Positions 1 through 36,786 of a DNA stretch of 36,786 nt are shown piece after piece (the first letter of the stretch is position 1; every line of letters starts with the position of its first letter). The notes under the pieces are model-generated. The model worked only from the letters and a program-made list of their open reading frames with translations, had not been told where the DNA came from and made no database searches. The position numbers and the translations under genes were made by a program. The stretch comes from Allosalinactinospora lopnorensis. GTDB taxonomy: Bacteria > Actinomycetota > Actinomycetes > Streptosporangiales > Streptosporangiaceae. Location of the stretch: assembly GCF_000981225.1 (NCBI RefSeq), contig NZ_LAJC01000061.1, positions 1 to 36,786 of the forward strand. The letters are read 5' to 3'.

Positions 1-2
1 CC

Positions 3-245
3 CGGGACCTGGACATCTCCGAGCTGGCCGACTGCGCCGACATCATCGCCACCGGTTCAGAGGGAACAGCTGTGGCCGACAACCTGCTGGCCCGGGCGCG
101 CAGCCTGCGGGTGGAAACCCTCAACGCCCAGCGCCGCGCCGCCAACGAGGCCTCCGAGCGGCTCGTCGTTCCTGTCGCGGTGCTGGGCCTGTGCTTCGTC
201 GCCCTGCTTCTCTACCCCGTCGTCGTCCGCCTCACCACCACGTGA
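3..245 (+). CDS. TadC-like type II secretion F-family protein, C-terminal part
   Basis: The window opens inside this gene; 80 codons remain, ending in TGA at 243-245. The visible part has a helical cytoplasmic stretch (DLDISELADCADIIATG and following, with RARSLRVETLNAQRRAANEASERL) and one terminal membrane helix (VVPVAVLGLCFVALLLYPVVV). This matches the end of T2SSF/TadC-like inner-membrane platform proteins, which anchor the Tad pilus assembly ATPase. It sits 14 bases upstream of the small pilin gene in the same operon, which supports the role. The N-terminal half lies outside the window, so family assignment rests on the tail and on context. Confidence 0.75.
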   Translation, partial: RDLDISELADCADIIATGSEGTAVADNLLARARSLRVETLNAQRRAANEASERLVVPVAVLGLCFVALLLYPVVVRLTTT

Positions 246-259
246 TCAGGGAGCATACG

Positions 260-457
260 GTGCAGATCCTCGGTTTCCTCAGCCTTGTCAACACCTATGT
301 GGACAACGCTCGTCAGGCGATCAAACGCCGCCGCGGCGATGAGGGCCTGTCCACCCTGGAGATCGCCGTCATCGCCCTCGGGCTACTCGCAGCCGCCACA
401 GCCGTCGTCGTCGCGATCACCAACGCCGTCAACAACAGACTCGAAGGCATCGAGTGA
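260..457 (+). CDS. Small Flp-like pilin/pseudopilin of the Tad operon
   Basis: This encodes 65 residues from a GTG at 260 preceded by GGGAG at 249-253; an upstream start at 191 would overlap the TadC tail and lacks a ribosome site. The protein has a short charged N-terminus (RQAIKRRRGDEGLSTLEIAV), then a single hydrophobic helix (IALGLLAAATAVVVAITNAV) and a short polar tail. The G-x-S/T-x-x-E-plus-hydrophobic pattern is typical of type IV/Flp pilin prepeptidase substrates, cleaved after the Gly. The length fits a major Flp pilin. The stop codon overlaps the next GTG start, implying translational coupling. Which protein is the structural pilin is inferred. Confidence 0.72.
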   Translation: MQILGFLSLVNTYVDNARQAIKRRRGDEGLSTLEIAVIALGLLAAATAVVVAITNAVNNRLEGIE

Positions 458-858
458 CCCGCCCGCGACGCAGCAACAGCGGGGAGCGGGGCAGTACGAC
501 GCTGGAAATGGCGGTCCTGTTCCCGGCACTTTTGCTGATCATCATGGGCACCGTCCAGGCCGGGCTGTGGTACCACGCCCGCTCGGTCGCGCTGAGCGCC
601 GCACAGGAAGGGGTCCGCGCAGGTCGCGCGGAAGGATCATCAACCGAGCAGGCGGTGGCCGCCGCCGAGAACTTCGCCCGCGCCCACGGCCGCGACCATC
701 TTCGCCACCCAACGGTATCGACCGCTGGATCCAGCGCCACCGAGGTGCGGGTGACCGTCAGCGGAGAAGTCCTGACCCTGGTCCCGGGCCTGCCGATCCA
801 GGTCTCACAAAACGCCTCCGGCGCCACCGAGCGATTCACCTCAGGAAGCTCACCATGA
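454..858 (+). CDS. TadE-like pseudopilin
   Basis: This 134-residue protein starts at a GTG that overlaps the previous stop (GTGA). Near the N-terminus it has the TadE hallmark, a charged leader followed by G-S-T-T-L-E-M-A-V and a hydrophobic helix (LFPALLLIIMGTVQAGLWYHA, residues about 21-42), then a soluble domain of about 90 residues. TadE family proteins are prepilin-peptidase-processed minor pilins required for Flp pilus assembly. The gene ends in an ATGA overlap with the next gene, so the series is translated as a coupled unit. Confidence 0.85.
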   Translation: MTRPRRSNSGERGSTTLEMAVLFPALLLIIMGTVQAGLWYHARSVALSAAQEGVRAGRAEGSSTEQAVAAAENFARAHGRDHLRHPTVSTAGSSATEVRVTVSGEVLTLVPGLPIQVSQNASGATERFTSGSSP

Positions 859-1286
859 CCCTCCCGCAGAGCGACCGGGGCAGCGCGACGTTGGAACTCG
901 CCGTGCTCAGCCTCGGCCTGCTGATGCTGATCTCAGTCGTGGTCGCCTTGGGTCGGTTCCAGGTCACCGCACACGCGGTGGAGGACGCCGCCCGTGCGGC
1001 AGCCCGGCAAGCCTCCATCGCCCGCTCTGCCCAAGACGCACAGGCCAACGCCCATTCCGCGGCGGTCACAACACTGGCGGCCCAAGGACTGCAGTGCACC
1101 GAAATGACGGTGTCACTGGACACCTCCGGGTTCACCAAATCCCCCGGCGATCCAGCTCAGGTGAGCGCGACCGTGCACTGCTCCGTTCTCCTCTCCGAGA
1201 CCGCGCTTCCCGGCCTACCAGGCAGCCGGGATGTGACCGCCACCTTCACCAGCCCCATCGACACCTTCAGGGAGTCAGCACCATGA
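855..1286 (+). CDS. TadE/TadG-like pilus assembly protein
   Basis: This 143-residue protein starts at the ATG at 855 inside an ATGA overlap; a longer in-frame reading from 285 runs through two other genes and is not believable. The protein begins with DRGSATLELAVLSLG and a membrane helix (LLMLISVVVALGRFQV), followed by an alanine-rich helical stretch (EDAARAAARQASIARSAQ) and a beta-rich C-terminal half with two Cys (residues about 90 and 119) that could form a disulfide outside the membrane. This is the usual plan of TadE/TadG-like minor pilins. It is coupled to both neighbours by 4-base overlaps. Confidence 0.82.
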   Translation: MTLPQSDRGSATLELAVLSLGLLMLISVVVALGRFQVTAHAVEDAARAAARQASIARSAQDAQANAHSAAVTTLAAQGLQCTEMTVSLDTSGFTKSPGDPAQVSATVHCSVLLSETALPGLPGSRDVTATFTSPIDTFRESAP

Positions 1287-1708
1287 TCGGCCTCCACAAC
1301 GGCGACCGCGGCAGCACCACCATCTTCGTCGCGGTGGCGGTCATCGCTGTACTCCTGGTGGCCGGCCTGGTCATCGACGGCGGCGCCCAACTGCGCGCCG
1401 CCCAGCGCGCCACATCCATCGCCGAGGAAGCCGCCCGGGCCGGCAACCAAGCCATCGACGTCTCTGCTGTCCTCCAGGGCGGTGACGTGCGCATCGATAC
1501 CGATGCCGCGGTCGCCGCCTCCAATTCCTACCTCCGCGCGGCAGGGGCCAACGGGACGGTGCGCGCCACGTCGGCCACCACAGTCAGCGTCGAAGTGAAC
1601 GAAAGTGTCGACACGCTTCTGCTCTCCCTCATCGGGATCAACTCGCTGTCCGCTTCAGGATCGGCGACCGCCCGCATCGTCCCCGGACTCGCCCAGGAAT
1701 CACCATGA
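1283..1708 (+). CDS. TadG-like (Flp pilus assembly) membrane-anchored protein
   Basis: This 141-residue protein begins at the ATG at 1283, overlapping the preceding TGA; the longer frame from 1094 is a shadow. The N-terminus is NGDRGSTTIFVAVAVIAVLLVAGLVIDGG, the arrangement of the pilus-assembly TadE/F/G-like domain (small polar leader, G-S, hydrophobic helix, then D-G-G). After it comes the typical helix QLRAAQRATSIAEEAARAGNQA and an extracytoplasmic beta-rich remainder. It ends in another ATGA overlap with the LysM gene, placing the regulator in the same transcript. Confidence 0.82.
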   Translation: MIGLHNGDRGSTTIFVAVAVIAVLLVAGLVIDGGAQLRAAQRATSIAEEAARAGNQAIDVSAVLQGGDVRIDTDAAVAASNSYLRAAGANGTVRATSATTVSVEVNESVDTLLLSLIGINSLSASGSATARIVPGLAQESP

Positions 1709-2577
1709 CCCAGCACCGGAGTACCCCGCAGCGCCAACAGAGCGCGCCGGTCGGATTCGCCCGCGGGTTGGCGGCCACGGCGCTGTTGGTCGCCATCGTC
1801 CTTGGAATCCCCGCGCTCCTGCTCACCTTTGGCGGCTTCCCCCTCCCTGATCGTGTCCCCACCTGGGCAGAGATCGCCGATCTGCTGTCCCGCCCCGATG
1901 ACGGGTCACTCTTCATCGGCGTGCTCACCTGGGTCGCGTGGGTGGCGTGGCTGGTGCTCACCGTGCTGATCGCGTTGGAGGCCATCACCCAGCTGCGTGG
2001 CATGCCCCCGATCCAATTGCCGGGAATGGGCTGGCTTCAGGTCGCCGTGGCCGGGCTCGTCTCCCCCGCAATAATTGGGCTCTCCGGGGGCACAGCGAAC
2101 GCTGAGGAGTCCCCCGTGGTCGCGGTGGTGGCTTACCAGAGTCCCGGCGGGCCGGCCCATCAGGAATCCCAGCAAGAGGAGGACACTGACGCCCAAGAGG
2201 CCGATGCCTCCGATCCTGCCACCAAGCAGCGCCTCTACACCGTGCAACCCGGGGATTCCTACTGGAGGATCGCTGAAAACCAGCTCGGCGACCCCGAGCG
2301 CTACACCGAGATCGTCGCGGCCAACAAGGGGCGCGCGATGCCGGATGGGACCGTGCTCAGCGGGGAGGAGTTCCTCGCACCGGGGTGGGAGCTCCTCCTG
2401 CCTGTTGCAGACCAAGAACAGCACGAACCGGAGGATTCCTCGGAGGAGACCGTGCACACGGTCAAGGCCGGTGAGACGCTGTCCGCAATCGCATCCGAAC
2501 ACCTCGCGACGCCGAAGCCTACCCTGAGATTTTCGAGGCCAACCAAGACCGCCCGCAACCAGGCGGAGCACGTCTAA
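1705..2577 (+). CDS. LysM-membrane protein, 5' part of a frameshifted LysM-BTAD gene
   Basis: This 290-codon reading frame starts in an ATGA overlap with the TadG-like gene. Visible parts are membrane helices at about residues 22-44, 72-95 and 111-128, an acidic linker, a full LysM repeat at about 177-233 (YTVQPGDSYWRIAENQLGD), and the start of a second LysM at about 249 (HTVKAGETLSAIASEHL). The second LysM derails at about 2506: inserting one base in CTCGCGACGCC restores HLGDAEAYPEIFEANQ and DVGWTLSIPE in another frame. Two further one-base losses (about 2690-2714 and 2830-2838) then lead into the frame of the next entry. The stop at 2577 is therefore a product of frameshift. LysM domains bind peptidoglycan glycan chains, so the intact product would be wall-linked. 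Confidence 0.8.
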   Translation: MTQHRSTPQRQQSAPVGFARGLAATALLVAIVLGIPALLLTFGGFPLPDRVPTWAEIADLLSRPDDGSLFIGVLTWVAWVAWLVLTVLIALEAITQLRGMPPIQLPGMGWLQVAVAGLVSPAIIGLSGGTANAEESPVVAVVAYQSPGGPAHQESQQEEDTDAQEADASDPATKQRLYTVQPGDSYWRIAENQLGDPERYTEIVAANKGRAMPDGTVLSGEEFLAPGWELLLPVADQEQHEPEDSSEETVHTVKAGETLSAIASEHLATPKPTLRFSRPTKTARNQAEHV

Positions 2578-2838
2578 ACGACCCTGATGTCATCGATGTC
2601 GGCTGGACCCTGTCCATCCCCGAGGCCACCGCGAACACCTCGTCTGAGGCCCCCGCTGCACCGCCGGAGACCCAAACCGTCCCCTCCCCGCAAGGCCCGG
2701 CCCCGCCCCAGCCAAGCATGATAAGGAACCCCACCACGAGAACACGACGCCAGAGGTCGAGGAAGACAGCGGCAAGGAGCCAACATCCCCCCAGGCGCAG
2801 GAGGGCGCGCCCGAGCATGAACCCGCTCCTGGCATGAT

Positions 2839-4911
2839 GAGCCCCCTGCCGCACAGGATCTGGGAATCGCGGCCCCGACCAAGGCTGCGGAGTCCGACGA
2901 GACCATCGACATCGACCTGACCAGTGAAACCGACGACGACCAAGACGCCCCCGCAATCGGGTCGATCGCCGGCTACAGCGCTCTGGCCGCCCTCGGTGTT
3001 CTCAGCGTTCTCGGTTTGCGTCGACGCAACCAGATGCGGCATCGCCGCCCGGGACACCGCATCGTCCAAGACCTCAGCGAGGATGCCCAGGAAGTCGAAG
3101 AGGAAGTACACAACGCCTCGGCCTCAGCCAGCGTAGAGCTACTCGACCGCGGCCTGCGATCACTTTCGGCTAAGTGCGCCTCCACGCAGACCACCTTGCC
3201 CAGCCTGCTGGGCGCTCGTGTCTCAAACACGGAATGCGAAATCTTCGTCGGCGAGGATGCTCCAGCGATCGCGATCTCTCCCTTCCGGGCCACCGGTACG
3301 GGCCGCTGGCGATTGCATCCCGAATCCTCCGCCCTACTGCCCGAGGACGAAGCCGCTGAAACCCGCGCCCCCTACCCAGGGTTGGCCACGATCGGGCACG
3401 ACGCCGACGGCGCCCAGATCCTGGTCGAGCTGCCACAGACCGGAGCCATCGGGCTCTACGGCCCTGCCGAGGACACCAAACAGGTTCTAGCGGCACTGGC
3501 CCTGGAACTGGCGACCTCAGTAAGCACCGACCATCTCAACCTCAGCTGCATCGGTGTCGCCGACGGCCTGGCCTCCACAGCCAAGACCGGACGCATCCGC
3601 GCGGCCGACAGTGTGCACCAATGCCTGCGCGAACTCGAACTCTTGACGCTGGAGTACGCCTCCGGAGAGAGCTCCACCGAAGACATTCCTCCAGAGGTCG
3701 TCTTGTCGGCCTACCCGCTGACCAGCGAGCACCTCGGGCGCATGCGCACCATCGTCGGACACGCTGCCGCCCCGCCCATCGCCATCATCGCCGCCGCCAC
3801 AGAGGAGCACCCCCTACCCGGCACATGGCGCCTAGACACCGCCAAAGAGGCCCGCCAAAAACTCCCGATCCTGGACCAGCCGGTCACCCTCCAAAGACTG
3901 ACCGACGACGAGTACACCAAGCTTGCCGACCTACTGCGCCACGCCGAAGAAACCCGCAGCGTCGCCGCCCCCGGCTGGGAGAAGGTCCCCACCGAAGACA
4001 CACTCGAACCGGTCCCCGTCGGCTCTAACCCCCTGGGCCAGCGCACCGACACCTCCACTACCCAAACCGAGGCCCTCAGCACGCTCGTCTCCATCGCCAA
4101 GACCACGACGCCGCCCCCACAGCCAACCGCGCCGGCGATTCCGCAGGACACGCCCCCACGCCTGGAGACCTACGAAGTTCAGCTCTGCGTGCTCGGACCG
4201 GTTGAGCTGATCGGCCCTGACCCCGCCAGTCTCGAGGCGGGCAAACGCAGAGTGCTCACTGAGCTCGCCTGCCTGCTTCGTCTGCGCCCCGAACGCACCC
4301 CCGATCAGATCTCGCGGAGCATGGGTGGTCCACGCGGACCATGGTCGGCCAAGTACCGAGCCGACAACCTCAGCAAGCTCCGAGTGTGGCTCGGCCGCGC
4401 CCAAGGCGGCAAGCTCCACTTACCGACAATGAGCGGCGGAACCTACTCACTGAGCCCCACGGTCGGCTGCGACTGGGCCTGCTTCCAGCAACTCGCCCAG
4501 CACGGGTTGGCCAGTGAGGACGCCGCTGGTACGGCACTCCTCGAACAGGCCCTCACCCTCGTCCACGGTGAACCACTCAGCGGCACGCCACTGGACCGCT
4601 ATGCCTGGGCTGAACCACTCAAGCCGACCATGCTCGCCGCGATCGTGGACACCGCCCACACCATTGCCGCGCGTCACCTTCGCTACGACTACGGCAACCT
4701 GGACACCGCACGAGAGGCACTGCTCAAGGTTCTCGAGATCGACCCGGTCTGTGAACTGCTCTACCGCGACCTCATCCGCGTCGAGCACAGAGCCGGCAAT
4801 CCCGAAGGCATCACCCGGGCGGCCCAGCGCCTCTACATCGCCCTGAACAAGCTCGACCTTGAGATGACCCCGCAGACCGAAGAACTCCTGCGAAAGCATG
4901 GAGTCCGATAA
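2839..4911 (+). CDS. BTAD/AfsR-type regulator, 3' part of a frameshifted LysM-BTAD gene
   Basis: This is the continuation of the preceding gene. The frame is open from 2821; the first start-like codon is a TTG at 3016, but homologous-looking sequence begins earlier with an acidic stretch and a membrane helix (IGSIAGYSALAALGVLSVLGL, about 2950-3018), so I read it as internal to a larger protein. A cytoplasmic middle region of about 350 residues follows. The C-terminal 240 residues carry an OmpR-like winged helix (VQLCVLGPVELIG, LTELACLLRL, DNLSKLRVWLG) and a bacterial transcriptional activation domain built of TPR-like helices (CDWACFQQLAQ to LLRKHGVR). The layout suggests a membrane-tethered regulator of the Tad operon. 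Repaired length would be about 1,070 residues. Confidence 0.8.
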   Translation, partial: EPPAAQDLGIAAPTKAAESDETIDIDLTSETDDDQDAPAIGSIAGYSALAALGVLSVLGLRRRNQMRHRRPGHRIVQDLSEDAQEVEEEVHNASASASVELLDRGLRSLSAKCASTQTTLPSLLGARVSNTECEIFVGEDAPAIAISPFRATGTGRWRLHPESSALLPEDEAAETRAPYPGLATIGHDADGAQILVELPQTGAIGLYGPAEDTKQVLAALALELATSVSTDHLNLSCIGVADGLASTAKTGRIRAADSVHQCLRELELLTLEYASGESSTEDIPPEVVLSAYPLTSEHLGRMRTIVGHAAAPPIAIIAAATEEHPLPGTWRLDTAKEARQKLPILDQPVTLQRLTDDEYTKLADLLRHAEETRSVAAPGWEKVPTEDTLEPVPVGSNPLGQRTDTSTTQTEALSTLVSIAKTTTPPPQPTAPAIPQDTPPRLETYEVQLCVLGPVELIGPDPASLEAGKRRVLTELACLLRLRPERTPDQISRSMGGPRGPWSAKYRADNLSKLRVWLGRAQGGKLHLPTMSGGTYSLSPTVGCDWACFQQLAQHGLASEDAAGTALLEQALTLVHGEPLSGTPLDRYAWAEPLKPTMLAAIVDTAHTIAARHLRYDYGNLDTAREALLKVLEIDPVCELLYRDLIRVEHRAGNPEGITRAAQRLYIALNKLDLEMTPQTEELLRKHGVR

Positions 4912-4942
4912 ACGGAGCAATCACACCGCCGCGAAAATGGCA

Positions 4943-4964
4943 GGGGGCGGCACACGCCGCCCCC
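4943..4964 (+). terminator. GC-rich hairpin after the Tad operon
   Basis: A perfect 9-bp inverted repeat, GGGGGCGGC and GCCGCCCCC, encloses a 4-base loop 31 bases after the BTAD stop. There is no long T run, as is common for actinobacterial terminators. It lies between the + strand Tad operon and the convergent DUF2637 gene and may serve both. Confidence 0.7.
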
Positions 4965-5078
4965 TCAAACTTCTCGGGCCTGGTGATCGGATGCCGCCCC
5001 GAATCCGGTGACGTCCCGCGGTTTCTCAGCCCTACTAGGATCAGCTCGCACGGCCCACGCCAACCTCGTCTGCCCTAC

Positions 5079-5663
5079 TCAAACGCCGCCCTCGGCCTCC
5101 ACCTCCTTGATGATGCGCCTGGCCCAACGCCGCGACCGACCAAAGCGCTCCGCCAGTTTCCGCTCTGAGATCCGGTTGCCTTCGGCAAGACTGGCACGAT
5201 AGAGCGAAGCTGCCTGCTCCTCGATCTCCTTCTCCGAAGCCGGCCGCCCGGTCCTGCTGCCTGCCCGCACCAGCCACATCAGCATCTCGTAGCAGCCCAC
5301 CAGTGCGACCGCCGGCCAGGCCGCCACGACCGCTCCCACCGGACCGTTCTGGATCCCGTGAGCGATGTTCGCCGCCAGCGTCGCGACGATCCCCAGCCAC
5401 AGCAGCCCCCAGGCGAGGATGGGCGCCCGTAGGTGGTTGCGGGCCGCATCGAGGATGACCATCGAGGCGGCATAGACCAAACCATCGATGGTCAGCGGGA
5501 TCATCCACGCCGTGGCGCCGCTCTCTCCGTAGTCGGTGACCACCGCGTAGGCATGGCGATAGGAGACAACGGCGGCCACCGCTGCCACACCGCAAACGAC
5601 GAGCTTCGTCGACTCACGGATGATCCGGTCAGTGCCTCTTACCTGCCTGTTTTCTCCAGCCAT
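5079..5663 (-). CDS. DUF2637 domain membrane protein with C-terminal helix-turn-helix
   Basis: This encodes 194 residues from the ATG at 5663, chosen because GGAAGGAG lies six bases upstream; an ATG 20 codons earlier (5723) has no ribosome site. It contains four predicted membrane helices (KLVVCGVAAVAAVVSY; MIPLTIDGLVYAASMVIL; ILAWGLLWLGIVATLAAN; VGAVVAAWPAVALVGCYEML), the DUF2637 arrangement. The last 50 residues (EEQAASLYRASLAEG, ISERKLAERFGRSRRWARRII) form a probable winged or simple helix-turn-helix. DUF2637 proteins are frequent on actinobacterial plasmids and integrative elements, some near transfer (spread) genes, but their function is unproven. It is convergent with the Tad operon and has no obvious partner here. 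Confidence 0.8.
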   Translation of the reverse strand: MAGENRQVRGTDRIIRESTKLVVCGVAAVAAVVSYRHAYAVVTDYGESGATAWMIPLTIDGLVYAASMVILDAARNHLRAPILAWGLLWLGIVATLAANIAHGIQNGPVGAVVAAWPAVALVGCYEMLMWLVRAGSRTGRPASEKEIEEQAASLYRASLAEGNRISERKLAERFGRSRRWARRIIKEVEAEGGV

Positions 5664-5973
5664 AGGCTCCTTCCCGGATAAGGAAGGACCAACGACAGAA
5701 GGCTGTGACATCTGCTCTGCCAAGAACCGGGGGCTTCAAACCACCTCATGCGGGGGTGAACAGAACGGTGTAACTCCAAGGGGCGGAAGTTCACAAGAAT
5801 GACAAGATGCAGGTCGCGAAGGGTGCTGGCAGGCCAGGCGACGAAGCGTCGCCTCCTACTGAGAGCTCCGTGTCTATGCCGGAGGATCATGAACTCCTCT
5901 CAGCTCACCCGGATAGCCCCTTTTGCTGCGCGCCGCCCGATTTAGATTCTTTTAGATCACCTCAATAAGAGGT
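5664..5973. other. Gene-free stretch between the DUF2637 gene and the jetA-like remnant
   Basis: This stretch of 310 bases should hold the DUF2637 promoter. The right part is AT-richer than its surroundings (5940-5972), and a perfect 6-bp hairpin, CACCTC-AATAA-GAGGTG, spans 5958-5974, touching the first possible start of the next frame. No convincing reading frame or RNA gene was seen. Confidence 0.5.
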
Positions 5974-6510
5974 GTGTATCCCACTTGTCGTAGGTATGTC
6001 TTACCGTGCGTTCGGTGGACAAGCGTGTACGCACCCCAGGAGTTAGTGAGCCTTTTTCATCCTGAAGGCTCACTGGCCATTGCGTATCCGCTTCTGGAAC
6101 TCTACACGAGCAAGGCAAAAGCGGAGCGGGGGTGGCACGATTACCGATTGAATGAGCTGGCATTGGCGGCCATCGATATCGTCGCCCTTCGGACCGACCT
6201 CAACTCTGTCGTGCGCCAGGAAGCCGTGGTTGAGGAGGTCGCCGGTTTCGCCGGTCTGCAGGTCCCGGGCCGTTCCGTGGCCGAGTACCGGGCGGTGAGT
6301 CAGTGGGTTGTTGAACGTCTGATCAATACCGAGGAGCGGGATCGCGTCTTTCGCCACGTCGTCGGAAATGTTGTGGACTGCTGTTTTTGTCTGTGGGATT
6401 TTCCGTTTCAGATCTTGAAGGAAGTCCCGGATGAGGTAGGGCAGGCTGCGCTGACCGTGACGGATGTGACCTGTACTGGGTTTCGTAGAGTCTCTTTGAC
6501 CAGAGGCTAA
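5974..6510 (+). pseudogene. JetA-like (Wadjet, MukF-type kleisin) protein, 5' fragment
   Basis: A 178-codon frame from GTG 5974; later GTGs at 6025 or 6046 are equally possible starts. Residues resembling the family include YPLLELYTSKAKAERGW, HDYRLNELALAAIDIVA, PGRSVAEYRAVSQWVVERLI, and WDFPFQILKEVPDE followed by LTVTD. To my recollection these match the actinobacterial kleisin-like subunit encoded beside SMC-type jetC genes, where the next residues would be an N-V-L-V-G-A-L-type motif. Here similarity stops abruptly after LTVTD (about 6470), then unrelated sequence and a stop follow, and a transposase fragment begins within 20 bases. The gene thus lacks its C-terminal half. Family call is from memory of the pattern and is moderate. 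No jetB or jetC is present. Confidence 0.5.
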
Positions 6511-6522
6511 CCCCCGTAGAGT

Positions 6523-7190
6523 TCGAGCAGAGTGGTCGCGGTGCCCAAATCCCAGATGGTCATCACGATGCAGCTGGGCCAGGCGCGCGCCCAGGAGTTG
6601 ATCGCCGAGCTTCCCGAACAGGCATGGCAGCGGTTGAGCTGCGCAGACGGCGCCCATGGTCCACGCGTCTACGACTGGGCTCGCACCGATATCCGCCCGC
6701 TTCGCGAGCCGGGCACGGGGCACTGGCTGCTGGCGCGCAGAAACGTCGCTGCTCCAGAGAACATCGCCTACTACATCTGTTTCGCCGATGAACACACCGC
6801 GTTGGCCGACCTGGTGGCCGTAGCCGGGGCCCGGTGGGCCATCGAGGAGTGTTTCCAATCGGCCAAGAACGAGACCGGCCTGGACCACTACCAGGTACGG
6901 GGGTATCGGGCCTGGTACCGCCACATCACCCTGTCCATGGCCGCCTCGGCGTTTCTCCTCCGACTCCGCCAGGCCGTGAAAAAAGGGGATCGGAACACGG
7001 CTCGGTCGTGCCCCTGATCCCCCTGAGCATAAGTGAGATCCGCCGTTTATGGAACCGCGTGGCAGCGGGTGTCACACATTCCGTAGACCACGTCATGAAA
7101 TGGTCGCAATGGAGACGGCACGTCCAACAGCGGGCACGCGAGAGCCACTACCGCAGACGCACACGCAACAACCTGTCGTTGCAGTACTAA
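6523..7190 (+). pseudogene. IS701-family transposase, C-terminal fragment with frameshift
   Basis: The first frame (6532-7017) reads VAVPKSQMVITMQLGQARAQELI, LSCADGAHGPRVYDWA, GHWLLARRN, YYICFADEHT, and VAGARWAIEECFQSAKNETGLDHYQVRGY, the C-terminal half of an actinobacterial IS701 (DDE_5) transposase including the conserved E-x6-K-x-E-x-G-L-D-x-Y-Q-V-R block. At about 6977-6986 (A6G4 run) the frame changes, and the rest (LIPLSISEIRRLWN to SHYRRRTRNN) continues to TAA at 7188-7190. One missing base in the run explains it. The N-terminal half with the first catalytic Asp is absent. The 3' end carries the element terminus (see the 15172 repeat), followed by CTAA, a YTAR-type target. It sits where the jetA-like gene breaks. 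Confidence 0.8.
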
Positions 7191-7204
7191 GGCGCTCGGC
7201 GTGA

Positions 7205-7218
7205 CCGATTCGAATCGG
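7205..7218. repeat. Perfect 14-bp palindrome CCGATTCGAATCGG
   Basis: It lies between the 3' end of the IS701 fragment and the stop of the Trypco1 gene. It could form a short terminator stem for the - strand Trypco1 transcript or be a protein-binding site; no T run follows on either strand. Role is unassigned. Confidence 0.45.
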
Positions 7219-7231
7219 CCGCTGGTCCTCA

Positions 7232-7561
7232 TCACCTGCTGTCGGAACCGCTCCAGGTCAAGGTGATGTTGATATGGGATTCGGCTTTGGTCCGGGCGAT
7301 GACGATCCCGAGGTCGGCTGAGAATTTCATACCGAACTCGGCCTGCGCCTGCTCCGGGCGACTCGGTAGATTCTGGACTTTCTCGGCGATCGCTTCGGCC
7401 ACGGGTCGGATTCGGTCCATGGCCTTGTTCAGGGACTCTTGAAACCTGCAGACACCCGGCTCTGCCCCCCCTCCTGCTGGGACCATGCCAAACTCGGGGG
7501 CCTCCACTTCGACCCGGATCGGCTCCTGACCCTCGATGGGGAGTTCGAGGTAGTAGCTCAC
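7232..7561 (-). CDS. Trypco1 (trypsin-co-occurring domain 1, CU044_2847-type) protein
   Basis: This 109-residue protein starts at GTG 7561 with AGAGGA 6 bases upstream. It begins with a beta strand pair (SYYLELPIEGQEPIRVEVEAPEFG), then helix FQESLNKAMDRIRPVAEAIAEKVQNL, then EFGMKFSADLGIVIARTKAESHINITLTW. This is the small alpha/beta fold known as trypsin-co-occurring domain 1, so named because it is encoded next to trypsin-like proteases fused to STAND NTPases. Exactly that gene type lies upstream on the same strand, now separated by an IS. The family is thought to belong to NTP-dependent conflict (defence) systems; whether it is a substrate, adaptor or regulator of the protease is not established. 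The frame is intact. Confidence 0.85.
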   Translation of the reverse strand: MSYYLELPIEGQEPIRVEVEAPEFGMVPAGGGAEPGVCRFQESLNKAMDRIRPVAEAIAEKVQNLPSRPEQAQAEFGMKFSADLGIVIARTKAESHINITLTWSGSDSR

Positions 7562-7585
7562 GGCGGTCCTCTCTAAGAATTCGTC

Positions 7586-8047
7586 TCATTTGGTGAGTCT
7601 TCGGTAGCAGATCAGGGTGCAGGTGAGACTGGTGAAGGCGAGGAAGTGTGCTGCTTTGCGTTCGTAGCGCCGGTGTAGGCGGCGGTAGCCGACCATCCAG
7701 GCGAAGGTGCGTTCGATGGTCCAGCGGTGTCGTCCCAGCCTCTGGGAGGTCTCGATGCCTTTGCGGGCGATGCGGTGGGTGATTCGTCGTGTGCGTAGCC
7801 ATCGGCGCAGGTGGTCATAGTCGTATCCCTTGTCACCGTGGAGCTTGGCTGGTCGGCGCCGGCGCGGGCCCCGGCGAGAGCGCACGGGAGGGATTGCCCG
7901 CACCAGGGGCTGCAAGGCCAGACTGTCATGGGTGTGGGCCCCCGAGATCGCTACCGAGAGCGGCAGGCCGGCCCGGTCGGTGGTCAGGTGGACTTTCGCG
8001 CCATTCTTGCCGCGGTCGACAGGGTTCGGGCCGGTCAGCTCCCCCCT
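7586..8047 (-). CDS. IS5-family transposase, second frame (OrfB)
   Basis: This is the catalytic continuation reached by -1 frameshifting on AAAGGGGGG (8049 to 8041). It reads GELTGPNPVDRGKNGAKVHLTTDRAGLPLSVAISGAHTHDS, then LHGDKGYDYDHLRRWLRTRRI (second Asp) and RWTIERTFAWMVGYRRLHRRYER (the Y-x2-R-x3-E-type block with catalytic Glu), ending at TGA 7586-7588. A longer open frame extends to 8413, but that upstream part is antisense-like and has no family residues. The motif set is complete, so the element may still be active. Confidence 0.78.
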   Translation of the reverse strand, partial: RGELTGPNPVDRGKNGAKVHLTTDRAGLPLSVAISGAHTHDSLALQPLVRAIPPVRSRRGPRRRRPAKLHGDKGYDYDHLRRWLRTRRITHRIARKGIETSQRLGRHRWTIERTFAWMVGYRRLHRRYERKAAHFLAFTSLTCTLICYRRLTK

Positions 8048-8388
8048 TTGAGCGCGCGCATGTTCACCGAGTCGATCGCGCAGCGCGACCAGTCCACATC
8101 GCCCTGGGCTCCCAGTTCGTCCAGCACCAGGCGGTGCAGCTTGGCCCACACCCGGGCCTGGCTCCACTCGGTGAACCGGCGATGCGCGGTGGGCCCGGAG
8201 GGGCCGAACACCGGTGGCAGTTGCCGCCACGTACAGCCAGTCGTGGCCACGAAGACGATCGCGGCCAGCACCTCCCGGTCGCCGTATCTCCGCCGGCCGC
8301 CACCCTGCGGGCGGGCCGGTGCCTGCGGCACCACCCGCTGGAACAACTCCCACAACCCATCGGGCACCAAGCGCTCCACCATCGACAT
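8035..8388 (-). CDS. IS5-family transposase, first frame (OrfA)
   Basis: This frame encodes 117 residues from ATG 8388, with MSMVERLVPDGLWELFQRVVP, RRRYGDREVLAAIVFVATTGCTWRQLPP and TAHRRFTEWSQARVWAKLH: the DUF4096-type N-terminal domain of IS5 transposases. It ends with CAIDSVNMRALKGG and a stop. The catalytic first Asp (in IDS) is in this frame. At 8041-8049 the coding strand reads AAAGGGGGG, and a -1 shift there (A GGG GGG to AGG GGG) fuses it to OrfB, as in the IS427 group. Confidence 0.8.
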   Translation of the reverse strand: MSMVERLVPDGLWELFQRVVPQAPARPQGGGRRRYGDREVLAAIVFVATTGCTWRQLPPVFGPSGPTAHRRFTEWSQARVWAKLHRLVLDELGAQGDVDWSRCAIDSVNMRALKGGS

Positions 8389-8425
8389 GCCGCCAGGCTA
8401 ACGAGAAATCCAAATGAGACGAGTT

Positions 8426-9457
8426 CTAAGTGGTGCGGCATATCTCGTCAGTCCGGGTTCCCGTGGGCAGGTTACGCATCTCCGCCTCGGTCAAGTCTCG
8501 TCCGCCGACCAGCCCGCACAGATGCCGGATCCACTGGTCGGGCTCCAGGGAGTAGGTGAGCGCGCCGCCCATGGGACCGTGGGCCAGCAGCGTGTGCGCG
8601 TCGATATCCGCCGCGACTGGCGTCATCCCCTCGGGAACGGGGAGGCTCAGGATTCGTTCCCCATCGAGGTTCCACACGTTCATGGTCGTGCCATTCTGTA
8701 GTGCGATGGCCTCGGAACCTTTCGTCCGTATCGGCATGGTGTCATTCCAAGTGGCGGTGATCAGTGTGTCGGTCTTGGCAGCCTTGTCGTCGCGGATTTC
8801 CCAGACCTCGAGTTTGCGCTCTACCTCGTCGCTTCGGCGGAAGAATATGAATTTTTCGGAGTCAGGGACGGGCAAGAACGCGATAAGGCCCTCCACGTTG
8901 GGGAGGGAGATGGTCTCCACCTGGTTGCCGTTGTTCCAGTCCCACCGCTCCAGCGACCGGCTGTCCGCACCGATGGCCAACAACTCCCCGTCCGGAAGCG
9001 GCTGCAGATGCACGGGCCTTGGTTCCGTTGGTCCGATGGAGTAGCTCATTTCCGGTAAGGGAAGGCGAAACGATGACCCGGTGGCCTCTCCGGTGTGTAG
9101 GTTGCGAACCTCGGCGTCCCCCTTATCCTCGACGATCACGACGTGCTCCCTATCGAAGGTGAGCATCGCTTGGGGCCCCTTCGATCCAGGGATATCGAGA
9201 TCCCAGACGAGGTCAAGGTTGGGCAGCGTGTGCACCTGGATCCGTTCGTCGGCCTCGATGATGAGCAGCCGTTCGTCGACGATCTTGGTCCTCCAGATGC
9301 CGCGCAACTCAACGCTCCCAAGGTGCGTGTTGTCGCGGGTGTCCCACAGGTCGAGGCCTGGGTGGGGGAGCAGTCTACCCCCACGCTCTTCGATGCGTAC
9401 CGTAACGGCGTAGTGGCCGTCGATGACATGACCAATGATACCGGCGGTTGTGTCCAT
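8426..9457 (-). CDS. Beta-propeller C-terminal segment of the trypsin-nSTAND protein (fragment 3)
   Basis: A 343-codon frame with repeated propeller-blade signatures: LDLWDTRDNTHLGSVEL, IQVHTLPNLDLVWDLDI, DAEVRNLHTGEATG, RSLERWDWNNGNQVETI, LEVWEIRDDKA, TMNVWNLDGERILSL. The last 40 residues (QWIRHLCGLVGGRDLTEAEMRNLPTG) are the conserved tail seen at the end of nSTAND-WD40 proteins. The upstream frame ends at TAG only 22 bases before this ATG, and one extra base near 9478-9486 would join them, so I read this as the third part of one protein rather than a separate gene. The ATG at 9457 has no convincing ribosome site. Its TAG stop is completed by the terminal base of the IS. Confidence 0.75.
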   Translation of the reverse strand: MDTTAGIIGHVIDGHYAVTVRIEERGGRLLPHPGLDLWDTRDNTHLGSVELRGIWRTKIVDERLLIIEADERIQVHTLPNLDLVWDLDIPGSKGPQAMLTFDREHVVIVEDKGDAEVRNLHTGEATGSSFRLPLPEMSYSIGPTEPRPVHLQPLPDGELLAIGADSRSLERWDWNNGNQVETISLPNVEGLIAFLPVPDSEKFIFFRRSDEVERKLEVWEIRDDKAAKTDTLITATWNDTMPIRTKGSEAIALQNGTTMNVWNLDGERILSLPVPEGMTPVAADIDAHTLLAHGPMGGALTYSLEPDQWIRHLCGLVGGRDLTEAEMRNLPTGTRTDEICRTT

Positions 9458-9477
9458 CCGCCCGAGCCTGTGGACCC

Positions 9478-11013
9478 CTATCCCAGGCCTGTCATCTCCT
9501 CGTCCCAGCTGAAAACGCGCAGCGCTTGCGCGTCGGCGGGGGCGACAGCGTGCTGTTCCGCGCTGATCGGAACCGGGCTGCCTCCGACGAGGCCCTCGCC
9601 TCTCAGGTCGACGAAGCGGAGCTGACGTTCATCCGCATTCTCTCCCTGCTGCCCGATGGCGTAGCGACCGTTCTCATTCGGGATGAACGTTTCATCGCAG
9701 TTGATCGGTGCTGTGACGAGCTCCTCCGAACCTCCAATGGCCGGCTGCCGAGTATGGATTCTGGCCCAACCTCCATCGGCTGCCAGTCGGCAGCTCGCAT
9801 GGACCGGCTCCTCTGTTCCCGCGGTCACAGTGGTGCTGAGGTGATTCTCCTGCGGATCCAGATCAAATCCCGGAAAGTCGATGGTCTCGGTCGGACCCTC
9901 CGGCAACGCGTGGACGAGGACCTCCTCCGGTGAGCCGACAAAGGGCGAGCTGACAAAGAGTGCGTCATCGCTCAAGAGGAACGTTCCGTCATCGTCACCC
10001 TCTTCGTTGGCGATCGGCTCGCGAGCCACCTCCTCGCCCGTCTGCGTGTCGTAGACCGTGATCTTCTCCGAGCTCCTCAGCTCGTGGACGGCTAGGTAGC
10101 CACCCGAAGGCGAAAGCGCGATCGCTGATGGTGATTCGACGACGCCGCCGTCCGGGACATCGACGTCACCCAGATGCCGCCCCTGCGCGTCGTGCAACGT
10201 GACCAGCTCATCGGTGAGCAGCGCAATTGTGTTGCCGTCCGCGGATATCGCGATTTCGTTCGCTATCTCGCCGGTGAGTGGGGCCTCTTCGGCCCCCTCT
10301 TCAGTAATGTTCCACATGTGAACCCGTAGGCCGGCAACGACGCCGACGCGGCTGAGATCGGAGGACACCTTGGGCTCTCCGACGTCAGAGGCCAACACAC
10401 CTCCTGGGGAGATCAGCGCGTCCAGCTCCCGGGTGCGAGCGTAGACGTCGAACAGCGCCTCGGTCGCACGCTGCGTCGGCGCTGTCCGATAAGCGGCGAC
10501 CGCGTGCAGCACCAGCTCCTCGTCCAGTTCGGACCGGCTGCCCACGTCAACGGCGAGCGTTTGAGAGGCCGCGTTAGCCTTCTCCTGCTCCGCACGCCTG
10601 CGTTGAGCCTCCGCGGCGACACCGATAACCAAAGCTAAAACGATGAGTCCAGATATGATTGCGATAACCGTTCGCGATCTGCGGCGCCGCCGAATGCGCG
10701 AGTTGGTCGAGGCAGCTAGGTAGCGCCGTTCGTCCTCGGTCAACTCTGCGCCGCGAGCCGGCACCTGCTCCTCGGCCTCCTCCAGGGCCGACCCGTGTAG
10801 CAACAGGGAGTCGTCCCTACCGGACCGCATCCATCGGAGCGTGTCGTTGCGGAGCCCTTCGCGCCAGATCAGGAAGCGTTCGTCCGCGCGCACCCAATCG
10901 CGCAGCCTGGTCCAGTTGTCAATCAGGGCCTCATGAACGAACCGCACCGTCGTCGCACGCCCGGCGTCCTCGGTGACGACGACCAACCTAGCCACTGCGG
11001 GAAGCTGCACCAA
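9478..11013 (-). CDS. nSTAND C-terminal helical region, membrane helix and beta-propeller (fragment 2)
   Basis: A 511-codon frame that continues the protease/NTPase frame. The first 20-80 residues (RFVHEALIDNWTRLRDWV, FLIWREGLRNDTLRWM) are the typical end of nSTAND modules. A basic cluster and one membrane helix follow (RIRRRRRSRTVIAIISGLIVLALVIGV, about 106-132), then a short coiled segment (EAQRRRAEQEKANAASQTLA) and the first propeller blades (LRVHMWNITEEG, LVTLHDAQGRHLGDV, ITVYDTQTGEEVA). It overlaps fragment 1; adding one C in the CCC at 11015-11017 (+ strand) gives SGELVQLPAV and rejoins the frames. The helix places the propeller and the protease/NTPase on opposite sides of the membrane, or tethers one of them. 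Confidence 0.78.
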   Translation of the reverse strand: MVQLPAVARLVVVTEDAGRATTVRFVHEALIDNWTRLRDWVRADERFLIWREGLRNDTLRWMRSGRDDSLLLHGSALEEAEEQVPARGAELTEDERRYLAASTNSRIRRRRRSRTVIAIISGLIVLALVIGVAAEAQRRRAEQEKANAASQTLAVDVGSRSELDEELVLHAVAAYRTAPTQRATEALFDVYARTRELDALISPGGVLASDVGEPKVSSDLSRVGVVAGLRVHMWNITEEGAEEAPLTGEIANEIAISADGNTIALLTDELVTLHDAQGRHLGDVDVPDGGVVESPSAIALSPSGGYLAVHELRSSEKITVYDTQTGEEVAREPIANEEGDDDGTFLLSDDALFVSSPFVGSPEEVLVHALPEGPTETIDFPGFDLDPQENHLSTTVTAGTEEPVHASCRLAADGGWARIHTRQPAIGGSEELVTAPINCDETFIPNENGRYAIGQQGENADERQLRFVDLRGEGLVGGSPVPISAEQHAVAPADAQALRVFSWDEEMTGLG

Positions 11014-12545
11014 CTCCCGCTCACCAGGCTGAGCTCCTCCAGAAGTGCGCTCCGCCCGACCGGCAGATGGCCCCGATGGACGCGCAAGAGCCTGTTGAAG
11101 AGCCGTGGAGCGACGGCGCGCTCGCCCGGGCCCAGCAGCGCCCAGACTTCTTCAGCGTAGCCATCCAGTGCGCCCGAGATCCCCCCGAACTCCTCATAGG
11201 CTCGGTGGCCGATTACGCCGCCCCGCTGCTCGTCCCACAACCGGGACAGGGTGAACTGGAGGAGCGGGAGTGGGGCCTTTGCCTCGCGAACAGCCTCCAG
11301 AATTCGTTCCACCAAGCCGTTCTCGAAGACAACTCCGGAAGGCAGCGGCCCCTCAATGGTCCGGCGCAACTCGGCGTCGCCCATCGCGGGGACCGACCTG
11401 GTGTGCCACGAGGCCAACCCAGCCAGCTCGCGCTGACTGAGGAGTGTGTCGAGGAAGTCGGAGCGTACCGCGACTAGCGCCCGGACTATGGAAGACGGTC
11501 GGGACGCTTCGGCAGTGACCCTGGCAACCAGCTCGACCGCGTCTGCGGTAACCGTTTCCTCGGCCTGGTCGACAACAATGAGTGTGCTATCTGCGCCGCG
11601 GATGGCAGCGTCCACCCGCTCACGCACTGCCGCCTCTGTAGGGCGAACAACCAACACGTTGCGCTTATGCGCCGCGCGCAGTCGGGGCAGTACTCCGGCA
11701 AGGAGCAGGGAGGTCTTCCCACACCCCGACGGGCCGACGAGCAGGGCGTTCTCCCGCTTGGCGGCCCGCTCGACGAGCTCGGCCACCAACGCTTCGCGCC
11801 CGAAGAACAGATGGCTGTCCTCCGCATGGAAGGCACGCAGCCCACGATAGGGAGTCGGCGGGATAACGCGGTCATGGATCTCGGGCAGTGCGTTGAGGAG
11901 GGCCTGGCCAGTGATCGCGTAGCTCGTCCGCGAGTCCAGCCTGGGAGTAACGGCGAGAGTCATCCCCACAACCGCCTGGAGTACATCGGACCAGAGCGGT
12001 CCCCCGCTGAAGCCGGGTTGAACGGGAACCCCGGTCATACGTATGTCCTCCGTCTGCACTACCCCAGAGGCAGAGTGCCCCAGGATCGTGCACCGCGCCC
12101 AGGCGACGTTATGCAGCCCTTGAGGAAAGCCACCGACGCGCGCCTCGACGCCGGAGAGGTTCCCACTGGTGACAAGACGGACAGGCCGTGCCCCGACGGG
12201 AACCGAGGATGAGGATAGGAGGCGCAGCAGGGCGATATCGCCTTGCAGTTCGGTTCCACCGGAAATCCAACGCTCGACCGTGGTCTCGATCCGCGCGTGC
12301 GGATCGATCAGGGGAAAGACCACCGTCACGTGGTCTCGGTGAGAAGGAGGGTCGGCGTGCTCGGCCCCGATGGCACGCGACACCACATGCGCGCAGGTCA
12401 AAAGGGTATCGTTGGATATCAGAAACCCAGCCCCGACGGACGTCCCCACACTATTCTGCACGCGTACGAGCGCAGCCTCGAGTGAAGTGGCCAGAGCTAC
12501 CCTCTCCCTTCCGAAGAGCATCGCTAGAACCGAACGACGATTCAT
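10923..12545 (-). CDS. Trypsin-like protease fused to nSTAND NTPase (fragment 1, N-terminal)
   Basis: I use ATG 12545 (an ATG at 12521 is possible; the frame opens at 12656). With that start, a trypsin-fold protease occupies about 25-225 with His53 (TCAHVV), Asp103 (QGDIALL) and Ser180 (GFSGGPLW). The linker PYRGLRAFHAEDSHLFFGRE opens an nSTAND NTPase with P-loop GPSGCGKT at 271-278 and Walker B TLIVVDQAEE near 321-330. STAND ATPases are signal-responsive switches; a serine protease effector suggests cleavage of a target after activation. The frame goes wrong at about 11015 (one missing base), giving an artefactual tail ending at 10923. Its partner Trypco1 lies downstream beyond the propeller fragments and IS. 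Confidence 0.83.
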   Translation of the reverse strand: MNRRSVLAMLFGRERVALATSLEAALVRVQNSVGTSVGAGFLISNDTLLTCAHVVSRAIGAEHADPPSHRDHVTVVFPLIDPHARIETTVERWISGGTELQGDIALLRLLSSSSVPVGARPVRLVTSGNLSGVEARVGGFPQGLHNVAWARCTILGHSASGVVQTEDIRMTGVPVQPGFSGGPLWSDVLQAVVGMTLAVTPRLDSRTSYAITGQALLNALPEIHDRVIPPTPYRGLRAFHAEDSHLFFGREALVAELVERAAKRENALLVGPSGCGKTSLLLAGVLPRLRAAHKRNVLVVRPTEAAVRERVDAAIRGADSTLIVVDQAEETVTADAVELVARVTAEASRPSSIVRALVAVRSDFLDTLLSQRELAGLASWHTRSVPAMGDAELRRTIEGPLPSGVVFENGLVERILEAVREAKAPLPLLQFTLSRLWDEQRGGVIGHRAYEEFGGISGALDGYAEEVWALLGPGERAVAPRLFNRLLRVHRGHLPVGRSALLEELSLVSGSWCSFPQWLGWSSSPRTPGVRRRCGSFMRP

Positions 12546-12758
12546 CACCGTTCCATGGCGGAAGCGATCGATCAAGCGGTTTTGGTTTTTCCGCTTATTG
12601 ACCGATAAGGAGTTTTCGTCCCGATTCTTGAGATGGAGGGTGAAGACTGCTCGCACGCGTTTACGTGCAAGGAGATGTTGAACGGAAAATCAAGGTTCGG
12701 TAGGGCAGGCCGCGGTATCCGGTGCTTAAAGCGCAACGGATGTTGGAAGAGCGCCTGG
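12546..12758. promoter_or_regulatory. AT-richer upstream region of the trypsin-nSTAND gene
   Basis: This stretch of about 210 bases between the IS110-like fragment and the first likely ATG includes the least GC-rich part of the module (12575-12625). It must hold the promoter on the - strand if the module is expressed. I could not assign -35/-10 boxes with confidence. Confidence 0.35.
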
Positions 12759-12986
12759 TCAGGTCGTTGGTGCGAGTGTTACTTGATGGCCGAGGGCATG
12801 GAGCTGTCGGACGAGGTCATGTGTTTTGCGAGTGGTGTTGAGGTGGCGTTGGTGCCAGTTGACCCCGAGTTCCTGGTAGCGGGCGTCGGGGGCGCTGAGG
12901 AGATGCCAGGTGATGGTAAGGATTGAGCGGGCGAGCGCGACGAGAGCTTTGGCGTACCCGCGGCGTTTGACTAGCGGTGGTTTGTT
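12759..12986 (-). pseudogene. IS110-family transposase, extreme C-terminal fragment
   Basis: About 75 codons: NKPPLVKRRGYAKALVALARSILTITWHLL, DARYQELGVNWHQRHLNTTRKTHDLVRQLHALGHQVTL, ending at a stop at 12759. This is the last part of an IS110-type transposase. At its 5' side (12986) it abuts, within a base or two, the end of an unrelated transposase fragment, so it was truncated by another insertion or recombination. An ATG at 13007 lies in the neighbouring fragment and is not a real start. Confidence 0.7.
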
Positions 12987-13374
12987 AGACCCGGCAGTAG
13001 AGATCAAGGGGTCTGCCGGTGGAGACGGCGTGGATCAGGTCTTGGAGTTCGTTGGGCGGGGGCCTGGCTGTCCAGGCTCGCCAGTAGCGTTGCAGCATGG
13101 TCCAGGGCACCAGCCAGCCACGGACGGCCCGGAGCGCCCGGGGCTAGCAGGCCGGCTGGGGCCGCGGTTCTCCCCTCTCTGCCGGACCCGGCAGCGCAGG
13201 GGGTTCGGGCGGCAGGTCGGTAGCTGGCGGGGGCGGGGCGAACCAGATGTCCCAGCAGAAGCTGAACGCGCAGTTGACCAGACTCTGGTGGCGGCGGATG
13301 GCGGCATCGGAGCGCACCTGGGCCTTGGGCCAGCCCAGCTCGTCCTTGATCTGCTTGTAGCTCTGCTCGCCCCA
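12985..13374 (-). pseudogene. DDE transposase C-terminal fragment (IS701/IS4-like) with an internal stop
   Basis: Reading on the - strand: WGEQSYKQIKDELGWPKAQVRSDAAIRRHQSLVNCAFSFCWDIWF, a Pro-rich linker, then an in-frame TAG at 13144-13146, then PRALRAVRGWLVPWTMLQRYWRAW and PPNELQDLIHAVSTGRPLDLY to TAA at 12985-12987. The E-Q-x-Y-K-Q-x-K-x-E-L-G-W and R-R-H-Q blocks are those of a DDE transposase C-terminus. The TAG probably replaced a Trp codon, since the frame stays meaningful on both sides. The N-terminal part is missing; the open frame fuses directly to an IS110-like fragment. Confidence 0.68.
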
Positions 13375-13992
13375 GAGGAACATTGCGCGTTTGAGCTGGC
13401 GGTTGCCGCCTCTGGGGGCGTGTTCGCCGTGGATCGAGGTCCCTGAGGACTTCGTGGTCGGGGCGAGTCCGGCGTAGGAGGCGAGGTGGGCGGCGGTGGG
13501 GAAGCTAGCGCCGTCGCCGACGGTGACCAGCAGTACGGCGGCGGTCCTGACCGCGACCCCAGGCATCGAGGTCAGGACCACCGAAAGAGGGGGCGCCTCC
13601 AGCAGGGCCTCGATCTGCGCTTCCAGGGCTCGGCGTTGCTCGTGGACGGCCGCGAGCGAGCGGGCCAGCGAGGGGATGACGATGTCGAGAGTGCCGGTGC
13701 CGGGAACGACGACGGTTTGTTCGTCCAGAGCGTTGAAGAGCTCATCGATCAGCCGGGCGGCCATGCGTGGTGCCTGGGGCCAGATCACCTCGACGAGCCT
13801 GCGGCGGCCGGCCTTTCGCAGCGCGGCCGGGGATCCGTAGCGTTCCAGCAGCCAGGTCACCGCGGGATGGTCTAGGCGCGGCCCGAGGACGCGCTCCAGG
13901 GACGGGTGGAACTGAGTGAGCAGACCGCGTGTGCGGTTGCTGGTACGGGTGCCTCGGCCGCGAGGTCCTGGTCGAAAATCTCCACCAACACG
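13375..13992 (-). pseudogene. IS110/IS116-family transposase, middle fragment with frameshift
   Basis: From 13860 down to 13375 the frame reads LLERYGSPAALRKAGRRRLVEVIWPQAPRMA, LSVVLTSMPGVAVRTAAVLLVTVGDGASFPTAAHLASYAGLAP, SGTSIHGEHAPRGGNRQLKRAMFL: the transposase_20 domain of IS110-like enzymes with its helix-hairpin-helix-like core. Upstream, FDQDLAAEA (near 13965) and SNRTRGLLTQFHPSLERVLGPRLDHPAV belong to the same protein but need one base restored near 13945-13955. After AMFL the family sequence stops and another transposase begins. N-terminal RuvC-like DEDD domain and true C-terminus are missing. Confidence 0.72.
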
Positions 13993-14052
13993 CCCATAAC
14001 CACACCATCGGACAAGAACCCGGAATGCTACGGGTTATTAATCGGCGAACCC

Positions 14053-15024
14053 TTAGCGCGATAGCTCCAAGTCGAAGAACTTGAGAACCGAAGTCACCAG
14101 CATCAAGCCGATTATGGAGTTGATGCGGGAGTACTGGGCGCGCGACACCGCGTGGGCACTGGGGTGTCGCCCGAACTCGCGCGGAATCGAACCGCCATGA
14201 TCGGGCCAGTACTTGGCGTGGGCATACCATACAGGAGCGAAGGTCAAGGCGACACGGATCTTGTAGTCATCAAATTTGAACCTGATGCTCTTTTTCTTGA
14301 AATCATTGGTTGTGAGTATTGCCCGGCTCGCTGCGTCGAAGTGTCGACGCATGAGAGTATCCAGCAGGTTTTCAGCAAGCGCCTGAGCTGCGCTGCTGTG
14401 TCCTTCACGCAGGGCGCTGACGCAAGCGAGCGCAAAGCCGCGTGAATCATGAAGGTCGGGATGGTCAATGGTTGCGAGGGCGTTCTCGCAGTCGTTGACG
14501 ATTCCCCTCCAACGCTGGCTTAGGACACGACGGCGGACTGCAGCATCCGGTGCCTCAAGGAGCGCGTTCACCGCCTTCGGTCCCGGAACCCACATGAGGG
14601 GGATTCCCTCTTCAACTAAAATGGGCTCTAGAATATCGATGGTGGGAGTGGAATCGTGTAGGTTCTCAGGGTAGACACGATACTTGATGCGCCCCAGAGA
14701 CTCGAATACGCTCTTCCACTGCGACTCATAGAACTGAACTAGAGGCGCAAGTGAATCACGTATATTGGTGTTAAGGGTATTGAACTCAGCTATTTGCTTG
14801 CTGAGTTGGTCGGAAAGCGGGTTCTTCCAAGAGGGCGGAACGCGGAGATTGAACTGAGGGAGGTTTGCCGTCGTCCAACTCGTTGCGGCGAACTTCCTCG
14901 TCCACGAGGAAGCCAAGCTGTTGTAGTAGTCCGCCAGCGCCGTCAACCCTGGGTAGAGGCGTGAGAGATCAACCGGCTCCAGCTCATCCCCGCTGTCTAC
15001 GGGCTCCTCAATGTCATCTATCAC
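14053..15024 (-). CDS. Uncharacterised protein (actinobacterial hypothetical)
   Basis: This encodes 323 residues from GTG 15024; the frame is open to 15117, but the extra 31 residues are basic, low-complexity-like and lack a ribosome site. I do not recognise a named domain. The N-terminus is acidic (DDIEEPVDSGDELEP); the middle has a long helical stretch (LSKQIAEFNTLNTNIRDSLAPLVQFYES) and the sequence GIPLMWVPGPKAVNALLEAPDAAVRRRVLSQR, followed by IVNDCENAL and AQALAENLLDTLMRRH. The C-terminus has two hydrophobic stretches (KIRVALTFAPVWYAHAKYW; INSIIGLMLVTSVLKFF) that may be membrane-associated. GC content is visibly lower than in neighbouring genes, pointing to transfer. It is flanked by IS remnants and the type III R-M genes; a defence role is possible by context only. 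Confidence 0.68.
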   Translation of the reverse strand: MIDDIEEPVDSGDELEPVDLSRLYPGLTALADYYNSLASSWTRKFAATSWTTANLPQFNLRVPPSWKNPLSDQLSKQIAEFNTLNTNIRDSLAPLVQFYESQWKSVFESLGRIKYRVYPENLHDSTPTIDILEPILVEEGIPLMWVPGPKAVNALLEAPDAAVRRRVLSQRWRGIVNDCENALATIDHPDLHDSRGFALACVSALREGHSSAAQALAENLLDTLMRRHFDAASRAILTTNDFKKKSIRFKFDDYKIRVALTFAPVWYAHAKYWPDHGGSIPREFGRHPSAHAVSRAQYSRINSIIGLMLVTSVLKFFDLELSR

Positions 15025-15171
15025 GCCAGCATGATCGCAGGAGTTTTCCCTGCTCCCAAGGTATTTATGGTGAGCAGCATGCCTGGCGACCACAGACCGT
15101 CGACACCGGTTACTCAAAGGCCACGATGTCGTCGCGGCAGAGGTGGCTTCGTCAGGGCTCAGCTCTCTGGA

Positions 15172-15205
15172 CTAGTACTGCAACAACCTGTCGTTGCAGT
15201 ACTAG
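15172..15205. repeat. Paired IS701-type ends between CTAG copies (34 bp)
   Basis: Perfect 13-bp inverted repeat CTAGTACTGCAAC and GTTGCAGTACTAG around an 8-base centre. Bases 15180-15204 are identical to 7165-7189, the 3' terminus of the IS701-family transposase fragment. The outer CTAG on both sides fits the 4-bp YTAR target duplication of IS701 elements, so this looks like a nearly empty element: two ends with the interior deleted. Confidence 0.6.
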
Positions 15206-15401
15206 GCCGCCGGCGCCATCGGCGAGGTGTTCCCCGAAGGCCTGGACATCGCCCGGCAGAACCGGCGCTTCCTCTACCGCGCGGTGCGTCACCTCGCCCA
15301 GGTGGAGGGCCTGGAGCAGTTCCTCGACCTGGGCTCGGGGCTGCCCAGCGGGAACAACGTGCACGAGATCGCCCAGACCTTCCGGCCGAAGGCGCATCGA
15401 A
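15206..15401 (+). pseudogene. SAM-dependent methyltransferase (Methyltransf_19/DUF574-like) fragment
   Basis: The frame reads AIGEVFPEGLDIARQNRRFLYRAVRHLAQVEGLEQFLDLGSGLPSGNNVHEIAQTF. This is the R-x-F-L-x-R-A-V-R-x-L plus F-L-D-L-G-x-G-L-P region (SAM-binding motif I) of the large actinobacterial S-adenosyl methyltransferase family. About 60 of the usual 260 or so residues remain. It begins right after the IS701-like end pair at 15205 and fades out near 15400, with no start codon or C-terminal domain. It is a gene scrap left by rearrangement. Confidence 0.65.
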
Positions 15402-15674
15402 CAATCTGGCCTCTGAACTGGGGAGACTTGTCCCCGAAGTGTCCCGGATCGTTTCGCAACCGGAAGAGTCGACCCGCGCACAGGTAGATGGATTGGTGGT
15501 GGGATCTGATAGGTCCATTGGTAGGTCCGCCCCACCGCAGAACGCCAAGGCTGTTGGCCGGTTGACGGCCGGTCACTGCCCCCTTCGCCTTCCCGGCTTC
15601 GCAGGGCCGGAGAATGCGGACGCGACCATCCACCAAAATGGACGTCGAACGCCAGAAACGGGACGCAGGAGACG

Positions 15675-17672
15675 ATGACACAGAGACACCAAGGTCGGCT
15701 GGAACTCACCTGGACCGACAAGGAGAAGACACTCCTGTCGACAGGTGACGGGCAGTACGACTACACGTTCGTCGATCCCTCCGACTACCGTGTTTCCGAG
15801 GTGCGGCTGCTCCACGAGATGGACCGTGTCGAAGCACCCACTCCCGAGGATCGACCTGACGAACTCCCGGAGCCGACCGACGACAACCTGTTGATCACCG
15901 GCGACGCGATGCACGTACTGGACGCGCTCGCCAAGATTCCCGAGTACTCCGAGAAGTACCTGGGCAAGGTGAAGCTGGTCTACATTGATCCGCCGTTCAA
16001 CACCGGACAGGCGTTCACGAACTACGAAGACAACATCGAGCACTCGATCTGGCTCACGATGCTTCGTGACCGGCTCCGCCAGATTCGTCCCCTGCTTGCC
16101 CACGACGGGTCAATCTGGGTCCACTTGGATGACGTGGAAGTGCACCGCTGCCGGGCGGTCATGGACGAGGAACTTGGCCCCGAGAACTTCCTTGCGGAGG
16201 TCGTGTGGCAGAAGGCCACATCGCCGCGAAACGACACGACCGGCTTCTCAGTGTCGCACGACAGCCTGCTGGTGTACCGCAAGACCGACCACTGGGTTCC
16301 GAACCGGATGAGGCGACTCGCGTCCTCGAACACGTCTCGCTACCGCTCGCGAGACGGTGACCCCGTACCGTGGCGCGATGGCGATGCAACGGCGGGGAAG
16401 GCTGCTACCAACCACCCGATGGTCTACGCCATCCAGCACCCGGTCACCGGCGGCCTGATGTACCCGACCCCCGGACGATGCTGGGGCAAGGCACAATCCT
16501 GGTTCCTCGAACAGATGAACGAGTACGCGAAATACGAGCTGCGCGACATCGGCGACGAAGAAAAGCGCGCCGTCATCTGCGGCACTACGGCGGAGGAGGT
16601 CAAAGCGGGTGTTCCGGCCATCATGCTCGCGGAGCCGCTGGAAGACGCAGCCAAATCGGCGCGCGACCGACACGACGCCGGCCACTGGCCGGACCTGGTG
16701 TTCCTCGACCTGAACAAGGAACGGATCCAGCGCAAGAAACACCTGGCCGACGAGGGTCGCGTTCCGGAGACTCTGTGGTTCGCATCCGACGTGGGCGGTT
16801 CGCTCCGCGGGAAGAACCAGATTCGCGACCTGTTCCCGGACCTCCATGCCTTCGCCACCCCGAAGCCCGAAGAACTCCTCCAGCGGGTCATCCACATCGC
16901 CACCAACCCCGGTGACATCGTGCTTGACTGCTACGGCGGCTCCGGGACAACCGCGGCAGTTGCACACAAGATGGGGCGCCGCTGGGTGACTTCCGAGCTC
17001 CTGCCCACCACGGTGAGCAAGTACACCAAGCCCCGGCTTGCGCGGGTAGTCAAGGGCGATGACCCGGGAGGGGTCACGACCTCTCAAGAGCGAGTCGCTG
17101 CCGCAGATCTACCAGACGGCGTGACTCCTGAAGAGGCGCACGAGTTCAACCGACTGCTCAAGAAGGTGACCGGAGGCCGGGAGGACCTCGACACCGACAC
17201 CCTGAAGGCCCTTCAAAAGCTCACCAAGACCAAGGTCGAAACCACCACCTTGTGGCATGGCGGCGGCGGCTTCACCCACCTTGAGGTCGGTCCGTCGATG
17301 TTCGACGAGGTGGACGGGATGGTTCTGCTCGCTGACTGGGCCACACGGGGTGATCTCGCCGAGGCGATGTGCGCACAACTGGAAGTCACCTACTCCCCCG
17401 ACGGGATCTTCGCCGCCAAGGAAGGCACCGTCCGCTACGTCGTCATCGACGGGCTCGTCGGCGAGTCGACCGCCCAGTCGATCCTCGACCAGCTCCCAGA
17501 AGGCCAAGTCGTCGAGGTGTGGGCCACCCAGGTCGCCGACGGTGCAGCAGACCTGCTCCGGAAGGAGCGGAAGGGCTCCCGACTCGAAGCGATCCCCGAC
17601 TCGGTTCTCGACCGGTACCGCAGGAAGGCGTCGAACGGCTCACCGTTCAAGAAGGAGAACACCAGTGAGTGA
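15675..17672 (+). CDS. mod: Type III restriction-modification system, DNA methyltransferase subunit (Mod)
   Basis: This 665-residue protein starts at ATG 15675 with AGGAG six bases upstream. Motif IV DPPFNTG is at about 105-111 and the AdoMet-binding motif I DCYGGSGTTAAVAHKM at about 416-431: the order (IV before I) of beta-class N6-adenine methyltransferases, as in type III Mod proteins. Between them lies a long variable target-recognition region (about 190-370). The C-terminal 200 residues would contact Res. Mod methylates one strand of an asymmetric site and also supplies specificity to the restriction complex. The gene overlaps res by 8 bases (stop at 17670-17672, res start 17665). The frame is intact, unlike many neighbours. 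Its site specificity cannot be read from sequence. Confidence 0.92.
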   Translation: MTQRHQGRLELTWTDKEKTLLSTGDGQYDYTFVDPSDYRVSEVRLLHEMDRVEAPTPEDRPDELPEPTDDNLLITGDAMHVLDALAKIPEYSEKYLGKVKLVYIDPPFNTGQAFTNYEDNIEHSIWLTMLRDRLRQIRPLLAHDGSIWVHLDDVEVHRCRAVMDEELGPENFLAEVVWQKATSPRNDTTGFSVSHDSLLVYRKTDHWVPNRMRRLASSNTSRYRSRDGDPVPWRDGDATAGKAATNHPMVYAIQHPVTGGLMYPTPGRCWGKAQSWFLEQMNEYAKYELRDIGDEEKRAVICGTTAEEVKAGVPAIMLAEPLEDAAKSARDRHDAGHWPDLVFLDLNKERIQRKKHLADEGRVPETLWFASDVGGSLRGKNQIRDLFPDLHAFATPKPEELLQRVIHIATNPGDIVLDCYGGSGTTAAVAHKMGRRWVTSELLPTTVSKYTKPRLARVVKGDDPGGVTTSQERVAAADLPDGVTPEEAHEFNRLLKKVTGGREDLDTDTLKALQKLTKTKVETTTLWHGGGGFTHLEVGPSMFDEVDGMVLLADWATRGDLAEAMCAQLEVTYSPDGIFAAKEGTVRYVVIDGLVGESTAQSILDQLPEGQVVEVWATQVADGAADLLRKERKGSRLEAIPDSVLDRYRRKASNGSPFKKENTSE

Positions 17673-20142
17673 TCTGAAGGTCGACGAGCACCTACTCGAA
17701 GAGGTCAAGCACCGGCTGAGCCTACGCGACCCGAACTTCCGAGCCGTCGAATCGGTCGCGAACATGATGAGCCAGCACTACGACGTGGAAGAGAAGACCG
17801 AGCCGTTCGAGTGCATCGTCGACTCCGCCACCGGCGTCGGCAAGACATACATCATGGCCGGGCTCCTCGAATACCTCGCCGGCATCGGCACCCCCGCCCG
17901 CAATTTCCTGATCCTCACCCCGGGACGGACCATCCGCGACAAGACAGTCCGGAACTTCACCCCCGGGGACGACAAGGCGATCACGAAGTCGATGCGGTCA
18001 GATCCGGTCATCGTGACTGCGGACAACTTCGATTCCGCCGCCACCGCCAACGCGATCACGGATACCTCGAAGACCAAGGTCTACATCTTCACCGTCCAGT
18101 CGCTCACTGAGACCACCGAAGCGAGTGGTGGCCGCAAGACCCACGCCTACCAGGAGTTCCTGGGGGCCTCCTTCTACGACTGGCTCAGCACTCTCGATGA
18201 CCTCGTGATCCTGGCCGATGAGCACCACTGTTACCGCGGCCCCGCGTTCTCCAAGACCATCACCAACCTCAACCCCGAACTCGTCGTAGGCGTGACCGCC
18301 ACGCCGGACCCCAAGGACGAAGCCCGCGTCGTCTACCGGTACCCGCTCGCGAAGGCGATCGAGGACGAGTACGTGAAGACCCCCGTTCTCGTGGCCCGCC
18401 AGGACGATAGGAGCGATGACCGGACGAAGCTTCTCGACGGAGTCACGCTGCTCAAGCACAAGGAACGAGTCAGCGAGGCGTGGGCGGCAGAGAACGCAGT
18501 CAAGCCGGTACGGCCCGTCATGCTCGTGATCGCCCAGTCGATCGACGACGCGGAAGCATACAGAGACATCCTCGACTCAGAGAGCTTTGACGGTGGCGCC
18601 TGGGTGGGCAAGACCCTACTCGTCCACTCGAAGCTGACCGGGGAGAAAAAGGAAAAGGCACTCGCCGATCTGGACGCCGTCGAGAACCCGGCATCTCCCG
18701 TCCGGATCATCATCTCGATCGGAATGCTCAAGGAGGGCTGGGACGTCAAGAACGTGTACGTGATCGCCTCGATGCGCGCCTCGGTCTCCGAGGTCCTGAC
18801 GGAGCAGACACTCGGGCGAGGCATGCGTCTACCCTACGGAAGGTACACCGGTGAGCAGATGCTCGACACCGTCGAGGTCCTCGCGCATGAAAAGTACGAG
18901 GCGCTGCTGAAGAAGCGCCAGGCGCTCTCCCAGTCCATGGTCGACCACCGGATCCTCGCCCAGGTCCGCACCACCGGCGACGGCAAGAAGGTCGTTCGCA
19001 AGAAGACCGAGGAAGTCGACAACCCCTTCGAGGGCCAAGCCGTCCCCGCACCGCAGGTCGACGACAAGGGCCTCCCGAGCTCAAAAGAACCTGTCGAGCA
19101 CGTCCAGTCTCTCGACGACCACCTCAAGCAGATTGAAGCCCGGGCAAAGGACGTCCCCGACGAGGCCCGAACCCACATGCCGCTTCTGGACCGGGAGCCC
19201 ATCCGCATCCCGTACGTGCAGCGGGTACCGCAGCCGCAGGCGGTGTCACTGAACCAGGTTCATGAGATGAGACCGTTCCAGGCCCTCGGCGAGGCACTGA
19301 GGCACGACGCAGGTGACACGCTCATCCGGACCGCCCTTAAGGCCAAAGACGGCCAGATCAAGGGGCAAAAGGCCGAAGACACCGTCGAGGCGCTCCACCT
19401 GAACACGCCCCTGGAGACGTCACGGAAAGGGCTCATCGACCGCGTCATGAAGGTCAAGGGCGTCGAGCGCCGCAAGAGCGAACGCAACGCAGCTGAATCG
19501 ATCGTCGACACAGTCATCGAAGCGATGGGCGATACCGCAGCCGAGAACCTGTCTGCCTACTTCGACCGCGCCGCCAGGCGGCTCGAATCCGAGGTCGCCA
19601 AGCAGATAGGGGAGCGCGCCAAGGTTGGGGTCGTCTTCCATGACAGGGTGCAGATCACTGATCTCGACAAGCCGCGGACCGCCCGTCGCAAACACGAGGC
19701 CGACCACACCGTCACGTTCGAGCGGTCACGTGCGTACAACGGCTGGGAGAAGGGCGCCTACGAGTACGCGTGGTTCGACTCATCCCCCGAATACAAGGTC
19801 GCTGGTGCCGTGGATGCTGACGACCACGTCATTGTGTGGGCGCGGCTCCACCGCAACGACATCCCGATCACCTGGACCCAGGAAGGGCGGGAGTACAACC
19901 CCGACCTGGTGGTCATCGAGGAGGCCAACGGCGTGCGGACCAACTGGCTGGTCGAGACAAAGATGAACAAGGAGATTAACGCCGCTGACGTCATCGCGAA
20001 GAAGAAGGCGGCGAAGACGTGGACCAACACGATCAACAACTCCGGGCGGGCAGACGGACGGTGGCAGTACCTGCTGTTGTCGGAGGACGACGTCAACGAC
20101 GCCGCCGGCTCGTGGGCCCAGATGAAGGACTTCGGCCGCTGA
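17665..20142 (+). CDS. res: Type III restriction enzyme, helicase-nuclease subunit (Res)
   Basis: This encodes 825 residues from GTG 17665, with AGGAG upstream inside mod; a longer frame from 17257 is a mod shadow. SF2 motifs: Walker A SATGVGKT near 54-61, LILTPGRTIRDK (Ia), LADEHHCYRG (motif II, near 182), GVTATPD (III, near 209-215), and TLGRGMRLPYGRY (VI, near 380). The C-terminal nuclease carries YNPDLVV and VETKMNK, a PD-(D/E)xK core near 743-765. Res translocates or slides with ATP and cuts DNA once it meets a second unmodified, oppositely oriented site. Length and motif order match intact enzymes. Together with mod it is the only clearly complete defence system in the window. Confidence 0.92.
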   Translation: MSDLKVDEHLLEEVKHRLSLRDPNFRAVESVANMMSQHYDVEEKTEPFECIVDSATGVGKTYIMAGLLEYLAGIGTPARNFLILTPGRTIRDKTVRNFTPGDDKAITKSMRSDPVIVTADNFDSAATANAITDTSKTKVYIFTVQSLTETTEASGGRKTHAYQEFLGASFYDWLSTLDDLVILADEHHCYRGPAFSKTITNLNPELVVGVTATPDPKDEARVVYRYPLAKAIEDEYVKTPVLVARQDDRSDDRTKLLDGVTLLKHKERVSEAWAAENAVKPVRPVMLVIAQSIDDAEAYRDILDSESFDGGAWVGKTLLVHSKLTGEKKEKALADLDAVENPASPVRIIISIGMLKEGWDVKNVYVIASMRASVSEVLTEQTLGRGMRLPYGRYTGEQMLDTVEVLAHEKYEALLKKRQALSQSMVDHRILAQVRTTGDGKKVVRKKTEEVDNPFEGQAVPAPQVDDKGLPSSKEPVEHVQSLDDHLKQIEARAKDVPDEARTHMPLLDREPIRIPYVQRVPQPQAVSLNQVHEMRPFQALGEALRHDAGDTLIRTALKAKDGQIKGQKAEDTVEALHLNTPLETSRKGLIDRVMKVKGVERRKSERNAAESIVDTVIEAMGDTAAENLSAYFDRAARRLESEVAKQIGERAKVGVVFHDRVQITDLDKPRTARRKHEADHTVTFERSRAYNGWEKGAYEYAWFDSSPEYKVAGAVDADDHVIVWARLHRNDIPITWTQEGREYNPDLVVIEEANGVRTNWLVETKMNKEINAADVIAKKKAAKTWTNTINNSGRADGRWQYLLLSEDDVNDAAGSWAQMKDFGR

Positions 20143-20226
20143 CGGATGCTACCGATGAATGCTCCACTTCGGCGCCGCTTCACCTGCAATGTCGGGGCAG
20201 CACACTCCCTCACCTGGAGGAACTCA

Positions 20227-20860
20227 TCGTTAGCTCGGATGCCCTCAGCGCGTTCAAGCGGGGCGAGCTGCGCGACAGGATCGCCGACACGCCCAGACTG
20301 AACCCCTACCTGCGCATCACCCCCGCCAGCAAGCTGCGCAACGACCACACCCGCATCAAGATCGGTGACACCCTCCTGGTTGTGGAGAACAGCGACATCT
20401 ACGCTACCCTTCTGCGCCTGCTTCGCCCCGCCCCAGGCGCGATTGGACACATCGCCTTCGGCTCCGGACACGCCTTCGAAGCATCCGTGGCCACGATCAC
20501 CCAACTTCCCCGCATTCGCCAGATTCTCTACTACGGCGATTTGGACGCAGAAGGACTGTCCATCCCGGCCCGTGCCTCAGCCACCGCCGTCCACCACGGT
20601 CTTCCCTGGCCGAATCCGCTACCCAGCTCTACCGATTCCTCCCGACAAAACAAACCAGCAAAGCACCAGCGGTCAACGCTGAACGAGCCCGCATACTCAC
20701 ATCATGGCTGGATCTCTCAGAACAGGACCAAGCCAGCGCTCTCCTAGTCAACGGACTCCGCATCGCCCAGGAGGCTGGCAACTACAACCGACTCCAGCAC
20801 GAAATTCCCTTTGTCGACTTCGTCGGCGCAAACGCACCACCAACGGCAAGCAGCGGATAA
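20227..20860 (+). pseudogene. JetD-like (Wadjet, Toprim-containing) protein, 3' part with frameshift
   Basis: The frame reads NPYLRITPASKLRNDHTRIKIGDTLLVVENSDIYATLLRLL, GHIAFGSGHAFEASVATI, ILYYGDLDAEGLSIPARASATAV: the Toprim-like C-terminal domain of Wadjet JetD, with the VENS and YYGDLDxEGL acidic motifs of the nuclease. Near 20603-20610 one base is missing; restored, the protein continues AESATQLYRFLPTK, RARILTSWLDLSEQDQASALLVNGLRIAQEAGNYNRLQ to TAA at 20858-20860. About 210 residues remain; the N-terminal half (DUF3322-like) is absent, and no proper start exists after the res stop at 20142. JetD is the nuclease that cuts plasmid DNA extruded by JetABC. Confidence 0.72.
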
Positions 20861-20937
20861 CGGTGTCATCGGGGTATGGCCGTCGGTCCGTGGGTGGTTC
20901 GTACTGGACCACTGTGGGCCATTCGGTTGGAGGAAAG

Positions 20938-20963
20938 GGGCCGCGGCTGTGTTGCTGCGGCCC
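20938..20963. terminator. Hairpin between jetD remnant and recombinase
   Basis: GGGCCGC and GCGGCCC form a 7-bp perfect stem around a 12-base loop, just after the stop of the recombinase on the - strand (20970). It also lies downstream of the + strand jetD remnant, so it could end both convergent transcripts. No T tract is present. Confidence 0.5.
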
Positions 20964-20969
20964 GTGTAC

Positions 20970-22046
20970 TTATTGTGCCTGCAGAGCTTTGGGGTTGGGG
21001 GTGCGTGATTTGCTGCGTCCTCGGATGTTGTCGAGTGCTGTCAGGGCGCTGTCGTCTGCGTCGGGGAGGGTGTGGAGGTAGCGCTGGGTGGTGGTGATGG
21101 AGGCGTGGCCGAGGCGTTCCTTGACGACCATGAGATCGGCGCCTCCGGCCAGTAGCCAGGAGGCGTGGGCGTGGCGCAGGACGCGCGGGGTGATGTCGTC
21201 GGGCAGGTCGGCCTTCTCGCGGGCGGGGTGCCAGATGTTGGTGCGGAACCACTCCTGGGGGATGTGGCCGTCGGTGTCGATGCGTCGGCGGCTGCGGGGG
21301 TCGTCCTTGCCCAGGGCGCGCCGCTTGGCCCGGTAGTGGGCGAAGGCGGCCCGGCAGTAGGCGCATCGGCACCTGCCATTGGTGTAGGCGGTGGTGGTGC
21401 CGTGCCGATAGCGGCGTCCGTTGGCGTTGGGTTCGGTCAGTCCGAACTCTTGGCCGTCGGGCGGTACGGGCGGCGGCGGAATGGGGACGTTGGGGTTAGG
21501 TCCTGGCATCTGGAAGAGCAGGTCGTCGTCACCGATGCCATTGGCCAGGACGAAGGCTGCGATCTTGAGGACGAGGTGGCGGCTGAGCTTGAGGCGGCGG
21601 AACTCGCCGTCCTTGGGGTAGTCCTTGACGAGGAAACGGCCGCCTTCGGGGTGGAACTTGGAGGTGAGCTGTACGACGGCGCGGCTGACGGTGAGGATCT
21701 GAGTCTGGCGGTCGAGGTCTTTGGGGCGCAGTTCGGTGAGTTCGCCCCAGCGCAGTCCTGACTCGATCTTGGTCTCCACTAGGAGACGGAACACCTCGCC
21801 TTCGATGTGGGCGAAGAACGCGTCGAACTCCTCGGGGGTGATCACCTTCAGCGGCTTGCGGCCGATGCGGGGAAGCACGACGCCTTTGCACGGGTGGATG
21901 AAGATGACCTGGTTGAGCAGGGCGTTGGAGAATATGGCGCTGAGCATGGTGGTCAGCCGGTGGATCGAGGCGGGGGAGAGGTTCTTGTCCTGGCATTTGC
22001 GCACGAATTCCTGGACGTGGCCGGGGAGGATCTCGTTCATCCGCAT
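20970..22046 (-). CDS. Tyrosine recombinase/integrase, core and catalytic domain (3' part of frameshifted gene)
   Basis: A 358-codon frame. It begins inside the core-binding domain ([39 protein letters not shown]), then the catalytic domain with Arg in [17 protein letters not shown] (R99), [27 protein letters not shown] (HxxR-type box II and the following H), and the nucleophile in TTTQRYLHT. Between the first Arg and box II is a Cys-rich insertion ([30 protein letters not shown]). The N-terminal 100 or so residues are in another frame (next entry). It lies about 150 bp from a tRNA-Ile 3' half, so it is the likely integrase of the element. Confidence 0.85.
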
Positions 22047-22348
22047 GCCGCTGAACTCGGGGAGGATGTGCTTGTTGAGGGCGTAGGTGATGTTCTGCCG
22101 GGTGGTGGCTTCGACAATGTGGTTGGGTTGCCAGTGGTTGAGGACGTAGTTCTCGAATCGCTGCGTCCGTGGTGGATGCTGGTGATGCGGCCTTCGGCGA
22201 CTTTGACCTCGGCGCGTTGCCAGGCTTTGTCGGCTTCCTTTTCGGTGGCGTAGGTGCCGGCGGAGCGTTCTCTTCCGCGGATGTCGGTGTAGTAGGCGGT
22301 GAAGCGTGAGGTGCCGTCGGTGCTGATGCGTTTGCGGGAGAAGCCCAT
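22037..22348 (-). CDS. Tyrosine recombinase, N-terminal segment (5' part of frameshifted gene)
   Basis: This part starts at ATG 22348: [54 protein letters not shown], the AP2-like arm-binding N-terminal domain of actinobacterial phage-type integrases. After IHHGR the frame becomes nonsense. Restoring one base near 22160-22172 gives [40 protein letters not shown] and runs into the main frame at 22046. Full repaired length is about 460 residues. Either the gene is dead or the base is missing from the assembly. Confidence 0.78.
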
Positions 22349-22506
22349 GTGTCAGCCCCTGTTTCCTTGACCGTGGTTTGACCGTGGCAGGAGGCGGTAC
22401 CGGGTGTTACTCGGCGGTAGCAGGCGGATCGTTCTTGCCCGTCTCACCTGGGGAAATAGGGAGAACGCTCGGCTTGTGACAGGGGTATTCGAGGCCCTTG
22501 ATCTGG

Positions 22507-22548
22507 CTGATAAGGATGAGGCCCCAGGTTCAAGTCCTGGTACGCCCA
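22507..22548 (+). tRNA. 3' half of tRNA-Ile(GAT), attachment-site copy
   Basis: The sequence runs from the anticodon loop CTGATAA (anticodon GAT) through GGATG, variable loop, T arm CCAGG-TTCAAGT-CCTGG and acceptor strand TACGCCC plus discriminator A. Upstream bases do not complete an anticodon stem (TCTGG where CATCC would be needed), and no D arm or 5' acceptor strand is present, so it is not a functional gene. This is the usual look of the att copy left at one end of an element integrated in a tRNA 3' end; the recombinase lies 158 bp to the left. The intact tRNA should be at the other, unseen end. Confidence 0.75.
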
Positions 22549-22559
22549 CCCAGGTCAAA

Positions 22560-22591
22560 GACCCCACGCGACGAACGCGCGGGGTCTTTTT
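22560..22591 (+). terminator. Intrinsic terminator after the tRNA-Ile half
   Basis: The arms GACCCCACGCG and CGCGCGGGGTC (one A/C mismatch) enclose ACGAA and are followed by TTTTT; flanking A and T runs extend the stem. This is a classic rho-independent terminator and probably belonged to the original chromosomal tRNA transcript, marking the native side of the att junction. Confidence 0.8.
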
Positions 22592-22636
22592 CGTGTCCGT
22601 ACTGCTGAGAAGTACCGCAGCCTTCGGTCAGCTTGT

Positions 22637-22669
22637 CACTCTGTCGACTTGTCCACATCCCTGTGGAGG
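22637..22669 (+). repeat. Direct repeat copy A with DnaA-box-like TTGTCCACA
   Basis: The segment CACTCTGTCGACTTGTCCACA plus CCTGTGGAGG recurs at 24862-24893 with a one- to two-base difference in the spacer. It contains TTGTCCACA, the preferred actinobacterial DnaA box, and a TCCACA/TGTGGA inverted repeat. The two copies bracket the MFS gene. Confidence 0.5.
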
Positions 22670-22733
22670 CTGCTTCCGAGCTTCTTGAGCGCGGCCACGT
22701 AGAGGTCGGGTAGCGGGAGCGACGACCCGGATC

Positions 22734-24002
22734 TCACTTCGTAACGGGGACGATCATGCGCTTCTTGTCCACGAAGGACAGCACCGCGGCGGCCACGAGT
22801 GGAAGGACGGTGAGCTGCCACAGTCCCGCCTCGCCCCAGTCACCGCGCGAGACGAGCCAGGCGAAGACACTTCCGGAGAACGCCGCGGCGACGTAGTAGG
22901 TCAGCATGAACAGGCCCTGCCCGCGCCCCACATGCTCCGGGCGGACGGAGCGCTGCATGGCCGTCGCGGTGTTGGTGAACAGGGAGCCGCTGGCGAACGC
23001 GCCCATGAGGAACGCCAGCACGTACTGGCCGGTGGTTGCCGTGACGACGTTGTAGATGAGGTAGGCGATCACCGAGATGATCAGGAACGTGCACACGAGC
23101 AGCCACTTCTGGCTGATCTTGTCGCCGATCCAGCCCGCCACCAGGGCCAGCATGGCGCCGATACCCAACAGCGAGACCGCCAGCGCGGCTTGGCCGGTCT
23201 CGAACGCCAGCTGTTCGCGGAGGTAGGTGGGGTACAGCCCGGTGAAACCGTAGAAGACCATTCCGCTGGAGGCCGCGCCGAACCCGAAGAGCGCGATGTT
23301 GCGGTTGTACGGGCTCTCAGGGATGTGGCTGAAGTCCTGTGTCGCGCCCGCTCCCTCGATGGTCCGCCTGACCTCGGACATGCGGCGCGAAACGAGGGTC
23401 ATGATAAGTATCGCCATGACCAGTCCCAAGCCTCCGAACAGGAAGAACGGCGCCCTCCAGGTGCCGAATCCCTCCGCGAACGGGACACCGATCATCGGGC
23501 CCAGGAACATGCCGCCGCCGAAGGCGACACCGATGAACCCGGCCGCGAACGCCCGGCGGTGGAAGAAGAACGATCCGACGATCGCGTACAGCGCCGTTCC
23601 CTGAACCCCCTCACCCACACCGGAGATGATGCGGTAGATCGCCATGTCCGCCACGTGGTAGGAGAACGGAATGGCGGCGGTGCCCAACGAGTAGACGAGC
23701 ACGCTGACGATGATGACCGTCTTGCGTGAGTACCGGTCGACGACGAAACCCGCGAGGAAACCGGCGATGCCGAGCCCGAGCGTGAACCCGGTCGCCAAGA
23801 AACCGTCCTGCGCCAGTGTGAACCCCAGGTCATCGCCGATATCGGGGAGCAGCGGGTAGAAGATCTGGCGGTCCATGGCATTGAGCATCCATGACGCGCA
23901 GAGAACCGCGAATCCAACCACGATGGCGACGGGGTGCGCACCCCAGTGCGACGCGGAGGGGGCTGTTTTCTCGTGATCGGTTTGATTCGGGGTGAACGCC
24001 AC
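22734..24002 (-). CDS. MFS transporter
   Basis: This 422-residue protein starts at GTG 24002, chosen because AAGGAG lies seven bases upstream; the longer open frame to 24461 lacks a ribosome site and has an unlikely composition. Twelve probable membrane helices are visible, from VAIVVGFAVLCASWMLNAMDRQIF to LTVLPLVAAAVLSFV. The A-motif region between helices 2 and 3 reads GFVVDRYSRKTVI, and its second-half counterpart GWIGDKISQKW. The P-x-L-x-D-D-x-G-F start of helix 2 resembles sugar-phosphate/aromatic-acid type MFS carriers, but substrate cannot be assigned. It is a single-gene unit with several palindromes in its long upstream region. Confidence 0.88.
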   Translation of the reverse strand: MAFTPNQTDHEKTAPSASHWGAHPVAIVVGFAVLCASWMLNAMDRQIFYPLLPDIGDDLGFTLAQDGFLATGFTLGLGIAGFLAGFVVDRYSRKTVIIVSVLVYSLGTAAIPFSYHVADMAIYRIISGVGEGVQGTALYAIVGSFFFHRRAFAAGFIGVAFGGGMFLGPMIGVPFAEGFGTWRAPFFLFGGLGLVMAILIMTLVSRRMSEVRRTIEGAGATQDFSHIPESPYNRNIALFGFGAASSGMVFYGFTGLYPTYLREQLAFETGQAALAVSLLGIGAMLALVAGWIGDKISQKWLLVCTFLIISVIAYLIYNVVTATTGQYVLAFLMGAFASGSLFTNTATAMQRSVRPEHVGRGQGLFMLTYYVAAAFSGSVFAWLVSRGDWGEAGLWQLTVLPLVAAAVLSFVDKKRMIVPVTK

Positions 24003-24515
24003 GTCCGCTCCTTCGATTGGATGATCGCAGCGGAACGAGGGGGCGAGGTGCCGCAGGCCGCGACTCGTGGCAGGTGCTCCCTCGGTTCCACGCACCGGGC
24101 CGCTTCGCTGGAGGGGGACGGTCCGGCACAAGGGGTAAGTGGTGTGGTCGCCTTCGTAAGGTTCGTCGTGAACCTTCGAGTTGTCCGTACTGCGGTCGTC
24201 TGTCCGAAAGTTAGTTTTGAGCGGCGTCCTGGTGTGTGTCAAGTCTCGTTTCGGCATAGCGGCCGTGGTTCGTAGCGCCGTGTTCGAGTGGCTGCGGTCC
24301 GTCGGATGGCGCCACCGCGAGCCGTGCCGGTGGACATGTCCACTCGCGGAGGAGCGCCGGGAACTGCCGGATGGCAGGCGGTTTGGAGGATGGCGGTGGC
24401 GGGGGTCGCGGCGATGGCGGCCGTTCCCCCGCGGATGGGCCGCTATGTCGCACCGGGCCATGCATGGTCGCTACCGATCACGGACAGATGTCCGCATTTC
24501 GTACAGTAGTCCGGG

Positions 24516-24546
24516 ATCGGTTCGCGGTCGGTAACCGCGAACCGAT
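24516..24546. repeat. 13-bp perfect inverted repeat
   Basis: The arms ATCGGTTCGCGGT and ACCGCGAACCGAT are separated by CGGTA. This could be a strong hairpin in RNA or a dyad operator. It stands alone in gene-free DNA, about 510 bases from the MFS start, and no T run follows on either strand. Confidence 0.55.
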
Positions 24547-24861
24547 GCACGCCGGGGTCGATGGTGCGTCTATTACGCGAAGCCCGCCCGGCGGCGCTGA
24601 ACGCGCGCACCGTTTGTGGGGCGGACCCCGGACGCCGGTCGTGCCACCACGATCGCGACGGGCTCCGATCGATGAGGGGTCGGGGCGCCGCCGAACTCAG
24701 CTCCGCCCATGCAAGAGGCTCGGCTGGGACACCCCGGCCGAGCGCCTCGCTGAGCTGCCGGCAGCCGATCATCTATGCTGCACCGACCCGTCGGATTCAT
24801 CGGGGCGAGTGGCCTTTTGCCGTCCGGACGGCAGAGAACGGCGATCGCCTTGTCAGGTTGC

Positions 24862-24893
24862 CACTCTGTCGACTTGTCCACACCCTGTGGAGG
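24862..24893 (+). repeat. Direct repeat copy B with DnaA-box-like TTGTCCACA
   Basis: This is the second copy of the 22637 repeat, same orientation, 2.2 kb away. Here the TCCACA-CCC-TGTGGA dyad is perfect around three bases. Outside the repeat the two loci differ, so this is not a simple large duplication. Confidence 0.5.
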
Positions 24894-25205
24894 ACACTCC
24901 TGGGGTTCTCCAGATCGTCGGCGGTCGCGGTGTCGTGTACCCCGGTGTAGAAGGTCCAGGGTCGGCTTCGTCTGGCCGTGCCGCGGGCTCCGCATCGCCA
25001 CACGCGGGTAGGCGTCGAGCCCGGAGATGGCGACGTGGACACCGACGAGTAGCGGAAGGCGCGCGGTCATCCGCTTCCCCAGGCTTTCGACGGGAACCAC
25101 GGAGATGGCCTCGGTCGGGCCCCGATCGCCGTCTCTTTGGAGGCGCTGGGGGCGGCTCCGGCGCTGGACGAACACCACGCAATCGCTCGGGGAGCCGTCA
25201 TCGGG

Positions 25206-26207
25206 TCATTCGACCGGTCCGGCGGCCCGGTCGCCCGCGTTAAGCCAGCGCACCGTGTCGGCGATGCTGTCTTCCGCGGTGCGGAAACCCACGCCCAGCT
25301 CGCGCACGGTCGCGGAAGCGTCGATCGAGTCGAAGTTCAGCGCCGTCCAGGGGCTCTGGTAGTCGAGAGGCAAACGCTTCGGAGAGATCCGCTGGACGGC
25401 ATCAGCCACCCGCGCGAGGCCGAGCACCAGCGGAGCCGGAACCACTCCGCGGGGCGGCCGGCGACCGCCGGTCTCGGCGACGATACGCATCATCGTCGCC
25501 GTTGGAACCACCTCCGAGGCGGCTATGTAGCGTTGCGGTCCAACGCCCGGGCGCAACGCCGCGGCGTGGACCGCGGCGACGTCGCGGACGTCGACCACCC
25601 CCACGCGGCCCGGAGCCCCGAAAGGAATCCTCCCCTCCAGCACGTCCCGCGCGAGCAACGTGCTCTCTCCGGCCTGCGGGTCGTTCGGCCCCCAGACCAT
25701 CCCCGGGTAGACGATCGTCACCGGTGCTCCCTCCGCCTGCAGCCGGCGCGCGATGTGTTCGGAGCGGGCCTTGGACCGGGCGTAGGGAGTCGGCGGGTTA
25801 CCGACGGGAGAGTACGGTTTCAGGGTTTCGCGTGCCGGCAGCAGGGCGGTGTAGGTGGAAACGTGGATCACCGGGTCGAGGCCCAGTTCGCTCGCCCGGC
25901 CCAGCACCAGCTCGGTGCCGCGCGGGTTCGTGGTGAGCATCTCTTTGCTGCGGCGGACGTCGTGCGAGTAGGTGGCGGCCGCGTGCACGACCGCGTCGCA
26001 GCCGTTCAACGCGTCGTCGATCCGGTCCTTGTCCAGGATGTCGGCCTCGGTTATCTCGACCGTATCGGCGCAGCCGAGCGGCGCCAGCGCTCGCCGCACT
26101 CGCTCGCCCGTGCGTGCCGAGGCGCGGACGTGGTGGCCGGCGCCGACCAGCGCCTTGACCGTGTGTGAGCCGACGAAGCCGCTCGCCCCAGTGACCAGTA
26201 CCTTCAT
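25206..26207 (-). CDS. NAD(P)-dependent epimerase/dehydratase-family protein (extended SDR)
   Basis: This 333-residue protein starts at ATG 26207 behind GAGGGAGAGG. The N-terminal Rossmann motif GASGFVGS is at 7-14; VVHAAATYSHD (about 73-83) is the A-A-rich strand of extended SDRs; the catalytic pattern has Ser/Thr at 117-118 (HVSTYTAL) and Tyr142-x3-Lys146 (PYARSK). IVYPGMVWGPND is the family substrate-side motif. These features match dihydroflavonol-reductase/steroid-dehydrogenase-like SDRs. The substrate is unknown. It is divergent from the DJ-1 gene and separated from the MFS gene by long gene-free DNA, so it is probably monocistronic. Confidence 0.88.
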   Translation of the reverse strand: MKVLVTGASGFVGSHTVKALVGAGHHVRASARTGERVRRALAPLGCADTVEITEADILDKDRIDDALNGCDAVVHAAATYSHDVRRSKEMLTTNPRGTELVLGRASELGLDPVIHVSTYTALLPARETLKPYSPVGNPPTPYARSKARSEHIARRLQAEGAPVTIVYPGMVWGPNDPQAGESTLLARDVLEGRIPFGAPGRVGVVDVRDVAAVHAAALRPGVGPQRYIAASEVVPTATMMRIVAETGGRRPPRGVVPAPLVLGLARVADAVQRISPKRLPLDYQSPWTALNFDSIDASATVRELGVGFRTAEDSIADTVRWLNAGDRAAGPVE

Positions 26208-26652
26208 CGAACCTCTCCCTCATTCGAGGTGGTTGGGGGTGATGATTCCGCTGTTTTCTTTTTCGGGAGTTGGCCCTGGGGGATGTTATTGGCAGCGGTC
26301 ATAAATGACCCTTAAGTGAATAAGTAGATTCGGTTAATCTCCGCAGTGTGCGTGTCTTCGGGCGCGGTCCGCTCCCATTGGGTACCGCTGAGTCCGGACC
26401 TTCGTCTCCTGTCCCGGTATAGACCTACGAGCCCCACGTCAGGCCCCGAGAAATGCCTCCCAGCAGCAGTTCCGCCGCGGTCCACCGGAATCGATCCATC
26501 ATCTTTCCTATGGGGGTTAGCGCGAACTCTATTGGCATACCGATGCTGGCGGGCCCTACGGTCGAGACCGTAACCGCTGACGAACCGCGTACGGATCGTC
26601 GGATCATAAGCGCCCCGCTAATCAGCCGAGGCGCCCTCGAGAGAGTGGAGAA
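26208..26652. promoter_or_regulatory. Divergent intergenic region, SDR and DJ-1 genes
   Basis: These 445 bases lie between two divergent genes and must carry both promoters. The segment 26295-26340 is strikingly AT-rich for this genome (ATAAATGACCCTTAAGTGAA). No gene or clear RNA was seen, and I cannot place -10/-35 boxes reliably. Confidence 0.4.
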
Positions 26653-27348
26653 ATGGCAAGGATCCTGTTTGTGATGACCGGTGTCGACCACTGGACACTG
26701 GCCGATGGCACCCAGCACCCGACCGGCTACTGGGCCGAGGAGTTCGCGGCCCCCTACCGCGCGTTCACAACGGCCGGGCACGAAGTCGTCGTGGCCACAC
26801 CGGGCGGTGTGCTGCCCACGGTCGACACCGCCAGCCTTGCGCCGGAGGTCAACGGCGGCCAGGAAGCGGCCGACGCGGTCGCCGCTGTGCTGGAGTCGGC
26901 CACCGAGCTGCGGAACCCCATCAAACTCGAAGAAGCCGACCTCGCCGACTACACGGCCGTTTTTTACCCCGGCGGCCATGGACCGATGGAGGACCTGGCG
27001 GTCAACGCCGACTCCGGTCGACTGCTCACCGCTGCCCTGGAGTCCGGTACGCCGCTGGGTGTGGTCTGCCACGGACCGGCCGCCCTGCTCGCCACGGAAC
27101 GGCCGGACGGCACCTCCCCGTTCGCCGGCTACCGGGTGACCGGCTTCACCAACACCGAGGAAGCCCAGGCCGGGCTCGCCGAGAACGCCGAGTGGCTGCT
27201 CCAGGACCGGTTGACCGCCCTCGGTGTCCGGTTCTCCGAAGCCGAGCCGTGGGCGCCGAACGTGGTCGTCGACCGCACTCTGTTCACCGGGCAGAACCCC
27301 GCATCCTCCGCCCCGTTGGCCGCCGAGATCCTCAAGGCGCTCGACTGA
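26653..27348 (+). CDS. DJ-1/PfpI (class I glutamine amidotransferase-like) family protein
   Basis: This 231-residue protein starts at ATG 26653 with GTGGAGAA just upstream. Catalytic elements are Glu29/Glu30 (YWAEE), the glycine-rich PGGHGPMEDL at 106-115 and the nucleophile elbow VVCHGPAALL with Cys139-His140. The T-G-Y-W-x-E-E and G-H-G-P-M-x-D-L signatures are those of the Hsp31-like branch, whose members act as glyoxalase III or chaperone-like stress proteins. It is followed 90 bases later by a glyoxalase-fold gene on the same strand, which fits handling of reactive aldehydes, though that link is inference. Confidence 0.9.
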   Translation: MARILFVMTGVDHWTLADGTQHPTGYWAEEFAAPYRAFTTAGHEVVVATPGGVLPTVDTASLAPEVNGGQEAADAVAAVLESATELRNPIKLEEADLADYTAVFYPGGHGPMEDLAVNADSGRLLTAALESGTPLGVVCHGPAALLATERPDGTSPFAGYRVTGFTNTEEAQAGLAENAEWLLQDRLTALGVRFSEAEPWAPNVVVDRTLFTGQNPASSAPLAAEILKALD

Positions 27349-27438
27349 GCCCTCGGGACGGCAGCGCCGCCCGGCCGGTGGTCCCGGCGGCGTCCTGTCT
27401 CCTGCGCGACCGTTCACCGCACACGACAAGGAACGCAC

Positions 27439-27921
27439 GTGACCAGTCCTGTCCTCAACCGAGGTCTCGACCACATCGCCCTGCGTGTCTACGACATGGA
27501 CGCGACGGTGGAGTTCTACACCCGGGCACTCGGCTTCCGGTTCGTCCGGGAGTGGAGCGTACCGGAGGCGGGCGTGCACCGCGCCGTCTTCCTCGACGCG
27601 GATGACGACCGGGTCGTCGAGTTGTTCGACGCGGCCTCGACCCCGCCCGGCGGCTCGGCGCGGGCCCTGGACGCGGAACGGCGGCCGAGCGACGAGGATC
27701 GGGGCCGCGCGGCGACCCTGGTCCACTTCGCGGTCCGCACCGACGACTGCGCCGCCCTGTTCGAGCGCGCCGTCGCGGCCGGGGCCCGGCCATTGGGAGA
27801 ACCGAGGCGGATCGAGACCGCCGGCGAGGACCCGATGACCTTCCAAGCCGCCTTCGTCTACGGCCCGAACGACGAGGTCATCGAGTTCATCGACCGTGTC
27901 GGCCGGCAGAGGGCCGAATGA
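27439..27921 (+). CDS. VOC (glyoxalase/dioxygenase fold) family protein
   Basis: This 160-residue protein starts at GTG 27439, with AAGGAA upstream. Two babab modules are visible: GLDHIALRVYDMDATVEFYTRALGFRFVREW (metal-ligand-type His12) with RVVELFD, then VHFAVRTDDCAALFERAVAAGARPL with FVYGPNDEVIEFID. The H/E/H/E placements suit a divalent metal site. Members include glyoxalase I, fosfomycin resistance proteins and dioxygenases; the reaction cannot be chosen from sequence. It lies 90 bases after the DJ-1 gene and is likely co-transcribed with it. Confidence 0.88.
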   Translation: MTSPVLNRGLDHIALRVYDMDATVEFYTRALGFRFVREWSVPEAGVHRAVFLDADDDRVVELFDAASTPPGGSARALDAERRPSDEDRGRAATLVHFAVRTDDCAALFERAVAAGARPLGEPRRIETAGEDPMTFQAAFVYGPNDEVIEFIDRVGRQRAE

Positions 27922-28268
27922 GGGCGCCAGGTCGATTCGGGCGGCCGGCGAGGCGGTGCGGCCGTCACGCGGCGGCTTCTGGGGAACGTCGGCCAGGCGC
28001 CGGGCCGAGGTGACCAGGGCTCGGGTGCGGATGGGCCGCTCGCTGCACTTCCTGCTGCGGAACACCCGCGAGAGAGCGCCGGCCTCGATACTGGGCAGCC
28101 ACGCCTGCGGGTCCCTGAACAGCGGTGTTCACCAGCAGGTTTGAATCAGTGGCCAGGAGTCCAGAACGACAGAGCGGGCATTCCTTGCGAGTCGCCGCCG
28201 TGCAGGCAGCGGTCAGCCCCTCCCGCCGCCCGGGTATCCACCACCGACAACCCTAGGGAGAAGCAGCG
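27922..28268. other. Gene-free stretch upstream of the YncE-like gene
   Basis: These 347 bases hold no convincing frame on either strand; the open frames here do not show codon-position GC bias of the neighbours. AGGGAG before 28269 is the ribosome site of the next gene. Nothing else stood out. Confidence 0.4.
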
Positions 28269-29303
28269 ATGAGTGACGGTGCCGGGGCCCGGCGGCCCGT
28301 ACTGGCCGTGGTCACCTCGACCGGGGAGGCGGTGCGCTTCTTCGACGGCTTGACCTACGAGTCCCTCGGCGACCTCAAGGTGGCCGCCCAGCCGCACGAG
28401 ATCGCCGTCGATCACGAGGCCGGGGTGCTGTACGTCTCGCACACCTACCGTTCCGGCGTCTACACGAAGCCGGGCGAGAAGGCGCACGAGATCTCCGTCG
28501 TCGACCCGTTCCGGCGGGAACTCGTCGACGTCGTCTCGCTCGCCCCGGAGGAGGCCCCGCACGGTCTCTCCCTCGACGCCGACCGCGGCCTGCTGTACAT
28601 CACCGTTGAGGCCGGCCCGGCGGGCGGCGGCGCGGTCGTCGCTCTTGACACGGCCACCCGCACTTCGGCGCGGCGCGTCGGGGTCGGCGCACGCGGCCCC
28701 CACTGGGTCGCGATCACCCCCGACGGGCGCAAGGGGTATGCCACCAACAAGGCCGACCCGTTCGTCTCTGTCCTGGACCTCACCCGCGGCGTCCTCGCCG
28801 GGCGAATCCCCGCCCCGTACGGCACCGAGGAGATCGCCGTCTCCCGGGACGGCCGCCACGCATACGCCGCCGGCATGACCCTCCACTACGACGGCGGGGA
28901 CGCGGGCCCGCCCCCGGCGGCGCTGATGGTGATCGACACGGCCACCGACGAGGTGACCGGAAGCATCCCCCTGGACCTCCCCGCCTGTCCGGTGCACGTC
29001 GCCGCGGACGGACAGGTCCTCGCCGGGCTCGTCCGCACCGATGACGCGGGGAAGCCGGCGGACGGACAACTCTCGGTCTTCGCGGGCGGCACGCTCGAGC
29101 ACCGCTTCGACGCGCCGATCGGGCAGGCGCCGATCACGGTCCGCACCACTCCGAACGGTGACCGGGCGTTCGTCGCGAACCTGCGCTCGGGCACGGTGAA
29201 CGTCATAGACATGGTGTCCGGTACGCCGTTGCGGGTCCTCGACATCGACGCCGGTGCCCCTGGGACCACCCAGGGCGCTCACGGCATCGCCTACCTGCCG
29301 TGA
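28269..29303 (+). CDS. YncE-like beta-propeller protein
   Basis: This 344-residue protein starts at ATG 28269 behind AGGGAGAAG. It is built of repeated blades: PHEIAVDHEAGVLYVSHT, PHGLSLDADRGLLYITVEA, HWVAITPDGRKGYATNK, EEIAVSRDGRHAYAAG, CPVHVAADGQVLAGL, ITVRTTPNGDRAFVANL, with conserved D-x-x-T/x-x-V-x-x-I/V strands between. This matches the YncE/YVTN seven-blade family. No signal peptide is visible, so it is probably cytoplasmic. No catalytic function is known for such proteins; some bind DNA or quinoprotein-like ligands. Confidence 0.85.
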   Translation: MSDGAGARRPVLAVVTSTGEAVRFFDGLTYESLGDLKVAAQPHEIAVDHEAGVLYVSHTYRSGVYTKPGEKAHEISVVDPFRRELVDVVSLAPEEAPHGLSLDADRGLLYITVEAGPAGGGAVVALDTATRTSARRVGVGARGPHWVAITPDGRKGYATNKADPFVSVLDLTRGVLAGRIPAPYGTEEIAVSRDGRHAYAAGMTLHYDGGDAGPPPAALMVIDTATDEVTGSIPLDLPACPVHVAADGQVLAGLVRTDDAGKPADGQLSVFAGGTLEHRFDAPIGQAPITVRTTPNGDRAFVANLRSGTVNVIDMVSGTPLRVLDIDAGAPGTTQGAHGIAYLP

Positions 29304-29648
29304 GCCACCTCGGCGTCCCGCTGAGCTTGTCGAGGAATCGACATGACGTCCTGCTCCGGTGCGGCACGACCGCGCCGCGAGCCGCTCCGGCCGCGGCCGA
29401 CTGGGGCGAGTGGTGGACCCGGTCCCTCGTCGGGTCCGCCGAGACCGCGCCGAACAACGGTCTGAGTCGCGCCTGGTGGGAAGCGGGGAAACCGGCGAGT
29501 CGAGAAGTCGACTTCGCGCCAGAGCGTCTCGGGCATCGTTCGGCGGTTCGGATCCCGCCACGAGCGGAAGGCCGGCGCATGCCGTGGTCGTTGCCCCGCA
29601 GCGCCGACGAACGCGGAACCATCCGTCCCACCGAGGCATTATTGGGGC
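29304..29648. other. Gene-free stretch between YncE-like and DUF2252 genes
   Basis: These 345 bases have no supported gene. Frames on both strands are compositionally unlike the neighbours. No strong hairpin or repeat was noticed. Confidence 0.4.
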
Positions 29649-30992
29649 ATGTTCAACGTCGACACCCCCACTGACCGCTCCCCCCAGCGGCGCGACCACA
29701 TCGTCCGGACGTTGGAGGACGCCTTCTCCACCCTCATGTCCGCTGACCCCGGCGCGTTCCGCGCCAAGTTCCGCAAGATGGCCGCCGACCCCTTCGCCTT
29801 CTACCGGGGAAGCGCCTGCTTGTTCTACGCCGACATCATCGGTATGGACGACCCCTGGGCCGACGAGCGCACGTCGCGCGTGTGGATCCAGGGCGACCTG
29901 CACGCCGAGAACTTCGGTACCTACATGGACTCCACCGGTCGGTTGGTCTTCGACGTCAACGATTTCGACGAGGCCTACCTGGGCCACTTCACCTGGGACG
30001 TGCAGCGGTTCGTGGCCAGTGTCGCGCTGCTGGGCTGGCAGAAGGCGCTCTCCGACGATGACATCGGTGCCCTCGTGCCCCGCTATGTCGAGGCCTACAT
30101 CGAACAGGTACGCAGCTTCGCCTCACGCGGCGGCGACGACGAGTTCTCCCTGGTGCTGGGGAACACCAAGGGCACCGTGCACGACGTGCTGCAGCAGGCC
30201 CGGCTCAACAGCCGCTTCGAGCTGCTCCAGGCCGTGACCACCCGCCGCGGCTACGAACGGCTCTTCCGCGACGGGCCCGGGGTGCGGCGGCTCGCCCGGG
30301 ACGAGTACGAGCGTGTCGGCGTGGCCTTCGAGAAGTACCTGGACACCATCCCCGCTGACAAGCGCTACGATCCGCTGGCCTACCGGGTCAAGGACATCGT
30401 GGGCCGCAGCGGGTTCGGGATCGGTTCGGCCGGGCTGCCCGCCTACAACATCCTCATCGAGGGGCCCACCGAGGCGTGGGACAACGACATCGTGCTGTCG
30501 ATCAAGCAGGGCAACGTCGCCGCCCCGTCGCGGGTGGTGACCGACCGCCGCATCATGGAGCATTTCCACCACCACGGCCACCGCACCGCGGTCTCGCAGC
30601 GTGCGCTCCAGGCCCACGCGGACCCGCTGCTGGGCCACACCGAGATCGGCGGTGAGGGGTTCGTCGTCAGCGAGCTCTCGCCCTACGTGAACGACCTGGA
30701 CTGGGGCGACCTCACCGAACCCGAGGACATCGCCCCGGTGCTGGACTACCTGGGGCGCGCCACGGCTAAGGCGCACTGCGTCTCCGACGCCCACGCCGAC
30801 GCGACCCTGGTGCAGGGCGAGACCGAGGACGCCATCACCTCCGCTGTGGACGGGCGGGAGAAGGAGTTCCTCGACTGGTGCATCCGCTTCGCCCACCGCT
30901 ACGCCGACCAGGTACGCGCTGACCACGCGCTGTTCGTGGACGCCTTCCGCAACAACGCGATCGCCGGCGTGCGCTCCAGCGGCTCGGACTGA
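29649..30992 (+). CDS. DUF2252 domain protein
   Basis: This 447-residue protein starts at ATG 29649. Conserved DUF2252 blocks are present: FRKMAADPFAFYRGSACLFYADI, RVWIQGDLHAENFGTYMDSTGRLVFDVNDFDEAYLGHFTWDVQRFVASV, VGSAGLPAYNILIEG-like region, VSQRALQAHADPLLG, and FVVSELSPYVNDLDW. The G-D-x-H-x-x-N-F and D-x-N-D-F-D motifs resemble the catalytic and metal-binding loops of aminoglycoside phosphotransferase-like kinases, so a kinase-like fold is likely, although substrates are unknown. The length is normal for the family. It stands alone on the + strand. Confidence 0.9.
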   Translation: MFNVDTPTDRSPQRRDHIVRTLEDAFSTLMSADPGAFRAKFRKMAADPFAFYRGSACLFYADIIGMDDPWADERTSRVWIQGDLHAENFGTYMDSTGRLVFDVNDFDEAYLGHFTWDVQRFVASVALLGWQKALSDDDIGALVPRYVEAYIEQVRSFASRGGDDEFSLVLGNTKGTVHDVLQQARLNSRFELLQAVTTRRGYERLFRDGPGVRRLARDEYERVGVAFEKYLDTIPADKRYDPLAYRVKDIVGRSGFGIGSAGLPAYNILIEGPTEAWDNDIVLSIKQGNVAAPSRVVTDRRIMEHFHHHGHRTAVSQRALQAHADPLLGHTEIGGEGFVVSELSPYVNDLDWGDLTEPEDIAPVLDYLGRATAKAHCVSDAHADATLVQGETEDAITSAVDGREKEFLDWCIRFAHRYADQVRADHALFVDAFRNNAIAGVRSSGSD

Positions 30993-31460
30993 GCGCCGCT
31001 GCGCCGAGCCGGTGGCGTTCCTTCGCCCCCCGAAGGCTCACCGCGGTGGCCGCCACACCCGGACCGGGGCGCGCCCGCCGTCGCCGTTTTCGGGACGAAA
31101 CCCGGCCTCGCGCCGGGACTGTTCGTGTCATCCCGAATGGGGCGCCGGTGCCTGGAGTGCGGGGCTCCGGAAGACCTCCCGCTGGTGCCAGGCGATGTGC
31201 TCGCCGCTTACCGGCGGGAATCCGGGCTGTGGCGGCCTGACCGGACGCCCGTTCAGGGCCAGGACGAAGCTCCCGGCGCTCTCGGCGCGGCCCACGAAAC
31301 GGCTTGAGACCGTAACGGTCTGTCCTTCCGCCAGCCCGAGGACGCCCTTGTCGAGCAGCTTGTGACCACGTCTCCTTGTCCGCGCATAGACATGTCGACA
31401 CGGCGACGTGTGCGGTACGGACCCCGGAAGGTCGGTGCCGCGGCCTTGTGCGCACCACCT
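30993..31460. other. Gene-free stretch between DUF2252 and helicase genes
   Basis: These 468 bases lie between convergent genes. Open frames exist on both strands but have no start with a ribosome site and no recognisable domain. A - strand frame right after the helicase stop reads plausibly for about 70 codons (LLDKGVLGLAEGQTVTVSSRFVGRAESAGSFVLALNG), but it has no start and I do not call it. Confidence 0.4.
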
Positions 31461-32827
31461 TCAGTCCCAGGCGACACGCAGTGCGGTGGTCGCGGCGAAG
31501 GGGTCCTCTCCGCGGTGCGCCGCGAGGATCCCCTCCCCTTCCGGTGATGAGGTGAACAGCGCGGAGCCGCGGGAGATCCAGGTGTTCCACGCCTTCTCGA
31601 ACTCCTTGGCCAGGCGGCGGTTCTGGCCGAACACCGCCGGAACAGCGTGGTAGACGACCTCGTCAGCGCGGGCGTGCCCGTCTCCCCATGCCTGGGCGTG
31701 CTGCAGCCGCTCCTCCCCTGTCCGTACCCGCACCACGTATCTGGGGATGACGTAGCGGGGCATCGCCATCGGAGAAAGCACCTCATCGAGAGCTACGGCG
31801 AACCGCTCCGAGGTGGCCGTGTCCACACCCGCCAGGGAAAGCTGGTAAGAGCCGTCCGACTCCAGTCGGACGGTGACCGCATCGGCGCCGCGTTCGGAGA
31901 GGTCACAGGTGACCAGCGCGTCGGCGATCGCGTAGGCGAGGCGGGTGACCGAGGGGTCGCCCGCCGCTGTGTCGAGCGTGTCCGCCAGGTGTTCCCGCAC
32001 CAGCGCCTCGTGCTCCCGGAGCCGATCCTCGTGGCCTCGTCCGGTACGGCCGCAGACGCGTCCGGACCGCCGTTTGCGCCACCGCTCCTCCAGGATGACG
32101 AGCCATCCGTAGAGCACGAAGACCACGCCCAGGAGGGTCCAGACCTCATGGAGCCAAACACCGCCGGCGAGTCCCAGCACCACGTAACCGGCGACCACCA
32201 CCGCGTTCGCGGCGAGATACCAGGGGACCGCCTGCTGCGTTCTCATGGGTGACTCGAACGACCGGCGCGACCCGCCCAGCAGGGACAGCGGGGACAACCG
32301 CGCGGGCGGCGGGGGCTGCGAAGGTACCGGGGCCGCGCAGTTCGGGGCCGGTACGGCGGAGGGAGGCTCAGGGCGCCCCGGAACCGGTTCCAGCTCCGCC
32401 TTCGCGGGCACGACCGCGCGGGCGGCGTGTACCCGGACGGTGTGGACGAGCTCGTCCCGGTACTCGGAGCCGAGCCGCCAGACCGCGCGGGTCGCGGCCC
32501 GGTCCTGGGCCCGTTCGAGCATCCGGGTGTTCAGCGCGTCGAAGGATCCGGTCTCGGGGGGCGCATAGGGCGAGAACGAGGCGTCGACGTGGGCCACCCC
32601 GGAGACGATCTCACCGTCCGGAGCCGCGACCAGGTAACCGGTGTGCTTGCGCACGAAACGCTCCCAGTCGGCGGCTCCCTTGGGGTGCCGGTCGGTCGTG
32701 CAGACAACGGTCCAGGTGTTGGCGGTCTTCTCCGGCCACCCGGGGTCCAGGCGCAGCACACGCCCGCGGGTCTGCACCACTGATGTGGGGGTCGTTGCGG
32801 TGGTCAGGTCGATCAGGGCGTTGATGC
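31461..32827 (-). CDS. SF2 helicase, C-terminal part with membrane helices (fragment 3)
   Basis: This frame is joined to the middle fragment by restoring one base at about 32824-32827, giving GEGWDATAINALIDLTTATTPTSVVQTRGRVLRLDPGW: helicase motifs V and VI. Then come about 70 residues to the end of the helicase core (FVRKHTGYLVAAPDG), a Pro/Ala linker, two adjacent membrane helices (WYLAANAVVVAGYVVLGLAGGVWL; EVWTLLGVVFVLYGWLVILEE), and a soluble C-terminal domain ending TTALRVAWD. The open frame extends to 33653, but the upstream part is antisense to helicase meaning and is dropped. A helicase carrying its own transmembrane hairpin is unusual. Confidence 0.72.
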
Positions 32828-34090
32828 CGTGGCGTCCCATCCCTCCCCCAGCAGCCCGCGCGTGCCGACCAGGACCTGGCACCCGCCCGATTCGAAGAAG
32901 GCGGTCACGTGGCGGACCCACTGCCGGGACGTCCACCTTCCGGTGATCATGGCCAGGCCGCCGTCGGCGGGCTCCACGGACAGCTCCGGAGCCGTTCCCT
33001 CTGACTCGGCGGCGACGAACTCGGCGAAGGCCCGTCCCGTCGCTTCCGCGGCGGCCACCGTACGCCCGGTAACCAGCATCGGACGCAGCAGCAGGGTGCG
33101 GTCGTCGGCGAGGAGGTTCTTCAGCATCAGCAGAGCCGCCCCGGCCTGCGGGTCGAGAACGTTCCGCAGTCCTGAGGGAAGGGTGGCGGTGGCGCGCTCG
33201 TGGTCGCACAGCACCAGGCAGCGCAGCCGCTCGCCCAGGGACGCCGCCTCGGTGGCGGCGATCTCCACCGCGCCGTAGGTCTTGGCCGCGCTGCGCGCGA
33301 GCACGCGGTCCACCGGAGAACGCGCCGACCGGATGCCCCGCCGGGTCAACTGGTAGCCCACGGCCGGCAGCGCCCGCCGGATAGCCGCCACCGCGTCGGC
33401 GTCGACCTCCTCGGAGCTGGGCAGCAGGCAGTGCTTGACATAGTCGTTGAGCAGCACCACCCAGTCCTCGGCGGCGGGGGCGTGCCGGTGCTCCTCCCGT
33501 AGCCTGGCCCCGTGCGGCCTCGCCAGCAGCCCCGCGTAGTGCAACCGCAGCGCCGCCGCGGCGATCTCCGGCTCGTTGCGCTCCAGCCACTCCCAGGAGA
33601 TCCGCTCGCCGGTGGCCCGCTCCGCGAGTTCGACCAGCCGGGCGTCCACCCATTCCAGGAAACCGGTCGAGGCGAAGCCCGGCGCCAGCAGGTCGGTGGT
33701 CAGCTCGGTGAACCGCTCCGCCTCGCCGGTGATGTAATCGCTTTCGACCGGTGTCGGTGTGGTCAGCCAGGCCAGTTCCGAGAACGGCGCCAGGTAGCCC
33801 TGCCGGACCATCGCCGGAACCGAGGCGCCCACGATCGGCTCCCCGAACAGCGCATCGACGAGCCCGGCCTCATCGGAACTCAGCGAACCGGGCGGAGTTG
33901 CGGTGAGCCCGATCACGAGTGCGTCCGGCAGCTCGTCGAGCACTTCGGCGAGCAGCCGCCCCCAGACGTCCAGCAGGTGGTGGCACTCGTCGAGCACCAA
34001 CGTGAGGGGCCCGGCACCGCGTAGTGCGTCGACGAGCTCGCGGCCATTGGTGTGGAGCCGTCCGATCAGCTTTCTCGTGGCCTTCCTCAT
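32813..34090 (-). CDS. SF2 (DEAD/DEAH-type) helicase, middle part (fragment 2)
   Basis: A 425-codon frame containing motif II LTLVLDECHHLLD (about 30-40), motif III GLTATPPG (about 61-68), a long helical insertion, and the RecA2 start (LLRPMLVTGRTVAAAEATGRAFAEF, SRQWVRHVTAFFESGGCQVLVGTRGLLGEGWDA, motifs IV-V). The nominal start at 34090 is internal: reading back one frame, the N-terminal segment joins at HEK near 34070, where a surplus A in an AAA run (or two missing bases) breaks the frame. The 3' end similarly derails at about 32826. Confidence 0.78.
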   Translation of the reverse strand: MRKATRKLIGRLHTNGRELVDALRGAGPLTLVLDECHHLLDVWGRLLAEVLDELPDALVIGLTATPPGSLSSDEAGLVDALFGEPIVGASVPAMVRQGYLAPFSELAWLTTPTPVESDYITGEAERFTELTTDLLAPGFASTGFLEWVDARLVELAERATGERISWEWLERNEPEIAAAALRLHYAGLLARPHGARLREEHRHAPAAEDWVVLLNDYVKHCLLPSSEEVDADAVAAIRRALPAVGYQLTRRGIRSARSPVDRVLARSAAKTYGAVEIAATEAASLGERLRCLVLCDHERATATLPSGLRNVLDPQAGAALLMLKNLLADDRTLLLRPMLVTGRTVAAAEATGRAFAEFVAAESEGTAPELSVEPADGGLAMITGRWTSRQWVRHVTAFFESGGCQVLVGTRGLLGEGWDATASTP

Positions 34091-34418
34091 CGGTCTCGGC
34101 GTCGGGGTCGAACACGGCCAGCGACTGGTAGGTGAGAACGGTGACCCGGCTGGTCAGCTTCCGGGAGCCGTTGCCCTTACCGCCGCATTCCCGCCAGTGC
34201 GCCAGCCACTGGCTCTGGATAGCGGTGTTCGGGGTGAACACCACGATCTTGCGATCGAGCCGACGGGCGGCCTCCAGACCGATGAGGGTCTTGCCCGTGC
34301 CCGGCGGCAGCACCACCCAGGCCCGGCGGTGCCCCGAAGTCCAGCCGGCGGCGAGCCGTTCGAGAACCCTTTCCTGGTAGGGGCGCAGTCGCCCCGGCCA
34401 GCCAACCCCTTCGTACAC
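34070..34418 (-). CDS. SF2 helicase, N-terminal part (fragment 1)
   Basis: This part starts at GTG 34418 with AAGGGAGG upstream. It carries LRPYQERVLERL (Q-motif-like), the P-loop VVLPPGTGKTLIGLEA at about 36-50, VVFTPNTAIQSQWLAHW (motif Ia), and VTVLTYQSLAVFD (motif Ib), then breaks at about 34070. Open frame continues to 33870 as nonsense. All three fragments make one protein of about 980 residues, an ATP-dependent nucleic-acid translocase of the SSL2/type III Res-like branch. It lies in the chromosomal part, between DUF2252 and the nucleoside transporter. Confidence 0.75.
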
Positions 34419-34544
34419 AGCCCTCCCTTCGACCTCGTGAGATTATTGCCGCAGGACAGCCGGAGTATGGTGAGGAGCCCGCCGGTACGGTCCGCTTCGT
34501 CGGTGACCGTGGTGGCGACCCTCCGGCCATGGGACGGACCTTCG

Positions 34545-35897
34545 CTAGACCACCAGGATGCCGGCGATGGCGGCGCTCATCAGATTGGCCAGGGTGCCCG
34601 CGAGGACGGCGCGCAGCCCGAGTTCGGCGATCTCCCAACGCCGTTGCGGGACGAGGCTGCCCAGTCCGCCCAGCAGGATGCCCAGCGAACTGAAGTTGGC
34701 GAAGCCGGTGAGCGCGAATGTCGTGATGGTGACGGTCTTCGGGGAGAACTGGTCCGCGTCCGGCGCGAAGGCGGCGAACGCGACGAACTCGTTCAGCACC
34801 AGCTTCTGCCCCAGGAAGCCGCCTGCGGCGACCGCCTCGCTCCACGGCACACCGATGACGAACATGATGGGCGAGAACAGGTAGCCCAGGAGGTCCTGGA
34901 AACTCAGGCCCGAGGCGCCGAACAGCCCTCCGATGCCTCCCAGCAGCATGTTCAGCAGCGCGATCAGTGAAATGAACGCGAGCAGCATGGCGCCGACGTT
35001 CACCGCCAGCTTGAGACCGTCGGAGGCGCCGCGTGCGGCGGCCTCGATCACATTGCGGGGACCGTCCTCATCTGGGGTGTCCGCGGAGGAGCCGGAGGCG
35101 AGCCGCACCCCCGTGGAGCCGGTGTCCGACCCGGTCTCGGGGGAGGATTCCTCGGTGGCCCCGGCGGATTCTTCGGTTTCTTCGGTGCTCGCGGGGCCGC
35201 GTCCGTCGGAGGCGGTGCCCGCGAGCACAGGCTGCATGGACTGCTCTTCGGTCTCCGGGATGATGATCTTCGCCATCAGCAGGGCACCGGGAGCGGCCAT
35301 GAAACTCGCCGCGATCAGGTGCTCCATCTGCGCTCCGAGCAGCGAGTAGCCGACCAGGACGGTGCCCGCGACGGTTGACAGGCCGCCGACCATGACCGCG
35401 AAGAACTCCGAGCGGGTCATCGAGTGCAGGTACGGGCGCACGACTAACGGGGCCTCGGTCTGCCCGACGAAGATGTTCGCGGTGGCGTTCAGCGACTCTG
35501 TCTTGCTCGTGCCCAGGGCTTTCTGCAGACCACCGCCGATGATGCGCACCACCCACTGCAGAATGTGTAGGTAGTACAGGACCGCCGTCAGCGACGCGAC
35601 GAACACGATGATCGGCAGTACCTGGAAGGCGAACACCAGTTCGTTGTCGGGCAGAGCCGGCCCGAACAGGAAGTCGATGCCCTCTGTCGACGAGGTGATG
35701 ACGGCGGTCACACCGGAGGAGGCCGCTTCCAGGGACCGTTGGCCGAGGTCCCAGTACAGAACGAGGGCGCCGAAGCCGAATTGGAGCGCAAGCGCGGCGA
35801 TTACGGTACGCGGTTTGATCGCACGCCGGTTGGTGGAGAACGCGAATGCGATGGCGAGAATAACGAGCATCCCGCCCAGGCCCCAGAGCACGCTCAT
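34545..35897 (-). CDS. NupC-type concentrative nucleoside transporter
   Basis: This 450-residue protein starts at ATG 35897 behind GGGAGGCG. CNT-family features: [34 protein letters not shown], then [29 protein letters not shown] (the G-Q-T-E-A-P and N-A-x-x-x-x-F-x-G-Q substrate/cation motifs), and in the second half [11 protein letters not shown] and the [23 protein letters not shown] motif. These transport nucleosides with H+ or Na+. Unusual is an insertion of about 60 residues, very rich in Glu, Ser, Thr and Gly (residues about 220-285), between the two halves and probably a cytoplasmic loop. It is a single gene with an 889-base unassigned region upstream. Confidence 0.92.
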
Positions 35898-36786
35898 AGC
35901 GCCTCCCTTGTCGATGAATGCTGGTGAGGGTCAGACAGCCGCGGCAGCTGGGACGAAGGCGGAGAAGGGGACGAGAGTAGGGAAGTCGATAGCGGCCACG
36001 TTCAGCGAAGGTGTGCCGTGGCGCATAAGGAGGGTCCTTCCAGGCCGGGGGGAGTCGATTAGACGACCGCGGAATGAAACCGATTCCCACGAACCAAAGC
36101 ACATTGCAAGGATCGGCCAGCCGATGTCAACCCCGCTGAAGACCCATGTCTCCGGTGGAAGTGCCGGTCGCCGGCACCTTTCGAGATCCAAGAGCCCGTA
36201 GCCGCTGTTGAGCGTACGGAAACCGATTGCTTGGCCGGGGGAACAAAGGGCCCGGGAGGTCACACGGTCTCGAACGCGGTGGTCCGGGCGGCAGTGGCGG
36301 CGCCGTATCCCCATCGCCCGGGTGGCGCTGCGCTTCTCCGGGAAACCCGGACGCGTGCGTTGTCGGCAGGGCGACCGAGCGTGATACCGCCGTCACGAAG
36401 TTCCCAATAGTGAGGAGGCGTGGGCCGGGAATAGGGCCGGGCGCCGCCCTGTTGTCCATCACCGGACCCCAGAGGCGGACTCGGGAGCGGAGCAGAGGTG
36501 CTCTCGATCACAGGGTTTCGAGTTGTCCTCGCGGAGGCTGAGGGTTATAGTTTCTCGGGTCGCCTGGTGTGGGCTGCGAAAGCCCGCATGTCCGGGTGGC
36601 TCCGCTTCTGTTCCGCCCCGGAAGGGGTATCGGACGGATCCGCGTCTGGATGGCTTCTCTACCGATCGCTAGCGGGTGCTGATGTGCGCCCAAAGGCGAG
36701 AGGCGGTACTATCTGGATGCAATTCAGGATTTCACGCGGAATTCGCCGATTTGGCGGAGTTCGGGAAAGCCTGGTAATCTTTAAAA
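35898..36786. other. Unassigned right-hand region
   Basis: This region of 889 bases to the window edge contains no frame I can support on either strand. It includes the promoter and leader of the nucleoside transporter (- strand). A small hairpin GGGCT-GCGAA-AGCCC lies at 36571-36585. The last 80 bases become AT-richer (GGTAATCTTTAAAA), which may be a promoter for a gene beyond the window. Confidence 0.4.

Follow-up and report, generated by a model that had tools for sequence, protein, structure and literature searches.

What does a tRNA copy that begins abruptly inside its own anticodon loop mark in an actinomycete genome, and how far does the DNA reach that came with it? The window analyzed here, a stretch of 36,786 bases, is the entire contig C61 of the Allosalinactinospora lopnorensis draft genome (G000; 5.89 Mb in 220 contigs); it contains such a copy, and ARAGORN finds no whole tRNA gene in it. 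A preliminary description of this DNA had read the fragment and the nearby recombinase gene as the att junction of an element of more than 22 kb, whose intact tRNA and second end should lie to the left of the window. We consider it quite likely that the window holds the right, integrase-side att site of a large T4SS-type ICE whose target was the tRNA-Ile(GAT) gene behind gyrA, at its 3' end. The border is more layered and the element bigger than first thought; its kind is already known.

Results

The att core at 22507..22552 (+) is the 3' part of a tRNA-Ile(GAT) gene and starts in the anticodon loop, two bases ahead of the anticodon. An intact tRNA-Ile(GAT) gene lies on contig C7 (G000:C7:38746-38821, minus strand), in the neighborhood of DUF3566, gyrA and gyrB genes, an order common to relatives; its 3' part equals window positions 22507-22549. 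Exact identity continues through 22552 for a total of 46 bases, the last 44 of the tRNA and two past it, and extends leftward by 0 bases. The core and its counterpart, C7:38744-38789(-), are thus a 46-bp direct repeat of the tRNA 3' end, present at both boundaries. A chance match can be excluded, because the 43-mer 22507-22549 occurs exactly twice in the 5.89-Mb assembly (on C61 and C7) and a reversed-pattern control returned 0 matches. At E<=1e-3, a single half copy was found in G000 and no further ones. Between the end of the integrase frame at 22348 and the core start at 22507 lie 158 bases, so that both the coordinates and the 46-base identity agree with the earlier account of a recombinase gene 158 bp from a tRNA copy starting in the anticodon loop. 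With the direct repeat at both ends and an integrase adjoining the half tRNA, the att junction of a tRNA-Ile element is supported as well. The second tRNA copy that the preliminary description looked for was found inside the intact tRNA-Ile(GAT) gene. Its placement of the missing parts was half right: the second end exists, but the intact tRNA belongs to another contig, C7. A position farther left on the same contig is ruled out, the window being all of C61.

The tyrosine integrase gene beside the core consists of two frames, not one. Its N-terminal frame (22037..22348, -) is homologous to residues 1-61 of the intact integrase of comparison genome G008 and then runs out of frame, and its C-terminal frame (20970..22046, -) carries the Phage_integrase catalytic domain, with homology from about 22163. 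Against the G008 protein, residues 1-61 align in one frame and 63-443 in the other, with the break at about 22163-22166. The frame breaks elsewhere in two comparison genomes, at about residue 281 in G023 and about residue 319 in G007 (G008 numbering; about 61 in the window). All eight integrases of loci L022-L029 (Microbispora, Thermomonospora, Glycomyces and a MAG) align in a single frame; this set omitted L030, a 45-residue match. In the MAG homolog (L024), a stop codon stands at the position of the catalytic Tyr, near 1490. The first His of box II is replaced by Arg in the window and in G023 and is retained in G007, G008 and the other eight. Because the break points differ among the three integrases, we favor decay over a programmed frameshift. 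The gene that adjoins this att site is recognizably a Phage_integrase-domain tyrosine integrase, though frame-broken and lacking the first box II His, and its sequence suggests that this copy of the element probably cannot move on its own integrase. Matches to the C-terminal frame comprised 39 plasmid records and 146 phage records, every one below 60% identity. A 29-residue stretch between the catalytic boxes (21318-21404, -) resembles a small cysteine motif, and a similar stretch is present in the aligned G008 and Microbispora integrases.

Between the integrase and the core, at 22367..22385 (+), the window has a paired arm-type repeat, TTGACCGT N3 TTGACCGT, with an 11-bp period. One such pair is found at each element end, the C7 copy (C7:38671-38689) on the other strand, and these are just two places in 188,620 bases (C61, C7:1-59999, C17 and C117). 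A looser motif gave a pair with the 11-bp period at six of nine left ends, a single site at two and none at one, the repeats of a pair being located at distances of about 57 and 68 bases to the tRNA. On the integrase side, Microbispora, Thermomonospora and G008 (three of ten loci scanned) have a similar pair that precedes the start of the integrase by about 30 bases. The motif search gave no pair on the integrase side of G023 and G007; by eye, TGTCCGT or CGTCCGT pairs can be seen there, with TTGTCCGT-like pairs on the tRNA side. We read the paired repeats as candidate arm sites of the integrase. On C7, about 170 bases lie between the intact tRNA and the end of a small HTH_17 excisionase-like gene behind it, which reads toward the tRNA, so that the xis-like gene occupies the C7 (tRNA) end of the element and the integrase the window end. 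Such a gene stands behind the tRNA, at a distance of about 170-410 bp, at four of 11 ends tested (G000, G023, G007, G008). In Microbispora (L022), a related integrase that has the same arm repeats adjoins the 3' half of another tRNA (L022 3488-3528), possibly tRNA-Pro, which matches a Glycomyces tRNA-Pro at just 76% over 34 bases. This tRNA half makes target switching within the integrase family possible.

But what about the DNA to the right of the core? A G+C hairpin with a T run at 22560..22591 (+), terminator-like by eye, had been taken for the native terminator of the tRNA. This assignment is not borne out: the stretch corresponds to the left end of a different element, found in G006, and a fossil C-terminal tail of a second, different tyrosine integrase lies close by at 22636..22701 (-), recognized by its match to the G006 integrase. 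The tail, YVAALKKLGSSLH..., corresponds to TVAALKKLGSSLH... of that protein, with 41/48 bases. The terminator as proven native was accordingly dropped. In G006, the intact tRNA is followed by the gene of a 431-aa integrase (G006:C10:28788-30083, Phage_integrase domain), which ends near the tRNA, and then by that of a DUF3631 protein; a second half tRNA follows 9 kb on, delimiting a 9-kb AICE-like element (G006:C10:20985-30229). A predicted empty site, composed of the tRNA side of C7 and the right flank of the window, matches G006 at 84% over 209 bp and is unbroken at the join, suggesting that an intact tRNA-Ile once preceded the right flank. G006 joins both flanks, yet its tRNA itself precedes another element. 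We conclude that an older element appears to have stood here first, leaving an att-adjacent scrap with an integrase tail before the MFS gene, a case of serial accretion. The MFS gene ends at 22734, to the right of the half tRNA and the fossil tail. Farther right lies NupC (34545-35897), present in two of 11 genomes in the same orientation: on the tRNA-Ile contig of G006, 19 kb from the half tRNA, and on the half-tRNA contig of G008, 101 kb from it. This placement, supportive but thin, makes the right part of the window probably the chromosomal side.

To the left of the integrase, the window opens with an open frame that we read, by position and frame alone, as the 3' end of a second type II secretion F (TadC-like) gene (3..245, +), split with C117:2-424(-). 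It is followed by pilus assembly genes of the TadE type, whose Pfam score falls just short of the cut-off, and of the TadG type, which exceeds it (285..1708, +), by a LysM protein and a BTAD-domain protein in two frames (1705..4911, +), both parts of which match one long plasmid protein, and by a DUF2637 protein (5079..5723, -), a domain also carried by both plasmids examined. A trypsin-like protease with an nSTAND1 ATPase, the latter divided between two overlapping frames, is a candidate defence gene (9478..12656, -). Beyond a piece of an IS110-family transposase (13144..13860, -) come the methyltransferase Mod (15675..17672, +) and the restriction enzyme Res (17665..20142, +) of a type III restriction-modification system, and part of a JetD (Wadjet) C-terminal domain (20019..20747, +). 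This piece adjoins the integrase, the frames scanned contain no other Wadjet gene, and it is listed as the probable relic of a lost defence system. C7 carries a CRISPR-Cas I-E system with a 41-repeat array (L009:10504-12976, L009 being a stretch of C7) of 29-nt repeats, mostly at a period of 61-62; a stray repeat copy lies at L009:9118. Its 40 spacers gave matches of just 15-20 bases to the collected loci, with no convincing target among these, and the array gave one weak record against phages. Contig C17 holds pPIWI_RE Argonaute-like defence genes (L115:9173-16951, corresponding to C17:29173-36951), and also encodes a type I restriction enzyme along with domains of the Replic_Relax, ParB and AlbA families.

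How far, then, does the element extend? The second end on C7 bears out an element of more than 22 kb, and we infer a chain C7(rev)-C17-C117(rev)-C61 that would make it one element of about 153 kb (38,743 + 82,966 + 8,869 + 22,552, minus overlap, plus gaps). C117 and C17 overlap at their ends by 59 bp at 91.5%, at the tcpE end, beyond which C17 continues with VirB4 and a lytic transglycosylase gene, as on plasmid NZ_CP117867.1; the other two of the three joins, C7-C17 and C117-C61, have no end overlap. C7 ends within a ketosynthase (KS) and C17 starts with an acyltransferase (AT) and a weak carrier-domain match in a fitting orientation, but this link is the weakest because polyketide synthase pieces recur. 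Read in reverse, C117 encodes ATP/GTP-binding, SAF, TadZ-like, CpaF and T2SF proteins and then the start of the next frame, so that the Tad block is divided between C117 and C61 in the order found on plasmids CP108999.1 and NZ_CP117867.1. A CpaF ATPase, a T2SF protein and TadE/TadG pilins, as expected of a Tad/Flp pilus locus, are present. The plasmid T2SF2 protein has no match in C61 or C117, which counts against their join. Through contig chaining, the element also includes VirB4 on C17 and, on C117, TcpE, which scores above the cut-off, and TcpC, which scores below it (26% by tblastn). One plasmid coupling protein used as query found no match in C61, C117, C7:1-39999 or C17, and the only relaxase-like match was the Replic_Relax domain on C17.

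Several observations count against a single element: it is pieced together from four draft contigs, its T4SS block stands in the reverse orientation to the Tad block, which is not so on NZ_CP117867.1, and the BTAD protein was matched in four of 13 genomes searched. In Microbispora, and for the best Thermomonospora match, the BTAD match lies on another contig than the integrase. DNA of C17:1-16500 matches at least 25 of 26 genomes including G000; among the matches listed, G000's own aside, these are scattered gene-family matches of about 1 kb or less and leave the choice between element and chromosome undecided. The preliminary description had suspected a Tad operon inside the element and thought this surprising. 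Inclusion of the Tad genes is probable; the surprise has gone, because the same gene blocks are carried by Streptomyces plasmids, and tad genes on a plasmid are also described in PMC5696575.

Related genomes show that tRNA-Ile is a recurrent target: half copies of it are common in relatives, which hold their own elements there, and nine of 13 family members, whose stretches were chosen because of matches, have at least one tRNA-Ile 3'-half copy without a 5' half. In the closed genome G023, a 33-kb element comprises tRNA-Ile (6415458-6415532), xis, CRISPR-Cas I-E, int (6446612-6447638, minus strand) and a half tRNA (6448317-6448360). Its xis homolog is 83% and its integrase 72-74% identical to those described here, and, at about 30-55% protein identity, it is colinear with the part of C7 between about 14 and 38.3 kb. 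The Tad and T4SS genes searched for are absent from these 33 kb, which counts against a single element of about 153 kb. G023 has its own plasmid-type Tad module (G023:C1:6555898-6563515) 107 kb past the half tRNA, with a CpaF 63% identical to that of C117. The paired repeats indicate another left end after its half tRNA (L038:3317-3430, a stretch of G023), and with it tandem elements at tRNA-Ile in a closed genome; no xis homolog was found at this second left end.

Discussion

The reading of the window as an att site draws on the 46-bp direct repeat, the paired arm-like repeats, the xis-like and integrase genes at opposite ends and the same layout in relatives. Could the half tRNA instead be a leftover of a chromosomal rearrangement or of a tRNA duplication, with window positions 1-22506 being ordinary chromosome? 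A draft of 220 contigs in which C7 and C61 are physically unjoined leaves room for this, but the integrase next to the half copy, the arm repeats at either end, xis at the opposite end, a closed relative with a colinear element and the unbroken predicted empty site make it very improbable. A composite array has more in its favor. Here, the C7 end would belong to a small G023-like element and C17-C117-C61 to another conjugative element or a nested insertion, the intermediate half tRNAs having been lost; the ends would be real, yet not the borders of one mobile unit. The 33-kb G023 element, with no Tad or T4SS genes detected and a second left end next to it, is just such a case, G006 and the window both display accretion, the relative orientation of the T4SS and Tad blocks is reversed compared with the plasmid, and accretion in actinomycete tRNA genes (PMC9513070) and tandem insertion (PMC3218068) have been described. 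However, a single half copy was found in G000 at E<=1e-3, and the TTGACCGT arm pairs of both outer ends are compatible with a single attP. We regard the composite array as unlikely and retain the single large ICE as the preferred reading.

A different doubt concerns mobility and is compatible with this reading of the border: the integrase may be intact, the break having arisen through an error in sequencing or assembly, or reflecting programmed frameshifting, and the element still mobile. That the assembly is a draft and that the tRNA-Ile integrases of G023 and G007 are broken too would suit this idea. Three breaks at different residues (about 61, 281 and 319) do not look like one programmed site, Arg takes the place of the first box II His in both the window and G023, and the eight integrases of L022-L029 are single-frame (that of L024 with the stop at the catalytic Tyr; L030 left out). 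On balance, an intact integrase seems rather doubtful.

If the large ICE is the correct reading, a tyrosine integrase would have exchanged strands in the anticodon loop of the tRNA-Ile(GAT) gene behind gyrA and so inserted the element at the 3' end of that gene, the element supplying a new tRNA 3' half and the old half being left at 22507. It would have entered ahead of the older element, of which the att-adjacent scrap with the integrase tail remains. Excision would yield a circle with the order xis, attP, int and would thereby reunite genes which integration had separated. As a further reading, well short of even probability, we tentatively propose that in this tRNA-Ile family xis and int flank attP and form a unit only in the circle, and that breakage of the integrase (at three different places, in three of the four genera examined) freezes the element and turns its many defence systems into a lasting immune island of the host, about 153 kb long.

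The window thus sets a defence-rich, probably conjugative element at a tRNA-Ile site used by several genera of the family; excision of the element may rebuild an xis-int unit, and integrase loss may fix a mobile defence island. The locus also offers an example for reading stacked att scars in draft genomes. If the chain is wrong, what remains is a routine tRNA att site. A literature search returned no title on such a tRNA-Ile element in actinomycetes.

Finally, we would like to place the element among known systems, as far as the accessible parts of the cited papers describe them. T4SS-type ICEs of Actinobacteria, of which 17 putative ones were counted in 275 genomes (PMC3218068), share with it an integrase, a tRNA target with direct repeats and VirB4; here, the target is tRNA-Ile, the length about 153 kb provided that the chain holds, and a Tad module and a broken integrase are added. 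For comparison, Streptomyces has two T4SS-type ICEs at tRNA-Thr with 87 CDS, and its IMEs/ICEs measure 86.0-99.7 kb (PMC9513070). CRISPR-Cas components are common to our element and the T4SS ICE of Frankia Fcci3350, where they were judged likely non-functional (PMC3218068, PMC9513070). With AICEs of the pSAM2 type (PMC3218068), the element has in common a tRNA-targeting integrase, Xis and tandem insertion; unlike them, it has T4SS genes by way of contig chaining. An AICE-like element at the same tRNA is the 9-kb one of G006, with its integrase and DUF3631 (RepAM-type) protein. TcpC, TcpE, VirB4 and a lytic transglycosylase are shared with the linear Streptomyces plasmids CP108999.1 and NZ_CP117867.1 and with Cutibacterium acnes, where VirB4 and TcpC genes adjoin a tad locus on a plasmid (PMC5696575). 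The ATP/GTP-binding, SAF, TadZ-like, CpaF, T2SF, TadE/G, LysM and DUF2637 proteins are shared with the same plasmids. Both Streptomyces plasmids are typed as non-mobilizable by MOB-suite. In contrast to these plasmids, the element described here is integrated at a tRNA gene, has xis and int, and carries its T4SS block inverted relative to the Tad block. ICEKp1, ICEclc and ICEEc1 show state-dependent int transcription (PMC13023037), and as in these ICEs, the excision junction sets a new sequence upstream of int; unlike in them, the sequence brought there would, as predicted from the gene order, contain xis.
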